From a virus, in the IMG/VR virus record IMGVR_UViG_3300009314_000003, positions 83,989 through 147,988 of that record: a DNA stretch of 64,000 bases; one strand, 5' to 3'. The translations under genes were made by a program, and so were the position numbers. Within the stretch, counting starts at the first letter, position 1; each line of letters opens with the position of its first letter. This document shows, in pieces, positions 1-64,000 of this stretch. The notes beneath the pieces were generated by a model. The model was not told the DNA's origin. It worked only from the letters and a program-made list of their open reading frames with translations, and ran no database searches.

Positions 1-2
1 GT

Positions 3-575
3 AACATAGGATTCCACTTCTCCCTTATGGCGGGGCTGGGGGCCTCGGCAAAGTGGGAGGACTTCGCCTCAGGTATATTTGGTAAGGACAATCTTGCCTA
101 CAGCCTAAGTGAATTTCAGCGGGGTATGCCGATGTCCGGCCGCCGCACAATATTAGAATCCATTAAGACAGGTATACGTGAGCATGTAGGTGAAGAGGGT
201 TACAGATCCCTAGGTAAGAGTGTGAAATGGGCAGGCCTCGCAGCCTTAGCCCTAATGGCCCTTGATCCTAATGCTAATAGTAAACTCCTAGGACCTACCC
301 CCGGTGAGGGAGGTGAAAAATATGATCTCCCAACCATCCAATCCATCTTGGATGTGTATAAGCAGAAGAAGCCAAGGCTGCTCGAGCCCAGTGCTACTAT
401 GATGGATAAGTTGGCTACACTGACAGGGCTGCCAATAGAGTCCTTGCCACAACTAAAACAAGGGAGGAATCTTCCTCCACGACCGAGTATACGCTACAAT
501 AATAGAAGGAAGAAATACAGCCGTCATAATATCGGACAATACATCCGTGATGGAAACGGAGTACTACTGACCTAA
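3..575 (+). CDS. C-terminal end of a larger phage structural protein, probably tape measure (partial)
   Basis: The reading frame is open to the left edge, so the ATG at 27 is probably internal and this is the C-terminal ~190 residues of a gene starting outside the window. A short hydrophobic stretch (WAGLAALALMALD) sits mid-fragment, followed by a basic, Pro- and Arg-rich tail. No enzymatic motif is visible. Its place just upstream of the baseplate hub gene is where tape-measure genes usually end, and the hydrophobic patch fits that family. The assignment rests on gene order, not on recognised sequence. Confidence 0.55.
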   Translation, partial: NIGFHFSLMAGLGASAKWEDFASGIFGKDNLAYSLSEFQRGMPMSGRRTILESIKTGIREHVGEEGYRSLGKSVKWAGLAALALMALDPNANSKLLGPTPGEGGEKYDLPTIQSILDVYKQKKPRLLEPSATMMDKLATLTGLPIESLPQLKQGRNLPPRPSIRYNNRRKKYSRHNIGQYIRDGNGVLLT

Positions 576-577
576 TT

Positions 578-763
578 ATGCATATTACTATAGAGGTTGA
601 CCTAAATAATATTCCCTATGATGTTGATGTCACTGAGATTATTGGCTATCTACAATCATATCTTCAAGAGACATACCAGGTTGATGTGAATATGATGGTG
701 GATGACTACGACTTCGTCAATAAGATTGACCTGGGCCGGCAGATGAAGGCTATGAAGCGTTAA
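578..763 (+). CDS. Small acidic protein of unknown function
   Basis: This 61-residue protein begins two bases after the preceding stop, and its own stop overlaps the ATG of the giant hub gene (TAATG), so it is translationally coupled. It reads as alternating beta and helix with many Asp residues (e.g. VDVNMMVDDYDF) and has no signal peptide or membrane segment. Its position between tape measure and hub suggests a small tail-assembly or hub-associated factor. That is inferred only from context. Confidence 0.6.
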   Translation: MHITIEVDLNNIPYDVDVTEIIGYLQSYLQETYQVDVNMMVDDYDFVNKIDLGRQMKAMKR

Positions 764-3700
764 TGTCTATTTACAACACCACTGACAGAATCAACTATCT
801 CTCAACCGTTGAGCGCATCTCCAAGGAAAACGGCATTGATCCTGACTTTGTAGATGCCATGATAGGTGCAGAGTGCTCCTGGGACCTCAATTTGGCTGGC
901 GGGACAGGCGCACTTGGATTAATGCAACTTATTTCGGACAGCAGTATTGTGGAGATTATACAATGGCGGGAATCTCAATTCCATGGACAAGATCTGAAGG
1001 AATTAACAACCAAAGCAGGAGAAGATCCAGAAATCAATATTCGGATTGGTATTGACTATTTGAGGTATATTGACCTTCACCCCAGCACTTATGTCAGACC
1101 GAATGCTGCTCTCCTCGCCGCATCATATAATCAGGGTTGGCCCACTGTGGGGGACGCCGGCTGGACGGTCCCTACAGATGCTCAGGTCTACGTAAATAAT
1201 ATTCAAAAGCAGATGCGTGTCTTGAAGAATAACAGTAGCTTCCTGCTGGCTGAGTATTATCCCATCGAGCTTGAGGACACCTCCGCCGACGATCTCGAGA
1301 AGAAGAAGCTATACTACAAGATGAGCGACCCCAAGGAGTTGGGCCTCCTGGTTATTGGTGACCTGCAATTCACCGTCCCACCCACAGCCATTAACTTCTC
1401 CTCAGACAGTCAGGCCATCTCTATTCCCACCCTTCGCTCCTCAGGTGATCCAGTCATTACCAGCAACACAGCAGTACCAAGGGCCCAGGTGGTTCTTTAC
1501 TTCACAGGTGTGAATGCAATTAATAGGGAACTGAGACCCCTTTACGCTATGTTCCATAAGGCACCCTTCACCACGGTGCAGAACAACACCCTCCACAAAC
1601 TTATGGTAGGTAAGAAGCAGGAGCAGTTGATGAATACATCTACTAAAGATTTTTCCCCTATCCCTATTATGCTGGAAGGAATTACCCTACACACCGTTCC
1701 AGGATTTCCTGGTACGATACAGGCCAATGTCTCCCTGGCATTTATAAATCACTTCCCCCATGTATCGGAGATGAAGTTCTTCAAAAAGACAGAAGACGCC
1801 AAGGCCCAAGCCAGGTATATGACTTACCGAAGTAGTAAGGCCTACAACACCATCAACCTTAGGGAGGATGGTAACCTCACATACATTACAGCGGAGGGAA
1901 CCCCTGGTACCGCAGGTAAACCAGCGGGTGGTAAAACTACTCTCTATCCCGGGGGTAGTTGGCCCTTCATACGTCACTACAGGGGTCTCCTAAGGGAGTT
2001 TAAGGAGTCATACTTTGCTGATATGTCTAATAGGGTAGAACCTTGGTGTGAATATAATGCAACTTCTGCGCAAGGTATAAAAATCCAATACAATAGCATC
2101 TTAGTCTACGACACAATGGAGCAAAACCTACTACGCAACCTGCGAGGAATAAGTGACATGTTGCACCGCCTCAAGGTAATGAGGGCATTGGCCACCAAGG
2201 ACATTGCCATTAACGCGGCCACGGGAGGTGGGCCTAAGAGCGTACTTATTGATGGTAAAGAAGTAGACGTTCAACCGACTGATATTGGAATGTTTACCTT
2301 TGAAGGTAGAGGAGCAGAAATATTAGAAAAGTATTTTAGTTTCTGGGAGCATTATATCGATGCCTTCGCGGGTATAAGATATACACTTAATGAGCTGAGG
2401 ACAGAGATTACACAGGCTTATAACCAATTTAAAACGATAACGGAGGAAAAGGCAGAAGGCATCGAGGTTGATTTCACCTTCCTAAGTGATGACGACCAAC
2501 TCACAAATAACAGTGAGGTGATTAAGAAGAGCCTGTTACAATATGTTTATCTCCTACGTAAGAGAAAAGAACTCGCCAGTGAGACGGGAATGGATGAGGA
2601 GAAAAGTAAGCTAAATATTGCAATAGATAAGTATCATAAACTCTATGAAGCTATGGGACAGCACTTTAATGATTCCGTTGAGGACTGGGCAAAGGAGGAA
2701 AAGGTTAATCCTAAGATAGTCCATCCCATCGAATTTACTCTGGGGTGGGATGATACACTTAGTCCCAAATACAATGAGAATGCACTAAAGGAGGCACTAG
2801 AGAAACAGAAGGATACGGCGGTTCAGAAGGCTAAACTACGATATAATACTGTCGTCAACTCTATAGGTGTTTCGTATCAGAATAATATTACTCCTATTCC
2901 TATTCTCGCCTTCGAGAACCCAACTTTCCAACATATGGGAATATCTAACGCAGTGGTCACTATCAATCTCAAGACAAAAGACGAAGATCTCCTTGCCCGT
3001 TTGACTGATGTAAGGCAAAGTATAGCTCATATCTCACGTGCTGTTGCGTCCGGCGGCAATAACGACCTGGCTGATCTGGAGCTATCAAAAATCACCATCA
3101 CTGATGGCCTATTGAACTCCCTCGGCCTGAACGAATTTGCCCTCAGGGACCTGGATGTACGGAGTATCTCCGGCTCTCCGGGATGGTACGAGATTACTTT
3201 GGAGCTTGTACAAAATGAAATGGATCTTACTAAGTTTGAACAGTTAAGCAGTATTCCCTCCTACCAACTTCCGAGGGATGCAGTGGCAACCCTCTTTCCA
3301 TCCAAGGATTTTGAGCCGTATGACTTTTTTGACTCGCTTAAGGAGGAATATAATAAGAAAAACAAAGCACTTCGTGAGCGTATAATGGATTACAGATTCT
3401 ATACGTCAGAAGTATGCAGGAGGGTGATAAAGAAACATTATGCAAGGCCTACAGCGAAAGACGCATTTGGGGAATATGTACTTGGCTCGGAGTATGGAGT
3501 AAGTGTCGAGCTAATTAGAGAACTGCCGGGGGGTAACCCATATTACGAATTCATTATCGAGGTGTATAATATCGATACCGGGGTGAAAGATACCTCCAGG
3601 ACAAAATTCTACAGGAGTATGGTTGGGCCATTACTCAGACGAGCAACCATTATCTGCCAAATGGCCCGTGCCTTTGAGAATGAAAAGAATTACGAACTAG

Positions 3701-6700
3701 GTGTCGGGTCCTTAACTGTTCAACTTGAAGCTCATTACCTAAGATATATTAGCAGGGTTGCTAATGGTATTGATACCCTCCTAAAGCTTGATCCAGAGGT
3801 AGTATCCTTACCTGCTACTATTTTTGGAACGGAAGTTGCCGGGGTCGGTGATATTGAAATTAAGTTACAACAACCGGGGATAATAGACACTACCCTCGAT
3901 CAGATGAGATTAAAGAGCCTTTACATTCTCTTAAGCCGAAAGGACTTCCGCGATTTCCTTGATTCCTGTGAGGATTTGAATATAAGTAGCTTCGATACAC
4001 CAGGTTATTTTACAAGCAGTACACCAGTAAGTAGCTTCGATACACCAGGTTATTTTAGTTATCTTACAAGCAGTATATTGGGGTTTGGACAACAATACCT
4101 TGTTGGACCAGAGCCTCCCACCACATATGATAAATACCTTACCAACGAGGAGGAAGATCATCTCACCAAGCTCGCGAAGAGTATAGGCAAATATTTCGAA
4201 GAGGCACACAAAATGATCAAGGGTAATTACCCTGACCTGGATTTACCTCCGGACGTGCTTGAGGAGAATGGCCATTATATCTTTGGCCCGTCCTTCTATT
4301 TGAAGGCTAAAGGCAGTCTGCAAGAGGATGCTATGAAGAAGACGAGTGAGCTTTTATCAGGTTATCGCTTGTCTGTGGCTTTACAGCTTGCCATTATCCA
4401 GGGTCAGATTACCAATAAAATGTTTATTGATAAACACAACAAGATAGGGGAACGTATAAATGACCTTCTCACTAAACTAAAGGTAGATGAGAAGGTGAAA
4501 GATATACTTAAGCTAGAGAATGTTAGGGATGAGTATGAGCAAATCAATAATGTGATTGGCGTTGAAACGGACACAGGTGGCAATATAACAAATGAAACTG
4601 TATTAGCCTATAAATCGCTAATAGATGCTGATTTACTAAAGGATATAGGTGTAATGGCCGCCGGACGTGTATTTGTTGATGAGAATGGGGTGGAGCGTGA
4701 TATAACACCACAAATGACAAGTAGGCAATTCAGAAGACTTATAATACGCTCCGCGTGTTTTGAGTACGCTTACTTTATGAGTATACTTGAGGAAGCCTTG
4801 AACGAGAAGATAGGACTTAACGGATTGAAGATAGTATATTTTAATGCGGAGGGGGAAACAACCGAGGCTGGTAATGCGGTTAGTGCTGCAATCGGAGGGT
4901 CCGGTGTTAATACAGAAATAAGTCTTGTCAAATTACTTGACAATACACTAAACTTCCAGAACAAGGGCCTCGCAAAAGGCGCCGGTGAATTACAGCGATA
5001 TATAAGGATCACCTCCGCTACCGATACCGATGGGGTTGATTTTGAAGGGGAAGCTATACAGAATATACTCATCAAACTTTATAATGATGCTGTACGCCTT
5101 ATCAAGAATGAAAATCCTGAAGCGTTGATGAATTACTTTGGCTTCAGCGACCTCGGTTCTGCGAAGGAGCGTTATGAATTAGATAAGAAGTTAGCTAAGA
5201 TTGTAGATACATCCACCAACGGTACTATGGATAGGGCATTCCCAACATTTAAGCTTTTCTTCATTGAGGAGGATACACCGAACTGGCTCTTGTTTGATGA
5301 TTTCTATACTTATGACGCTGTTAACTCCATAGATGTTGTCGAGTCAAAGCACGCTGCTAGCTCGACCGCTGTTATTAAACTTTCTAACGTCACAAACAAA
5401 CTCACGGGGGATCCTTTTCAGGATATGTGGAAGGATTCTGATGTTCCCGCCACCTTGCCACGTATTCGCCTCAGGCCTGGCACACCAATCCTGCTTCGAC
5501 TTGGCTACGGCCCTGATTATCGTCATCTTCCTGTTGTTTTTATGGGCACAATCACAGAGGTGAAGCCGGGGCCTGTGCTTGAGTTCACTGCCCAAAGCTG
5601 GGGAGCAGAACTAACAAATTCCGTTGGCTCTAATAAGGGAATGAAATTTGGTGCTTTGTCTCCTGAGAAAACTATTGGTAGTGTTGTGGTCAGTGTTTTA
5701 GACCAACTACCGGGGATGCATCACTTTGGCCGCTGGACAATGAAGGCGCTTGATGATGCAGACCCTAATATGATACCAAATTCCTTTTACAAGATGGCTC
5801 ACTTTGCTAAGAGTGGACCGGCAAAGTGGTTAGCCGGCTGGGGATTGGATTTTGCTGGTGTAGATACGGATATGTATAAGAAACTAATCGGCGATATAAC
5901 TTCTTCCCAGAAGGATTTAGAGAATCTTCTCTCAGGCAGAAGACCAGACCACCTAATGCTAAATATAGGTAATGAACTATATGATAATGTGTACCTGAAC
6001 GGGATAAGGTCTTCGGGGTACGGATGGGCCAATTTCTTGGGAATAGGAAATTTAGATCACCTAAACAACAGAGGTAATTTTGACTGGGTTATATATAACC
6101 AGACAGGCTGGGATGCTCTCTGGGAAGCTTGTCTACATCTGGGGGATTATATTGTACGGCCACTCCCTTATAATGAAGGAACTAATATGCTTCAACAACC
6201 CCCGAGGATGACCCTTTACATTGGCCCGCGTGAGGGATACTACCAACACTCTGACCAGATGTTGTCAAACATGTCTTTAACTGACCAAATTACTGAGGCG
6301 ATGGAGAAGGAACTTAAGGAATTGTTAGATGGGAGTAATAATGGCCCTACTACTACTACAGTTGAACAATTATTTAAGGAGGAACTCCTTGCCCACGCGG
6401 CTGAATTATTTGAGGGGTATACCAGCCCAGGTATTATGGTAGGCATCTACTGGTTAGCAAAACAAGTGCTTTTGGATATGCACCCCGTAGCTCCATGTAT
6501 TACCACAAGAGCTCTTGACATACTGGAAGAGATATTTCCATCTATGCGTAGGGGGCAGCATGCAGGTGTAAAAGTAGGAGGTTTTACAACGTCTGATAGG
6601 GCCGGAGTTTGGCGAATCCTTTGTGTTCTCTTAACGGGTAATCTTGAGGAAACTACTTTTACTGGTATGATTAACAAATACCGACCACAGTCTTTGAAGA

Positions 6701-7899
6701 AGTTTACTCAGAGGAACTCAAGTTCCTTTCTTGACTCTGTAAATAAGGAGAAGGCTGAGGTGTATTTCAGTAATTACACAGATTACTACGAATCTGACTT
6801 GACCGCTAGTATTTCCGATCTCTTTACAACCAACTACTCATCTCAAGATACAACCGACTCCCTTATAAATCGTGTTATGAGGAGGGCTAATGTCGAAAAG
6901 TTTGCGGCGAATAAACACTTTACCCCTGTCGTTGAACATCATTTCGTTAATAGCTGGGAAGATATTATGTCTAATGACATTATTGCCACGTCTGATTCCA
7001 TGTACAACCACGTCAGGTTATTATTCAGTGGTGAGCCAACAGCCCATAAATCTTTAGAGGATCAGGATAAGCTTAAATCTTATGACACCTTCATTGGTTA
7101 TGATATTGATCCTAACCATATCCGAACCTATGTTAGTTATCAGAAGAATGTTGATCCTAACATAATATTCAACTTTTTGGAGGCCAAGAACTTCACGAAG
7201 TATGAAAATGAGGTCATTCTTCCTAACTACATGAATATTGCTAACCAGATATTATCTAATGTGGTCAAGCCTATGTATCAGGGCAGCCTTACATTGGTAG
7301 GTAATCCACATATCCGGCCCTGGCATATTGTTCATATGTATGACGACATAACTAATATGGATGGGCCGGTGGAGGTAGAAGAGGTGGTTCATTCCTTCTC
7401 CTCAGAGCGTGGATATACCACAACCATAGTTCCAAACCTGGTTATCTATGATAGAGATATTAATACCCAGGCCGACCTTCTCTATCTTGAGATGCTTGGT
7501 AGGTACCGGAGTCATCGCCTTGGTTGGGATATAGTAATTGGTGGAGGTAAAGCACTAGGTAAGACGGCAATAGTAGCAGCCACAGCTGCTCTGTTTTCAT
7601 TGGCCGTCCCAGCGGCTATACTAGGAGGGACCTACTTCATAATCAAAGGGGGTTGGAATATATTCGAGAATTATGCAAATCAAACAATAGGCATGGCCGG
7701 CATTATTGCAGGGAATAATCCCCTTACCTTTGCCTATCTTAATTATAATGGTAAACCTTACATAGCTGGAATGGAAGGTATTTACGATATGGGTCGCAGT
7801 ATATCCAGTATTGTGGTTGGTCAGTTACAAAAAGATGGTGAGAAGACTGGTATTTCTCCTTTTGTGTGGAATAGGCTCATGTCAAATATAACGGAGTGA
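763..7899 (+). CDS. Giant baseplate hub protein with N-terminal lytic transglycosylase domain
   Basis: A 2378-residue protein. Residues ~10-140 look like an SLT/lysozyme-type transglycosylase: a candidate catalytic Glu in MIGAECSW (E37), then GALGLMQL and a later AASYNQGW. The middle and C-terminal parts contain gp27/late-control-D-like hub segments such as VFMGTITEVKPGPVLEFTAQ and PWHIVHMYDD. Near the C-terminus is a strongly hydrophobic stretch (AALFSLAVPAAILGG) that could cross or perturb a membrane. It lies between tape measure and spike, the expected hub position. Fusing wall-degrading enzyme and hub in one chain would put peptidoglycan cutting at the tail tip. An in-frame 15-codon duplication lies near residues 1075-1098. 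The hub assignment is moderate; the SLT domain is firmer. Confidence 0.75.
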   Translation: MSIYNTTDRINYLSTVERISKENGIDPDFVDAMIGAECSWDLNLAGGTGALGLMQLISDSSIVEIIQWRESQFHGQDLKELTTKAGEDPEINIRIGIDYLRYIDLHPSTYVRPNAALLAASYNQGWPTVGDAGWTVPTDAQVYVNNIQKQMRVLKNNSSFLLAEYYPIELEDTSADDLEKKKLYYKMSDPKELGLLVIGDLQFTVPPTAINFSSDSQAISIPTLRSSGDPVITSNTAVPRAQVVLYFTGVNAINRELRPLYAMFHKAPFTTVQNNTLHKLMVGKKQEQLMNTSTKDFSPIPIMLEGITLHTVPGFPGTIQANVSLAFINHFPHVSEMKFFKKTEDAKAQARYMTYRSSKAYNTINLREDGNLTYITAEGTPGTAGKPAGGKTTLYPGGSWPFIRHYRGLLREFKESYFADMSNRVEPWCEYNATSAQGIKIQYNSILVYDTMEQNLLRNLRGISDMLHRLKVMRALATKDIAINAATGGGPKSVLIDGKEVDVQPTDIGMFTFEGRGAEILEKYFSFWEHYIDAFAGIRYTLNELRTEITQAYNQFKTITEEKAEGIEVDFTFLSDDDQLTNNSEVIKKSLLQYVYLLRKRKELASETGMDEEKSKLNIAIDKYHKLYEAMGQHFNDSVEDWAKEEKVNPKIVHPIEFTLGWDDTLSPKYNENALKEALEKQKDTAVQKAKLRYNTVVNSIGVSYQNNITPIPILAFENPTFQHMGISNAVVTINLKTKDEDLLARLTDVRQSIAHISRAVASGGNNDLADLELSKITITDGLLNSLGLNEFALRDLDVRSISGSPGWYEITLELVQNEMDLTKFEQLSSIPSYQLPRDAVATLFPSKDFEPYDFFDSLKEEYNKKNKALRERIMDYRFYTSEVCRRVIKKHYARPTAKDAFGEYVLGSEYGVSVELIRELPGGNPYYEFIIEVYNIDTGVKDTSRTKFYRSMVGPLLRRATIICQMARAFENEKNYELGVGSLTVQLEAHYLRYISRVANGIDTLLKLDPEVVSLPATIFGTEVAGVGDIEIKLQQPGIIDTTLDQMRLKSLYILLSRKDFRDFLDSCEDLNISSFDTPGYFTSSTPVSSFDTPGYFSYLTSSILGFGQQYLVGPEPPTTYDKYLTNEEEDHLTKLAKSIGKYFEEAHKMIKGNYPDLDLPPDVLEENGHYIFGPSFYLKAKGSLQEDAMKKTSELLSGYRLSVALQLAIIQGQITNKMFIDKHNKIGERINDLLTKLKVDEKVKDILKLENVRDEYEQINNVIGVETDTGGNITNETVLAYKSLIDADLLKDIGVMAAGRVFVDENGVERDITPQMTSRQFRRLIIRSACFEYAYFMSILEEALNEKIGLNGLKIVYFNAEGETTEAGNAVSAAIGGSGVNTEISLVKLLDNTLNFQNKGLAKGAGELQRYIRITSATDTDGVDFEGEAIQNILIKLYNDAVRLIKNENPEALMNYFGFSDLGSAKERYELDKKLAKIVDTSTNGTMDRAFPTFKLFFIEEDTPNWLLFDDFYTYDAVNSIDVVESKHAASSTAVIKLSNVTNKLTGDPFQDMWKDSDVPATLPRIRLRPGTPILLRLGYGPDYRHLPVVFMGTITEVKPGPVLEFTAQSWGAELTNSVGSNKGMKFGALSPEKTIGSVVVSVLDQLPGMHHFGRWTMKALDDADPNMIPNSFYKMAHFAKSGPAKWLAGWGLDFAGVDTDMYKKLIGDITSSQKDLENLLSGRRPDHLMLNIGNELYDNVYLNGIRSSGYGWANFLGIGNLDHLNNRGNFDWVIYNQTGWDALWEACLHLGDYIVRPLPYNEGTNMLQQPPRMTLYIGPREGYYQHSDQMLSNMSLTDQITEAMEKELKELLDGSNNGPTTTTVEQLFKEELLAHAAELFEGYTSPGIMVGIYWLAKQVLLDMHPVAPCITTRALDILEEIFPSMRRGQHAGVKVGGFTTSDRAGVWRILCVLLTGNLEETTFTGMINKYRPQSLKKFTQRNSSSFLDSVNKEKAEVYFSNYTDYYESDLTASISDLFTTNYSSQDTTDSLINRVMRRANVEKFAANKHFTPVVEHHFVNSWEDIMSNDIIATSDSMYNHVRLLFSGEPTAHKSLEDQDKLKSYDTFIGYDIDPNHIRTYVSYQKNVDPNIIFNFLEAKNFTKYENEVILPNYMNIANQILSNVVKPMYQGSLTLVGNPHIRPWHIVHMYDDITNMDGPVEVEEVVHSFSSERGYTTTIVPNLVIYDRDINTQADLLYLEMLGRYRSHRLGWDIVIGGGKALGKTAIVAATAALFSLAVPAAILGGTYFIIKGGWNIFENYANQTIGMAGIIAGNNPLTFAYLNYNGKPYIAGMEGIYDMGRSISSIVVGQLQKDGEKTGISPFVWNRLMSNITE
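3983..4057 (+). repeat. In-frame tandem duplication within the hub gene
   Basis: A 30-bp perfect direct repeat (3983-4012 and 4028-4057) is offset by 45 bp, exactly 15 codons. It encodes SSFDTPGYF twice. A shorter echo, TTACAAGCAGTA, occurs at 4010-4021 and 4064-4075. The spacing keeps the frame, so this is a recent slippage-type duplication tolerated in a probable linker. Confidence 0.9.
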
Positions 7900-7905
7900 T
7901 CCTTT

Positions 7906-8670
7906 ATGAGACGAAATCTAGATAGGTTACAGAAGGAAGTACAAGAGGGAACCACAGTAGATAGTGCTGCTGTGATTGTCTCGGAGATTATGCAGGAGAC
8001 AGAAGATGGAGGTCACTGGTCTGATTGGTATAGCCCCCGCACCAATATTGTTTCCGTAAAGGGTGAGCGAACCGGTGAGAGATACTTGATCTGGCTTATA
8101 AACAAACCGGAGAATGGTTACCCACACCCCCACAAGGATGTTGTGGAGTGGATGCCCTACAGCAACAGAAGTAAGGCAAAATTTACAACTCACAAAATGC
8201 CCGCTGCACAGATTGGTGTAGACGGAATAGGCTTCATACGGCAAAAGACAGACTATCGGGTGGATATTGTTAGCACCACCTCCTCCCTTCTGTATGGTGG
8301 AGATTCTAGCAGTCCCCCTCACGAGCAGAAAGTCATTTCAGGGCGACAGTCGACGGATATTAATGAACGTACAGGCATCTCTTTTGATCTAATTAATGGG
8401 AGTGTTTTAATTAAGGGGCATGACAGCGCAATTGAACTTAAAAGTGGTGGAAGTGTGTATGTGCAAGGACCTATCAACACAGAGGAAATGAATTCAACAG
8501 GACCACTGACAGAAAACTGGCTCGGCAAATTACTCCCCGAGTGTCTCCCTATCTTTCCAGCATCTCTAACAATGCTTCCAGATCCTAATAAACTACTTAA
8601 CATAGCTGGGAAGGTTGCAACAATAATTGAAGGTCTGAAGACAATGCAGAAACTAGCAGAGGAAATGTAG
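7906..8670 (+). CDS. Baseplate spike protein, gp5/gpV-like
   Basis: A 254-residue protein. Residues ~35-130 look like the OB-fold of phage spike proteins. They are followed by a repetitive beta segment rich in alternating hydrophobic and Gly residues (SFDLINGSVLIKGHDSAIELKSGG), typical of the trimeric beta-helix needle. It follows the hub gene directly and precedes the gp25-like gene, the common order in contractile tails. It would form the tip that docks into the hub and pierces the cell envelope. The start ATG at 7906 is 7 bases past the hub stop. Confidence 0.7.
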   Translation: MRRNLDRLQKEVQEGTTVDSAAVIVSEIMQETEDGGHWSDWYSPRTNIVSVKGERTGERYLIWLINKPENGYPHPHKDVVEWMPYSNRSKAKFTTHKMPAAQIGVDGIGFIRQKTDYRVDIVSTTSSLLYGGDSSSPPHEQKVISGRQSTDINERTGISFDLINGSVLIKGHDSAIELKSGGSVYVQGPINTEEMNSTGPLTENWLGKLLPECLPIFPASLTMLPDPNKLLNIAGKVATIIEGLKTMQKLAEEM

Positions 8671-8674
8671 CTCT

Positions 8675-9172
8675 GTGTTTAATATAGCGGACAAAACCCT
8701 AGGCTGGACAGAAGATGGTGATCTCCTAATACACAAACCAAGTGATAGGCTCGCTTCTGTCGTAGGTTTTGATAGTTTGAAACGGAGAATCATGTTCTAT
8801 TTAAGGACCCAACCTGGTGATTACGGCTATGATGTTGGGGCGGGAATAGGTCTAGAGAACTTTGCCGGCCGTCCTAATACAGACGAAAATAGAGAAATGA
8901 TATACCAAAATATCTTTGACAATTTGTATGACGACAGCGTTACGTATCCATACCATTTTAGTGTTGATGTGAAGAAGGCTGAACGCCATGATGTAAGTAT
9001 TACTATAAATGTAACAGGACCAACAGGCACAACAGAGGTGGCGCTCATCTTTGATTTGGAACGTGGATACATAAGAACGAAGGAGGAATTTATAAGCGAC
9101 ATAGAAGAAATTACCCTACCCTATGGGCAAGAGGAAAATGAGAATATATATCTTAAGAGGAAGAATAGCTAA
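8675..9172 (+). CDS. Baseplate wedge protein, gp25/GPW family
   Basis: 165 residues matching the gp25/GPW fold: an N-terminal strand, then VVGFDSLKRRIMFYLRTQPGD, then GYDVGAGIGLENFAG, an arrangement typical of the family. In T4 the gp25 protein joins wedge and sheath and starts sheath polymerisation. It begins with GTG and lies between spike and baseplate-J genes, the canonical order. A possible GAGGA ribosome site sits somewhat far upstream, inside the previous gene's end. Confidence 0.85.
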   Translation: MFNIADKTLGWTEDGDLLIHKPSDRLASVVGFDSLKRRIMFYLRTQPGDYGYDVGAGIGLENFAGRPNTDENREMIYQNIFDNLYDDSVTYPYHFSVDVKKAERHDVSITINVTGPTGTTEVALIFDLERGYIRTKEEFISDIEEITLPYGQEENENIYLKRKNS

Positions 9173-10378
9173 ATGCCACTTGTAACACGAACGAGGAGTG
9201 AGGTCTTAACCAGGCTCCGTAAACACTTTGAGAATGCCGGGCTCAATGCCTTTAATGAGTCTGGAACACCGGAACACGCCATCTTAAACATGATTGCTGA
9301 TGAGATGTCGAGTATTTATTCGTTTGTAGAGCTGAGTTACAATGGTCTGCAGATATCAACAGCAATAGGTATAGATTTGGATAACCTGGCTGCTATTTTT
9401 GGTATCACAAGGAATATATCCCAACCGGCTATGGATAATAGTGACTCCAATTTCAAATTCTATATTGACCCCATCCTGGGAATTGACGCGAGTACTCTAG
9501 CAGCACAACATGGCCTCAGCTCCATAATTATACCGGAGGGGACAATTGTGTCCAATGCGGGTACAAAACAGTACCGCACTACAGCGTCGGTCTCTATGTC
9601 CGGAAGTGATACACAGGTATTTGCCCCTATAGTCGCAATGTCTGTCGGATCACAATACAATGTTGAGGCGGGTATACTAACTGCGCATAATTTAGGGTCT
9701 ATGCCAACACTTAGAAATATTGCTACCAGTATTAGATGTACTAACCTCCTTCCTATTACTTCGGGGGAAAGTACTGAAACAGATGCCGATCTGAGAGTAA
9801 GAGTAACCAGTGCGTATTCCATAGGAGCCACCAGCAACCTCCTGGCAATTTTGGAAGCGGCTCGGGGAGTCGCGGGAGTAGCTGATGCAAGTATTGTGCC
9901 TTATGTCTATGGCTCTGGTACACTTGCTGTCTTTGTAGAGAGTACTGCCCCTGTTGTTGCTGTTGGTACAGTACGTGCTGTGCAAGAGGCGGTCGATAAT
10001 GTTGTGGCCGTCGGCAACCGTGCTTTTGTTAGGTATCCAGATTATAAGGCCTTGAAGATTAGGGCTGAGGTAACTCTTGTTGCTGGTACTGATGGAGACT
10101 CTTACATACAAAGTACCAGGACACAGATCACAAACTTTATAAACAACCTCCCCCGGGGGACAGCATTTAACCCTGACCATCTATTATCCATCCTAGAAGG
10201 TCCTAATGTTATTAATGCTACTATCCTGCGGGTTCAGTATGGTGATTTTGATATTTACACCAGGAAGATACTGAATTTACAAACCTTCCTACCAGTTACA
10301 CAGGAACTTGGACAGACAGAGAAATGGTACACTAATTCTACAATGATAGATATTTGTTTCCCTGGAGCGAATGAGTAA
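9173..10378 (+). CDS. Baseplate wedge protein, gp6/baseplate J family
   Basis: 401 residues. The N-terminus has a typical J-type opening (SEVLTRLRKHFENAGL... HAILNMIADEM...). Mid-protein shows the family feature RVRVTSAYSIGATSNLLAILEAARGVAGVADASIV. A C-terminal region follows with VRAVQEAVDNVVAVGNRAFV. In myophages and contractile injection systems this protein forms the inner wedge ring. It starts directly after the gp25-like stop and overlaps the next start by 8 bases. Confidence 0.88.
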   Translation: MPLVTRTRSEVLTRLRKHFENAGLNAFNESGTPEHAILNMIADEMSSIYSFVELSYNGLQISTAIGIDLDNLAAIFGITRNISQPAMDNSDSNFKFYIDPILGIDASTLAAQHGLSSIIIPEGTIVSNAGTKQYRTTASVSMSGSDTQVFAPIVAMSVGSQYNVEAGILTAHNLGSMPTLRNIATSIRCTNLLPITSGESTETDADLRVRVTSAYSIGATSNLLAILEAARGVAGVADASIVPYVYGSGTLAVFVESTAPVVAVGTVRAVQEAVDNVVAVGNRAFVRYPDYKALKIRAEVTLVAGTDGDSYIQSTRTQITNFINNLPRGTAFNPDHLLSILEGPNVINATILRVQYGDFDIYTRKILNLQTFLPVTQELGQTEKWYTNSTMIDICFPGANE

Positions 10379-12536
10379 GCTTAATAACAGAGATAACCAC
10401 AACTCCTCTAGAACACCCTTACGTCTGTCACGCCTTCCAGAGTGGATCAAGAAGGGCACAGATTCAACTATCTGGTCAGTAATTAATCCTGCCTGCCTAT
10501 CTGTAGAAGATGCTATTGAGTACATTGGGTATGCTTTTGGGGACGCCACACCAGCCGCATTTGACCCACATAACCAGAATCCTACCTACGTTGCTGGCCC
10601 CCTAACTGGAGATATTAACGCTACTTACCATGTTAGTGGGGATATAGATATTATTAAGACACAGGAATTAGAGGAATTCTTCTTTGGACCACCTACGCAG
10701 GTAGTTGCGGAGGATGTTATAAGGCCAATCCCGTATGCAAAGCGTATACCTACCGATATTCATTATATACACAATTGGCAGATGGACGGGACTGGTGAGT
10801 CATTAAGTGCTTTTGCTTTATTACAAGAGAATGCTTATACCGATAGGGATGCCTTTCTCTTTTATGATACCAACTGGACCCCTGTGGGAATGAGTAATGT
10901 TGACAAGAAAACACAGAATTATAATAACACCGGCGCGGATGAGTGGTTAGGTCTCTCCACAGATGGTTTACAAGCAACACTTAATCATATACCTATATCT
11001 GGTACCATTCAGGTGTTAAATATTATGGATCTGGACGATGGTGGACAAGCACAGCCAATCAACACCAATTTCTCTGTTCAAGGGTGTGATATAGTGTTTG
11101 ATAACCCCATCATAGGATCTGGTATGTATATAGTTGAATATGACTATGTACCCAATTACACACTTCGTTGTTTTACCCCATACGCCTGGGTAAGTGATAG
11201 TTACATGCAAGAGTCTCCAAGCTTCAAAGCTAGTTACCGCGGAGTTTCTTCAGACGATATAATACTTGATCCCGATGTCTCAACCTATTTAGCTAGTGGA
11301 GACTTACACAGCCTCGTTAAGCTGAGAGGTACAACTACCACAATTCATCCGAGGGAAATACTTTTTAAGGACAGTATGCCCTACCTACGCAGCCATGCTA
11401 GTGTTCTACGCCCTGGAATGTCGGCCCTGGTAAATTATTCAGGGACACGATACTGTGTTGAGGAGTGGACGAACCCAACCTCAGGCGATTTTCTGTACGA
11501 GGTGGGAATTTTAGATGACTTTGTGAGTACAAATGTTAATATGGTGAGCGTCTTTAATACTGGCGGGGCCGATATTACTTCAGACAATGCGATAAGTATT
11601 TCGGGTGATTGGGTAGTTATTGACTCAAATGATACCCTTTTGGAGCCGGTTAATGTAAGAATCAATTATGAGTATAGTAGTAGTGGTTGGTACACGGCAG
11701 AGACTTTACCGGGGGCTTATGATATTTACGAGGGCTCCTTAGCAATATCAGGTAATTTTGAGGGCGCTGTGATGCCGGCAGTTGGAGTACCTGTTGGAGA
11801 GGTTGTATCGGGAGCTATATCTGATCTTCAGGTGCCCAGATTCACACTAGAGAAACATCAGGACATAGTTAGTACATCCTATGGGAAAGAACCTATGCTG
11901 ATAGAGGATATATCCGCCGAGATACCTGTTTATACCCTGGACCGTGTTGGTCAATATCTGAAAAGGACTGCACCCCTTAGTATGAGGGAAGAAAATTATA
12001 TGGCAGCGGTAGATATAGAACCGTTCCCAGGCCCCTTATCTGGCTTACTATACCTAGATTATCCAGAGGTGTATGAACAGCTTGAGAAATGTAATAACTA
12101 CCTCGACCCAACACTGAGGAACAGGGAATTCCTTTCAGTTCGAAAATGGAGGAAGTGGTTGGTCCTACTCTCAAAACAAGGCCTTCCAGAGCCAGAGACT
12201 AATTACTGGACCACCAGTAGTACTGATACTTGTTACCTAAACTTTATTAATATGGATACCAACCAAACGGATAGGCTGAGTAATGGAGACAAAATGGAAT
12301 ATGAAATATCAGTCCCGAACCTTGAGATAACTTCCTTCACCTTTGACTGGGATGGCAATATATGGATTGTTGGTTTCAAAGTAGGAGAGGGGGGTAATTA
12401 TACTTCCCACTATGTAAAATTACAGCCAAGATATGATTACTGCATTAGTGTCCCAGAGGAGGACGATGCAATGATGGAACGGGTATACTTCCGCGAGTAT
12501 TATCCAGAGGGCGTGGAGAGAACATCAGATGTCTAA
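10371..12536 (+). CDS. Large baseplate or tail protein, gp7-position, function unknown
   Basis: 721 residues, no family recognised. The N-terminus (RLPEWIKKGTDSTIWSVI) resembles the start of baseplate-proximal wedge or fibre-connecting proteins; the rest is beta-rich with many Tyr, Gly and Asp. It follows the gp6-like gene with an 8-base overlap, the place of gp7 or tail-protein-I functions. Bases 11148-11186 within it are an exact inverted match to 27020-27058 in the PKD/Ig fibre gene. The wedge or connector role is inferred from position. Confidence 0.6.
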   Translation: MSKLNNRDNHNSSRTPLRLSRLPEWIKKGTDSTIWSVINPACLSVEDAIEYIGYAFGDATPAAFDPHNQNPTYVAGPLTGDINATYHVSGDIDIIKTQELEEFFFGPPTQVVAEDVIRPIPYAKRIPTDIHYIHNWQMDGTGESLSAFALLQENAYTDRDAFLFYDTNWTPVGMSNVDKKTQNYNNTGADEWLGLSTDGLQATLNHIPISGTIQVLNIMDLDDGGQAQPINTNFSVQGCDIVFDNPIIGSGMYIVEYDYVPNYTLRCFTPYAWVSDSYMQESPSFKASYRGVSSDDIILDPDVSTYLASGDLHSLVKLRGTTTTIHPREILFKDSMPYLRSHASVLRPGMSALVNYSGTRYCVEEWTNPTSGDFLYEVGILDDFVSTNVNMVSVFNTGGADITSDNAISISGDWVVIDSNDTLLEPVNVRINYEYSSSGWYTAETLPGAYDIYEGSLAISGNFEGAVMPAVGVPVGEVVSGAISDLQVPRFTLEKHQDIVSTSYGKEPMLIEDISAEIPVYTLDRVGQYLKRTAPLSMREENYMAAVDIEPFPGPLSGLLYLDYPEVYEQLEKCNNYLDPTLRNREFLSVRKWRKWLVLLSKQGLPEPETNYWTTSSTDTCYLNFINMDTNQTDRLSNGDKMEYEISVPNLEITSFTFDWDGNIWIVGFKVGEGGNYTSHYVKLQPRYDYCISVPEEDDAMMERVYFREYYPEGVERTSDV
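11148..11186 (+). repeat. 39-bp segment inversely duplicated at 27020-27058
   Basis: The reverse complement of this stretch is found base-for-base at 27020-27058, 16 kb away, and the match stops abruptly at both ends. Here it encodes part of an apparently native tail protein (VPNYTLRCFTPYA), so this copy is probably the donor. Confidence 0.95.
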
Positions 12537-15039
12537 CCAGGAAACTATCCAACCTAAAGAATCACAGGTATGGAATTCTCTCGATGATTGGGGACTTGCC
12601 TTTGGTATTGAACGCTTACCCGCCGAGGAAAATAAGGAATTTAGGGAGAGACTGTACAAAGTAGCCGGGGCCCATGGAAATGCTAGTCTCCAGGGTATTG
12701 TGGATGGAATTTCAGCCAGTCTTGGATTGGAAAGTTGGAAAACATCTGGTAAGAAGCATTTTTACTTACGATTTACCCCTGTAGAGAGGGACGACGATAG
12801 TAACACCTTCCCCATCACCGTAACTATTGATGGAGTTCCGCAGACACAACTCATTGAGTATCTGGAGCCTCCACGGGATTGGATGGCGGGCTCATATATG
12901 TATACAGCCCCCGCGGGGTTCATTGTCTGGCGCGATGATGAGGGATACTACACCAGACACCTGGAGTTTCTGGAGGCACCAAAAACAGGAACTGATATTA
13001 CAGTTACCTATTATACCAGAACAGAGTCTGACGAAATTGTAAAGGTAGTAGAGACTGAGGCCGAGAATAAAGATATTATACCGGAAGGTGTGGAACTACC
13101 TGCCGACAATCAAATTAAGGTGGACATACTCAGTGATTTTGATTTTCAGTCCAGACATATGGCTATGAATAATATGATCAGCAATGATCTGATGAGTTAT
13201 GTGGACGAGGTTAATTCTCCTTACCCCTTTCAGTGGGGTACCTTTGAGTGGGATAACTTCCGCTGGGAGGTGGGCGGAGATACTTCTGTTATACCGTCTT
13301 ATTTCGATTGTGTATCCGCCTCTGGAGATCTAACCTCCGGAACCGGGTACGGCAATGATCTTAAGGTTGTAGGAATAGATGACTTTACCCAACAACCACA
13401 CATTATGCCGGGCTTTGTATACTACAGGGATAGAGAATACTATTTCTACAACTCCCTACAGATGCAGGATATTCCATCCGGGGATATTAGTATAGTCCTA
13501 TCTGGTAGTATTAATGCCTCAGGAGCGTATGGCCCGCCAATCGATCCGGCTCCTGTTGTCTGTACTGCCGGACTAAGTACCGAAGGGCTTATAATCGGCC
13601 ATCCCAGTCACTACATAGATGGAGATAGTCAGACATTTAATGCGTCAGGAGAGTATATCTTCGGACTTGATTCAATACCTTCTGATATGTCCACCATAAG
13701 AGCACAGCGCACCACTCCGGGAAGTGGTGGTGAGCTGGACACTACTAAGCCGGAGCCTGCTGCCTACTTTCCCTGGAATAATAGTGTCATAATAAGATCG
13801 CCCCTGACAGCCGGACAAACACTGAAGGTTACTTGGGCTACTGAAAAAACAAGGCTATTCCTTAATGATGTTCTCGATGGTGCGGTGGGTGGCTATAACC
13901 TGGCAATGAACTACCGCTATGATCATCGTATCCCATCTGAATCTCTTACCACATTAGATACTGTGGTAAATCCTGGGGATGGTTCTCTCGGCTGGCCGGC
14001 GAGTGGCGCACACCACCATACTGTGATCTTTAGTAATACTAAACTACTGAGAGGTCGTTTACTTCCTACCATTTTGGTAACTGAGGATGAATACGATCAA
14101 ATCTTCGACTATGCTGACGAAGAATTCACCTCCGGCCTAATGTCCGAATATATGGCCCTCGGTGGATTCGATCATGAACACAAAATAACTGATGGTGGTT
14201 ATATTAGTTACGAGGTCGTTGCTTTACCTGATGGCACAGAACTCCAACATACACACACCATAGTTGTGCCGGGAGATTATGGTTGGTATGACCCCACACC
14301 AAACAAGCTCCGCAGACGTTCGGACTTAACCACAATCGACCTGGGTACAAAGGCTGCAGAGACTTACTTAGGGCACATAAAGGATCAGGCTAATGCTATA
14401 CCCAGAGTTGAGGCAGATTATTTCACCACCTACCCAACCTCCGGGGGATTACAGGTATCTTTTGACAAAGAAATTATTGAAGGCACAATACAGTATGAGG
14501 GAGCTGAAGAAGCAACACCCATACCAGTCCCACCTAACCATTGTCCACCGATAGATGAAAGTGCCGTTGGTAAAATACTTGCCATAGGTGGAACCCTAGC
14601 AGCTACCCGACTTGATTTGTATCCCAGTACCTCAGCCGTAGCATCAGGTGATTTCGCCCTTACTATACGGGCCACGGATTATGAGAGTGGTGGGGTACCA
14701 GATGCTCAAGTTACATTATCCTGTCCCACTAACAGTTCTGGGAATTATTGGGTAATGGATTCAGATGACGGCTCCCCCATAGAAGGAGAGAATGTTCCAA
14801 AGACAAACACCGCCGGCCTACTTCATAGGAGGCTGGTACTCAATCCTTCTGATCCAGCCATAACTAAGGGGGAGATATTACCTATTAAAGCAACAGCAAT
14901 ATCTAGGACTCCTTACGAGATAAGACCACTACCAAGTGGCATTAACGAAACCGGGACTACACTTAATGAAGCTGAAAATATTACATATTATATTTATGAG
15001 GTCTCTAAGACCATACCAATTTACTACGTAGGAGATTAA
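12529..15039 (+). CDS. Large baseplate-associated protein
   Basis: 836 residues. The N-terminus (WNSLDDWGLAFGIERLPAE... NKEFRERLYKVAGAHGN... LQGIVDGISASLGLE) has the shape of phage proteins that recognise the wedge and carry fibre modules. Later parts are beta-rich and include His pairs (GAHHHTVIF, LQHTHTIVV) that might bind metal. It overlaps the previous gene by 8 bases and is followed two bases later by the next gene. Probably the connector between baseplate and fibres. No enzymatic motif was found. Confidence 0.6.
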   Translation: MSNQETIQPKESQVWNSLDDWGLAFGIERLPAEENKEFRERLYKVAGAHGNASLQGIVDGISASLGLESWKTSGKKHFYLRFTPVERDDDSNTFPITVTIDGVPQTQLIEYLEPPRDWMAGSYMYTAPAGFIVWRDDEGYYTRHLEFLEAPKTGTDITVTYYTRTESDEIVKVVETEAENKDIIPEGVELPADNQIKVDILSDFDFQSRHMAMNNMISNDLMSYVDEVNSPYPFQWGTFEWDNFRWEVGGDTSVIPSYFDCVSASGDLTSGTGYGNDLKVVGIDDFTQQPHIMPGFVYYRDREYYFYNSLQMQDIPSGDISIVLSGSINASGAYGPPIDPAPVVCTAGLSTEGLIIGHPSHYIDGDSQTFNASGEYIFGLDSIPSDMSTIRAQRTTPGSGGELDTTKPEPAAYFPWNNSVIIRSPLTAGQTLKVTWATEKTRLFLNDVLDGAVGGYNLAMNYRYDHRIPSESLTTLDTVVNPGDGSLGWPASGAHHHTVIFSNTKLLRGRLLPTILVTEDEYDQIFDYADEEFTSGLMSEYMALGGFDHEHKITDGGYISYEVVALPDGTELQHTHTIVVPGDYGWYDPTPNKLRRRSDLTTIDLGTKAAETYLGHIKDQANAIPRVEADYFTTYPTSGGLQVSFDKEIIEGTIQYEGAEEATPIPVPPNHCPPIDESAVGKILAIGGTLAATRLDLYPSTSAVASGDFALTIRATDYESGGVPDAQVTLSCPTNSSGNYWVMDSDDGSPIEGENVPKTNTAGLLHRRLVLNPSDPAITKGEILPIKATAISRTPYEIRPLPSGINETGTTLNEAENITYYIYEVSKTIPIYYVGD

Positions 15040-15041
15040 CA

Positions 15042-17426
15042 ATGGATAACATCCAACTTATTAGTTCAGGACAGTATTTCAAAGAAGATGGCACAGAACT
15101 AGCTACACCGGGGCGCTTCAATTCCATCTTTGATGAAATTAATACTAATGCGACTAAACAATTTACTCCTAACCCAAGTTGCGATGCGCAGTCCGACCTC
15201 GTGACTTATATTGAAGACACACTTTCACCTACAACTTACCCAAGTTCGGTGGTAATAAGAGATGTAACTACCTGGCCCATACGCATGCTTAATAATGTTA
15301 ATATCCAATTCAGTCTCGCCGACGGCCCAGGCCGGTTAGAAGTACCAGCGGGTAATAATGGCCCCGGAGCATACGTCGAATGGGATATAGGAACATACAC
15401 AGGGGACCTGGGTAGCCATGGTGTTCGGGCAGTGACCGTCCAGATGACAGCTACCTGGGATGATAAAACTAAGGTGTCCTACACAACATTCAACCTGGTA
15501 AGCCCTCCTGAGAAAGGCGATCCGGCACTTACGCAAATTCATACTATGTGTCATGTTAATGATACTGATATACCTCTTAATTCTCCAGTCTCAGGGGAAG
15601 CAGAATTCACCTTTCAGGATATATCTTTATACCCATTTGGTGATACCATAGAAAGAGCATGGCAATTATACCGTGCTGATGACTTTTCCACCGAGCTCTT
15701 AAGTACTGCCCCTAATTCCTATGTCGGGACACTAACAGGTACACCAGGCGACCCAAATTTCTCGGGGGGTGTCAATGGTACTCCAACTTTACGGGTTCCT
15801 GTAAAGATACCAGGGGCATACAGGCTTCGGCAGGCAGTAAAGGGAAATTTTGATGAATCCTCAGGGGATCCATTCACTACAACTATGCCGGTTGAGTCAC
15901 TTACTGGCGTTAATGTTCATCCCTACGCAGCATTTACCTTAACAAATGTAGGCGGTCAACCTATATCTCCCACGCGGTTGTATATAAACCAATCCAAGGG
16001 CAGCTCCACCATTGAACACCCAGACTATACAAACGCAAAATCCCTTTTTCAATCTAGTGACCAATACCATTACATCGAGGTTAGATGGGGCAGAGACTCC
16101 GATCAGGCAGGTAATAATAGTGATGCCCGGCTTTTTTCAATGTCGGTATTAGACCTTGGGGACCTCAATATAATTCCCGAGGATAACACTGATTACTTTC
16201 TGGTAAATCTTAACGACGGCGGCAGTGGTTCGGATTGGTGGAACGGTAACTATTTCTGGATCCTGGGTCTGAATATTTCTGGCTACTCCATAATTGATAC
16301 GCTTACTTATAGTGAGGTTCCTGCTGGCGGCGGTAAAGTTGGAAGCTACTATCAAAGTAGTATACGTAGTGATAGTTTCTTCAGTAACCTGGTCATAAAA
16401 GTCCCAGCGGGTACCTTACCCGCCACAACTATAAACAACATACACTCTATCTCTACATGGCAGATAGGCCCCGGAGCTGAGAAATATAAGGTGGAACTAA
16501 AGGTAATCTCCTCGGAGGGTGGGACTTCGACTATTATTGAACCATGGAAACAAGTTTCTTTTCTAGGCCTGGATGGGTTACGACCCGCCCCAATTAGGTA
16601 CCGCTTCCTCAATATACCTGAGGGACTAGAGTTATTCGCCTCGGTAACTAGTATTAATGGTTCAGTTGCTTCTACTCCAAATACCACAGAGTCCCTTATT
16701 GTAGGATATTCCACCGATTGGCTACCAGAGGCTCCTACTAATCTCTCTTTCACACCCCATACCTTTGGGGTACAGCTCTCCTTCGATCCTGTTGCTGGTG
16801 ACCCAGTTGCTGGTGTCGATTATTATGAGATTGCTTATGGAGATAATGCTAATATACAGTTTGATAGTAGTAACATGGTGATCTGCACACGTAGTACTAT
16901 GGTCAACCTAAATGCTGAGGCAGGCTCCAATGTGTATGTTAAGGTTCGAGCAGTTTGCAGTTCAGGACTAGCAGGCCCATCAACTTCTGGTATGCACAGT
17001 GTTGCTGCGGGGTATATGGATACTCCCGCAGTTCAAATGAATACAGGTTCCCGGGTAATAGATTCATCCAAGACATCAAGGGAGGAAAGGACAATTAGCT
17101 ATCATGCAAATAAAAATCCCGGGACCATAATAAGTATGGGCGTCTATGTTTATAGTATGACTAACAACACAGGGCTCGATGATTTTGTCACTATCTATAA
17201 TGGAGATAAAACCTCTTACTATTCCATTCCTATCTCCGGAGTCGGATATTATACGGATGATAACTTCCCCGAAATGTCTATAGGAACAAATGAGAACGTA
17301 TGTATTGCCAACTGGCATACCTCATGGGACAATACTGTACCTCAACAGTTCAATGATATTGAGGTGAGTGTTGATTACACAATTAAACCCCTAACCCCTC
17401 CCACTGTTATTAAACAGTCCAGGTAA
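15042..17426 (+). CDS. Tail or fibre protein with fibronectin III-like domain
   Basis: 794 residues, beta-rich. A fibronectin type III-like unit is visible around residues 560-660 (APTNLSFTPHTFGVQLSF... VDYYEIAYGDN... VYVKVRAVCSSGLAGPS). Inside it is a short duplicated peptide, DPVAGDPVAG, and the spacing GDPVAGVDYYEI is typical. No N-terminal signal peptide. Its place just after the baseplate genes suggests a tail-tip or fibre component that contacts host glycans or proteins. That role is inferred. Confidence 0.6.
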   Translation: MDNIQLISSGQYFKEDGTELATPGRFNSIFDEINTNATKQFTPNPSCDAQSDLVTYIEDTLSPTTYPSSVVIRDVTTWPIRMLNNVNIQFSLADGPGRLEVPAGNNGPGAYVEWDIGTYTGDLGSHGVRAVTVQMTATWDDKTKVSYTTFNLVSPPEKGDPALTQIHTMCHVNDTDIPLNSPVSGEAEFTFQDISLYPFGDTIERAWQLYRADDFSTELLSTAPNSYVGTLTGTPGDPNFSGGVNGTPTLRVPVKIPGAYRLRQAVKGNFDESSGDPFTTTMPVESLTGVNVHPYAAFTLTNVGGQPISPTRLYINQSKGSSTIEHPDYTNAKSLFQSSDQYHYIEVRWGRDSDQAGNNSDARLFSMSVLDLGDLNIIPEDNTDYFLVNLNDGGSGSDWWNGNYFWILGLNISGYSIIDTLTYSEVPAGGGKVGSYYQSSIRSDSFFSNLVIKVPAGTLPATTINNIHSISTWQIGPGAEKYKVELKVISSEGGTSTIIEPWKQVSFLGLDGLRPAPIRYRFLNIPEGLELFASVTSINGSVASTPNTTESLIVGYSTDWLPEAPTNLSFTPHTFGVQLSFDPVAGDPVAGVDYYEIAYGDNANIQFDSSNMVICTRSTMVNLNAEAGSNVYVKVRAVCSSGLAGPSTSGMHSVAAGYMDTPAVQMNTGSRVIDSSKTSREERTISYHANKNPGTIISMGVYVYSMTNNTGLDDFVTIYNGDKTSYYSIPISGVGYYTDDNFPEMSIGTNENVCIANWHTSWDNTVPQQFNDIEVSVDYTIKPLTPPTVIKQSR

Positions 17427-19532
17427 ATGAGCCAACTACGTTTCAAATTGGTTGATAATGTAACCTCAACAGCTTCACTTGCTGCTATTTACTCAACGGC
17501 GGGACAGGGCAGTTACTCCCTAAAATTAGAGCCCGGAGTGGCGGCTAAACTACGAGCCGCACAGAGTTATAATGCTTCCTCGGGGGAAAGCGACTACGGA
17601 CATTTTGAGTTCGGGAATAATCAACCGGCGAGTGGTTACTACAGTCTTCCCTTTCCCTGGCCAGTTCCAAACTCAGATAGTTATGATGATGTTAAGTCAG
17701 ATATGTTGGTGGGGCCACGAGACCAAAACGTTTGTTGGGTTATTTCTGAACCTAATGGTACCCATATAAAGTGCGGAGATATTAGTAATATACGGGTAAA
17801 TAATCTTAGAACAGGGGGTTATCTACCAATAACAGAGACACAATACCGAGGAACTCAAGAGGATCTATGGGATAGTACCCCTCTCAATACTACCTCTGGT
17901 CAATATGTCAGATTGGTAATGGGCGCTGATCAAGTTGTTGATGCTGTACCGATGGCTTCCTTCACCGAATATGTTGTAGAGGATAGTTCTCTCGTAGATA
18001 GACAGCGCCTCTTTCAACCCATACCAACCTTCACCGACTGGAGTCTCGAGAATGTAGAAGGCACTTGTGTTATGAAGGTAGAGGAAAATTATGTAGACGA
18101 GTTTAGTATATCAGGACAACTGAGAGATATTACATGGCAAAACGATCCATTTAATCTTATAGAGGTTAGAGTCCCACGCAGGAACTGGTATCAGCCATGG
18201 TTCGCACAGGTTAAAAAGGCATCCGAATTCTTTAAAGGCACATTCATCTCTACAGAGGATATTAACCAATCACCAAGACCTCCACTCGTTGTGGACGAAG
18301 TTCCATCCTTTGTTAATCGTTCCCTTCTCGCCCTCTGTCAGGGTAACGTCAATATCTTGGGCAATGGGAACGATATTATAGATCTTGAGGGGGATGGTAA
18401 TTGGGCCGCGGGAATTGTGTTAAAGATAAATGGTGTAAAGAGGAATGACCTCATCAAAGATGTTCTCGAAGAAACAGGACACGTACTTCTCAGGCGGCCA
18501 ATTGGAAGGGCCAGCCGAGTTACTACATCCTACGCGGTCGATCCAGACTCCTGGGTCGAGATATCCTCCGTGGACCTAAATCCCAGACCTAACCACCTAA
18601 AACCACAATGGATGGATGGTTTCACCATTAAGGATAGTACTCTCACACTTTATGTTCAGTCTGGAGAGACAGGGCAACTTCTTATAGGGGCCTCAATTAA
18701 GCCCGGCAGCCTTTACTACTACGACGCCGATTCTGGTGATCCCAGTGACTACCTGCAAGAGGACAAACATATCTCAATCGCAAAGATATTTATACCTCAA
18801 AACTCCAAGCCTATCCTAATCGATGTACGCCAACAAGGCGGCGGTTTAAGACCTGAAGATCAACTACAGAATCACCTTTATGATATTAAAAGCCATACCA
18901 AACTCGGTTTCTATTACGGGTACCCCATTAAGGGTAATGCTGTTATTATAACTCTTCCACAACTGTTATTCGAATCCTTTTACCGTCGCTTCCTGGATAA
19001 GAAGGTAAATACCGTAGATAACAAAACAGACACCAGCAATAGACCCCTGGAGGTGTTCGCCCTTACCGAAGAGCCTTACCTCGATTATTCCCAATACAAC
19101 TGGGTAAGAAGAACATGGACTACCCAACCATTTACAGTTACCATAACAAAAGAAGGTACAAATCACATAGCCCTTGATACTACTGACTATTCCAACCGTA
19201 CCCAATTACCTACCCTCGACCCTTATGCAAACACAGAAGAGTATCTCTTTTACTATAGAGACGGAAAGATATATATAAATAATAGTGACTACGATAGTTT
19301 GGCTGTCGACTATACCTATCTATCCGAGGAGGAAGAGATTATTGAGGATGCATACGTAACAACCAGGAACTTCATAGCCGAGGCAATTAGTAGGATGTTT
19401 CCAGCTGGCACATATTTAGTACTACGTTACGAAGAGGAAAAGGATTTTGGCCCGCAAGCTAAGGCTCGTATGCAACAATATGTATATACCACCGATGACT
19501 CCGGCAACCTTATAGATGTAGGTAAGATATAA
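17427..19532 (+). CDS. Large structural protein of unknown fold
   Basis: 701 residues starting on the base after the preceding stop. It is Tyr-, Asp- and Pro-rich and mostly beta by appearance. One acidic patch (YLSEEEEIIEDAYV) lies close to the C-terminus. No motif linked to catalysis was recognised. It precedes a coiled-coil protein and sits in the fibre or baseplate periphery block. A structural role follows from the neighbourhood only. Confidence 0.55.
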   Translation: MSQLRFKLVDNVTSTASLAAIYSTAGQGSYSLKLEPGVAAKLRAAQSYNASSGESDYGHFEFGNNQPASGYYSLPFPWPVPNSDSYDDVKSDMLVGPRDQNVCWVISEPNGTHIKCGDISNIRVNNLRTGGYLPITETQYRGTQEDLWDSTPLNTTSGQYVRLVMGADQVVDAVPMASFTEYVVEDSSLVDRQRLFQPIPTFTDWSLENVEGTCVMKVEENYVDEFSISGQLRDITWQNDPFNLIEVRVPRRNWYQPWFAQVKKASEFFKGTFISTEDINQSPRPPLVVDEVPSFVNRSLLALCQGNVNILGNGNDIIDLEGDGNWAAGIVLKINGVKRNDLIKDVLEETGHVLLRRPIGRASRVTTSYAVDPDSWVEISSVDLNPRPNHLKPQWMDGFTIKDSTLTLYVQSGETGQLLIGASIKPGSLYYYDADSGDPSDYLQEDKHISIAKIFIPQNSKPILIDVRQQGGGLRPEDQLQNHLYDIKSHTKLGFYYGYPIKGNAVIITLPQLLFESFYRRFLDKKVNTVDNKTDTSNRPLEVFALTEEPYLDYSQYNWVRRTWTTQPFTVTITKEGTNHIALDTTDYSNRTQLPTLDPYANTEEYLFYYRDGKIYINNSDYDSLAVDYTYLSEEEEIIEDAYVTTRNFIAEAISRMFPAGTYLVLRYEEEKDFGPQAKARMQQYVYTTDDSGNLIDVGKI

Positions 19533-19538
19533 TAGCTT

Positions 19539-20729
19539 ATGCCTGTTAGCAACAAATTAAAACAAGTCCGGGATGAGGAGATTCTACGCCTGGCCAGTAG
19601 CATGGCTCGGCAATTTGGGGTTACAGACCCGCTGGAGATACAAGAGGTAACAGAAGCCGTTCAGTTATCCTTTGACACAACAGGGCCCCTATTAAAGTAT
19701 TCACCCTCCACCATGGCCGACAGTGGGAAGTTTCGTAACGATACACGTAATGCACTGATTAATATTATAGCCTTCCTCATACAAATAGAGGAGATAGAAA
19801 GAGGCAGGACAGAGCTTGAGAGTAACAGTCGTAAATCCTTAGATAGTAACGAGACACAGGTCAAATTATTAGAAGACTCCTACATACAAACTGACAGAGA
19901 CTTGCTTCAGATAGAATCCTTCTCCATTAGAAAAGCACGAGGTAGTTATCAGGGCGTCCAGGTTGATGGAGGTGTCCTTAAGATAATCTCCCACGATGAT
20001 GCAGCTGCAAGGCGGGTAAAAGGTATTGAGGCGGCAATCTACCCAACAGCGGCAAGTAATCAATTTATAGTACACGAAACCGTGGGTGACATTAATTCTG
20101 TTCTTAATACCGAACCTGGTTCAGGAATCTGGGGAGTTAATGTGTATACACCTGCTCAAGAATTAACCACGTACTGGAGCCAACCCCTCTCCAGATCTAG
20201 TATGTCAGAGGGAGCGATGCGTGCTTACCATGGAATATTAATTGATCTAACACTAAAACTAAAGGACCCAATAGACGTAAATTACCTCGGAGCTAAATTT
20301 CTTACGCCTAGTAAATTAATAAGAGTATATACATACAGCGGACAGGGGAGCGACGACACCCCCTCATGGCAACCAGCGGTAGACGCCGGGAACCGATTTG
20401 TGCAGTCTGAGGGGTATGAATATGATATGGAACTTTACAATTTCGGGGAAGTGTCTGGGGTCACTGATGTTCGTATGGTATTTAATGTGGCCCGGCCGGA
20501 GGACACGGTTCCTCAACTATATTTACTGGAGAAAATGTATACTCGCGGAGAAGTATTCCGTGGTATAGCTACAGATGACTTGAATTTTGAGGAGTATATA
20601 CGCATGGAGGATAACTTTCTTTACCATTTTGGCCTACACAACATTAAAGTCCGTAATCGCAAATTGGGTGCAATAACCTCACAACCAGCTCCGACTCCGA
20701 GCCTGAAGAAGTACCCGAGGATGATATAA
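19539..20729 (+). CDS. Tail-associated protein with N-terminal coiled coil
   Basis: 396 residues. The first ~120 are strongly helical and charged (IAFLIQIEEIERGRTELESNSRKSLD) and probably form a coiled coil. The rest is beta-rich, with a segment resembling carbohydrate-binding or discoidin-like sheets (DLTLKLKDPIDVNYLGAKFL). The gene is spaced 6-9 bases from its neighbours. A trimeric stalk plus globular head is a reasonable model. Confidence 0.5.
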   Translation: MPVSNKLKQVRDEEILRLASSMARQFGVTDPLEIQEVTEAVQLSFDTTGPLLKYSPSTMADSGKFRNDTRNALINIIAFLIQIEEIERGRTELESNSRKSLDSNETQVKLLEDSYIQTDRDLLQIESFSIRKARGSYQGVQVDGGVLKIISHDDAAARRVKGIEAAIYPTAASNQFIVHETVGDINSVLNTEPGSGIWGVNVYTPAQELTTYWSQPLSRSSMSEGAMRAYHGILIDLTLKLKDPIDVNYLGAKFLTPSKLIRVYTYSGQGSDDTPSWQPAVDAGNRFVQSEGYEYDMELYNFGEVSGVTDVRMVFNVARPEDTVPQLYLLEKMYTRGEVFRGIATDDLNFEEYIRMEDNFLYHFGLHNIKVRNRKLGAITSQPAPTPSLKKYPRMI

Positions 20730-20734
20730 TAGCG

Positions 20735-21727
20735 ATGAGCGGTGGAGGTACAGGAGCGGGGTATAGCTCAGGTACTACCTACATATCCCCGGGCCATAAA
20801 GTAGAGGGGAAAGCTATAATAGGCGCTGGAATCATAAATGTACAGGAAAGCAACCAGGATATATACGGTGCGCAAAACTATACAACCCTCTTCCAGACAG
20901 AAGAGGGGGTAACTATATCCTCAATGCCTTTACTACCTGAAGGACGAAGTGTGGATAAGATACAAGAGAAGATATGGGTACGGGGTGATGGGTCTTTTGA
21001 AACCCTTTTCCCGGTGCTCACACTTAATCAAGGCGAGTCAGACTTAACCACTCTAACCGGTCGTTTTTCACAAGGAAGCATTTCTACGAGGACAACATTT
21101 CAGGCTCCCCCTGTTCACAAAAACACCTATATTACCCTGGTATACAGTACTTACCTAGTGTCTAGTTTTGCCTGTTGGGATCAAGATGATGATGAGATTG
21201 TGGCGCCGTCTGATGTAATGTTATCTGATCATACATATAAGGTAATTAGAATTACCGCAGGGTATGCTGATGTTGTTTATGACGAAAGCGGACCCGCGGT
21301 TTCCGTTTATGACGCCGCTGCGCCTATATCCACAGAGGTACAGGAGACTTTTGAGTCCTCAGGTTCAACCGTTTTAGAACTTAGAACAACACCATGGATA
21401 GACTTCCAGAGGTACTGGAGTGGTGGTGACAGTTATACCCCCATAGAGGTTTTCCTTACTCCCTCCGGAGGAGGCGACCCAATTTCTCTCCCGGATAGAA
21501 CTTTCTACTCCAACCGATTACTACAGCCTACTCTCTCAGGTATTGACCTGGAATTCTTTCTCCGGGGTAATTTAGTCTTCTTAAACACGGCAGATTTCGC
21601 AGGAGCTCAGGTCATCTACCACACGAAGTGTGAGAAGGCCAAGGTCCAAATTGATATGCATCCTAAGGGCGACATGACACCATGGGTTAGTGAATATACC
21701 ATTAAATTCAGAGCACAAATTGACTAA
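20735..21727 (+). CDS. Structural protein of unknown function
   Basis: 330 residues opening with a Gly-rich head (MSGGGTGAGYSSGTTYISPG), then beta-strand-rich sequence without recognisable motifs. The Gly-rich N-terminus may be a flexible attachment. It is followed by a gene whose start overlaps its stop. Confidence 0.5.
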   Translation: MSGGGTGAGYSSGTTYISPGHKVEGKAIIGAGIINVQESNQDIYGAQNYTTLFQTEEGVTISSMPLLPEGRSVDKIQEKIWVRGDGSFETLFPVLTLNQGESDLTTLTGRFSQGSISTRTTFQAPPVHKNTYITLVYSTYLVSSFACWDQDDDEIVAPSDVMLSDHTYKVIRITAGYADVVYDESGPAVSVYDAAAPISTEVQETFESSGSTVLELRTTPWIDFQRYWSGGDSYTPIEVFLTPSGGGDPISLPDRTFYSNRLLQPTLSGIDLEFFLRGNLVFLNTADFAGAQVIYHTKCEKAKVQIDMHPKGDMTPWVSEYTIKFRAQID

Positions 21728-22835
21728 GCAGATCATAAAAGCACGTGAGCTATACCTGGAGAAGCTGGGAGAGTTCCTGGCTGAGAATAAAAACCAGAGT
21801 GAGGAGGGTAAGTACTTCCAGGCCCTACGCCTATTAGTTGAGGCATTTAGGGATAGGCCTTATATTCACCTCCCCGTAGAGGGAGAGCGGGCTACCAGCA
21901 AGCCCTTGGATGATGTCTTCCAACTTCTTGAATCAGAGCACGGCGATATTGAGGGTAGTGTCGACAGCATTATAAACAGTTTGGAGGAGGTAGAGAGTTC
22001 CTTGGGGCTGCAAGTTGATGAGGTTCAAGCCCTCGTAACCAGTCTTGAAATGGATATAAATAGCCGCCGTCTTAAATCAGGGGCCGGAGAAGAGGAAACG
22101 GACTATATAGAGCTGGAGGAAAACTTTGCAAGGTATGGCCTTACTCTGGAGGAAATTAGTTCATTGGATCAGACTTCCTTCATTGATTCTGTCGAGTGGA
22201 TACCAGCAACAGGGATGGGAGGTTATCTTTGGTTCGGTGATGTCTCAACTAATCATACCTCACCAACAACACAGGGACTCATTGATATTAACAATGAGGT
22301 CGTAACAATTCAACATTTATGGATGACTGGTACTCTAAGTACTTCTCCACTAGAGCAAGAGCTTATAGCAATTATAGGAGACGATACCGGGCTTGGACCG
22401 GAAGATGATATGGAGTTTAGTACAGATGCCACAGAGTCAGAAAACCCACCCCCATTTGCGGAGGGTGTTTTGGAAGTCAACCTAACAATCCCCAAACAAA
22501 TTAGTACTGTATCTCTAGGTACTGACCCGACGGATATGGTAGAGAAGGTTATCATCACTGATTTTCAAGGAGCGGAACAGGTTTATCCAATGAACAATGG
22601 TACTGTGACCCTCCCTTCTACAACAACCTCTAAAATTGCGTTTCATATTAGTCGTAGTAATAGCCTATCTCCAATGCCCTTCTGGCTTAGAGCCCTTATT
22701 ATTTCCATCAGTGACTCTGATGGAAACTCTTCCCTCTATGCTCAATTTCACGATGCCACAGGGGATCTAGTGACATCTAGTGGCACGAACAGGAGTATAC
22801 CAAACAAGAAAATAATACTCCCGGGGCTGGGATAA
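21720..22835 (+). CDS. Coiled-coil plus beta structural protein
   Basis: I favour the TTG at 21720, which overlaps the previous stop by 8 bases as neighbouring genes do; a GTG at 21690 in the same frame would make 381 residues. The N-terminal ~130 residues are helical and acidic (VDSIINSLEEVESSLGLQ) and probably coiled coil; the rest is beta. It ends LPGLG. Those last codons belong to the 59-bp repeat that recurs at 29796, where another gene also ends PGLG. This suggests that the gene's 3' border is a recombination joint. Confidence 0.55.
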   Translation: MTKQIIKARELYLEKLGEFLAENKNQSEEGKYFQALRLLVEAFRDRPYIHLPVEGERATSKPLDDVFQLLESEHGDIEGSVDSIINSLEEVESSLGLQVDEVQALVTSLEMDINSRRLKSGAGEEETDYIELEENFARYGLTLEEISSLDQTSFIDSVEWIPATGMGGYLWFGDVSTNHTSPTTQGLIDINNEVVTIQHLWMTGTLSTSPLEQELIAIIGDDTGLGPEDDMEFSTDATESENPPPFAEGVLEVNLTIPKQISTVSLGTDPTDMVEKVIITDFQGAEQVYPMNNGTVTLPSTTTSKIAFHISRSNSLSPMPFWLRALIISISDSDGNSSLYAQFHDATGDLVTSSGTNRSIPNKKIILPGLG

Positions 22836-22879
22836 TATATGAAGCAAGGACCTACATATCAACGATATAATATACCGCC
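22821..22879 (+). repeat. 59-bp direct repeat, left copy
   Basis: Bases 22821-22879 are identical to 29796-29854. The unit covers the last codons and stop of the upstream gene (..PGLG), the ribosome site and the first ~13 codons of the downstream gene (MKQGPTYQRYNIPP). The two copies are 6,975 bp apart and bracket the PKD/Ig fibre gene and the gene at 27669. Confidence 0.95.
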
Positions 22880-22979
22880 AGATGGAAGTTTCACTGAGAA
22901 TTCTGGTTATGGTGCAAAATGTAAAGTAGAATTTATTTCAAAATCAGATCTCTTGAGAGCTCGCGGTTATAAAACTTGA
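22839..22979 (+). pseudogene. Chimeric 46-codon remnant of the 29814 gene
   Basis: It starts exactly like the intact gene at 29814 (MKQGPTYQRYNIPPD), then changes to unrelated AT-rich sequence (SFTENSGYG...) and stops at 22977-22979. The shared part ends with the 59-bp repeat. It looks like the decapitated start of a duplicated gene left at a recombination joint. Translation is possible because the start region is intact, but a function is doubtful. Confidence 0.75.
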
Positions 22980-23002
22980 AAAATCAATGAGAAATTATTG
23001 CG

Positions 23003-26000
23003 ATGCCTATTTTTAATTGTCCAGATAATAATTGTAATCATTGTGGAACAGATTTATGTATTTGTTGTCCAAATGGATATGAATCTTTTGATGCTGGTGA
23101 TACAATTGAAGTAAAATGGCAAGCTCCATATAATTCTACTGATTATGTTGTAAATGTCACACTTTATAAAGGAAATGAATTTGCAGCAATAATAGCAGAA
23201 TATTTTAATGCCCATCCAACAAGCTATTATCGTAAAAGCTCAATTCCTTGGACAATTCCAACATTTCTTGAACAGCGAGATGATTATAGAATTAAGGTAA
23301 CTATTATTGCTGGAGACAATCTTGGTCAATCGGATTTTAGTGATAATTATTTTGAAATCGTTAATACTATAAATCAACCTCCTGTAGCTGATGCTGGAGA
23401 TGATCAAACTGTTGTGGAAAATAGTATTGTACAACTTGATGCTTCAGGTTCATACGATCCAGATGGTGATACAATAACATATGCTTGGAGTGCTCCTGTT
23501 GGAATTACACTTACCAATGCAAATAGTGTGAATCCAATTTTTACAGCTCCAGAAGTTACTGAAGATACAGAATATCAATTCATACTTGTTGTTAATGATG
23601 GGGAATTTGATTCAAGTCAAGATGCTGTAACTATTACAGTAGAAAACTTCATTCCTAATCAGGCTCCAACTGCAGATGCAGGGGAAGACCAGGATATCAA
23701 TGAAGGTATGTTTGTTACTCTTGATGGTACAGGTTCATTTGACCCTGAAGGTAGTAATCTAACTTATACTTGGACTGCTCCGGTAGGAATTACATTAAGT
23801 AATGTTAATGCTGTTTCTCCAACATTTACTGCACCAAATGTAGATGATGATACTCCTTACTCGTTTACTTTAGAAGTATCAGATGGAGATTTAACAGATA
23901 CAGATGATGTAACAATAACTGTTCTCAATGTAGCAGTACCGCAGCCTCCTGTAGCGGATGCCGGGGATAACCAGACAGTTGATGAAGGAGATTTAGTTAC
24001 GCTAGATGGGTCTGGTTCATATGATCCTGAAGGTGAAGATGTGACATATATGTGGACTGCTCCAGATGGAATTACTTTATCAGATCAATCAATTGTAAAT
24101 CCTACATTTACAGCTCCGGAAGTCATTAGTGTTACTGATTATATATTTACTCTAACTGTAGAAGATCCACACGGATTGTCAGATACAGATAATGTTACAA
24201 TAACTGTAAATCCAGTTGCTGATCCACCAGTTCTTGGTGGACAATATAATTATAATAATGACGACTATTATACTGCTGTTAGCCTAATTCGGACTAATAG
24301 TGGTGTATATAACTTTACGCCTGAATACTTTTTAGGTCCTGGTAATCCATGCAGCCATTGGCGCATTTGCCCTGATGGCCATGAAGGTGCTAACTACGAT
24401 ATTAGCGGTTCTTTCCCTTTCCCTGAATGGGAAGATGTTATCTACTTCAATCATACATATACCGACATTCCAAGTGGTGACTTACTTGGAACGTGGCGCT
24501 CATATGTAAAATATATAGGTGATGACTCCTGGACGGAATTCCTTGGAGGCTTGGAGATTACCCAGGATATGTTACCTCAAGCTCTCCCCGCGGAGCTAAC
24601 TATTGAGGCATCATCTATCCAAAACCACGTTAATATCACTCTTGGAGATGATTTTACCTGGATGTATACCGCCGGGGGTGTATGGAGTGATATTACACAC
24701 TGTATATACCCCGAGGAGTACTCTAGTCCTTACCTCCTTGCTGATATAGTCCCTGATCAAAGTAATTGTGTTAATTATAGTGATGGGGGTCTATGTCATA
24801 ATCCTAACGATCTGATGGCAGGTAGTGTAATATCTCAGTATAACTTGTCTACGACGGCGTATGGGCCTTACAACTTAGAACTAACAATAAGGGGAATGAC
24901 ACAAGGATCAATAACATGCCGGCTTGGGTTGGAATCTCCAAGTGCAACATTTAATTCTAACGGAACACACTCAGGAAACATAGAAGCATCCTCTTTGTCC
25001 CCAAACACCTTCTATATCTACCCTACTCCCGACTTTAACGGGATAATTGATAATGTCTCTCTCAAACTTTCTGGAGGAGGAGATGAATTAATAAGTAACG
25101 GTGATTTTTCCAACAGTCTCCAAGATTGGAGTGGAACTACTTGTTGGGAACATGCCTATTTTCCTTTCCCGATCCCGAAAAATACTGTATCACAGGAAGA
25201 TTGGTGTGTGAATACCCATGGTCTATGTTTACACACATTTTCCGACGATGTAACGACATGGCACGTTCCCACTTATTATGCCCGGGGGTATTTAGCGGGG
25301 GCCTTTTCTGTCTTCCTCGGAACCTCCTCCTATTCTTCGTCAATAAACTATGAAAACTATCCCTTAAACCCTTATGAACTCACAATAACCTGTGATGTTA
25401 GTGATATACTTACTGTATACTCAAACGCCCAATTCTATATCTATAATAATACTTACCAGAGCGAGGCACTTACACCTGGTAATGGTATTATCACCTACAC
25501 AGTAACTGCAACTGCAGGTAATTCAGCTAACTTGGAGGGTAATTGGACAATAGAATGGCAGGATGGTAGTGGTTCTACACTAGAATCTATTACCCAATCT
25601 GTTCCAGCCGACACCTTCTCACCACCACCCGATTTCGGGAATGTAGATTATTCACTTGAGCATCCAAATGATTGGAACCTCACAATTACCTGTGATGTTA
25701 GTGATATACTTACTGAACACTCAGACGCCTTATTCTATATCTATAAAGAGGGTTCCACAGGTACATCTATACAACCCAATGATAATAACACGATCACCTA
25801 CACAGAAACTGCAGGTAATTCAACGGACTTGGAAGGTAATTGGATAATAAAATGGCAGAACGGTGGAGGTGAGGTAATAAATTCCACCACTTGCACGGTT
25901 TCAAGTCTTCCACAGTTTGAGGATGTAACAGATAACCTCTCAATAGATTATAACAATTGGCCCGCCACCCCCTTTGAACTCACCATAGAATGTAATGTTG

Positions 26001-27676
26001 CGGCTATAATTAATGATTCCCAATACCTAGGGACTGATGAGTTCTATATCTCTAATAGTAACTACTCAAGTGATCCGCTTCCACCTGATAATAATGATAT
26101 TATCACCTACACAGCTGCAGGCGACGAGGGAGGTTTAGAAGGGATCTGGACAATAGAATGGCAGGATAGTGAGGGTGGTTTAATAAATTCCACTGACTAT
26201 CCTATCACTATCAACCACACCCTACCTAATTTTGTATCAGATGAACATTATACATCAATAAACTATGAGGACTGGAGTGGAAATCCCTATGAACTCGCCA
26301 TAACCTGTGATGTTAGTGATATACTTACTGAACACTCAGACGCCTTATTCTATATCTATAAAGAGGGTTCCACAGGTACATCTATACAACCCAATGATAA
26401 TAATATTATCACCTACACAGTAACTGCAAGTGATTCAGCGGATTTGGAAGGTAATTGGATAATAAAATGGGGAAATAGTAATGATTATTCAATACGTTCT
26501 ATTAGTCACCAAGTAACTGAATTCCCCTCTCCCCTCGTCTTAAATACTCCTACATCCGATTGGCAGGTAGATTATAATAACTATTCCTCAAACCCTTATG
26601 GGCTCACAATTACCTGTGATGTTAGTGATATACTTACTGCGCACTCATACGCCCAATTCTATATCTATAAAGAGGGTTCCACAGGTACATCTATACAACC
26701 CAATGATAATAATATTATCACCTACACAGTAACTGCAACTGCAGGTAATTCAGCTAACTTGGAGGGTGATTGGACAATAGAATGGCAGGACAGTGGGGGT
26801 AATGTAATAAATTCTGCTACCTGCTCAGTCAGCACCTCCCCGTCCCTTCCCACCTTTGGGGAGGTAGAATACACCATCATACCAGATCTTAGCGTGTCAC
26901 CGGTACGATATGATTTTAGTATAGAGTGTGATGTTGATGATATACTTACTGAACACTCAGACGCCCAATTCTATATCTATAATAATACTTACCAGAGCGG
27001 GGCACTTACGCCTGGTAGTGGCGTATGGGGTAAAACAACGAAGTGTGTAATTGGGTACCTTGCGGAGAACGAGTTAGAAGGGACCTGGACAATAGAATGG
27101 CGGAACAGTGGGGGTGAGGTAATAAATTTTCATAATGAAGAAATAGATCAGGACGTTATTCAAGGAGTAACGCTTGATGGTACTACATACAACACACCCC
27201 AGGGCAACTCATTTTACATTCAAATACCAGGAGGTTCCTCTCCATACAAACAAAATACTACTGATATTGGCCCAATACAACTACAATTAACTCAGTATGA
27301 AACTACCAAGACCTGGACTTCTCCACAGCCGTACAACTCTGATACTGGTGTATCAATGCTCTCCCTGCACTCCTATGACCTGGTTCCATTTACAACAGGA
27401 GATAGAGAAACCTGGCTCAAATATGAGATAGTAACAGAAGGAGGAGATACCTACCCAATAACCCCCGTAAATAGGCCCGGGCAATACCCGGTCATATATA
27501 ATGTGAATAGTACCCTACCGGAGGAGCTTAGAAGTGATAGGCAACAAAACTTTAATGAGGGGTTCATAGACCAGAAGGTGTTTTCCTGGAAAGTTAGAAT
27601 TACAATGCTCCGCCCGGGGAATGAGGTTAATAGAACCCCTATAGTTTATACATACCGGATGAGATATTATGAGTGA
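23003..27676 (+). CDS. Large fibre protein with three PKD domains and tandem Ig-like repeats
   Basis: 1557 residues. The N-terminal ~120 hold a Cys cluster (NCPDNNCNHCGTDLCICC) and an Ig-like sheet. Three PKD domains follow (~125-405), each with the ADAGDDQTV-like start, DGSGSYDPEG and YTWTAP signatures. From ~770 to ~1400 there are about seven Ig-like units with CDVSDILTEHSDA and FYIYKEGSTG. Some units are almost identical at DNA level. One late unit is overwritten by sequence inverted from 11 kb. The first ~1.2 kb is much more AT-rich than the rest, consistent with a recently acquired PKD module. Probably a receptor-contacting fibre. The start has no good Shine-Dalgarno. Confidence 0.75.
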   Translation: MPIFNCPDNNCNHCGTDLCICCPNGYESFDAGDTIEVKWQAPYNSTDYVVNVTLYKGNEFAAIIAEYFNAHPTSYYRKSSIPWTIPTFLEQRDDYRIKVTIIAGDNLGQSDFSDNYFEIVNTINQPPVADAGDDQTVVENSIVQLDASGSYDPDGDTITYAWSAPVGITLTNANSVNPIFTAPEVTEDTEYQFILVVNDGEFDSSQDAVTITVENFIPNQAPTADAGEDQDINEGMFVTLDGTGSFDPEGSNLTYTWTAPVGITLSNVNAVSPTFTAPNVDDDTPYSFTLEVSDGDLTDTDDVTITVLNVAVPQPPVADAGDNQTVDEGDLVTLDGSGSYDPEGEDVTYMWTAPDGITLSDQSIVNPTFTAPEVISVTDYIFTLTVEDPHGLSDTDNVTITVNPVADPPVLGGQYNYNNDDYYTAVSLIRTNSGVYNFTPEYFLGPGNPCSHWRICPDGHEGANYDISGSFPFPEWEDVIYFNHTYTDIPSGDLLGTWRSYVKYIGDDSWTEFLGGLEITQDMLPQALPAELTIEASSIQNHVNITLGDDFTWMYTAGGVWSDITHCIYPEEYSSPYLLADIVPDQSNCVNYSDGGLCHNPNDLMAGSVISQYNLSTTAYGPYNLELTIRGMTQGSITCRLGLESPSATFNSNGTHSGNIEASSLSPNTFYIYPTPDFNGIIDNVSLKLSGGGDELISNGDFSNSLQDWSGTTCWEHAYFPFPIPKNTVSQEDWCVNTHGLCLHTFSDDVTTWHVPTYYARGYLAGAFSVFLGTSSYSSSINYENYPLNPYELTITCDVSDILTVYSNAQFYIYNNTYQSEALTPGNGIITYTVTATAGNSANLEGNWTIEWQDGSGSTLESITQSVPADTFSPPPDFGNVDYSLEHPNDWNLTITCDVSDILTEHSDALFYIYKEGSTGTSIQPNDNNTITYTETAGNSTDLEGNWIIKWQNGGGEVINSTTCTVSSLPQFEDVTDNLSIDYNNWPATPFELTIECNVAAIINDSQYLGTDEFYISNSNYSSDPLPPDNNDIITYTAAGDEGGLEGIWTIEWQDSEGGLINSTDYPITINHTLPNFVSDEHYTSINYEDWSGNPYELAITCDVSDILTEHSDALFYIYKEGSTGTSIQPNDNNIITYTVTASDSADLEGNWIIKWGNSNDYSIRSISHQVTEFPSPLVLNTPTSDWQVDYNNYSSNPYGLTITCDVSDILTAHSYAQFYIYKEGSTGTSIQPNDNNIITYTVTATAGNSANLEGDWTIEWQDSGGNVINSATCSVSTSPSLPTFGEVEYTIIPDLSVSPVRYDFSIECDVDDILTEHSDAQFYIYNNTYQSGALTPGSGVWGKTTKCVIGYLAENELEGTWTIEWRNSGGEVINFHNEEIDQDVIQGVTLDGTTYNTPQGNSFYIQIPGGSSPYKQNTTDIGPIQLQLTQYETTKTWTSPQPYNSDTGVSMLSLHSYDLVPFTTGDRETWLKYEIVTEGGDTYPITPVNRPGQYPVIYNVNSTLPEELRSDRQQNFNEGFIDQKVFSWKVRITMLRPGNEVNRTPIVYTYRMRYYE
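25691..26712 (+). repeat. Near-identical Ig-unit DNA repeats
   Basis: A ~100-bp block starting TGTGATGTTAGTGATATACT and running through the codons for YIYKEGSTGTSIQPNDNN occurs near 25691-25789, 26305-26404 and 26613-26712. The first two are almost perfectly identical and the third differs at a few bases. Flanking parts of the units are much more divergent, which points to recent gene conversion or unequal crossover. Confidence 0.85.
27020..27058 (-). repeat. 39-bp inverted ectopic copy of 11148-11186
   Basis: This is a perfect reverse complement of 11148-11186. It replaces the stretch that in sister Ig units encodes TYTVTATAGNSAN; here the frame stays open and reads VWGKTTKCVIGY. The match ends sharply at both sides, so this is the recipient of a short templated replacement. 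Confidence 0.95.
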
Positions 27677-29810
27677 AAATAGAAGAAAACAGGTGTATAC
27701 CACTCTGGTAAAAGAATTTGTAAGACGTTGGGGCCGAGTTCCAACCCAGGCAGAGCTATATCGTTCAATTCAGGACTCATTCTACAAACCACTGGCTAAA
27801 CCTCTGGTACCGAAGAACAAGGCAAGAAGTAGTGCAGAGTATTTTGGGCAAACAATGAAAGGCCTGCTCGGGGACACTAAAGACGTCCTGGAGATACTTA
27901 AGGGAACTGAAGATGCCAATCTGCAATTGAGGGTCGGTGTTGAAGACGGGGCAAGAGACGTGGCTAATCAAGCTCGTGCTGCAATAAAACGTATTCGGCA
28001 TCAAGACACAATACACAAAAGCAAGGTAGCGCTTGTTGATGTTCTACCGGAACCTATTAAGCGTCTATCCCCTTATACTCGCTATGGTACCAGTGTTACC
28101 CTTCTACAGGATTCACTAGCGCCGATCTCCTATATCCCCACCGTTATCCCAACCTCTGATAAAACAATTGATAGATACGAGCTAAATGAATTCTCCCTTC
28201 CTTACTCAGCCTTTGTAAGGGCTAAGGAAGATGCCTCGTACTCCGGATTCACTCTGGAACTGTTAATACAGGATGATGGAACAGATATACAGGGCCCTAT
28301 AAATATTACTCGCCTCTATTATGACGGTTCACCAGTTATGATGACTATTGAAGTATCCGGGGATGATGGTGAATGGACTACAGTAACCACAGTAAATCCA
28401 ATTGGCCGTACGGAATATATTATCAATGAATCTACCACAAAACTCCGGCTCACATTTACTCAATCGGGAAATTACAGTAAGATATACATCAAAGACCTAC
28501 AGGTGTACCGAGAAAGGTATCAGCCCGAGGGAATTTATGTCTCCGGGCCATATGATCTTAGTAAGGCCGCCGGGCGGCTCAAGGTTGAACCAAATCAATA
28601 CATACCCAGTGATACGTCAGTGATATGGGAATATGGATTGGACTATCCCCTATCCGGGAGGTATGTTAGTACTTCAGGAGATATAGTTCATCCGGATAGT
28701 CCACTATTTACAAACAATACCACCTATGATACCTCAGTGGAAAGTGGGTCTTTACACTATTCAGATATAGTTCCTTTTGATGCTTTGTCAGAGAACTTTC
28801 ACTCTCCGGGTTGGAAAAGTATCCCCACCCGAGGAACCCTCTTTAATGCTGAGCTGGATGAAAGTAATAGCACCTCACTATATAATGGTGCTGGCGGGTC
28901 ATACAATAACTCCATACGCCATATCGCCACCTTAGATAGTAAGGTAATAGATGAATCAATTAAGATCACCTATGGTAAGGATTGCTGGAAGTTTAGTGAG
29001 ACAGATGCCCCGGTAATAATACTGAATGAGGATGGAACACAAACCCAAATTTCAACCCCCTTTCATCACTGGATGACACACTTAATTGTCAGAGGACAAA
29101 CGTCTTCAGTGAGATTCAACAATCCGGCCCACCCAAGGGACGCTGCTAAAAGCGCCATCAAAGAAATAATCCTACAAAACACATCCACAGGGGAAATTAT
29201 TATAGACCAACTCTTCGACGACCCCATTACTATCGTTAAGGGAATATGGAAATGTATTCTGGTCTATAATCTTCTAGATAGTGAAAGCCCACCAGAGAGC
29301 TTCCCCCTTGATCCCAGAGCCGCCGCCTGGACCGGTATAGATCCCTTCCAGGTAGTTACACCCGGTGACGATATATCTTTCATGATTCAGCCTTTTCCTG
29401 CCACACGGGTCAGTATTGAAAATATAATAGATGCCGCATCTCTTTGTACAAACATAAACCGATTTGCCATTGAAGTACAAGATGGGGGTCAGAAGAAGAT
29501 CCTTATGCCACAGGCATATACTTTAGGCCTTACTGATATACTTGGTAGCGAGCCGTGGTTTATATACTCGACCGAAGATACCCTAGCAGGCTTCTATGAC
29601 ATATCTTATATGAAGGAAGTTGATGAGCCCATAGATAATATATTTCTCAGGGCAAGGTTAGAGACAGAAGATCCAAACAAGACACCAATCATTCGCGGGG
29701 TTACTTTGTCTGTTGATGAACATCTATGGGACACAGTGCAGCAGGAAGAAGCAGGCATAACTGATTACACAGAAGGAGAGGAGCCGGAACAACAGCCGGG
29801 GCTGGGATAA
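27669..29810 (+). CDS. Large tail or fibre protein with N-terminal helical region
   Basis: 713 residues, overlapping the fibre gene by 8 bases. The first ~130 residues are helical and basic (KQVYTTLVKEFVRRWGRVPTQ, then AAIKRIRHQDTIHKSK). The remainder is beta-rich, with a discoidin-like sheet around residues 165-290 (YELNEFSLPYSAFVRAKED... LRLTFTQSGNYSKIYIKDLQVYRER). It ends in an acidic tail finishing QPGLG, which lies in the 59-bp repeat. It has the same coil-plus-sheet build as the protein at 19539. A fibre-connector role is inferred from its position. Confidence 0.55.
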   Translation: MSENRRKQVYTTLVKEFVRRWGRVPTQAELYRSIQDSFYKPLAKPLVPKNKARSSAEYFGQTMKGLLGDTKDVLEILKGTEDANLQLRVGVEDGARDVANQARAAIKRIRHQDTIHKSKVALVDVLPEPIKRLSPYTRYGTSVTLLQDSLAPISYIPTVIPTSDKTIDRYELNEFSLPYSAFVRAKEDASYSGFTLELLIQDDGTDIQGPINITRLYYDGSPVMMTIEVSGDDGEWTTVTTVNPIGRTEYIINESTTKLRLTFTQSGNYSKIYIKDLQVYRERYQPEGIYVSGPYDLSKAAGRLKVEPNQYIPSDTSVIWEYGLDYPLSGRYVSTSGDIVHPDSPLFTNNTTYDTSVESGSLHYSDIVPFDALSENFHSPGWKSIPTRGTLFNAELDESNSTSLYNGAGGSYNNSIRHIATLDSKVIDESIKITYGKDCWKFSETDAPVIILNEDGTQTQISTPFHHWMTHLIVRGQTSSVRFNNPAHPRDAAKSAIKEIILQNTSTGEIIIDQLFDDPITIVKGIWKCILVYNLLDSESPPESFPLDPRAAAWTGIDPFQVVTPGDDISFMIQPFPATRVSIENIIDAASLCTNINRFAIEVQDGGQKKILMPQAYTLGLTDILGSEPWFIYSTEDTLAGFYDISYMKEVDEPIDNIFLRARLETEDPNKTPIIRGVTLSVDEHLWDTVQQEEAGITDYTEGEEPEQQPGLG

Positions 29811-29854
29811 TATATGAAGCAAGGACCTACATATCAACGATATAATATACCGCC
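29796..29854 (+). repeat. 59-bp direct repeat, right copy
   Basis: Identical to 22821-22879. It spans the end of the preceding gene, its stop, and the start of the 88-residue gene at 29814, which is intact here. After one mismatch the next four bases also agree. Confidence 0.95.
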
Positions 29855-30080
29855 CGATGCGCCACTCTCCAGCCAGATGCTTAATGATATATTTGATGGG
29901 TGGTTGGTTGGTTTTGCTGTTATATTTAATACACCTCTGCAGAATATGACTGACCTCAGAGAAATTTGTGGGGACATAGCCAAAAACCTGGCCACGTTTG
30001 ATAAGCAGGATGCAATGGCCCGTGGAATATTAGGCGACATTGACCAAGATGATCATACCAGTAACTGGAGACATGTATAA
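29814..30080 (+). CDS. Small tail-block protein
   Basis: 88 residues (MKQGPTYQRYNIPPDAPLSS...), mainly helical in its second half (MTDLREICGDIAKNLATFDKQ). Its first codons are duplicated at 22839. It is followed immediately by the GTG start at 30081, so it is probably coupled to that gene. No family recognised. Confidence 0.65.
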   Translation: MKQGPTYQRYNIPPDAPLSSQMLNDIFDGWLVGFAVIFNTPLQNMTDLREICGDIAKNLATFDKQDAMARGILGDIDQDDHTSNWRHV

Positions 30081-31220
30081 GTGAAGAAATTTGATTATGG
30101 CGAGAATATAGATCCTGTAGAACTTAATAACAATCTACGGGATGTGGAGACCCTCCTCTCCCAGGCATACAAATACAATAATGAACTAAAAGTCCGGCAG
30201 AATATGCTCGATATGGCCCTGGGGCACATTCTTAACGCCGCTGATTCTTATGTGGATACGGCTCAACCAGATGCAACTATGTATAATGCTGCTACCACAA
30301 ACAATGGCCCCTACAATACCTTCTGGGCAGGTAATCCCCCCAGACTGGTTACACCAATTACCTTTGATGGTACAGAAACCATGAACAATCTGGATGTGGT
30401 TAGGGGTAAATTAGTTCTTAAGTCCAAGGCCTCCCACTCTAAAATTCCTCTTGTCAAGAATGACTATAATGAAGACCGCCCAGCGGCGGGGACAACTATT
30501 CTTATGGAAGCTGGCTCTGAAAAGATTGAATTGGGCGACCAGGAACTTGCCTGGGCCATTCTCTCACCAGATCTCATCTGGTGTTATAGATCGAGTACCT
30601 CTTCCATAACCTTGAGTATATCCACACCGCCCAGTAGTTCCCCTGTTGTTAATCACATATCCACAGATGCTATCTTCCCAAATAAAGAACACACCATAAA
30701 ATATGTAAACGCCGCCGGTCGCACAGTACCCCTAGGATCCCAAAGGGGTAGCAGTGACTTCTATTTCCCAGGAGACAAATTTGGCGGCAGAATTGTACTT
30801 ATCCTCAATGGTATTAGCGTTGGTAGTAATACCTATGTCTACGGCCTCTCCCAGGTAAGAGCATCTGAAGAGGTATTTCAACCCTCAGGGTACCTTCTCA
30901 AGGAAATTAGTCTTTATAACAATGCAACCTACCTGGGGGATAAGTCTCTTTTCCTTGATGCTATTAATTATAATGGCACCATTCCAGCTTCCAGATTCAG
31001 TGACGCAGTAAGAATTCAATTAGGACATGGGTTGAACGAGGAGCGGCAGGATCTTGTTAGTGTGCTCTTTGACTCGGACATTCACCCTCTTGAGAACCCA
31101 TCCGGCATCGATTTAGGAATCGGAGGTACGATATGGGCCAAAATTACACTTAACCTGGTAAATAAGGATACAACACCCTCCTTATCAGGCCTCTTGATGG
31201 AGTACTCAGTAGGTGTCTAA
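30081..31220 (+). CDS. Structural protein with helical N-terminus
   Basis: 379 residues from a GTG that directly follows the previous stop. The first ~60 residues are helical (VELNNNLRDVETLLSQAYKYNN) and the rest is beta with Gly/Ser-rich loops. The form fits a short fibre or connector with a trimerising stalk. No motif points to a reaction. Confidence 0.55.
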   Translation: MKKFDYGENIDPVELNNNLRDVETLLSQAYKYNNELKVRQNMLDMALGHILNAADSYVDTAQPDATMYNAATTNNGPYNTFWAGNPPRLVTPITFDGTETMNNLDVVRGKLVLKSKASHSKIPLVKNDYNEDRPAAGTTILMEAGSEKIELGDQELAWAILSPDLIWCYRSSTSSITLSISTPPSSSPVVNHISTDAIFPNKEHTIKYVNAAGRTVPLGSQRGSSDFYFPGDKFGGRIVLILNGISVGSNTYVYGLSQVRASEEVFQPSGYLLKEISLYNNATYLGDKSLFLDAINYNGTIPASRFSDAVRIQLGHGLNEERQDLVSVLFDSDIHPLENPSGIDLGIGGTIWAKITLNLVNKDTTPSLSGLLMEYSVGV

Positions 31221-31224
31221 AGAG

Positions 31225-31266
31225 ATGAATAAATTAAGTGAGTTGGCTGGCGCGTTAAACAAGTAA
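31225..31266 (+). CDS. 13-codon leader-like reading frame
   Basis: ATG at 31225 reads MNKLSELAGALNK and stops at 31266; the stop and the following AAGGAG supply the ribosome site for the gene at 31276. The peptide loosely resembles the N-terminus of the protein at 39818 (MKLSELINSADALG). It may be a coupling leader, a relic, or chance. Confidence 0.3.
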   Translation: MNKLSELAGALNK

Positions 31267-31275
31267 GGAGATGAT

Positions 31276-31632
31276 ATGTCAGTAAGTGATACAAGTTTCA
31301 TGGCTTTAGAATATAAGGTGGACACACTAACAAGAGAACTGCAGCAGCTTAAGACAGATCTCACAAACTATCAAACACAGTCTGCGGCCAGTGCAGAAGC
31401 ACATGACCTCTCAAGTAGGATTAACATTATAGCCGATGACCTAAGCAATATGGACGCGAAGCTGGCCCTTGTTAAATTACCCTCGGAGACACAGTACTAC
31501 CTCAAAGAAAATGATATACGTGGACTTAAGAGTGTAGTAGACCAAGCAAGAGCCCTAAAGGCTTATGTCGATAGCACCCTCAAGGGTATTTTAGCTGTGG
31601 TAACTAAGATGGAACAGGATAGGAACAGTTAG
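31276..31632 (+). CDS. Coiled-coil protein
   Basis: 118 residues with heptad-like helices (ALEYKVDTLTRELQQLKTDL and later SSRINIIADDLSNMDAKL). A good Shine-Dalgarno (AAGGAG) lies about 7 bases upstream. Likely an assembly factor or short stalk between fibre genes. Function not recognised. Confidence 0.65.
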   Translation: MSVSDTSFMALEYKVDTLTRELQQLKTDLTNYQTQSAASAEAHDLSSRINIIADDLSNMDAKLALVKLPSETQYYLKENDIRGLKSVVDQARALKAYVDSTLKGILAVVTKMEQDRNS

Positions 31633-31633
31633 A

Positions 31634-32029
31634 ATGTCCGCGGTAAGATATGCAACAACTATTCCCTTCCCTCGTGCCACGGTAAGTATAACCAGACAGG
31701 GCACACTCATCCGGTACTTCCGGGCCTCCGATGAGGACGGACAAGTTGAATTCTATGACTATGAACTCCCTTATGGTTATAAGTGGGATGTGAAGTATCG
31801 CCCATCAGGACAGAGTTATTGGAACTTTCACGAGGCTGTAGAATTACTGGAAGGTTTTGATGAGGGAGGTGTTGATATAGCACCCCCAGATGGCTCCACA
31901 TATAGCACTACTTACACTGGTCTTGATGATGAAGGAGGTAATGGTATAGCACCCCCAGGTGGCCCCACATATAACATAACACCCCCAGATGGCTCCACAT
32001 ATAGCACTACTTACACTGGTCTTGACTAA
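31634..32029 (+). CDS. Small tail protein with duplicated Gly/Pro/Thr-rich C-terminus
   Basis: 131 residues. The N-terminal ~75 form a carboxypeptidase-regulatory- or fibronectin-like beta unit (ATVSITRQGTLIRYFRA... GYKWDVKYRPSG). The C-terminus repeats the peptide APPDGSTYSTTYTGLD in two full copies with a partial one between (APPGGPTYN). A 46-bp perfect DNA repeat underlies this. Low-complexity tails of this kind can vary in length quickly. Role unknown. Confidence 0.6.
   Translation: MSAVRYATTIPFPRATVSITRQGTLIRYFRASDEDGQVEFYDYELPYGYKWDVKYRPSGQSYWNFHEAVELLEGFDEGGVDIAPPDGSTYSTTYTGLDDEGGNGIAPPGGPTYNITPPDGSTYSTTYTGLD
31881..32025 (+). repeat. 46-bp direct repeat at the 3' end of the 31634 gene
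   Basis: Bases 31881-31926 equal 31980-32025, offset 99 bp (33 codons). A degenerate partial copy lies at about 31948-31973. The copies are in frame and encode the repeated PPDGSTYSTTYTGL peptide. Confidence 0.9.
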
Positions 32030-32031
32030 AT

Positions 32032-33336
32032 ATGTCACAAGAGGTTCACGAAAAGGCCTACAGTATTGCATGCACGGGAGCTGTCGACAATATCGGTGGA
32101 ACAAATGTAGACACATACAAGATATTCGCCGAGGAGATTATTGGTAATCCAGGCGATCCCGCCGTAGGAGATTTCAACTCTGCCTCCTTCATTGGGGAAA
32201 TAAATAACCTTCCCTACCTCCCTTGTTACTATAAATTTCCCACCCAACCCGATTATAATCAACTTAAGCTTAGGAATTCAAACGGAGAATCTATTTCCCC
32301 CGGCGAGGCTCCTGTCTACGGCCCTGACAATGTTTACATCTTCAAATGGCGCACCTGGGAACATGGTAAGTGGTATAGAGTATGGATCCTAGCCGTTGAC
32401 CAAACAGGGAATATGGAGAGCCTTAACGCCTCTGGTATTCCCAATAGCCTGGATAAAGCCCTCTTCACCACACCTATCCTGGAGGAAGATGAACTCATTT
32501 TCAATGCAGCTCCAATCCTATCTGTTCTAGAAGGTGTATCTGGGGAGGATGAGGCTGATGCTGATGTAAATAAAGCAGAAACTTCAACAGCAATCTTCAC
32601 CTTCGATAACCTAACTACGTTCCTGGGAAAGTTGTCTAAGATTGTCATCCATTATAAGAAGTCCGTGGATACTATCTATCACCCATTTTCTGAGTTTAAA
32701 TACCATACAGATATGGATGATGTAACCTCCTCCACAGCCACATACCGTAAATCATTCACAATAGAGGATAAGCCTACAAACTACGACTTCAGGGCTATAT
32801 TTCTTAATCCATATGATATTCCAGCCAAGGTTGGTGGGGATATTTTACAGGTAAACGATTCTTCAGTCACTTTCAATGGTGTACCAGACTTCTCTGAGTT
32901 TGCGGGAGTTACAAACCTTGAGGTGAGAATTGGTGATAACTGGAGTGAAGCAGGGGGCCATCTGCCAGGCCTCACAGCCTATTTACGATGGGATAATATG
33001 TACAATCATTCTGATATACAGGGCCATCCCCACGCAGATGGAATTGATAGAGATACCACACAAGCACAATGGGATTCTATTTCCCATTACATAATCTTCA
33101 TGTATAAGGCAGGGGCCGCAGGCCTTACTCCTGCTAATACATATCCTGATCCTGATGAGGTTAATGGAGAGTGGTTCGTAGTTGGTGAGATCCCAAGTCC
33201 ACACGACCTATCTATTGGTAGTATAGAATATCCTGTCAAGTGCCCAGCCGGCGCCTCATTGGCCTTCTGGGTAGGCGCCGCAACAAACACTACAAAAACT
33301 ACGACAGAACAAATTACAAGGGGTATAGTAGAATAA
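32032..33336 (+). CDS. Fibre or tail protein with fibronectin-like domains
   Basis: 434 residues starting two bases after the preceding stop. It reads as two or three beta sandwiches: VYIFKWRTWEHGKWYRVWILAVDQ, then NLTTFLGKLSKIVIHYKKS, and a C-terminal unit with WDNMYNHSDIQGHPHADG. The last unit has several His and Asp that could hold a metal. Probable host-contact or fibre-shaft protein. Confidence 0.55.
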   Translation: MSQEVHEKAYSIACTGAVDNIGGTNVDTYKIFAEEIIGNPGDPAVGDFNSASFIGEINNLPYLPCYYKFPTQPDYNQLKLRNSNGESISPGEAPVYGPDNVYIFKWRTWEHGKWYRVWILAVDQTGNMESLNASGIPNSLDKALFTTPILEEDELIFNAAPILSVLEGVSGEDEADADVNKAETSTAIFTFDNLTTFLGKLSKIVIHYKKSVDTIYHPFSEFKYHTDMDDVTSSTATYRKSFTIEDKPTNYDFRAIFLNPYDIPAKVGGDILQVNDSSVTFNGVPDFSEFAGVTNLEVRIGDNWSEAGGHLPGLTAYLRWDNMYNHSDIQGHPHADGIDRDTTQAQWDSISHYIIFMYKAGAAGLTPANTYPDPDEVNGEWFVVGEIPSPHDLSIGSIEYPVKCPAGASLAFWVGAATNTTKTTTEQITRGIVE

Positions 33337-33339
33337 ATT

Positions 33340-34311
33340 ATGCCTAGTGGTAATAACACCAGCTTCATAAGTAATATAACCACCGACACGGGTCTATTTA
33401 AGGATGACCGGGTTGTTAAATTGATTGATACATCTTCCGGAGTAATAAAGCCTGACCTGGGAGATGGGGATGATAAAGCTCTTACAGACACACTTCTAAA
33501 CGCCAGAAGCACGTCAAACAATATAGCAGGGGCGAGTATTGAGGGGTTCCTTGTTACCTTCGACAACGAGACATACGCCGCCAGAACAGGCTCGAATATA
33601 GGTAATGATACCAGGCCCATCGAAGGACAAGACATACGTAGCAGGATCCCCGCAGAAGGTATCCGTATAGGCAACGTAGGTCGGTTAGAAGATTTAGTAG
33701 AACACGATGGCACATACGCCAAAGTTAAAAATACGGCCAGGATAGGTAATACCCCCGTCACCTCGGTTGAGGTGGGTACCGACCGTTCAACTACCCACCT
33801 AAACACAGACGGGCTTAACCCAGAAAGCGCCATCGGGCGAGCGGTGATGCAAACAGTTATCTGGTCTGACAACTCAGTCGCCCGTACGAGTGGAGTTGAG
33901 GCATCCGCAAATAGTGCAATAGAGGAAGGCAGTTCATCCTGGAAGGTAAAGGCCGTAATCCCGTACACATATGACCCAGAGGATAAGGCTCTGGCTCTGA
34001 CCTCTCAAATGGGATCGGACAATCTTGACTGGGGTGGATATATGCGCTTATCAATACATGAAATGAACTCAGATGGTACATTAGGAAATAATAAAGGGGA
34101 TTCGCCGTACGCAACCGGTGGTGGCACTAATTACTCTGAGAAAAACACCGTCCTCAATCTTACCGGCCTCGGTCTGGTAGAAGGTACTATGTACTATCTA
34201 ACGATAAAGGCTATGAGTTACGCGGGTAAAATCCTCCTCTTAAACCCAGTTATAAAGACATCGGGCATAACTGATTATTGGCAACCTGCAGACCAAAATT
34301 CCTCCTCATAA
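33340..34311 (+). CDS. Tail or fibre protein of unknown function
   Basis: 323 residues, beta-rich, with a C-terminal fibronectin-like segment (MRLSIHEMNSDGTLGN... GLGLVEGTMYYLTIKAMSYAG). It begins 3 bases after the previous stop, and its stop shares one base with the next ATG. A long frame on the opposite strand is a codon-bias shadow. Confidence 0.55.
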   Translation: MPSGNNTSFISNITTDTGLFKDDRVVKLIDTSSGVIKPDLGDGDDKALTDTLLNARSTSNNIAGASIEGFLVTFDNETYAARTGSNIGNDTRPIEGQDIRSRIPAEGIRIGNVGRLEDLVEHDGTYAKVKNTARIGNTPVTSVEVGTDRSTTHLNTDGLNPESAIGRAVMQTVIWSDNSVARTSGVEASANSAIEEGSSSWKVKAVIPYTYDPEDKALALTSQMGSDNLDWGGYMRLSIHEMNSDGTLGNNKGDSPYATGGGTNYSEKNTVLNLTGLGLVEGTMYYLTIKAMSYAGKILLLNPVIKTSGITDYWQPADQNSSS

Positions 34312-35108
34312 TGCCTTTCACTAGACACAGTAAAAGACCTAATAACACGAATGGAGAAGTGTCCTCCTATCACTCCCAACTGTTTCGACGCGGAATTGGA
34401 GGCCACTCTGCAGGACAAATAAATCAAGCCGGAAAGAATTACTATAACCCACAGGACAATAGTCTGGTTGGGTGTTGGTTGTTTGACGGCGGTGTTGGTA
34501 CAATAGTAAATGATGAAAGTCTGTACAATAGTACTGCATACCCAGGGACAATAGGGAATTGGGTTAATGATGGTATGCAGTTTGATGCTAGTCAAGAGCA
34601 ATACCTATCCGTTCTCCCAGACAGCCACCTGGATCAGGACAGCTCCCTATCAATACTCAGCTGGATAAAGCTGGATACAATTACAACATCTATGTGCGTT
34701 CTATGTAAGAGTTCACAAAACAACACCTCCGTGGACTATTACCTGGAGGTAACAACAACTGGCAAGTTAATTATGGGTTGTTATGATGGTGTATGGCATC
34801 CAACGGAGGGAGCAACTTCACTCACAACGGACCGGTGGTACTTAGTTGGTGGTACCTTCGATGGTTCTATTTTTAGGATTTACCTTGATGGGGTTATGGA
34901 TAATAATACCACAGAAAGTGTTTCTAAACTACCAATGGGCGGAACGTTGGAGTTTGGCCGGTTTAATAATGGTATACCGGGCAACTATTTTAATGGTACA
35001 ATACACAGTATCTTCATCTGTGCACGTAATCTTTCAGCTCAAGAAATCGAGAATATATATGACGCAGGGCCTTACTACTCTACAGAGACTCTCTCCTATG
35101 AGTTATAA
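34311..35108 (+). CDS. LamG/concanavalin-like fibre protein (first of four)
   Basis: 265 residues from the ATG at 34311 (MPFTRHSK); the TAATG overlap with the upstream stop supports this start over an in-frame ATG at 34278. The LamG fold is clear: SLVGCWLFDGG, LSILSWIKLDTI, RWYLVGGTFDGS, FRIYLDGVMDN and IFICARNLSAQEI. LamG modules bind glycans or proteins, so host-surface recognition is likely. It is the first of four consecutive LamG genes. Confidence 0.8.
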   Translation: MPFTRHSKRPNNTNGEVSSYHSQLFRRGIGGHSAGQINQAGKNYYNPQDNSLVGCWLFDGGVGTIVNDESLYNSTAYPGTIGNWVNDGMQFDASQEQYLSVLPDSHLDQDSSLSILSWIKLDTITTSMCVLCKSSQNNTSVDYYLEVTTTGKLIMGCYDGVWHPTEGATSLTTDRWYLVGGTFDGSIFRIYLDGVMDNNTTESVSKLPMGGTLEFGRFNNGIPGNYFNGTIHSIFICARNLSAQEIENIYDAGPYYSTETLSYEL

Positions 35109-35146
35109 CACAGAAGACAGGAAAACTAGGAGATAGAAAGTACATA

Positions 35147-36817
35147 ATGCCATATTCAAAGGCAAAAGGAAGTATCATAGTCAAACCCTCCTTCATCAGA
35201 GATGCGCCGCGTATTAAGGTTGGGGCATCACCCATTATCACACTACAAGATACTGAAACAGGAGATCAATGCATGTTAGGTTATAATCCCCCCTGCATAG
35301 TCCCCGGCTGCATTGGATTATGGGATTTTAGTGATGCCAGCAGTGCGGGTTTGTATGATAAGAGCAGAGCAGGTAATAATCTCTTGCTCTATAACACATG
35401 GACCCCAGAACAATATAAGGACTCAATATTTGGTGCTTCTTACACCTTTAATAGCAATAATTACACAGGCATAGTTGATAACTTCTCTGTAGGAGGTGCC
35501 TTTACTATCGAGGTCCTTCTAAGAATTATAACCGATGGCTCAGATAAGTGGATCATTGATTTTGATCAGGGTGGACAGTATGGCTGCTATCTAATGCAGG
35601 TCGGAGGTAATGATTTTCGATTTAGTGCCTACGGAACGGAAATTAGTTCGGGTTTTATAGTTGGAGATCAAATAGATAAGTGGGTACACCTGGCTGGTAC
35701 TTATGATGGTACATCACTGTATCTATATATCAACGGAAAGAAATGGAATAGTGGAACTGCATCTTCTCAAGACCTAGTAAATAAAACCCTAACAATAGCC
35801 GCAAGGAATGATGGGTCTTCCCCAGCAGACTATGAAATAGCAGCAGTACGTATATGCCTTAGGGCTCTAAGACCCTACGAATTTATACATCATTGGTATT
35901 TTAACTCGATAGTTGGTGGGTATATAAGTTCAAATGGCGCAGTGTTATTCAATGATCAGATATCAACCTTCAGAAGCGGAAAGGTGTTTACCGTACAAGC
36001 TGATTGGAATAGCGAAAACAGTTTTAAATCAAGTAATATAATAGTTAACGGCATCAGAGGTATCCCTGATGAGGGTTTTGTACAAAGTCAAAAGGATTTC
36101 TCCAAACTTGTAGTTGGCGGAACACCATACAGTAACAGCAAGACAGTGGGTATGTGGGTTTTCGATGGTAGTCTTACTTCCGAGGGAAAAGTAGTTGATT
36201 GGTCCGCAAATAGTAACCCCGCCGACCTTATCGGATTAACTGAAGAGGACCTGGTAAATACTTACTACGGAAGGTATTATGAAACAGACACCTCCAAGTA
36301 TGTAAGTATTCCTAACAATAATATGTCCCTTGACTTCCTATCAGGGGATGCAACAATAGACATACTGGTATCAATACCGGACACATCTCTGGATACTGTA
36401 TTACTATCTAGATTTGAGGATGAAAATAACTTTCTCATTCTCAAATACAATTCCACAGCCGAGGAATTAGAAGCATCCATCAAACTTGGCGGGGCCTATA
36501 TACACCAAGCCATCGCTGGTTGGTCTCCTATTCAGGAGAATTGGTATCACATTGCGTGGGCCATTGAAAATGGGTTAGCTAATCACTTATTCGTTGATGG
36601 GGTTGAAGCAGCACTAACAACCGATATACACACCGGGGGAAATATATTAATCTCTGCTCCAATTGAGATAGCCAAGTATGATACTTCATTTAGCGGACTG
36701 AGAATGGCATTCCTTAGAGTCTCTTCCTGTGTCATGACCTCTGACGAAGCTTCTGTACATGGCCAGTGTTTGTTCAAGGGTGACATATCCGTGCAGGACT
36801 TACTACTACCGAGTTAA
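35147..36817 (+). CDS. Double LamG-domain fibre protein
   Basis: 556 residues with two LamG units. The first is ~45-245 (CIGLWDFSDASSAG, FTIEVLLRII, WVHLAGTYDGTSLYLYING). The second is ~325-550 (TVGMWVFDGSLTSEG, TIDILVSIPD, WYHIAWAIENG, LFVDGVEA). A ~70-residue linker with a predicted strand pair separates them. It probably presents two carbohydrate-binding heads. Gap to the upstream gene is 38 bp. Confidence 0.8.
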   Translation: MPYSKAKGSIIVKPSFIRDAPRIKVGASPIITLQDTETGDQCMLGYNPPCIVPGCIGLWDFSDASSAGLYDKSRAGNNLLLYNTWTPEQYKDSIFGASYTFNSNNYTGIVDNFSVGGAFTIEVLLRIITDGSDKWIIDFDQGGQYGCYLMQVGGNDFRFSAYGTEISSGFIVGDQIDKWVHLAGTYDGTSLYLYINGKKWNSGTASSQDLVNKTLTIAARNDGSSPADYEIAAVRICLRALRPYEFIHHWYFNSIVGGYISSNGAVLFNDQISTFRSGKVFTVQADWNSENSFKSSNIIVNGIRGIPDEGFVQSQKDFSKLVVGGTPYSNSKTVGMWVFDGSLTSEGKVVDWSANSNPADLIGLTEEDLVNTYYGRYYETDTSKYVSIPNNNMSLDFLSGDATIDILVSIPDTSLDTVLLSRFEDENNFLILKYNSTAEELEASIKLGGAYIHQAIAGWSPIQENWYHIAWAIENGLANHLFVDGVEAALTTDIHTGGNILISAPIEIAKYDTSFSGLRMAFLRVSSCVMTSDEASVHGQCLFKGDISVQDLLLPS

Positions 36818-36827
36818 ATATATCTAT

Positions 36828-37586
36828 ATGGGCAAAATACTCACACGTAACCAGATAGCAACAATTACCCGGGCTGAGAAACCACTTAGTATGTTGGGGA
36901 CGGCGGACTACTTCGCTCCTACCCAACACCTTGGGTACCACCCGGAAGAGTTCTCGGTGGAGGCTGGTACTTTACTATGTATGAATTTCACACAGGAAAG
37001 TAGTGATGGGGGAACAACACTGTATGATCTATCAACAGGTAACCATCACGGGACAATAACTGGAGCTACATGGTCAACAAATTCTGTGTGGCGTGAGAGT
37101 TTAGAATTTAATGGAGTTGATAACTACATTGATCTAGGTAGTTATGAAAATATGCAGAGTGCTGCGCTCAATATAACCCTCGAGGCCTGGGTAAAGATTA
37201 ACCTAATCCAGACGGGGGGAGTAATTACTTTTATAGATACCAGCTTGATACCAACCTTCTCGCTCTCCATCTTAGTTTCGGGGTCAACTACCTACCCAAG
37301 TTTTGAAATTAATAATACGACTACATACAGCGACACCTACGATATAAACGATGGTAACTGGCATTATCTCGCTGCTACTTACAATGGTACCGCTATAGCA
37401 CTCTATGATCAAGGGGAGAGGATTAGCTCAACCAATCTACACGGGGCCATAAATTACAATGGCGATGAAAATATGTATATAGGTAAGACAGGTACGGACA
37501 TATTTGGTGGAAACATCGCGGGGGTTCGCATAACCAGAAGATATAAGCCGACGCTCGCCTTACATAAGTACTACCATGGAGGATAA
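36828..37586 (+). CDS. LamG-domain fibre protein
   Basis: 252 residues from MGKILTRNQIATITRAEK at 36828; this begins after the previous stop, whereas an upstream in-frame ATG at 36759 would overlap it by 59 bases. LamG hallmarks: LLCMNFTQESSDGG, LEFNGVDNYIDLG, LEAWVKINLI, WHYLAATYNGTAIALYDQG. No Shine-Dalgarno is obvious, so translation may depend on the upstream gene. It overlaps the next ATG by one base. Confidence 0.78.
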   Translation: MGKILTRNQIATITRAEKPLSMLGTADYFAPTQHLGYHPEEFSVEAGTLLCMNFTQESSDGGTTLYDLSTGNHHGTITGATWSTNSVWRESLEFNGVDNYIDLGSYENMQSAALNITLEAWVKINLIQTGGVITFIDTSLIPTFSLSILVSGSTTYPSFEINNTTTYSDTYDINDGNWHYLAATYNGTAIALYDQGERISSTNLHGAINYNGDENMYIGKTGTDIFGGNIAGVRITRRYKPTLALHKYYHGG

Positions 37587-38908
37587 TGGCCATGCCTGAA
37601 CAATGTATGTGTTACATACCCTTTGATAACAGTAATGCTGGCGGGCGGGTAGTATCAGAATGGTATAACCAGAATCTACCCATAGAAGGAAAACCACCCC
37701 TACTGAGAGGTAAGCCCTGGGCCCATTCAGGTAGACATGGAATGATGCTGGCGGAGGCTACCACTAACCTGAAGAGCCTTGGTGATTTCTCAGATGGTTC
37801 CCTTGGCAGCTTAACGGCCGGGGGAAATAATTCATTGGAAATAGCCACAGAGTTAGCTCTCTTTGGAAATTACTCCGCCAAGGTAGAGTACCAAAACTCC
37901 AACGAATTATGCACCGATAGTCTAACCCTATCAGGCAATATTACTTACCACGTTAGTTGCTATATTTGGGTTCCCCCCACCTGGGACTCCAATGATACAA
38001 TTCGCATTGAGCCAGATACATCCGCATTTAATGGATATTACTCGGTCAAGAGTAATTGGGCCGGAAACGCTCCAGAGATGTATGGAACCTGGCACAGACT
38101 TGTAACAGAGGTAACAACTCAAGATTTAGTCGGTAGCCCTGTAGCTGCCTACTTCAAACTTCAAACATATTCAGGGCCTACGCCGGGTAGGTTTCTTTAT
38201 TTAGATGGAATACAACTTGAAGAGAAAGCATATGCCACACCCTTTGATGTTACTAACAAGGATGGAATCACACCTAGAAAGACGCAACATCTTCGTATTC
38301 CAACTGCTGGAAACTTTCCCGGGCCTGGAGGAGGTTCAATATCAATCAACCTCCGGCCCTGTTGGAATAATAATACAACCGGTAAAGACAGAGTTCTATT
38401 TTCCATGGAGGATTCCCTTACGGATAGCTGGCTTATATTTTACGATAACATGAACGAACAATTTGTCTTTAGGATGCAGAGTGGAGACAACTTTACAGAT
38501 ATAAGAAGCCCAACGCAAACCATTTCCACGGGGGAACTTGTTACACTCATTACCACGTGGAATGGTACGGAGGGACAATTGTATGTCAATGGACTAGAAG
38601 CTAAAACTGATAGTAGAATACAATGCAGCATAAGAACACCGAGTACCATAGTACTTGGAGATCGTCAGGCAGAACTTGGTAGTTGGACGGCTAATGCCTC
38701 CTTCAATGAGGTGGGTATATTTAACTTCCCCCTCACGCATAGACAGGTGTTAGACATCAACCATATAGCAGAGGCCGGTTACTTGCTTAGCAACCATGGC
38801 AATATCGCGAGGGACCCCAAGTACCACCCTACAATCACTGATCCGGAGAGTGGAATGATTTTCATAGGCACGGACTACAACATTAATGGTACTAATGTGG
38901 CCTACTAG
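37586..38908 (+). CDS. LamG fibre protein ending in the first part of an Ig-like domain
   Basis: 440 residues, starting at ATG 37586 or 37592 behind a GGAGG. A carbohydrate-binding-like sheet (~60-215) and a LamG unit (~240-395, GGSISINLRPCWNN, VTLITTWNGTEGQLYVNG) are present. The last ~28 residues (PTITDPESG..IFIGTDYNINGT) match the opening strands of a bacterial Ig-like domain and stop mid-domain. The missing strands appear at the start of the next gene (39038). Either the ancestral gene was split, or two proteins share the domain. Confidence 0.75.
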   Translation: MAMPEQCMCYIPFDNSNAGGRVVSEWYNQNLPIEGKPPLLRGKPWAHSGRHGMMLAEATTNLKSLGDFSDGSLGSLTAGGNNSLEIATELALFGNYSAKVEYQNSNELCTDSLTLSGNITYHVSCYIWVPPTWDSNDTIRIEPDTSAFNGYYSVKSNWAGNAPEMYGTWHRLVTEVTTQDLVGSPVAAYFKLQTYSGPTPGRFLYLDGIQLEEKAYATPFDVTNKDGITPRKTQHLRIPTAGNFPGPGGGSISINLRPCWNNNTTGKDRVLFSMEDSLTDSWLIFYDNMNEQFVFRMQSGDNFTDIRSPTQTISTGELVTLITTWNGTEGQLYVNGLEAKTDSRIQCSIRTPSTIVLGDRQAELGSWTANASFNEVGIFNFPLTHRQVLDINHIAEAGYLLSNHGNIARDPKYHPTITDPESGMIFIGTDYNINGTNVAY

Positions 38909-38974
38909 CGGCAGTGCAGGGCCATACACGTTTCTCGGTATATACCATTGACATATCTATAGTAGAGAAACAAT

Positions 38975-39009
38975 TTTAACACAACTTCCTCGAGGAGATT
39001 GTTGTTAAA
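38975..39009. other. Imperfect inverted repeat between split Ig genes
   Basis: TTTAACACAACTT and the complementary arm GATTGTTGTTAAA enclose CCTCGAGG. The arms pair with one or two bulges. It lies in the 129-bp gap separating the two halves of an Ig-like domain. It could be a transcript-processing hairpin or weak terminator; no T-run follows. Confidence 0.55.
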
Positions 39010-39037
39010 CTCATACAAAATAGGATAACTAATAATA

Positions 39038-39706
39038 ATGCCAGATGTAAACACAGTAACTATTTACGGCGGGGCGCTGGCGGGCACCGTGATCGGCGAG
39101 GCAACATATAATGCTGCAGCACAAACCTGGACCTATAGTGCCTCGGGTCTCAGTGGTTTTAACATGCTTAAGGCAGTATCCGAGGATTTAGCCGGTAACA
39201 TAGCCGCTAGTAGTGTAATCAAAGCATATTTCGGGGCTACACAGATACCAAGTGCGGATCTAATTGATGATAGTGGAGCAAGTGATACTGATAACATCAC
39301 TAATGACAATAGCCCCCGGATCAACTTTGCTCTTGATCTATCCTCCTGTGTAACTGCTATGGGTGTAAATATGTCTGCTTCCTCTATAACAACAGTATAC
39401 CTGGAACGAAAACCTAATAGCGATGCCGATTGGGCTGACGCAGTAGAAATGTCTACCGACGCACCAACTATAACTGTGGCAACCGGAGCTGTTTCACACG
39501 ACTTCACCCAGGCAACTCTTGCTGATGATGATTATGACGTTCGGCTCCGATGGAAAGATGCATTGGGTACTTACTCAAGTTATAGTGACATACTTACCTT
39601 CAGAGTAGATACCTCAGTCCCCGCACCAACTATAACCACACCGGGATGGGGTGATGGGGTGATATATATTGGTAGTACCATCAATATGGCAGGTACCGCT
39701 ACTTAA
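39038..39706 (+). CDS. Ig-like fibre protein lacking the domain start and domain end
   Basis: 222 residues. It opens mid-domain with PDVNTVTIYGGALAG and the closing strands LKAVSEDLAGN of an Ig-like unit whose first strands are at the end of the preceding gene. A central beta unit follows (VDTSVP linker at its end). The C-terminus is the opening of another Ig-like unit (PTITTPGWGDG..IYIGSTINMAGTA) that breaks off where the upstream protein does. The rest of this second unit is encoded at 40178. Reasonable as one link of a fibre chain. Confidence 0.65.
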   Translation: MPDVNTVTIYGGALAGTVIGEATYNAAAQTWTYSASGLSGFNMLKAVSEDLAGNIAASSVIKAYFGATQIPSADLIDDSGASDTDNITNDNSPRINFALDLSSCVTAMGVNMSASSITTVYLERKPNSDADWADAVEMSTDAPTITVATGAVSHDFTQATLADDDYDVRLRWKDALGTYSSYSDILTFRVDTSVPAPTITTPGWGDGVIYIGSTINMAGTAT

Positions 39707-39732
39707 ATAGTAATAACACACACACATGCATA

Positions 39733-39774
39733 GGTAGTATATGAGGGTCCGGATAACCCTGGGCCCTCTCTACC
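39733..39774. terminator. GC-rich hairpin downstream of the split Ig gene
   Basis: GAGGGTCC (39743-39750) pairs with GGGCCCTC (39761-39768), and the outer GGTAG (39733-37) pairs with CTACC (39770-74). It is a stable stem-loop in the gap after the 39038 gene. The following bases are only modestly T-rich, so an attenuator or processing site is as likely as a strong terminator. Confidence 0.5.
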
Positions 39775-39817
39775 TTGATTTAAATAACATAATAACAATG
39801 GAGGAGAGACACCAATT

Positions 39818-40174
39818 ATGAAACTTAGTGAACTAATTAATTCAGCAGACGCCCTTGGACGTCTCATGGAACAACCCATAAAAGCCAAGGGTTCCTTTAG
39901 ACTTGCCAAGGCAGTAAAACAGGTACAGCCGCTAGTTGCGTCGTATGAAGAGACACGATACAGGCTTATAAAGAAGTATGGAGAAAAGGGCGAAGAGGGT
40001 GAATACTCCGTAGAGCCCGGCTCTAAGAACTGGGACAAGTTTGTGACTGAGCTAGATAAGCTCTTGAATGAGGATGTAGAGGTCAAGCTCAACAAAGTTA
40101 CATTATCGAGTATAGTTCAGGCTGAATTAACCGCGGCTGACGCAATGCAATTAAGGTGGTTGGTAAAGGAATAA
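39818..40174 (+). CDS. DUF1617-like small phage protein
   Basis: 118 residues (MKLSELINSADALGRLMEQ; LAKAVKQVQPLVASYEETRYRLIKKYGE; LTAADAMQLRWLVKE). Length and layout resemble the DUF1617 family seen in phage tail regions; function unknown. GGAGGAGAG lies about 10 bases upstream. It sits exactly between the two pieces of a split Ig-like domain, in a ~470-bp segment that interrupts an otherwise continuous fold. Confidence 0.6.
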   Translation: MKLSELINSADALGRLMEQPIKAKGSFRLAKAVKQVQPLVASYEETRYRLIKKYGEKGEEGEYSVEPGSKNWDKFVTELDKLLNEDVEVKLNKVTLSSIVQAELTAADAMQLRWLVKE

Positions 40175-40177
40175 GTT

Positions 40178-40483
40178 ATGCCAATGGATACCACAGAGGT
40201 TAAGCTATATAATCAGATTGGAGGATCGCCCGACCCAAATACTGATACCTACCTGGGTAATGATGTTACCTTTGATCAGTCCGGCGGATGGGAAATAAAT
40301 GTGACCTCTCTTGGAGAGGGGCGATATACAATATATGCTGAGTCACAAGATATGGCAGGGAATAAAGCTTTATCCGATGCTTGTGCTATTAACAAAGTAC
40401 CTGATCCTATGAAAGTTTCCGGACTTGTGTCGTGGACAGTAGGTGAGTTTGACGGGGTTCAGATTGGAAGCTTTTTCTCTTAA
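40178..40483 (+). CDS. C-terminal part of an Ig-like fibre domain as a separate gene
   Basis: 101 residues. It starts PMDTTEVKLYNQ and continues GGWEINVTSLGEGRYTIYAES.DMAGN, the later strands of a bacterial Ig-like (Big-type) domain. Its first strands are at the C-terminus of the 39038 protein. On its own it cannot make a full sandwich. It begins three bases after the DUF1617-like stop, so it may be coupled to it. Confidence 0.6.
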   Translation: MPMDTTEVKLYNQIGGSPDPNTDTYLGNDVTFDQSGGWEINVTSLGEGRYTIYAESQDMAGNKALSDACAINKVPDPMKVSGLVSWTVGEFDGVQIGSFFS

Positions 40484-40521
40484 CAGCTAGAACAACATAA
40501 AAAGGAGAATATATATAACTG

Positions 40522-41175
40522 ATGGCTATTACATCTATAAACCTTGGAACCGCGGGGACACAATCGGGTGACACTATTCGCGCCGCTTTTGGTATATGTA
40601 ATTCTAACTTCTCAGATTTAGACACTGGGAAGATGTCAACATCTCACGCTGCTAACTCCATCACAGGTTTTGGCACAAGTGGAGCTGCTACAACTGTAGC
40701 AAGGTCTGACCACGCTCATAGTGGTTCAGATATATCATCTGGGACAATATCTGCAGACAGATTGAATGATGAGGCAAAGGGCTGGCATGGTTATGCTAAG
40801 ATTATGATTAAGCCTGCAGACTTCATTCCTAATGATGACGACGTTAATGCCAATGTCGCCATGGTAGATAACGGTGCAAAGATAAAAGTGACTAATGCCG
40901 CGCTTGAAGCTTATGCACAGTATACTATTCCAAAGGGCTACAAAGCAACAGAGATTATGTTGTACGGAAACACTGCTAACGCAGTAGATGTGGCAACCAG
41001 CGGCATAGACAGCTCAACCATAACACTTGTTTCGCCCGCCGAGTCAGTAGTAGGTACAGCTATCAATATTACAGATGTCACTGGTACTGATGCAGGATAT
41101 TTGATTGTTAAGTGGTCACCAACAGCAACAACCCACTATCTCTATGGTGGTTATATACAGTTGGTAGCCGTGTAG
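40522..41175 (+). CDS. Tail fibre/receptor-binding-like protein
   Basis: 217 residues. The N-terminus has the frequent fibre opening SGDTIRAAFGICNSNFSDLD, then an Ala/His-rich linker ARSDHAHSGSDISSGTISADRL as in collagen-like or neck-type fibre stalks. The C-terminal ~115 residues are beta and could be the trimeric tip. GGAGAATATATATA lies upstream, closely like the leader of the gene at 41312. Probably the distal tip of this fibre set. Confidence 0.7.
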   Translation: MAITSINLGTAGTQSGDTIRAAFGICNSNFSDLDTGKMSTSHAANSITGFGTSGAATTVARSDHAHSGSDISSGTISADRLNDEAKGWHGYAKIMIKPADFIPNDDDVNANVAMVDNGAKIKVTNAALEAYAQYTIPKGYKATEIMLYGNTANAVDVATSGIDSSTITLVSPAESVVGTAINITDVTGTDAGYLIVKWSPTATTHYLYGGYIQLVAV

Positions 41176-41311
41176 TTATTACATAACAATTCCTACCCAT
41201 TACCCTTTCTCTCCTCACTTATAACCTACTCCAAACCTAGCTGATTAGCTAAGCCTACTTCTTATATGACATAACTAAAATAAGACAGGAAAAGGAGAAT
41301 ACTATATACAT

Positions 41312-41611
41312 ATGACTATACTAGATGATAAGGGTTTACCGGCCCAACAAGGAAATATCTGTGATATTAATAATAAGAAATCATTAATTGTTATCTCTGA
41401 AGTATCATTAGAGAAAGGGAAAAAAGCTTTGGCCCTGGATGTTATGGAAAAGGAACTTACTCCTATAGACATACTGCAAATTATAAAGATCGTTGCAGAT
41501 CAAGTAGGCCCGGCGGCTATGAAACAGATGCAGGAACAGGGTTCAGCTATACAAACTGTACCTGCAAGTACCCTGGAGGATGTTAAGAGGCGGGTCAAAT
41601 TAGATAGATGA
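41312..41611 (+). CDS. Small conserved-looking phage protein of unknown function
   Basis: 99 residues, N-terminal strands followed by helices (TPIDILQIIKIVADQVGPAAM). Leader AAAAGGAGAATAC upstream. Its stop shares four bases with the next start (ATGA), suggesting the two are made together. No family recognised. Confidence 0.6.
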   Translation: MTILDDKGLPAQQGNICDINNKKSLIVISEVSLEKGKKALALDVMEKELTPIDILQIIKIVADQVGPAAMKQMQEQGSAIQTVPASTLEDVKRRVKLDR

Positions 41612-42213
41612 CAGAGAAGCTCCTCAAATCTATCCACATTTTTTTCACCGTGGCCCTGGTATTTGTGGTACTTTACTACTATTCCCGCGGGCCTGTCAAG
41701 GAGATACTTATTGAGAGGGAAGTAGAAACAATAATTGATACCGTTACCATCACAGAGATTGAAGAGCGTTGGCAGGAAATTGTAACCATGGTTCACGACA
41801 CGGTAATTACTACCCAACCGGATACTATTCTAGTAACCCAGGAAGTCCCGCTTTGGTCCATTAAACAATTAATATATCGCCTTTACTATTCCCCACCTAA
41901 GTTAGAGTATTCCATTATTCAGAGGTATGATAGTACTCAACAACTAATTCACTACCAGTATTCAGATGTCCCATGGGGCTTCGCTTTGTCCCCCCAAGAA
42001 ACAGGCCCACCACAACTAACAAGCTTTAATCTCCCAGAACCACCGGCCCTGGCCTATGGCCCCCGTTGGGGCCTGGGAATATCTCTGACTCAGGAAGGTA
42101 TTTCACCGGCAGGCTTTGCCGAGTACTATCTCCGCTGGAAGAGATGGACCCTTACAGGCCGTAGTAATATTACTCTTCAAGGTGTAACAGCAGATATCTA
42201 CCTAAGTTGGTAG
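41608..42213 (+). CDS. Membrane-anchored protein at the end of the late block, spanin-like candidate
   Basis: 201 residues. A single N-terminal membrane segment (IHIFFTVALVFVVLYYY) is followed by an acidic helical stretch (EILIEREVETIIDTVTITEIEERW), a Pro-rich linker and a C-terminal beta part ending ITLQGVTADIYLSW. A type II anchor plus periplasmic helix at the end of a late operon fits an inner-membrane spanin or envelope-interaction protein. The beta C-terminus is unusual for a spanin. Function unproven. Confidence 0.5.
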   Translation: MTEKLLKSIHIFFTVALVFVVLYYYSRGPVKEILIEREVETIIDTVTITEIEERWQEIVTMVHDTVITTQPDTILVTQEVPLWSIKQLIYRLYYSPPKLEYSIIQRYDSTQQLIHYQYSDVPWGFALSPQETGPPQLTSFNLPEPPALAYGPRWGLGISLTQEGISPAGFAEYYLRWKRWTLTGRSNITLQGVTADIYLSW

Positions 42214-42215
42214 GT

Positions 42216-42311
42216 ATGCACATAGCAAACAAACTCTCTCTCTCTGCCGTTATTACTGTTCTTATGTCTCTTCTCATTAACTTGCACGCAAGACGTAGGA
42301 ATACCCGATGA
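42216..42311 (+). CDS. Possible 31-residue hydrophobic peptide
   Basis: ATG at 42216, two bases past the previous stop, encodes a short hydrophobic peptide with a basic tail. A second frame across the same bases reads a Leu-rich stretch ending LFSLTC followed by TQDVGIPDD, like a lipoprotein signal, but has no standard start codon. Either could be the partner of the upstream membrane protein. No Shine-Dalgarno. Confidence 0.25.
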   Translation: MHIANKLSLSAVITVLMSLLINLHARRRNTR

Positions 42312-42441
42312 TCCGTCTTGCAGTCAAACAGTTTGACACTCCGCATACACTCTATAGACTGGAACACATAATCGAGTCAAATAAAGATTTTGAGTGTTGG
42401 GGCATATAAAACAACAGTACCATCCTAATTCAAAGTAGTTT

Positions 42442-43005
42442 ATGAACAAGCTATGGTCTAGTCCGCGTACAAACAAGACTAATAGTACTACTATTAAATA
42501 TGCCGGGGGAAAGAAGAGTAGGGATAAGTTCAGGAAGGCCAGGAAACGTAGAAAGCCGAAAGGATCAAAGTTACAAACTAAGCTTGCACATCTAGCTAAA
42601 GCTATATTAAAAGGACACCCTAAATACCACCAGGAAGCTACTTGGCCCTGGTTATTGTCACCTAAACAAGCACCGATGTTTGTTGATATATATTTCCCAT
42701 CACTTAAACTCTGCATCGAGCTGAATGGCCCACAGCATTATAATTGGCCTAACAGATTTCACCGAACTAAGAAAGCCTTTGAGGAACAACTAAAGAGGGA
42801 TAAACTTAAGAAAAAGCTCTTGAAGGAGCATGGCTACACAGTAATAGTCTGGCCCCATACAACATTTCTGTCGAAGAGAGCTGTCTATCTACAGTTGAAG
42901 GAGTTGGGGTATGAAGTGGAGATACCGCCGCGAGCTAAGCCTGGGACCAGGAAGAAGAAGAAGAGAAAGGGATCAAGGAAGCACAAGCTTCTCCGTATGT
43001 CCTAA
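42442..43005 (+). CDS. Vsr/DUF559-like free-standing endonuclease
   Basis: 187 residues, very basic at both ends (SRDKFRKARKRRKPKG... RKKKKRKGSRKHK). The core reads FVDIYFPSLKLCIELNGPQH, QLKRDKLKKKLLKEHGYTV, then VIVWPHTTF, the pattern of Vsr-fold/DUF559 nucleases with Asp, Glu and Gln-His in the active site. Related proteins act as homing endonucleases in phages. No intron is evident around it. It is the last gene of the + strand block. Nicking or cutting of competing genomes is plausible but unproven. Confidence 0.7.
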   Translation: MNKLWSSPRTNKTNSTTIKYAGGKKSRDKFRKARKRRKPKGSKLQTKLAHLAKAILKGHPKYHQEATWPWLLSPKQAPMFVDIYFPSLKLCIELNGPQHYNWPNRFHRTKKAFEEQLKRDKLKKKLLKEHGYTVIVWPHTTFLSKRAVYLQLKELGYEVEIPPRAKPGTRKKKKRKGSRKHKLLRMS

Positions 43006-43023
43006 CCTCCCCAGGAAGTTCTT

Positions 43024-43230
43024 TTAACTGCTGACCGGCTTCTTTCTGTAACCCACCAAAGGTATACCGAGTTCAATCTCTTCCTGGAGTACCGTGAACT
43101 ACCCACCCGCGCAACAGGCAACACCGCAGGGACTGGAGATGGTAGTCAATGGCCTCTGGATAGTTCCCCTGCTTAAAATGGAGGTAGGCTAAGTTCTGGA
43201 GGGCTGGGACATCTGATTGATATTCAGAAG
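43024..43230 (-). pseudogene. TPR-like coding relic next to the tRNA
   Basis: On the - strand, 43127-43195 reads NLAYLHFKQGNYPEAIDY.., a good tetratricopeptide repeat. The frame runs on into the tRNA sequence upstream, has no start codon and soon stops. A second frame nearer 43030-43080 reads VLQEEIELGIPLVGYRKKP. It looks like a decayed fragment of a cellular-type gene, perhaps brought in together with the tRNA. Only one repeat is recognisable. Confidence 0.35.
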
Positions 43231-43308
43231 TGGTAGCGGGAACCGGATTCGAACCTGCGGCCCCCTGCTCCCAAAGCAGGTGCGCTGCCCGGGCTGCGCC
43301 ACTATCCG
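43231..43308 (-). tRNA. tRNA-Pro (UGG), with poorly paired acceptor stem
   Basis: Visible parts: D-stem GCGC/GCGC, anticodon stem CCTGC/GCAGG with loop TTTGGGA (anticodon TGG, Pro), variable loop, T-loop TTCGAAT and an encoded 3' CCA. The T-stem has an A:G mismatch, and the 5' CGGATAG does not pair well with 3' TCCCGCT. The anticodon arm and T-loop are convincing. The acceptor stem suggests decay or a recombined 5' end, so activity is uncertain. Confidence 0.7.
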
Positions 43309-43318
43309 ATATTGCTAT

Positions 43319-43371
43319 GTAGGTAAGCTGGGTATGAAGCTTTTTACACTACATACCCAGCACAACTCTAC
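43319..43371. repeat. Hairpin repeat, copy 1
   Basis: GTAGGT(n)CTGGGTATG...CATACCCAG: a 9-bp perfect stem around the loop AAGCTTTTTACACTA, then CACAACTCTAC. Almost the same unit occurs at 44022-44074. It lies between the 3' end of the 43410 gene and the tRNA. Likely a shared regulatory, processing or terminator hairpin. Confidence 0.85.
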
Positions 43372-43409
43372 CTGCCCGGCAGACTAGAGCGGTTAAAAGC
43401 TCTGCCGAT

Positions 43410-43610
43410 TTACTTCTTCTTTGGTTCTTCTGGATTAAGAGCTAGGTACTTGCTTATAAAAGCAACCATGTTAGCCAGCCAAATATCATCCTTAGTTGAA
43501 GGAGTTATTTTGACTACTATACTGGCAACTGCAACGATATAGATATATATCTCTGCAATATTTGCCCAATTAACCTTAAACCAGGAAAGCAAATCAAATA
43601 TGAAACTCAT
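43410..43610 (-). CDS. Small holin-like membrane protein
   Basis: 66 residues with one clear membrane segment (IAEIYIYIVAVASIVVKI) followed by TPSTKDDIWLANMVAFISKYLALNP and a Lys-rich end. This layout resembles small phage holins or related inner-membrane proteins. The gene lies apart from the late block, on the other strand, so the holin role is tentative. Confidence 0.5.
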   Translation of the reverse strand: MSFIFDLLSWFKVNWANIAEIYIYIVAVASIVVKITPSTKDDIWLANMVAFISKYLALNPEEPKKK

Positions 43611-43699
43611 GAGATTAGTCCTCCTATATTAGTTTCGTGGAAACCCTTTAATGTTGGGGCCGTCTTTTCCCTCATTCTTTATCAGGGGCATCTGTTTAG

Positions 43700-44005
43700 T
43701 TATGTCATGTTAGTTTTCATTCCTATGTTGTTCTCGGCCTCTAGTAACCGGCGGGCCTTCTTGGTAGTTCTGCTTTTCCTTTTCTCCTTTTTATCATTCC
43801 CTGGTACATAGATAACTTCACAGTCTGCACATACCTCCTCATTGGGAATAGGCGTATACAATTCATTGTGTGAAGAGGAATAAGCTCCGGGATTCTCTAT
43901 AGCGGTCTCAACCATATCAATAAACCTATCAAACAAAGAATTAATATAGTTAGCGTACCTTGTGTACTCCCTTAAAACCTTTGTTATTATAGTAGGTTCA
44001 AGCAT
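43700..44005 (-). CDS. Unknown 101-residue protein
   Basis: An N-terminal helical half (VLREYTRYANYINSLFDRFIDMVETA), a CADC pair that might bind metal, and a very basic C-terminus (KKEKRKSRTTKKARRL). GGAGGTAAGATT precedes the ATG. A hairpin repeat unit sits about 20-70 bases upstream. Basic tail suggests nucleic acid contact. Not recognised. Confidence 0.55.
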   Translation of the reverse strand: MLEPTIITKVLREYTRYANYINSLFDRFIDMVETAIENPGAYSSSHNELYTPIPNEEVCADCEVIYVPGNDKKEKRKSRTTKKARRLLEAENNIGMKTNMT

Positions 44006-44021
44006 AATCTTACCTCCTTAC

Positions 44022-44074
44022 GTAGGTGGGCCGGGTATGAAGCTTTTTACACTACATACCCAGCACAATTCTAC
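44022..44074. repeat. Hairpin repeat, copy 2
   Basis: Near-identical to 43319-43371 (core GGGTATGAAGC..ACATACCCAGCACAA). It lies in the gap between hsp20 and the 43700 gene, upstream of the latter's ribosome site. One stem pair is altered relative to copy 1. Confidence 0.85.
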
Positions 44075-44101
44075 TTACTTAGCCATGACACACAATCAGG
44101 A

Positions 44102-44545
44102 CTAGCTTATCTTAACCTTAATACCCTCAGGCTCGGTCTCTTCCTGTTTAGGCAAGGTAATGGTAAGAACACCATTACAATAAGAGGCCGAAACCTTCTC
44201 ACCGTTTACAGTCGTTGGTAGAGTTACCCTGCGCATGAAGGTACCGGTACTGCGCTCCTGGCGGAAGTGTTCTACCTCTTCCTCGGTGCGCTCACCGGCG
44301 ATGGTTAGGGTACCATCATCTATAGAGATGTCAATATCTTTCTTCTTCATCCCTGGTAGCTCTACAGCTATCTGGTAAGCGTCACCCTGTTCCGTTATGT
44401 CCAGGGCAGGACGCCACGAGTTTCCAAACTTTCTGCGAAGGAAGAAGTCGTCACTCATGACCTCTTCCATCATCCTTTCAAATGTATTCGTCACACGAAA
44501 GGGGAAGATTGAAAATGGACTGTGTTGTTTAACTAGCTGTATCAT
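44102..44545 (-). CDS. hsp20: Hsp20/alpha-crystallin small heat-shock protein
   Basis: 147 residues. The alpha-crystallin domain spans ~48-140: PALDITEQGDAYQIAVELPG, KKKDIDISIDDGTLTIAGER, FMRRVTLPTTVNGEKVSASY, NGVLTITLPK, ending in IKVKIS, an I-x-V form of the usual C-terminal I-x-I/V motif. Such chaperones hold unfolding proteins in oligomers; in phages they may assist capsid or tail assembly. AAGGAGAAAGAACAGAA precedes the ATG. Two similar 20-bp direct repeats lie ~100-150 bases upstream and may be regulatory. Confidence 0.93.
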   Translation of the reverse strand: MIQLVKQHSPFSIFPFRVTNTFERMMEEVMSDDFFLRRKFGNSWRPALDITEQGDAYQIAVELPGMKKKDIDISIDDGTLTIAGERTEEEVEHFRQERSTGTFMRRVTLPTTVNGEKVSASYCNGVLTITLPKQEETEPEGIKVKIS

Positions 44546-44641
44546 TTCTGTTCTTTCTCCTTTTATTGTTGGGTTAGTAAGATGTAATCTATATGTTAGC
44601 TGCTTTATAGTAGAGCAACTTCTGTGCCACTGAATCTAATT

Positions 44642-44692
44642 ATGTCACTTTATCAGGCCGGAGGGCCCAACTATATCACCTTGTCGGGCCGG
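44642..44692. promoter_or_regulatory. Paired 20-bp direct repeats upstream of hsp20
   Basis: ATGTCACTTTATCAGGCCGG (44642-44661) and ATATCACCTTGTCGGGCCGG (44673-44692) agree at 16 of 20 positions and are offset by 31 bp, about three helical turns. They lie between the hsp20 start and the frameshifted small gene. The geometry suits same-face protein binding, such as an operator; not confirmed. Confidence 0.5.
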
Positions 44693-44722
44693 TTGTGTCA
44701 GTGTGGCGAGCCTTTCACCCCA

Positions 44723-44888
44723 CTACTCTACCCATTGACGGGTTTCCTTCAAGATGCTCATCCGCCGAACGCCCTTACCCCCGTCTTGCCGTAACCACAG
44801 CTCAACGCGAGCTTCGTCAAGGGAATCAAATTTCAAGGGTTCACTATCCTGATTAGTCAGATAGATAAAGCCTTACCCTCCCTGCCAT
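44723..44888 (-). pseudogene. Frameshifted ~53-codon gene
   Basis: An ATG sharing one base with the previous stop (TAATG) begins MAGRVRLYLSD and stops. The +1 frame from 44872 to 44723 reads GFIYLTNQDSEPLKF..., DEARVELWLRQDGGKG and RRMSILKETRQWVE, which looks coding but lacks a start. The two overlap over ~18 bases. A single-base indel, or a programmed +1 shift, would join them. No family recognised. Confidence 0.5.
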
Positions 44889-45367
44889 TACTTATACTCC
44901 TTCGATAGTTCCGCCGCCAGGTACAGGTAGTCCTCCAGGCGACAGATGATTACTTCGCCCTTCCGGGCTCTCTTCTTAATAGCCAGGACAGGAAGCTTAT
45001 CCTCTTCCCTTGCCTTCTTCATCACATCCTTCTGAAAGAATCGCCAGATACTCCATCGCCTCTGGTGTGGAGTCATAGTAATAGGTTCGAAGGTAGTGGC
45101 GTCACAGTTATGATAATAAGTATGGAAAATTACATAGACTTCCTTTCGGCTGATTGTCCAGCTCAATGGGATATTGCTCTTCCGGACCAGATTATAGATT
45201 GGCCGGAAGGGACTATCATCCCGGCTGAAATATTTTGCCTCTATGTAATAATCCTTGTGAAGGGTATCGCTCTGGGTATGACGAGAATTGCTACCGGAGA
45301 GAGGCGTACGATAGGTACCCAGCCTTCTGCCTAATTCCCGCTCAAATGCTTTCCATGCCTTACTCAT
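44888..45367 (-). CDS. Hjc-like PD-(D/E)XK resolvase or nuclease
   Basis: 159 residues. N-terminal AWKAFERELGRRLG supplies the early Glu; RTPLSGSNSRHTQSDTLHKD contains the Asp; YYIEAKYFSR carries the E-x-K. This is the order of archaeal Hjc-type resolvases and related phage endonucleases. It likely resolves branched DNA during replication or packaging. It starts one base upstream of the stop of the HTH protein gene. No other resolvase was noticed. Confidence 0.7.
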   Translation of the reverse strand: MSKAWKAFERELGRRLGTYRTPLSGSNSRHTQSDTLHKDYYIEAKYFSRDDSPFRPIYNLVRKSNIPLSWTISRKEVYVIFHTYYHNCDATTFEPITMTPHQRRWSIWRFFQKDVMKKAREEDKLPVLAIKKRARKGEVIICRLEDYLYLAAELSKEYK

Positions 45368-45682
45368 TTAATAGTACTCCTCATCATCATCTTCATATCT
45401 GCTATATGTTACAGACTCCTCAAAATAGCCATCCAGATTAGGGTCTGTTATTCCTTTACCGCCTGGCCCAATTTGCCCTCCCAGCTTATGCCATTGCCTA
45501 TGTATATCAGTCTTAATTTTAGCCAGCCAGTATTCTACATCCCGAGATTCCATTCCTAACATCTCAGCTACTTTATAGATTGGATGGTTATAATAGTAAT
45601 GCGCGAAAAAGGCAATGACACATATTGTTTTGTGCTGCTCTAGTACATCAGCGATCACCTCCCAGATATCAAGGCTCTTCAT
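45368..45682 (-). CDS. Sigma-region-4-like HTH protein
   Basis: 104 residues from MKSLDIWEVIADVLEQ; the AGGAAGGAAG before 45682 supports this start over an in-frame ATG at 45727. A helix-turn-helix like sigma region 4 is visible (NHPIYKVAEMLGMESRDVEYWLAKIKTDI). The acidic C-terminus ends YEDDDEEYY. It could be a phage transcription regulator; there is no sigma region 2. Confidence 0.5.
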   Translation of the reverse strand: MKSLDIWEVIADVLEQHKTICVIAFFAHYYYNHPIYKVAEMLGMESRDVEYWLAKIKTDIHRQWHKLGGQIGPGGKGITDPNLDGYFEESVTYSRYEDDDEEYY

Positions 45683-45693
45683 ATACTTCCTTC

Positions 45694-46392
45694 CTATTTT
45701 GGTAGTGTTATAGCACATTTGGTACATTCATTACAAAGGGAGGAGGGTGTACCATAGTAAGCACCACGATTAATTAACTCCGCAATAACTTCATAACCAC
45801 ACTCAGGGTTATAAATAAAACTATCCACGTAGTTTAATAATGGATAAAATACATCAAGCTGAGTTGGTTTTGTATTGGTAGTTAGATGGTATGCTCGGGC
45901 ATGGTAGTTCGTATATTGCATCATAATACTTCTTTCCTTAGCATCCGGCAGCTCCGTAGTATAGCGGAGCCATGTTAAATTCAGATAACTAAGTTCCTCC
46001 CCCGTTCGTTTAAAGCGGACCAAGTCAACATGGGCGTCCATATTATTCGGGCCAAGGAATTCTTTTCTCCGAGGATGAATGAAATCATCCTCTCTTATAC
46101 CTTTGGAACTCCGCCAGATATCAGCACACCAAAAAGCGCTGTTAATCAGGTTGATAGTTGTAGAGTGAGTATCTTGAAATCCAATCCTTATCCGACGCTT
46201 TCGAGTCCGATTAGCAAAAGTTTGCATACAGAGAGGCACACCTATCCTACCAGCCATGATTCCTAGCACAAGATCGTGGACCATCTTCCTCACCTGACGA
46301 CAGTCAGCGTCTTCTTTTACCACCGGCAGCACAACTCTACGTAGCGGACATGTATTGGTATACCAGTATACCTGATCAAAGGTGATCGGCAT
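45694..46392 (-). CDS. Possible Cas4/RecB-like protein with four-Cys iron-sulphur signature
   Basis: 232 residues. One Cys near the start (YWYTNTCPLRRVVLP) and three at the C-terminus (SSLCNECTKCAI) follow the Cas4/AddB-type [4Fe-4S] arrangement. Between them, NNMDAHVDLVRFKRTGEEL resembles the GxxD strand of the nuclease fold. The expected E-x-K is not obvious (YLNLTWLRY), so catalysis may be lost. The ATG overlaps the previous stop (TAATG). No CRISPR array is present. Low to moderate confidence. Confidence 0.4.
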   Translation of the reverse strand: MPITFDQVYWYTNTCPLRRVVLPVVKEDADCRQVRKMVHDLVLGIMAGRIGVPLCMQTFANRTRKRRIRIGFQDTHSTTINLINSAFWCADIWRSSKGIREDDFIHPRRKEFLGPNNMDAHVDLVRFKRTGEELSYLNLTWLRYTTELPDAKERSIMMQYTNYHARAYHLTTNTKPTQLDVFYPLLNYVDSFIYNPECGYEVIAELINRGAYYGTPSSLCNECTKCAITLPK

Positions 46393-46694
46393 TAGTCTGC
46401 TACTGTATACTCCTTCGGCTCCGGAGTGGGCCCAGGATCCATTGAGAACCCCTCCACAGCGTCCTGCCAGGCATCTTCAGGTGTATCTCCTGTGCCGGCC
46501 AGTGTCACGGAGAAGTGATAAGTCTGCTCCTCAAACAGATCAACCATAAAAGGCTCCCCTGTCTTTGTGTTGATCACACTAAAGACAGTTGCTGTAGACT
46601 TTAGGTCTCTCTGAATGACCCGGGCCTGTTTGGCTGCCCCCCGTGGAGATTCAGCGTCCAGGTCTATTTTCCAGGTAACTCTATACTCTTTCAT
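46392..46694 (-). CDS. Unknown 100-residue protein
   Basis: Begins MKEYRVTWKIDLDAESPRGAAKQARVIQRD, a beta-helix layout that I associate with small phage proteins of unknown function, followed by TVFSVINTKTGEPFMVDL. The second half repeats a similar pattern in weaker form (TYHFSVTLAGTGDTPEDAWQDAVE), so it may be an internal duplication. Overlaps its upstream neighbour by 4 bases. Confidence 0.55.
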   Translation of the reverse strand: MKEYRVTWKIDLDAESPRGAAKQARVIQRDLKSTATVFSVINTKTGEPFMVDLFEEQTYHFSVTLAGTGDTPEDAWQDAVEGFSMDPGPTPEPKEYTVAD

Positions 46695-47200
46695 TCTACC
46701 TCCTTTAGTGCTTTGACCAGCACTTCCTTTACCTCTTCACACAACCCGGGCCGGGATGACTCCCTATGCCCCGCTATGTTGAGGACCTTAACCTTATTTC
46801 GCTCCACGAAGTTCCGGATCCTACCGGCGGTAGAATCGGTTATCTCTCGTACTACTAGCACGGGCCGGTGACCAACATCACTGCTCAGTGGTGTTTCGTA
46901 ATACCACTTACCATTGCGGGCATAGGCAATAGTCATATCCGTTCCTGCCGACCTCATCAGACGAAAGGCAACGGTACCATCAGATTCATCTACGTTCCTC
47001 ATAGTTCGTGGTGGGTAAGCCGGGTTAGAATGCTCCAACAGACCAAAATAGGCCAGGGAGTTGTCTCGACCCCGCTCAGTTCTATAGCCCAGGGGAGCAG
47101 TTCCACCCGTCTCCAGTCCAAGTTCCCTGCCCGCCTCCAAACCGCCGCGATCAGCCCCTGTCTGTCCCCCAGATATAATCTTCTCTAGATATAGTTTCAT
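46691..47200 (-). CDS. SLOG-fold, molybdenum cofactor carrier-like protein
   Basis: 169 residues. The N-terminal signature IISGGQTGADRGGLEAG and the later HSNPAYPPRTMRNVDESDGTV..., then VKVLNIAGHRESSRPG, match the putative molybdenum-carrier branch of the SLOG (LOG/DprA-like) superfamily. These Rossmann-like proteins bind a nucleotide or cofactor. Its role in phage is unknown; nucleotide sensing or degradation is only a guess. It overlaps both neighbours by 4 bases. Confidence 0.8.
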   Translation of the reverse strand: MKLYLEKIISGGQTGADRGGLEAGRELGLETGGTAPLGYRTERGRDNSLAYFGLLEHSNPAYPPRTMRNVDESDGTVAFRLMRSAGTDMTIAYARNGKWYYETPLSSDVGHRPVLVVREITDSTAGRIRNFVERNKVKVLNIAGHRESSRPGLCEEVKEVLVKALKEVE

Positions 47201-47466
47201 ACCTTATACATCTTCCATTTTGGTTTAGTACCATAATTGACACCGGCAGCAACATGAGCCAATATCTCATCAAGAATAGCCTGGCCTTCCTCCTTCTTCA
47301 CAAATCGGAGAGGGAGGGATTGTTCTGCCGCGTTGCGCTCATTAACTCTAGGATCCTTGTATACCCAGGAAGTACAAATATTACCCTCCTTGGCATCATC
47401 AGTAACATATTCATACAATATCCGATCTAAATGGGATCCTACATAGTAGTTTCTTATCTCATACAT
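47197..47466 (-). CDS. Unknown 89-residue protein
   Basis: MYEIRNYYVGSHLDRILYEY... with KEEGQAILDEILAHVAAG near the end. AAGGAGGATATACATATA precedes the ATG, a strong ribosome site. It overlaps the SLOG gene by 4 bases, so the two are probably co-translated. No motif recognised. Confidence 0.6.
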   Translation of the reverse strand: MYEIRNYYVGSHLDRILYEYVTDDAKEGNICTSWVYKDPRVNERNAAEQSLPLRFVKKEEGQAILDEILAHVAAGVNYGTKPKWKMYKV

Positions 47467-47487
47467 TATATGTATATCCTCCTTAAT

Positions 47488-47913
47488 TTATCCTAGTGAG
47501 ACCCACTCCCAGCGTCCGGGCTCCATATCCTTATCTCTCAGAACCTTCATCACACGGGTTTCCTTATACAAATCATCTTCATAGAACCTCAGGTAAACAG
47601 TATCCGCAGAGCCTGGATACATATCACAGAAATTTTCATCAGGTATATAGATTTCACAATCAATCTCAATACAATCGATGGTTAGAGTAACCATGTAGTC
47701 ATCCTGTGCCATTTCTTGAAGTATCCTCATAAATTCATCGTTCCGGGCATCTTCATCAAGGACAGTGTAGGCCAGTAAAGAGCCACACCCTGAGTATAAT
47801 TCCCAACCATCTTCATCTATACTATCAATGATAAATGGTTCAACTTGTTTGATCTTCGATACCTCATCAAGGCAGACCGTGTAGGTTGAGGTGGGATAAT
47901 ATCTCACCCCCAT
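47488..47913 (-). CDS. Unknown acidic 141-residue protein
   Basis: Strongly acidic (e.g. DEDARNDEFMRILQEMAQDD; IDCIEIDCEIYIPDE) with mixed strands and helices and several Cys. It starts two bases after the VWA gene stop and belongs to the same operon. No family recognised. Confidence 0.6.
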   Translation of the reverse strand: MGVRYYPTSTYTVCLDEVSKIKQVEPFIIDSIDEDGWELYSGCGSLLAYTVLDEDARNDEFMRILQEMAQDDYMVTLTIDCIEIDCEIYIPDENFCDMYPGSADTVYLRFYEDDLYKETRVMKVLRDKDMEPGRWEWVSLG

Positions 47914-47915
47914 AA

Positions 47916-49685
47916 TTAGAACCTCCTAAGTACTACTCTACTAAACTCCTGGGGAAGTTTAGTGATATTATCTACACTCACTAGATTATCAAAGGCGGCG
48001 CGCTCATACATACCACCTCCTCCTATAACAATACAGATTACCTGCACCTTCTGACGCTCTGCCATTTGCTTCAGATCCCGAATATTATAGCTACCACTTG
48101 TATCCCCATCAGTAAGAATAACTAGCAACTTTCGCTCCGCTTGATTATGCTCCAGCATCTTTAATCCCACACGATACGCAAGAGGTAGATTTGTACCTCC
48201 ATCGGCGCTGAGAGCACGATCAATCTCTGCATATATATCCCGTTTCCCATTTCTGATTGGGTACACCTCACAACCAAAGCCGAACATATCAAGCCGCAGT
48301 TCTGGTATGGTAGCTATGGCTTTGTGAAAAGTCGCCATAATCTTCTTACATATAGCAGATCGAGACCCAGCCATTGAACCAGAACGATCAAACATAAAGA
48401 CAGCGTGTGTACGACTTATAGCAGTCTTTACTCCCGTAATGTTTTGCATTATTCGTGCCTTCTCTAGGGGCATAGTTTTCACCTGATAGAAGTTTGGGGC
48501 GTGTAATTTGCGCCCCTCCACATCTATATATCGGCCCTTATATGCCCGGGCAAACATAAGGCGTTTAAAATATCGTCTAAGTTTAAAAGCTGCACTCTTA
48601 TTAGGCAGGGCTATTCCTGTATGATTTGAGGCTGGAGGTATAGAGGTATATCCATGCCCACCGTCATTCTCATCCTCTGGAATATATTGCTCTATATTGA
48701 GTCTCTTATCAAGTTTAGTTACAGCCCTACAGAGCTCCTCCTCGGACTGCCTTTCCTCGCGTAATTGATCATAACGTGCTGAGGCCTGGGAGGACTCAAA
48801 TTCCTCCTTAATTTTACTCTTAGCAAGTTTGTCAGCTGCCTGACCAACTATACTTTTCAGCTCCTCTGGAGATAATTTACCATCACCTCCAGCCCACCTT
48901 TGTAAAGGCTCTCCGGGGCCAACACCCCTGGACATTTCCTCTAGAGTAGGAATACTTTGACCCTGCACCAAATTCTTCTTCTCTTCCTCATACCACTTTC
49001 GAAAAATGGCTGCAAGATCATTTGTAAGAGTTGATCTCTGTTGGAAGAAGGTGTGTCTGTTGGGAGAGAAAAGACGACGGCAATCATGCATTACCTTTTT
49101 AATGTCTTCAAAGGTGTCGTGTAGGGGATGATCATCCGGGAGCTCTCGTATCACACCTCCACCAAATACTATGCCCAACATAGGCCGATAAATAGCGGCC
49201 ATTCTCACGAGAAGCTGGTATCTTTCCTTTACTGTGCCGTCCGGCAGGTCTTTTAAATCACCATGTAACGCCGTAGCAAACTCGTTGGATATCTGTAAGT
49301 ACCGCGTAGCACCAAACCACTCCGCCGGGATTACGTTATTCTCATTGGCATCATTTACTAGATTAGACATGAGCCGACGAAACTTACTTAACTCTATAGG
49401 TTCGCCAGAGATAATATGGCCCAACTCATGAAAGAGAGATGCCACCAGAATAGTCCACCACAATTCATCTTGCAATTCACCGGAGGTTCGTACACCCCAA
49501 AGAGCAATTACGGAGTCTTCTGTCAACGGAAGAGTTATCTGATACTTACCTTTAACCAGCTTCAGAAGGCGGGATTTTGGCTCTAATTCCACACCCATGA
49601 ACGGACCATCACATAGGTTAACATTAAGCACACCAAGCACCCGCTCCAAGTAATGCCTCACGGCGTAGTACATATTACCTTTCAT
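47916..49685 (-). CDS. VWA-domain protein with HELGH motif (CobT-like partner of AAA+)
   Basis: 589 residues from MKGNMYYAV at 49685; GAGGAGTTACT upstream and the 11-base overlap with the previous gene support this start. LFHELGH at ~86-90 is a zinc-peptidase-like motif. A charged middle (~240-330) precedes a VWA domain with MIDAS FDRSGSMAG at ~433 and ILTDGDTSGS later. VWA proteins work with MoxR/CobS-type AAA+ ATPases in metal chelation or complex remodelling, and that ATPase is encoded just upstream. Since a B12-dependent reductase is nearby, a CobT-like role is attractive, but HELGH suggests other functions. Confidence 0.7.
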   Translation of the reverse strand: MKGNMYYAVRHYLERVLGVLNVNLCDGPFMGVELEPKSRLLKLVKGKYQITLPLTEDSVIALWGVRTSGELQDELWWTILVASLFHELGHIISGEPIELSKFRRLMSNLVNDANENNVIPAEWFGATRYLQISNEFATALHGDLKDLPDGTVKERYQLLVRMAAIYRPMLGIVFGGGVIRELPDDHPLHDTFEDIKKVMHDCRRLFSPNRHTFFQQRSTLTNDLAAIFRKWYEEEKKNLVQGQSIPTLEEMSRGVGPGEPLQRWAGGDGKLSPEELKSIVGQAADKLAKSKIKEEFESSQASARYDQLREERQSEEELCRAVTKLDKRLNIEQYIPEDENDGGHGYTSIPPASNHTGIALPNKSAAFKLRRYFKRLMFARAYKGRYIDVEGRKLHAPNFYQVKTMPLEKARIMQNITGVKTAISRTHAVFMFDRSGSMAGSRSAICKKIMATFHKAIATIPELRLDMFGFGCEVYPIRNGKRDIYAEIDRALSADGGTNLPLAYRVGLKMLEHNQAERKLLVILTDGDTSGSYNIRDLKQMAERQKVQVICIVIGGGGMYERAAFDNLVSVDNITKLPQEFSRVVLRRF

Positions 49686-49854
49686 AGTAACTCCTCTGTT
49701 TTTCTGCTTCGCATTTTCCACACCTAAGGTCTACCCGGACCACAGTACTATCAGCCTGGACAATTTTGTAGGCCTGCTCTACAACCCGAGCATCAACCTT
49801 AGTATCACATACGATACAAAGTGGACTGATTATAACAGTAGTATCCTTACGCAT
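49675..49854 (-). CDS. Zinc-ribbon microprotein
   Basis: 59 residues from MRKDTTVIISP (49854), overlapping the AAA+ stop by 8 bases and the VWA start by 11. Two Cys pairs (CIVC and CGKC) form a likely zinc ribbon. Its location between the ATPase and VWA genes suggests that it acts with them. A longer frame to 49929 exists but overlaps the ATPase gene far more. Confidence 0.65.
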   Translation of the reverse strand: MRKDTTVIISPLCIVCDTKVDARVVEQAYKIVQADSTVVRVDLRCGKCEAEKQRSYYER

Positions 49855-51307
49855 CCCTGTAGACAACCGAAGCTGGGATACGAATCCCGAACTTAGTCTC
49901 CAAACGATTAGCCACATCATCTCTGACATGGGGATCGGGGATAGGATTAATCAGATGATCAATGGATGATTCCATCCATGCCGAAGAGGTGTTACCGTAG
50001 ATACAAGCAGTCCATATCCAATTAGCCACGGCGGTGTAACCAAAGTCGAAACCAAGTCCGTTACCATCTTTAGATGGCTTATTCAGTAACTTAAAACACT
50101 GAACACCCCGGTCCAGGTTAATTGCCTTTGGAAGCTCTGGATACTCCCCCAGAAGCTTACTGTACACCGGTTTCTTCTTTATAATAGCATGGAACACCTT
50201 CTTAATAAAGCCTACCTTATCGGAGTAATCATGATACACCATGGTTACCCGACGGGCCTCAGCATTACTAAGTCGCTTTAAATCATCAACCAAGTAACGG
50301 TCTGAAGTAATTGGGTTTGCCGTCATCAGAAATTGAATATGGCTGAAATCTACCTGATTCATTACCTCTCCATTCTTGGAGGATTCTATGCGGTAGTAAC
50401 GATCCTCATCAGAGAAGAGCCTGTAGAACTCTCTCCGCGTTTCATCTGAGAATGCATTATACTCCTCTAACACGACGATACCCTTGAGACCAAGTTCCTT
50501 GGTTTTGCGAGCAAATGTGGTAAGAGTTCCCTCCAGGACAAAAGTACCATCGGCGTCGAAATCATCACGATCAAAGAGACGATCTCCTTCAGTCCTAGCA
50601 TTGGCATCAATTATAAGCCCAGCCATCCCTCTATCTTGCGCACGAGATAGAATATAACGGGCCAGGTATGATTTACCTACCCCCGTTGGGCCAACCATAG
50701 CAACACAAGGTGTTCCTTCGGCCAGATAACCAAACACCTTAGCTAGAACAGGTTTCTCGGGCACAATTGATTTTGGTGGGACAACCCTGTATTCCTCCGG
50801 GATATCAGCCTTTGTTTTATTCATTGATTGCGCCATTATCTGAATAACCTTCTCAGTCATATCCTCGCCATGAAGAGTCATATCCTGTGGAACATAATCC
50901 TCCATACTTACTCTTTTTTCCAGGAACTCACTTGAAAGCCGTGAGCGGTCTATGTCCTCTACCTGATTGAGAATAGTATCTGAGGCTGCGCATTGAGCGT
51001 ACTTAATCTCTGAGGAGATACAAAGTTCGTCCAGGGAGATAACTCCTTCCATATACCGTTTTATAGTATCACCATTTATATCAATAGTGAAGTCACAATC
51101 ATCAGGCTCAGAGCGCCCCATCAAAACGAAGGGAGCGTCCTCTCTAACATTATTATCATCATTACCATCGGTATCAGCTTGTTTAAATCGGTATTGAATA
51201 GTCACATCCCGTGTTCCACTTCCATCCGCCAAAGGCAAATCACGTATATGAACTGAAGGAAGAGAAGCGCTCAACAATGCTTTCTTCATTTTGTCTTTCT
51301 TTGTCAT
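49847..51307 (-). CDS. AAA+ ATPase, CobS/MoxR-like
   Basis: 486 residues. Walker A GPTGVGKS at ~206-213; Walker B-like GIVVLEEYNAFSDE at ~275; a sensor MTANPITSDRYLVDD; Arg residues follow in LKRLSNAEARRV. The fold and the E-E of the Walker B region fit dynein-related MoxR/CobS ATPases. The N-terminal ~180 residues are acidic and unrecognised. It is coupled to a zinc-ribbon microprotein and a VWA protein, the usual partner of this class. Cobalt chelation versus complex assembly cannot be decided from sequence. Confidence 0.78.
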   Translation of the reverse strand: MTKKDKMKKALLSASLPSVHIRDLPLADGSGTRDVTIQYRFKQADTDGNDDNNVREDAPFVLMGRSEPDDCDFTIDINGDTIKRYMEGVISLDELCISSEIKYAQCAASDTILNQVEDIDRSRLSSEFLEKRVSMEDYVPQDMTLHGEDMTEKVIQIMAQSMNKTKADIPEEYRVVPPKSIVPEKPVLAKVFGYLAEGTPCVAMVGPTGVGKSYLARYILSRAQDRGMAGLIIDANARTEGDRLFDRDDFDADGTFVLEGTLTTFARKTKELGLKGIVVLEEYNAFSDETRREFYRLFSDEDRYYRIESSKNGEVMNQVDFSHIQFLMTANPITSDRYLVDDLKRLSNAEARRVTMVYHDYSDKVGFIKKVFHAIIKKKPVYSKLLGEYPELPKAINLDRGVQCFKLLNKPSKDGNGLGFDFGYTAVANWIWTACIYGNTSSAWMESSIDHLINPIPDPHVRDDVANRLETKFGIRIPASVVYRDA

Positions 51308-51308
51308 T

Positions 51309-52508
51309 TTATACCTTTATGTATCCACCGGCTTCCAGGGCAGCAAAAGTAGCTGCTGTAAGTGCTGAATAGGGATCTGCATCTCTACCCCAGAAGCCGT
51401 CATTAAATGCCTTGAGCTGTCTCATATAACGATAAGCTCTTTTCGTGTTTCTGTTGCGTATTTCCTTGTATACCTGACGGCGCAGAAACTTTACAGCCGC
51501 CATAGCTATTGAACGTGCGTCTACGCCCTGTTTGCGATCAAACTCCTTGTCAAGAATATTAAAGGCCGCCAAAGCCTTACCGTCTACAAGAGCCCACATG
51601 TACTTAGTGAAGGTTGTGGTATCCCCAACAGGACCGGCTACAATATCCTTCATGGCGGTAGCAGTAATGCAGCCCTCCTTGCTTGGTTTAATACTTTCCA
51701 TCACCAAGTTTAAATTGGACAAGGCTACCCTAACGTCATATTCTGCTGCTCGCATAATGAATTTCAAGCCCTCTAGCTCCACATACGGAAAGCCATTCTT
51801 ATGTTCATTCCATGCAATATCTTTCATCACATGAAGTAGATCCTCGCTCTGCCAGGTACTAATCTGCAAATGTGAAACTCTACCCCTGAGGGCCATACTG
51901 TCTGCCAGTTTTCCAGGCTCTGCAGTTAAGAACATGACAAATACTCTGCTAAGGGTATTTTCCACGGGTTTCAGAAGAGCCTCACGTTGTTGTTTTGTTA
52001 GATTATGTGCCTCCTCAAAGACAATAAACTTGTATCGGCCTTCAAGGCTACTACTGGTGGTCATATCCTCCTTAATCACGTTTACAATGTCCTCCTTTCT
52101 CATAGAGGCAACATCATAATACAGGAAGGCGAAATGTTTGGAGATTAAACCTCTCCTCATAATACTCCTACAACTTCTACATTGAAGACAGGGTTCGATA
52201 TCCCCGCCATATCTCTTAGATGGTTGTGGATCAAGACAATTCATACTCATTGCTATTATCATAGCAAGTGAGGTCTTACCTGTACCCGGTTGACCTGATA
52301 TCAACCAAACGCGCTGTGCAAGAACACCATCATGTCGTACCAATTGTCTGGCAATGGCATCACCGGCTATCATATTGGGCCCATGTAACTCAGCAAACCT
52401 CATAGGTCTATACACCTGAGCCAGAGAGCCTTCTCCACGCCTAACAACCTTGGGTGTGTAATCCTTGTATCGTTTTATACCTGTCTTGTTCTTCTGTGTC
52501 ACACTCAC
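51309..52508 (-). CDS. Clamp-loader ATPase (DnaX/DNA polymerase III gamma-tau-like)
   Basis: 399 residues, GTG start. FAELHGPN, Walker A ISGQPGTGKTSLAM, a CLQCRSC zinc-type cluster, YDVASMRKEDIVNVIKED, Walker B IVFEEAHNLTKQQREALLKPVE and a sensor MFLTAEP..L. This is the bacterial DnaX layout. It loads a sliding clamp for the replicase, none of which lies in the window. The start overlaps the WGR stop by 4 bases. Confidence 0.88.
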   Translation of the reverse strand: MSVTQKNKTGIKRYKDYTPKVVRRGEGSLAQVYRPMRFAELHGPNMIAGDAIARQLVRHDGVLAQRVWLISGQPGTGKTSLAMIIAMSMNCLDPQPSKRYGGDIEPCLQCRSCRSIMRRGLISKHFAFLYYDVASMRKEDIVNVIKEDMTTSSSLEGRYKFIVFEEAHNLTKQQREALLKPVENTLSRVFVMFLTAEPGKLADSMALRGRVSHLQISTWQSEDLLHVMKDIAWNEHKNGFPYVELEGLKFIMRAAEYDVRVALSNLNLVMESIKPSKEGCITATAMKDIVAGPVGDTTTFTKYMWALVDGKALAAFNILDKEFDRKQGVDARSIAMAAVKFLRRQVYKEIRNRNTKRAYRYMRQLKAFNDGFWGRDADPYSALTAATFAALEAGGYIKV

Positions 52509-52852
52509 TTTCCTTTCATTAAAATACCTGCCACAGTTCCTGGGGGTACTGTGTATTGTGTTTTGGATGTTGACTGAGTGAAAGATGAATCCGTTACGGT
52601 ACTATACCCATTAGCCTCTTTTGCCCGTCGCTTGCTCTCCAGAATATCTTTAGCATTGCTTAGTAAGGATCCTTTATACAGTGGTTGAGATCTACCCTGA
52701 GCACCAATGCGACCCCAAATAGCATAAACTTCATAAGGGTGGGGGTCACTTCCTCTCTCCAGAAGCTTAAGTTCGTAAAACTTATTATGATTTTTGCTGC
52801 TATCTACCAAGTGACCACGCCACTTAACCAGCAGAGATATTACAGCTGTCAT
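52505..52852 (-). CDS. Stand-alone WGR-domain protein
   Basis: 115 residues. YELKLLERG...YEVYAIWGRIGAQGRSQ is the WGR signature. WGR domains contact DNA ends or nicks and other proteins, for example in PARPs. Here the domain is alone, with a short Ser/Thr-rich tail, and its gene overlaps RecD2 by 29 bases and the clamp loader by 4. Partnership with RecD2 or the clamp loader is a sensible inference. Confidence 0.75.
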   Translation of the reverse strand: MTAVISLLVKWRGHLVDSSKNHNKFYELKLLERGSDPHPYEVYAIWGRIGAQGRSQPLYKGSLLSNAKDILESKRRAKEANGYSTVTDSSFTQSTSKTQYTVPPGTVAGILMKGK

Positions 52853-55064
52853 ATACCTTGTTCCTCTTCTTTCTAAAAGCTTCTTCCAGACGCGTGGCTA
52901 GAAGAGTCTTACGCTCCTTTACGGTGTTATTTTGTACAGCACGGGTTACTACTTTTCTCGGAGCCATCAGAATACAAATCTTTTTCCCTCGAGTTAGGGC
53001 AGTGTAAAGCAGGTTACGGCTCATCAACCGCATAGCGGCCCATTCATCAGGCATGACAATAATAATAGCATCAAATTCTGAGCCTTGAACTTTATGGACT
53101 GACGATCCATAGGCCAGGCGTAGCTGATCAACATCCTTCAAGTCATAAAGTACTACCTGACTATCATAGGCAACATTAAAGTACCCCTTATCCATAGTAC
53201 TTCCCTTCTCAACGGACGTAATCCGGCCAATGTCTCCATTGAAAACGTTCTTGTCATAATCATTAACTATTTGCATGACGCGGTCACCAACCCGGAATTG
53301 TACCCTGCTGGAAGGAATTAACTTACCACCAGGATTAATTAGGTCCTGTAAAACCCTATTTAAGTTGGTGGCATTAAACTGTCCCAAGTCCTTTCGTAGG
53401 GGAGAGACAACAAATATATTGTCTGGCCCCGTGTTGTAGTGAGTTGGTATAAAGTCCATTATTGTCTTCTTGATAACCCGCATGTTGAGAGTCTCGGTCC
53501 ATATAAAATCCTTATCTCGACCTCCCTTGTCCAACTGAGGATCTCCAGTGTTTACCCGTTGTGCGTTTCTGACAATCAGGCTCTTTCGCCCCTGTCTATA
53601 TAGTTCTACCAACTTAGTATATGGAATAAAACTTGATTCCAACATATCATTGAGGACGTTACCCATACCGATGGACGGTAATTGATCAGGATCACCAATT
53701 ATAACCAGCTTCATGTCATAAGTCATGGCAGATAAAAGGGATCTCATAAGCCTACAAGTCACCATAGAAGATTCATCAAGTATAACCACATCGGTCTCTA
53801 GTGGGTTCTTGGCATTTCTCTTAAACATTCCTTCCCCCGAGGGGGAAAACTCCAGAAGGCGGTGTATAGTCTTAGCCTCCATCCCCGTGGCTTCTGTCAT
53901 CCTCTTAGCAGCGCGCCCTGTGGGAGCACAAAGTAATAGCCGCTGGCCCATTTTCTTATATACATGAATAATAGCTCCCACCACCGTGGTCTTACCAGTT
54001 CCCGGCTGGCCGGTAATAATACTGGTACCGCTTAATAAGGCCCTACGCACGGCTTTCCGCTGATCACGGTTGAACACCACTCCCATTTTGGATTCGTAAT
54101 CACTAACATACTTATCAATATCTTTAACGGTAAGATTATCATTCCCCTGTTGTTCATTGAACAGTAGTAGATCAATCAATTTATTAGCTATCTCCAGCTC
54201 AGCCATATACAAATCAGTTAAATGAATACCATATACACTCGTTACAATATGATTAGCATCACTGAGGTATTTAATGGTCTTCTCAATCCTGTCCTCATCC
54301 ATCTGGAGATCTATATCCAGTATGGACTCAGTAACTGCAACAAGATCCTCCCGGCTCATATAGGTATGCCCGGCATTATCATCCTCGAGACAGTATAAAA
54401 ACCCCGCTGCTATACGACGTACTGAATCCTTATCAATTCCTACGAACCGCGCAAACGCGTCGGCCCTCCTAAAACCAATTCCTCTGATATTTATCAGAAG
54501 ATATGGATTCTCCCTTAACTTATTAACTGAATCATCCGGAAACTGGTTTGCGATCCGCTCTACCATATAAGCCGAGAAACCAGAATCTACAAGCCACCCA
54601 ATTATATCCATGCGGCCCATATAGGTAGACATTGTACTCCAGAGTAGTTCTGCCTTGCCCTTCCCAATACCAGGAACATCCAGTAGTATGGGGGACTTCC
54701 TTTCCAGGACTGTAAGGGTGTTCTTCCCAAAGGTGTTCACTAGCTTATCCGCAATATGCGGGCCAATACCGTGAAAAACCCCTCCAGAAAGTAACCTCCG
54801 TATGGTTGCCTTGTCCGTGGGTAATGCTTTACGATGCTTGCGCACCATAAACTGCTTCCCGTACTTTTGACTATAGTCGAAGTCTCCTTCGAGATGAAGA
54901 AATTCGCCTACTTTGATAGAGTGAAAATGGCCCACAATTCTAGCTAAAGTGGATCTGTTAGACCTCCCACTGCCGCTACAATAACGAAGCGCACCTGTTG
55001 TCCAGCCATTAATTTCATTTCGAAAGGTTATACTCTCTACTGTTCCCTCAATAGATGTTACCAC
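52824..55064 (-). CDS. recD2: RecD2-type SF1B DNA helicase
   Basis: 746 residues, GTG start overlapping the regulator's stop by 7 bases. The N-terminal OB-like part (VESITFRNEINGWTTGAL) and helix-hairpin-helix region (FHGIGPHIADKLVNTFG; LLDVPGIGKGKAELL) are followed by Walker A ITGQPGTGKTTVVGAI, VVILDESSMVT, GDPDQLPSIGMGNVL and a C-terminal YGSSVHKVQGSEFD and NLLYTALTRGKK. That is full-length RecD2 without RecB/RecC. It unwinds 5'-3' and likely serves phage replication or recombination. Confidence 0.93.
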   Translation of the reverse strand: MVTSIEGTVESITFRNEINGWTTGALRYCSGSGRSNRSTLARIVGHFHSIKVGEFLHLEGDFDYSQKYGKQFMVRKHRKALPTDKATIRRLLSGGVFHGIGPHIADKLVNTFGKNTLTVLERKSPILLDVPGIGKGKAELLWSTMSTYMGRMDIIGWLVDSGFSAYMVERIANQFPDDSVNKLRENPYLLINIRGIGFRRADAFARFVGIDKDSVRRIAAGFLYCLEDDNAGHTYMSREDLVAVTESILDIDLQMDEDRIEKTIKYLSDANHIVTSVYGIHLTDLYMAELEIANKLIDLLLFNEQQGNDNLTVKDIDKYVSDYESKMGVVFNRDQRKAVRRALLSGTSIITGQPGTGKTTVVGAIIHVYKKMGQRLLLCAPTGRAAKRMTEATGMEAKTIHRLLEFSPSGEGMFKRNAKNPLETDVVILDESSMVTCRLMRSLLSAMTYDMKLVIIGDPDQLPSIGMGNVLNDMLESSFIPYTKLVELYRQGRKSLIVRNAQRVNTGDPQLDKGGRDKDFIWTETLNMRVIKKTIMDFIPTHYNTGPDNIFVVSPLRKDLGQFNATNLNRVLQDLINPGGKLIPSSRVQFRVGDRVMQIVNDYDKNVFNGDIGRITSVEKGSTMDKGYFNVAYDSQVVLYDLKDVDQLRLAYGSSVHKVQGSEFDAIIIVMPDEWAAMRLMSRNLLYTALTRGKKICILMAPRKVVTRAVQNNTVKERKTLLATRLEEAFRKKRNKVYDSCNISAG

Positions 55065-55516
55065 GGTAGGTCATCACCAGGATGGGAAGGGACCTTCTTT
55101 ACACTACTATGGTCATTACCATCCTCATGGTCCTCAGCATCACAAGTGATCTTCAGTTGACCATTATCACTATCTGCTAAGGCTGACGGAAGTAATACAG
55201 AGGGCGAAACCTCTAATATCTCCGCGGCAGCAAACAGATTAGAGAGGAGAGGATGTTTCTTGTTCCCATTCTCATAATGACGAACCGTACTCTCTGACAA
55301 CCCCATACTATCTGCTAGCTCTCTTACGGTATAACCACGATCCTCACGAAACGCCCGCAGGCGCTCACCAAATGGAGCCGAGGGAGATACCAGAGCACTG
55401 TTGTCCACAGTTTTCACCATCTGTGAAAGCGTTCCAAGTGAGATGGTAATAGACACATCATTCTCAAGAACGTTATCCGGTAACTGCTGTAGCAGTTCTC
55501 GTATTTTACTCATCAT
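55058..55516 (-). CDS. XRE-family regulator with SSB-like acidic C-terminal tip
   Basis: 152 residues. HTH at ~50-105: RLRAFREDRGYTVRELADSMGLSE, STVRHYENGNKKHP. The C-terminus is acidic and ends GDDLPW, close to the DDxPF tip by which bacterial SSB recruits partners. AAGGAGGAAAC precedes tandem ATGs. It is the first gene of the operon that leads to RecD2, so it probably regulates it. Upstream are inverted and direct repeats fitting operators. The SSB-like tip may be coincidence. Confidence 0.8.
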   Translation of the reverse strand: MMSKIRELLQQLPDNVLENDVSITISLGTLSQMVKTVDNSALVSPSAPFGERLRAFREDRGYTVRELADSMGLSESTVRHYENGNKKHPLLSNLFAAAEILEVSPSVLLPSALADSDNGQLKITCDAEDHEDGNDHSSVKKVPSHPGDDLPW

Positions 55517-55589
55517 GTTTCCTCCTTGTTATGAATTTGTAAGGTACCCTAACAGCGGTCTTAACTGGGAAAACAGAACTCTGACTGTC

Positions 55590-55785
55590 TTTCCATAACG
55601 GGTGTTCCGACCGGTCTAGCGAACGAATCAGATAGGAGAAATGATAAAAATAATGATCGGCCGGGCAGGGATTCTGGTTTGGTACCTACCTACTACAATC
55701 CCTTGTTCGGTAATTAACTTCTAGATTATATAAGTATTTCTACCTCAGAATTTATTTATCTCAGCACAAATGTTCGGTCAGTTAC
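55590..55785. promoter_or_regulatory. Operator-like repeats and promoter-like box upstream of the XRE gene
   Basis: This intergenic stretch holds an inverted repeat (- strand GTTC-GCTA-GACCGGTC-G-GAAC, near 55603-55623) and two similar direct motifs, TTGTTCGGTAATTAAC (55703-55718) and TGTTCGGTCAGTTAC (55771-55785). A TATAAT-like box lies on the - strand near 55722-55730. These could be autoregulatory sites and a promoter for the XRE-RecD2 operon. No -35 of standard form seen. Confidence 0.4.
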
Positions 55786-55794
55786 CTCTGCAAC

Positions 55795-58700
55795 TTATAT
55801 CTCACAGGCATCTCCATCGCAAAACTTATCTGGGATTATCTCATGGTCCTTCATCCTACCAAATCGCAGTGGTTTTAACTTGCTTATCATATTATTGTAT
55901 GTGTCCTCATCTATCTCTTCATAAGGCATCTGTTTATAGGCCCCACCTGGTATACGGGGCAGAAACGTAACAGCCTTCAACTGATACTGAAAGTACTCAA
56001 GTGCCTGCTTTAAACATGGCCCCTCTGTAACAGGGTCAAATTGAACAGTTGCACTGACACTTTGATCAGCCCAATATCTCTGCGCCAACGCTGCGAGGCT
56101 AAGCTGTTCCCACATAGAAACATCGCGGCCAGTACGAACACTCTTACCAGCGTCAACTGGAAACTCTACAACAACAGTCGTGTCTCCACCATCAGTTGCT
56201 TTCTCAACTTTATAACCAGCTGCTCTTATGGGCCCTAATAAATCACTATCCTTAGCCATTCTTACTCTACGTACATAAAAGCGCGACATTGGGAAATGGA
56301 TTCCTGGTGTACTTCCGGCCAATAGAGAAACCGATCCAGAGGGCTTGACGACGGTTGATTTAATAGACCTGGGAACTGCTAGCCAGTCCGAGTAAACCTT
56401 GTCATAATACTGAATTGTCTCATACCCGGTGGACATCCATTCCTTTAATTCATTAACGCTATGCTTAGCAAGAAACTGGGCCAGTCCGCTAATACTACAT
56501 CCTATACGCCTATTTCTAAGCATGACTCTATTACTCATTGGCCAGTGTGTGTTAACAAGCGTGACGGTTTTGGAATATAGATAAGCATACTTCAATGTTC
56601 GTTTCATATCCTCTATATCATCGTGTCTTGAAGGAAACACCTCTACAAGATTGCATAATTCTCCACCTCCTTCCAGAGTTGCCTCTCCACAGTTATGAAC
56701 AACGAAACCGTTAGCGTCAAAGGCATGTGCCTTGTTTACAACAGCATCGTACACACGTTCCATATTGTCTGGCTCAATCGAAGCCACCCTAACCACGAAT
56801 CGGCTCCGATTTAGTCTGCGTTTGTAACCAACCAGCAATTTGCGAAGTCGGTTGGCCTTGTCGGTGTGATTAAACCCCACATTCTGTTCAAAGAGGGCCA
56901 AATTATCACCTGATATAACCAGTTCGTGATTGGTCCTTGTCCAATATTTCTTCAACTCGCCATTACCATCAGGAAGGTATTTGTATCCCTCTTCTCTACG
57001 ATCCTGGTAGATAGTTGACATTATACCTATCCGAAGCAACATCCTCTGGATGACATTCAAGGTAACAAGATCAGATTGGCTAAGCCTTATGCTCACACCC
57101 TTACTATGAGTTCCCTGCACTGATCCAGCCACATCAAACATCCCTCTTATAAAACCGATATGGAATTTGCTGCTGGTATACTCTACGCCTTGGTCAAGAT
57201 GCTTATGCCCTTTGTGAATTCCAAATTGACCGGCTAGTGAACACAGAGAGGTCATACGAATTTTATTGGTCAGATAACCATTACCTACCCGAAGGCCCAG
57301 CAAGTAACCTTCCCCCTCTGTTCCTCTTCCTTCCCACTCATTCCGATCACGGTGGTTATTCATTACCAACATGTCACCAGGCCTCAACCTGCCTGCCCTT
57401 ACCCACTCAGAATATACTTTCTTCTGTGTGACTTTATTGGCCCTTAGAACTTTATGGTTATCAGTTACTCTGAGATGATACCCCTCTTTTGTCTCTATTC
57501 GCAGCACGTTTCTAACACCAGTGCTGAAGAAACCAGTTTGGCACTCATACTGCTCGGAGTTAACTATAGCCCTAAATGGCTTGCCGATTAACTCCGATAC
57601 TTGTTTTGGTCCGGCTTCTGTGCTAATCAGAGTATCTCCGGTGACGCAAGGATTGCAGCCCATCACACGGGAGTCCTCACGAGTACGGCCATTATTCATT
57701 AAACCATAATCACGCATATTATCCAACCAGACAAGCCCAGGTTCACCATTTCTCCGTATCCTATCACAAATTGGTCCATAATCAATACCAGGCCTAACTA
57801 CAACAGAATTATTACTACTCCACCCAAACGACTCCCTGTAGGGGTTAATATCGTAGTTCTTCAAATCTAGGTACTCGTCCTTATTACATGGGCCGAGGCT
57901 GAGAAGCGCACTGTTATGAACTAATAGACCGTCTTGAATAATAAATTCATTTGCTCCGGGAACACTAATATCGTATGTCGGTAATACTTTTCCTGTTAAT
58001 TCTATCTTAATTACTTCAATAGGAATTAGAGTTGTTGTTTCGTCTGAATAATGATCATAGGCAGAAGTTACAATTTGTTTACACGAGAGAGTCCCTGAAC
58101 GAGATCTAAACCCCTTCATTAGCTGTTTATCTTGCTTTAACCACTCAGTAGGATACCCGTAATCGTGTTGAGAACACTTCAAGCCCTTAGTTTGAATTCT
58201 ATATTTAATAGCGTACTCTGCCACCTTATCTTCAAACACTGATTCAGCAATTGGGCCTACTACATTTAAATTAAATATATCTTGCCACGAGTCATTGCGG
58301 GATGGGAACGTACCATCTTTAAGGCGGGTTGGAATACCCAAACTAGCATACACCGACTGTACTTCTCTCAAGAATACATGATAAACACTTGTTACCGCAT
58401 TTAATGGACGTGTTTTACAACCCCCATCGGCATCAAACAGGCCGGCTAAGTACGCTGCACGAATTTTAGGACGCCCTTGCATAATAAAATCAGGCACACG
58501 CATGGGCTCATTAGGCTTCTTAATTTGGCTCAAGTATAGGGCCAATTGTTTAGACTGGGATCTAATCTTTATAGACCCATCTTTAGATGATGGCTTAACT
58601 TCGTTAATCTTAGTACCAAAGCGTAGTATTTGCGATCTCACTTTATGGTGCATTCCATACTCATCACCTGGACAAGCAATTGAAATGTGTGCATTAAATC

Positions 58701-59964
58701 CATTCTTAGGCTCATTTGTATATACATAGCCGTCACCTTGTAGGTAACCGATGAACCAAGCCATGTCTGTATCAAGTTCTGGAATAGCAATATCAACGCA
58801 CGTTGTAGAGTTAGTTGGTTTTTGATAAGACCAAGACGGAAGTTTGGTCAAATGTCCTTCTACTTCATGTTTTGGAAATACCAACCTATCTCCGGATGAA
58901 ATATTCGCAGCGCACTTCCAGGTATATTTACCCGGAGCTTCCAATACAGCTAATTTATGGGCCCCAGTACAAGATAATATTCCCAGTTGGGTGTGAATAT
59001 CAATTAATTTCTGGTCACCTTGTTCTATAAGTTCCGATACAGTGGCAACTCCATCTGAAGTATAAACAGTTGTACCGGGGATTACATCTTGGATAGGAAT
59101 TAATCCATTCTTACAATGAACTAATGTATCTTTAGGCAAACAGCGTCTAATATTCCCACTTACAACGCAGCGACCAATAAGATTCATAATATCAACAATC
59201 GTAGTAATCGAAATAAGGTTGCCGGTGTTTCTTTCTAGCACGCCAATAATAGATTTGTGCAACTCAGTTAGTGGAGCAGAGCCAGAACTAACGCCACCAA
59301 AACCCTTAATGGCCTCGCCGGCAGGTCTGATCTCACTGTAATCAAAGTTCCAACTGCGTGTATTATCAAAGTATGACTCTAGCAAAAGCCTGACAGATTT
59401 TACCCAACCCTCACGGGTGTCTGGGATAATGTATGTCTCCGACTCTAAATCTTTGTTTGGGCCTTTGATAACAACCTTACCTGCACCCAATGTGTCAAAT
59501 CCTACACCAATGCCAATCATAGAGGCATCCATAGTAAAGCAGAATGGATATACAGGGTCTTCCTTTAAAGCTTCGGTTGAAATGAAGGCACAGTTGAAGA
59601 GACAACCAAAAAGGCCTTTCTCCTCAGTTAAGATACTACCCATATGTTGGAGTCCCCTGCCGGGCGGTAGAAACTTCATCTGAAATATCCGATTATACAT
59701 GTCCTGGGCCGACCACTGCGCCTTTTGTGGATTCCAGCCCAAGTTGTATTTCTCGATGTGTCTCTTCTGCATATTGTAAATACCATTTACCACGCGGGCC
59801 GCCGTCTCCCACCAACGCTCATTCTCTTTATTTTCCTTTAGCCTGCTGTATGTTCTTAAGTAAACAACCTCACCGAGACCATTAAATCCCCACCCGGGGC
59901 TCTTCCACTTATACTTCTGCAAGAAGTTATCACTTAGCCTAAATGTTTTATCATCCTTCGTCAT
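55795..59964 (-). CDS. nrdJ: B12-dependent (class II) ribonucleotide reductase with two inteins
   Basis: 1389 residues; 660 remain after splicing. Extein signatures of monomeric AdoCbl-type reductase: GLFGCLFNCAF (C121), a GNIRR block and NPCGE with the catalytic Cys at 1092. The FCDGDACEI tail supplies the shuttle Cys pair. Intein 1 (275-684) and intein 2 (773-1091) each begin with Cys and end HN. Intein 2 ends just before the catalytic Cys, so splicing is needed for activity. The enzyme makes dNTPs from ribonucleotides using host cobalamin. It is somewhat shorter than the Lactobacillus homologue, about 740. Confidence 0.93.
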   Translation of the reverse strand: MTKDDKTFRLSDNFLQKYKWKSPGWGFNGLGEVVYLRTYSRLKENKENERWWETAARVVNGIYNMQKRHIEKYNLGWNPQKAQWSAQDMYNRIFQMKFLPPGRGLQHMGSILTEEKGLFGCLFNCAFISTEALKEDPVYPFCFTMDASMIGIGVGFDTLGAGKVVIKGPNKDLESETYIIPDTREGWVKSVRLLLESYFDNTRSWNFDYSEIRPAGEAIKGFGGVSSGSAPLTELHKSIIGVLERNTGNLISITTIVDIMNLIGRCVVSGNIRRCLPKDTLVHCKNGLIPIQDVIPGTTVYTSDGVATVSELIEQGDQKLIDIHTQLGILSCTGAHKLAVLEAPGKYTWKCAANISSGDRLVFPKHEVEGHLTKLPSWSYQKPTNSTTCVDIAIPELDTDMAWFIGYLQGDGYVYTNEPKNGFNAHISIACPGDEYGMHHKVRSQILRFGTKINEVKPSSKDGSIKIRSQSKQLALYLSQIKKPNEPMRVPDFIMQGRPKIRAAYLAGLFDADGGCKTRPLNAVTSVYHVFLREVQSVYASLGIPTRLKDGTFPSRNDSWQDIFNLNVVGPIAESVFEDKVAEYAIKYRIQTKGLKCSQHDYGYPTEWLKQDKQLMKGFRSRSGTLSCKQIVTSAYDHYSDETTTLIPIEVIKIELTGKVLPTYDISVPGANEFIIQDGLLVHNSALLSLGPCNKDEYLDLKNYDINPYRESFGWSSNNSVVVRPGIDYGPICDRIRRNGEPGLVWLDNMRDYGLMNNGRTREDSRVMGCNPCVTGDTLISTEAGPKQVSELIGKPFRAIVNSEQYECQTGFFSTGVRNVLRIETKEGYHLRVTDNHKVLRANKVTQKKVYSEWVRAGRLRPGDMLVMNNHRDRNEWEGRGTEGEGYLLGLRVGNGYLTNKIRMTSLCSLAGQFGIHKGHKHLDQGVEYTSSKFHIGFIRGMFDVAGSVQGTHSKGVSIRLSQSDLVTLNVIQRMLLRIGIMSTIYQDRREEGYKYLPDGNGELKKYWTRTNHELVISGDNLALFEQNVGFNHTDKANRLRKLLVGYKRRLNRSRFVVRVASIEPDNMERVYDAVVNKAHAFDANGFVVHNCGEATLEGGGELCNLVEVFPSRHDDIEDMKRTLKYAYLYSKTVTLVNTHWPMSNRVMLRNRRIGCSISGLAQFLAKHSVNELKEWMSTGYETIQYYDKVYSDWLAVPRSIKSTVVKPSGSVSLLAGSTPGIHFPMSRFYVRRVRMAKDSDLLGPIRAAGYKVEKATDGGDTTVVVEFPVDAGKSVRTGRDVSMWEQLSLAALAQRYWADQSVSATVQFDPVTEGPCLKQALEYFQYQLKAVTFLPRIPGGAYKQMPYEEIDEDTYNNMISKLKPLRFGRMKDHEIIPDKFCDGDACEI
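56692..57648 (-). mobile_element. Intein 2 of the reductase, endonuclease apparently dead
   Basis: 319 residues (773-1091), inserted between NP and the catalytic CGE. Splicing ends look intact (CVTGDTLIST start, FDANGFVVHN end, Cys +1). The two LAGLIDADG-like motifs read YLLGLRVGNGYL and IRGMFDVAGSV, so the acidic residue is Asn and Ala. It is probably a splicing-only, degenerating element. Confidence 0.88.
57913..59142 (-). mobile_element. Intein 1 of the reductase, with LAGLIDADG homing endonuclease
   Basis: 410 residues (275-684), C at the start, PTYDISVPGANEFIIQDGLLVHN at the end and Ser as the +1 residue. LAGLIDADG motifs are intact: WFIGYLQGDGYVY and LAGLFDADGGC. The DNA looks more AT-rich than the surrounding extein. 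Both splicing and DNA cutting therefore look competent, so this intein may still home. Confidence 0.9.
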
Positions 59965-59995
59965 AATATCACATCTCCTCTTATCTTTTCACGCT

Positions 59996-60451
59996 CTACA
60001 CCCCATACTTATTCAACATAAGTTCCATTGCTACCTTGTCTCCTGTGTCCAACTTATCCACGACCTTAAGAAACCTATGGGCCAGAGAGCCAACTGGAAT
60101 GGAGAAAACCTCCCACGCGGTTATTTCGTAGCTTCCATTCGGTTGGAGAACACGTTTCCATTCCTCCACATCATCAGCATCATCACCAGAACGATGGAAA
60201 TAAGCTTCAGTTGGTTTGGTTTGGTTTATTAGTAGATCCAGAGCAAAATCTTGCTCGGGGTACCACTTCACAAAACCGCTTGCCCCAACCGTGTCGCCCT
60301 CTACCCGGGCACCCTCAGCATATACATAATGTTCGTAGCCATCACTGTCCACAACCGGCGCATGGCCACACAGGAGATTCACTATGTCATCTGGAACTCC
60401 GTCTTCATTGGGATAGGAAAGGGTAAGATTTATTGATGAATAATACCCCAT
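59996..60451 (-). CDS. Unknown 151-residue protein
   Basis: Start chosen at 60451 (MGYYSSINLTLSYPNEDG); AAAGGAGG is ~9 bases upstream, while an in-frame ATG at 60472 overlaps the ribosome site. Mixed alpha/beta: IVNLLCGHAPVVDSDGYEH, VKWYPEQDFALDLL, then helices. Located next to the reductase, possibly co-transcribed. No family recognised. Confidence 0.6.
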   Translation of the reverse strand: MGYYSSINLTLSYPNEDGVPDDIVNLLCGHAPVVDSDGYEHYVYAEGARVEGDTVGASGFVKWYPEQDFALDLLINQTKPTEAYFHRSGDDADDVEEWKRVLQPNGSYEITAWEVFSIPVGSLAHRFLKVVDKLDTGDKVAMELMLNKYGV

Positions 60452-60468
60452 ATCTACATATCCTCCTT

Positions 60469-61023
60469 TCATATTAGCCGCATCAACAAATATTGTGCTA
60501 GGCCCACAAAGAAACCAAGTGCAGCACCAGCATTAGTTATACTGGTCAAACTAGATGAGGCAACGTCTTTCACCCGAGTCTCTAGCTCTGAATTAGGTAT
60601 CTTCTTTGCACTTCTATGGACCAGTAACTTGACATCCCTGGGTGTAATAAACCCATCCAGAGAGTTTAGAACTCTATCCAACACGAAGTCGAAGACGACA
60701 CCCCTTACCACCATAGGAACAAGGCGAGAAATCGGATTGCTATCAAGTTCATTCTCGAAGCGGTGACGAAGACGCCTTCTTGTAGTCAGTAACTTTAAAT
60801 GGTGGCGAACTTCTTCTGCGTTGATGAGTTTTGTCATTGACTCGGCAATCTTCTTCTCTAAATCTTCTCTATAACGCGGAATCAAGCCAGGAGTCATCGG
60901 TATGCGCCAACCTAGTATGCTATATGCCCGACGGGGATGAAATAACATTTGGATGGCTACCCAATTAGTACTGTAGCCAATAGTAGCTCCAACCAATGGC
61001 ATTACCAGGATTCCAATGTTCAT
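60469..61023 (-). CDS. DUF445-family membrane protein
   Basis: 184 residues. The hallmark GATIGYSTNWVAIQMLFHPRRAYSILG is near the N-terminus, then PMTPGLIPRYREDLEKKIAESM. A C-terminal hydrophobic segment (AALGFFVGLAQYLLM) completes the fold. DUF445 proteins are bacterial membrane proteins of poorly known role, and the size is short compared with cellular versions. It lies between two small genes and starts right after a stop. Envelope role likely. Confidence 0.75.
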   Translation of the reverse strand: MNIGILVMPLVGATIGYSTNWVAIQMLFHPRRAYSILGWRIPMTPGLIPRYREDLEKKIAESMTKLINAEEVRHHLKLLTTRRRLRHRFENELDSNPISRLVPMVVRGVVFDFVLDRVLNSLDGFITPRDVKLLVHRSAKKIPNSELETRVKDVASSSLTSITNAGAALGFFVGLAQYLLMRLI

Positions 61024-61296
61024 CTACATCTCCTCCTTATTCTCCCTGCGCTTTTCCGACGTAGCCTCGAGAACAGCATTTGCCAGGAGGCCCCGTCCAT
61101 AATAGAGCTTTATTGCATCCATCAAACAGCCAACTAAATCCGAGCGCTCCATATGCCTAAAATGCCGGCTCGCTTCCTCGAGGTGACCTCTTCTACACTT
61201 AAACATTTCTGTTTCTGGATCATAATGCATCTCCTCATAATAATCCCCGTCTATTTGATCACACTCATCACAACAAGCAAATACTACATCTTCCAT
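61024..61296 (-). CDS. Unknown 90-residue protein with Cys residues
   Basis: MEDVVFACCDECDQIDGDYYEE... MFKCRRGHLEEASRHFRHMERSD. CCxxC plus CRRGH could bind zinc. A GAGGAGG from the preceding gene's end is the probable ribosome site. It follows the IS-interrupted gene and directly precedes the DUF445 gene. Confidence 0.6.
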   Translation of the reverse strand: MEDVVFACCDECDQIDGDYYEEMHYDPETEMFKCRRGHLEEASRHFRHMERSDLVGCLMDAIKLYYGRGLLANAVLEATSEKRRENKEEM

Positions 61297-61305
61297 AATA
61301 ATCTA

Positions 61306-61571
61306 TCACTCCTCCTCAAAGTATTCCTCGATCTCTTCCTTTACATCATTTATGTAGCATACAAGATTGTCCTTGGTATCAAGGGTTGTATTTGCAGCAA
61401 GTAATTCATCTTTAATACGCCTCAACAAACGTTCTGCTGGACTCTTCAATGCACTTACTGATGCAAAGTCTAGAGGACTGTCCACAAACTCTGGTAGGTC
61501 CTCTGCAAAACACTTCCCTGCTACATATTCTGCTGCAAGTTCAGGAGTATCAAAGTCATAAAATTTTAGGC
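61306..61571 (-). pseudogene. 5'-truncated gene interrupted by the IS element
   Basis: An in-frame coding stretch of ~85 codons without its own start: FYDFDTPELAAEYVAGKCFA, DSPLDFASVSALKSPAERLL, ending EEIEEYFEEE. It runs into the IS end hairpin, where it meets stops. On the far side of the IS, ATGACATCC with GGAGAG upstream could be the missing start. Excision might restore a complete gene. Function not recognised. Confidence 0.6.
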
Positions 61572-61589
61572 AGGATACCCACTAATTTA

Positions 61590-62087
61590 TTAGTGGGAGG
61601 AATGCCGTACCTCCTCTATTATTCCTATTGTGCAATGTTGTGCTCCTCCGTGAGCAAATACACATAACTTTTTTAATATCGCTTTTCTTTTTTTCCCTAA
61701 AAATGTACTGTGATAACCAAACGATATAACTACCCCATCTGTTTTTAGGATTTGCGGTACTAAGTCAGCAATTTGCTTAAACTTTGAAGTATAATTACCA
61801 TTATACATTTCCATTGCTTTTCTATAAGCATAAGGTGGGTCTAATATTATTGTATCAAAACACATCTTATTCTTTATTGCATATTTTACAAAATCTAAAG
61901 CATCCATCTGAAAATCCTTTAATGCAACATCATCAATATCGTTTCTAATTTCATCAATATTAAGTTTAGTCTTTCCTGCAAATAGATTTAAACACTTACC
62001 TTTACTATTTTCTTCTACCCACTTTTTAATCTTAGGGGATTGAAATGTATATCTCCTTAAATTAGTATTTAACAATTCTAATTCCAT
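61590..62087 (-). CDS. DNA methyltransferase (DPPY class) carried by the IS element
   Basis: 165 residues. CLNLFAGKT suggests the SAM-binding loop; TIILDPPYAYRKAMEMYNG holds the DPPY catalytic motif of N6-adenine/N4-cytosine enzymes. The start abuts the TnpA stop, and its own stop codon lies inside the terminal hairpin, so it is embedded in the element. No cognate restriction gene is visible. Possible roles: marking the element's DNA, affecting transposition, or protecting phage DNA. Confidence 0.75.
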   Translation of the reverse strand: MELELLNTNLRRYTFQSPKIKKWVEENSKGKCLNLFAGKTKLNIDEIRNDIDDVALKDFQMDALDFVKYAIKNKMCFDTIILDPPYAYRKAMEMYNGNYTSKFKQIADLVPQILKTDGVVISFGYHSTFLGKKRKAILKKLCVFAHGGAQHCTIGIIEEVRHSSH

Positions 62088-62645
62088 TTAGAAACCTCCT
62101 AACTTTGTTTGAACAAAGTTTCCTACTTTTTGTTGTGGACTTCCAAATACAGAATATTCAAAGACATCTTTCCCTTCTTGTTCAAGGATATATCTTTTTA
62201 CTGCATCTTGTGAAACGTGTCCTGCACTTCCACAATAATAACCTTTAGCCCAAAGGTTCTTGAATCCTGTTCCGAAGTGCTGTTTATATCCTAAATATTT
62301 GATGTCTTTGAAACATCTTCTTAATTGGATTGAAGTATTGCCTTTAAGTTGCTTAACTATCTTGAAAGGTGTGTGCTTTGGTTTAGCACCAACAAACAAA
62401 TGTATATGGTCTAGCATTACTTCTAACGCTAACATATCTAAATCCATCTGTTCGCATTGTCCTTGAATTATTGTTTTAAGCACTTCTGTCACCTTTCCAG
62501 TTAATACTTTCTTCCGATACTTCGGAATCCAAATGATGTGATAGTTGATGTTGAACTTGCAATGACTTCCAGTTCTGACAGTCGCTATCTTTACGTCTAA
62601 ATTGTATGTAGTTGGGTTGAAATGTGGATATTCGTGTTTTACCAT
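62088..62645 (-). CDS. tnpA: IS200/IS605-family Y1 transposase TnpA
   Basis: 185 residues from MVKHEYPHFNP (62645); GGAGGTAATCTC precedes it, better than the in-frame ATG at 62696. Signatures: YHIIWIPKYRKKVLTG, the HUH motif in MLDHIHLFVGAKP and GYYCGSAGHVSQDAVKRYI with the candidate catalytic Tyr. Such enzymes cut and join single-stranded ends at hairpins. The N-terminal extension of ~30 residues is longer than usual. It lacks a TnpB partner in this window. Confidence 0.92.
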   Translation of the reverse strand: MVKHEYPHFNPTTYNLDVKIATVRTGSHCKFNINYHIIWIPKYRKKVLTGKVTEVLKTIIQGQCEQMDLDMLALEVMLDHIHLFVGAKPKHTPFKIVKQLKGNTSIQLRRCFKDIKYLGYKQHFGTGFKNLWAKGYYCGSAGHVSQDAVKRYILEQEGKDVFEYSVFGSPQQKVGNFVQTKLGGF

Positions 62646-62774
62646 TGAGATTACCTCCACTTGGATAAGGTAATCTCTGGGAAAACCGATATACACTTTT
62701 CTGGAAACTACCGACTTTAGTCGGATTAGAGGATGTCATTTCTCTCCGTACTCTCAATATACTTTTCTTCCTTA

Positions 62775-62811
62775 GTTTTAAAAGCGACGGGGCCTGATAA
62801 GCCACGTCGCC
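62775..62811 (-). terminator. Rho-independent terminator after cspA
   Basis: On the - strand, GCGACG...CGTCGC (62784-62789 with 62805-62810) forms a GC-rich stem followed by CTTTTAAAAC. It lies 20-60 bases past the cspA stop and would insulate cspA from the IS element downstream. Confidence 0.75.
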
Positions 62812-62835
62812 TTCGCAACTACATGCAGGGCCTAA

Positions 62836-63048
62836 TTAGCCAGCTAATTCAACGTTAGTAGCCTGAGGTCCTTTTTCACCGTCGATGATTTCGAATTCAA
62901 CCGTTTCATTCTCTTCTAGGGTACGAAACCCATCACTATTGATTGACGAGAAATGTACGAATACATCGTCGCCGTTCTCTGCAGTGATGAACCCGAAACC
63001 CTTACGGTTATCAAACCATTTAACAGTTCCTGTTTGACGTTCTGACAT
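62836..63048 (-). CDS. cspA: Cold-shock protein CspA family
   Basis: 70 residues, full length. RNP1 [11 protein letters not shown] and RNP2 VFVHFSSI are intact, as is the opening [12 protein letters not shown]. It binds single-stranded RNA or DNA and can prevent RNA structure. A long A/C-rich 5' leader with AAGGAG precedes the ATG, as in many csp genes. A terminator follows, so it appears monocistronic. Confidence 0.96.
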
Positions 63049-63124
63049 GTTTATTGTCTCCTTGTGTTGTTTGTTGTTTGCTCTTATATCCGGCTTTTTG
63101 TTAAATAAGTCTTTTTGAGATGGT

Positions 63125-63313
63125 CTATAAGGGAACAGACAGGTCCCCCAGCTCCATCTTCACAATTTTTGTTTTTTTCTTATAATATCCAGAATGTATC
63201 CGAATTTGTTCTACCGCATCTTCATGGCTTGTTAATGGATGTCCTAATCCTAAATTATGAACGACAGCCCACAAACCATACCACCGTTTTTTCTCTCCTA
63301 TTAGTTTACACAA
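63125..63313 (-). CDS. Small protein of unknown function
   Basis: 62 residues from a GTG at 63313 that overlaps the previous gene by 13 bases. [36 protein letters not shown] is a compact pattern I have the impression of seeing in other phages, without a known function. The start codon choice is uncertain. Confidence 0.5.
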
Positions 63314-63519
63314 CAGTGTGTAACGTCAGTTGATTCTTCCTCTCCTATGAACCCGTCAAGTGTTAACTCTCCCAGTTCAGGACCTATATATAGTTCTTCA
63401 AAGTAGTTGCCTTCTGTGTCACTACTGAAGCACATTTTAATTTCCTCTGGGTTATCCACAGACAATGCTAAGTTCTTTATGTAGTTAGCATATTCCCTTA
63501 GTGTAATTACATTACTCAT
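63301..63519 (-). CDS. Unknown 72-residue acidic protein
   Basis: MSNVITLREYANYIKNLALS..., acidic second half, ends CCVN. A ribosome site (GAAAGGAG) lies inside the end of the previous gene, and the ATG overlaps that gene's TGA. The whole set to the right (63516-63724) uses the same ATGA-type coupling. Confidence 0.6.
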   Translation of the reverse strand: MSNVITLREYANYIKNLALSVDNPEEIKMCFSSDTEGNYFEELYIGPELGELTLDGFIGEEESTDVTHCCVN

Positions 63520-63668
63520 TTATTGCTCCTTTCTTCATCATTTAATTCTTTAATAATTTCATTTGCTTTTTCATCTGTCTTAACATTTGAAATTATAAAA
63601 TGCTTTTTTTCTTTGATATAAGTATGAAGATTATTGTTTTCATCAATATAATAACTATCTACTTTCAT
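63516..63668 (-). CDS. Unknown 50-residue protein
   Basis: MKVDSYYIDENNNLHTYIKE, then HFIISNVKTDEKANEIIKEL; reads as a small beta-hairpin plus helix. AAAAGGAGATTCAGA precedes the ATG. The ATG and TGA overlap neighbouring genes, and base composition is AT-rich. A small protein, but the coding signs are good. Confidence 0.6.
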   Translation of the reverse strand: MKVDSYYIDENNNLHTYIKEKKHFIISNVKTDEKANEIIKELNDEERSNK

Positions 63669-63724
63669 TCTGAATCTCCTTTTAATGCTTGAACTTGTTT
63701 AGATATATTTGTTGTGCCAATCAT
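63665..63724 (-). CDS. 19-residue microprotein or leader peptide
   Basis: ATG at 63724 follows GAGGAGAGGTGAAATT and encodes MIGTTNISKQVQALKGDSE, whose stop overlaps the next ATG (GAATGA). The ribosome site is strong for so short a frame. Its coding sequence includes the next gene's ribosome site, so it may act as a coupling leader. Confidence 0.45.
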   Translation of the reverse strand: MIGTTNISKQVQALKGDSE

Positions 63725-63738
63725 AATTTCACCTCTCC

Positions 63739-63999
63739 TCATATATGCTCATGTACAAACTCGGCTACCCATTCAGCCGTTTCACTTTCTACCATTGGGT
63801 GAAGCAGGTATGCTCCCACACTCTTCAGAATATCTGCTTTAAAATCCTCTAACATGTAGCTTGGGTCAATGGGCATAGGGTTCTCTTCGTTGTATCGGTC
63901 TATATCTTCTTCGGTAATATCCAGCCCAAAGTATTCGAGGTCGATAACACTCCAAGTAAAAGTATCCATTATAACCCACAACTTCTTTGCTCTGACCAT
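63739..63999 (-). CDS. Unknown acidic protein, start possibly outside the window
   Basis: 86 visible residues. A frame open to the right edge; in-frame Met codons occur at 63999 and 63969 (MDTFTWSVIDLEYFGLD), neither with a clear ribosome site. Acidic and helical: DITEEDIDRYNEENPMPIDP, then MVESETAEWVAEFVHEHI. Ends 14 bases before the microprotein start. Confidence 0.55.
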   Translation of the reverse strand: MVRAKKLWVIMDTFTWSVIDLEYFGLDITEEDIDRYNEENPMPIDPSYMLEDFKADILKSVGAYLLHPMVESETAEWVAEFVHEHI

Positions 64000-64000
64000 C

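Follow-up and report, generated by a model that had tools for sequence, protein, structure and literature searches.

The 64-kb stretch of DNA that we analysed (the window) is the last part of a 148-kb IMG/VR virus record, and the virus infects bacteria. A baseplate J-like protein is encoded, pointing to a contractile-tailed phage, and a sheath-like gene outside the window gives weak matches to the sheaths of Moorella phage MTATph1 and Bacillus phage KLEB27-3. At 33-41 kb the window holds consecutive fibre genes, several of which carry LamG/ConA-like domains. Two Ig domains encoded here are split across adjacent genes, and the homologous point of the split is the same in both (Table 1). Both cuts fall in the B-C loop, after a conserved GTxx and before a conserved P of the family alignment. 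An in-frame stop precedes the separate ATG of each C-G half by 2-4 codons. The second gap is 471 nt long in total; the ORF that follows it begins MPMDTTEVKLY and starts 3 nt behind the 118-aa ORF. A first-pass annotation of this DNA had already described Ig domains split repeatedly at one homologous position, and this description holds: the ORF boundaries are as it gave them, the 39038 and 40178 proteins match Big_13 and both cuts lie between GTxx and P. It was also right that successive genes share the Ig halves, with the corrections that the A-B halves have the limits given in Table 1 and that the second gap holds an ORF.

Table 1. Features of the divided Ig region, in window positions
Feature	Position	Strand	Basis or remarks
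Fibre gene 1, 440 aa	37586..38908	+	Carbohydrate-binding-like region, LamG/ConA-like domain (Laminin_G_3, E 5.8e-11), C-terminal A-B half of Ig1
A-B half of Ig1, PTITDPESGMIFIGTDYNINGTNVAY, TAG directly after	38828..38905	+	Aligns with the family and with the second A-B half
Gap 1, 129 nt, non-coding	38909..39037	+	Two hairpins; three stops in frame, not counting the TAG at 38906
Fibre gene 2, 222 aa: C-G half of Ig1, whole Ig2, A-B half of Ig3	39038..39706	+	Big_13, E 9.9e-11
C-G half of Ig1, starts MPDVNTVTIYGG	39038..39250	+	HMM rank 2 of 417 N-termini
Ig2, whole domain inside one gene	39251..39604	+	Pfam stretches, HMM
A-B half of Ig3, PTITTPGWGDGVIYIGSTINMAGTAT, TAA directly after	39626..39703	+	HMM rank 1 of 417 C-termini
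Gap 2, first part: hairpin GAGGGTCCGG..CCTGGGCCCTC (fold z -2.1), then strong ribosome-binding site	39707..39817	+	
118-aa ORF inside gap 2, phrog_1401	39818..40174	+	phrog_1401, E 4.6e-12
Fibre gene 3, 101 aa: C-G half of Ig3 and short tail	40178..40483	+	Big_13, E 5.8e-6

Several other features of this genome deserve mention. Just after the sheath-like gene, outside the window, are four ORFs for LAGLIDADG endonucleases and a group I intron (G000:C1 54372-58853, equal to L040:14372-18853); the intron itself was detected with the Rfam library at L040:17593-17835 (77 bits). A class II ribonucleotide reductase of 1,389 aa (55795-59964, minus strand) is interrupted by one or more intein-type inserts with intein splicing, Hint and LAGLIDADG/homing endonuclease domains, and the gene is about 1,960 nt long in many relatives. 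An HNH/homing-type ORF lies 2 kb downstream of the split Ig region. Also on the minus strand are a small heat-shock protein (HSP20; 44102-44545) and an AAA_5 ATPase adjoining a von Willebrand A-domain protein (47916-51307). On the plus strand, a 1,557-aa protein (23003-27676) has several near-identical repeats of about 100 aa (LTITCDVSDILTEHSDALFYIYKEGSTGTSIQPNDNN) behind PKD-like repeats, and the gene listed at 36759-37586 has a start that overlaps the preceding gene with almost no SD signal, the ATG at 36828 (MGKILTRNQ) being the likelier start.

Family assignment of the half-domains

The Pfam profile for Big_13 (PF19077, cut-off 27 bits) matched the 39038 protein with 42.5 bits over three stretches and the 40178 protein with 27.2 bits, both above the cut-off; the 37586 protein was not matched by this profile. 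To judge the halves independently of this profile, we built separate A-B and C-G models from 1,151 public Big_13 domains (87 loci, 99 ORFs) and searched them against the ends of every ORF of 60 aa or more in the 148-kb record, 417 in all. At N-termini the C-G model ranked 40178 first (E 3e-8) and 39038 second (E 8e-5), with no other significant match among the 417. At C-termini the A-B model ranked 39038 first (E 0.04 for the sequence) and 37586 fourth, with an E of 0.62 that is not significant alone. The weak A-B half of 37586 is assigned because of its similarity to that of 39038: the two align with a score of 52, which none of 2,000 shuffles reached, and 39038 is the best partner of the 37586 half among 416 C-termini. 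The two C-G halves align with a score of 48, again unequalled in 2,000 shuffles. Both parts of the divided domains keep the family pattern, including the C-terminal DxAGN motif and strand B. Adding the A-B halves to the C-G halves did not raise the Pfam score, which indicates that the A-B halves have diverged, and a PDB sequence search with the joined halves returned no significant match.

In sequence there is a parallel with the Ig arrays of giant bacterial adhesins (Big_13, SiiE-type BIg), which belong to the same sequence family and have the same fold. Over its full length the 39038 protein can be aligned, at 26-34% identity, with slices of tandem Ig arrays from bacteria, and these slices are out of phase with the domains: a C-G half, the whole next domain and the A-B half of a third. 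The three genes therefore look like one array cut twice. The bacterial arrays are almost always uninterrupted chains (a single domain, at an ORF start, is cut by an ORF edge among the 1,151 at 87 loci), whereas here genes end inside domains and the rule of one continuous chain per Big_13 domain is broken in two of the three.

The first-pass annotation had pointed to relatives as a place where a fused version might be found, and this lead came to nothing: IMG/VR and the phage records yielded neither a split nor a fused form, and two near-identical contigs of the same virus (G001 and G034) are without the fibre region. Searches of IMG/VR gave no relative of 39038, of 37586 or of the Ig halves. 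A tblastn search of INPHARED with the fibre proteins, the joined Ig domains and the Big_13 consensus gave no fibre relative, the sole matches being long contigs of bacteria and short records without annotation that are titled as phages. Big_13 was absent from 33 records, 32 of which share the ribonucleotide reductase. A limited literature search found no relevant report of donor-strand or split-Ig fibres in phages.

Coding state of the halves and the nature of the gaps

The state of the four halves was assessed by codon preference, trained on 19 other genes of the window. The in-frame signal was +0.26 and +0.35 in the A-B and C-G halves of Ig1, and +0.37 (39605-39703, the A-B side) and +0.34 in those of Ig3, and in all four halves it remained positive up to the junction. 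It was negative in gap 1 (-0.60) and in the non-coding part of gap 2 (-0.27), with sharp shifts at the gene ends. It had been proposed earlier that random decay would not easily cut two domains at the same point. The coding state of the halves does argue against decay; the coincidence alone is not strong, since two cuts within 2 residues of a 97-residue domain would arise with a chance that we estimate at about 5% if random, and it is suggestive only.

The two gaps resemble neither one another nor any other part of the genome and contain no repeats, and the idea that they are two copies of one element is ruled out on this ground. In-frame stops are TAA and TAG in gap 1 and TAA, TAG and TGA in gap 2. 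The 118-aa ORF has a strong SD (duplex -10 kcal/mol), and fibre genes 2 and 3 have modest SD signals; scans for promoters and terminators gave no more than expected by chance. At 38990-39040, a hairpin of gap 1 contains GAGGAG followed by TTG codons and could encode a short leader, which would end at the TAA just before the 39038 ATG, making translational coupling possible. Relatives of the phrog_1401 ORF (28-47% identity) were found in four IMG/VR contigs (L132-L135), in three of which they lie downstream of a dUTPase-like gene, and in other phages they are not beside Ig halves. We had considered the 118-aa ORF as a chaperone for the Ig halves. This is unsupported, its relatives following nucleotide-metabolism genes, convergent with fibre-like genes and outside Ig arrays.

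One reading of this layout is that a single fibre gene was recently disrupted by two insertions, a 129-nt piece and a piece with the phrog_1401 gene. The halves would then be young remnants that do not act together, and the virion may lack the distal Ig parts. We consider this unlikely. It fits a phage that is rich in mobile elements (the LAGLIDADG ORFs, the group I intron, the intein-type domains of the ribonucleotide reductase and the HNH/homing-type ORF), and also the position of the gap 2 gene, which elsewhere lies outside Ig genes. Our reasoning against it is that: (i) the two breaks coincide at codon level, with a stop immediately following and a start immediately preceding each junction; (ii) all four halves retain a coding-like signal; (iii) there are no repeats or common sequence at the gaps and (iv) the 40178 half is a strong family match.

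It is also conceivable, if quite improbable, that the pieces are joined as one polypeptide at the RNA or translation level, by intron splicing, ribosome bypassing or read-through. There is a group I intron in the genome, and both gaps are multiples of three (a chance of 1 in 9) and contain hairpins. However, no Rfam intron match was obtained at E up to 1 in 33-45 kb with the same library that detects the intron elsewhere in the genome, and to our knowledge self-splicing introns are all larger than 129 nt. Simple read-through or recoding of a single codon is ruled out by the several in-frame stops of more than one kind, and matching take-off and landing codons for bypassing were not seen at the junctions. 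Furthermore, the ATG of each downstream half, so close to an in-frame stop, argues against joining by any of these routes.

Predicted structures of joined and separate halves

Pair 1, that is the A-B half of 37586, gap 1 and the C-G half of 39038, could be modelled with AlphaFold as a single chain because the gaps keep frame, and stops were read as serine. The model has eight strands in one complete sandwich (pTM 0.69; a single chain, with alignment rows that contain the intact fold), with pLDDT values of 86-90 in the A-B half, mostly 51-60 in the gap peptide and 92-94 in the C-G half. When 39038 was modelled alone (pTM 0.55), the C-G half reached 82-89 and the trailing A-B half 57-75, with strand B and the 30-36 strand mostly missing. 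Foldseek matched the joined model to Ig/FnIII-type sandwiches along its whole length, and the best structural match of the 39038 model was to tandem SiiE Ig domains. The head-to-tail joining suggested in the first-pass annotation gains from the complete sandwich of the single-chain pair and from the weaker ends and missing strands of the middle protein modelled alone; it gains less than it might, the alignment rows themselves favouring the joined fold. Since a single chain was modelled with intact-fold rows, the pair-1 model speaks for compatibility of the halves and not for binding.

These models also bear on the possibility that each half is used alone, for instance in a flexible tail or a beta element of a trimer, its Ig resemblance reflecting ancestry only. 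The C-G half retains good pLDDT by itself. Fibres are usually trimers, and strand exchange within a trimer is possible, which we count for this reading. On the other hand, both parts keep the family pattern, DxAGN motif and strand B included, and a 26-residue A-B hairpin standing alone would probably have no core of its own. We give this reading little credence. An assembly or sequencing artefact of a metagenomic contig is the least probable explanation: the region comes from an IMG/VR contig and no second copy of it was found, but sequencing errors do not account for gaps as long as 129 and 471 nt, the latter with a complete gene inside, the coding signal changes sharply at gene ends, and in other parts of the genome the proteins are 100% identical to those of contigs from two further samples.

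A proposed fibre stalk of three chains

We favour the possibility, at what we would call an even chance, that the Ig stalk is produced as three separate chains, which reassemble in the order of their genes through two-strand fragment complementation. The halves are still coding and complementary, and so the chains most likely rejoin after translation. According to this model, a LamG-tipped stalk with three tandem Big_13 Ig domains would ancestrally have been one protein and would now be encoded as three chains, cut twice in the Ig B-C loop. The A-B strands of 37586 would fill in the C-G half of 39038, whose own A-B strands would do the same for 40178. The result would be a non-covalent chain, 37586-39038-40178, with an open-ended middle unit, two end units and the LamG part on 37586. 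The third gene follows the 118-aa ORF, which has a strong SD, after only 3 nt, and this counts in favour of the model. Counting against joining are the unrelated gaps, one with an unrelated gene, which fit accidental insertion, and also the modest SD signals of genes 2 and 3, the non-significant family match of the 37586 half, the Pfam score that the A-B halves do not improve and the lack of any split or fused form in the databases searched.

Head-to-tail joining, as drawn from sequence and models, is our best inference rather than a result, and could fall either way. The fuller proposal, that successive proteins are joined by shared Ig domains, that gene order equals chain order and that the split is maintained by selection, is tentative and leans towards doubtful. 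In such a chain the middle unit, having two open ends, might even occur more than once. One-gene ancestry, actual binding, its order and specificity, and presence in the virion are all points that we infer. The first-pass annotation had set joining and the splitting of a long ancestral gene against each other. We keep both, and they are not mutually exclusive: a long gene may have been split by insertion and its pieces may still join.

There is precedent for ordered chains of this general kind. In donor-strand exchange fibres (chaperone-usher and type V pili, TasA and archaeal pili), strands of a neighbouring subunit complete a beta-sandwich, as is proposed here; TasA of Bacillus subtilis forms such a fibre (PMC9674648). 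In the present case the previous chain would give two strands, an A-B hairpin from its C-terminus, to a Big_13 Ig domain cut in two, and the annotated neighbours include no usher or pilus genes. Two-strand fragment complementation would differ in this from the one-strand donor complementation of pili, and on present evidence we do not count the split fibre as a member of the donor-strand class, since its polymerisation is a prediction. Among phages, the long tail fibre of T4 is built of several proteins whose genes lie in order and which join end to end (gp34-gp35-gp36-gp37), and the present locus likewise has several fibre genes in order; we know of no T4 fibre subunits that meet through one shared Ig fold. 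The T4 gene 39/60 topoisomerase provides a case of a gene divided by a mobile insert whose pieces still cooperate. It differs from the present locus, where there is no homing gene inside the gaps, the cuts are two and parallel, and a half-domain lies on each side.

If the three-chain model is correct, this phage would be using shared Ig folds as connectors between separately encoded parts of its fibre, a natural split-Ig joint. This would suggest a way for fibre modules to be exchanged as whole genes, without any need to fuse reading frames, and the short natural half-domain pairs would be candidate protein connectors.
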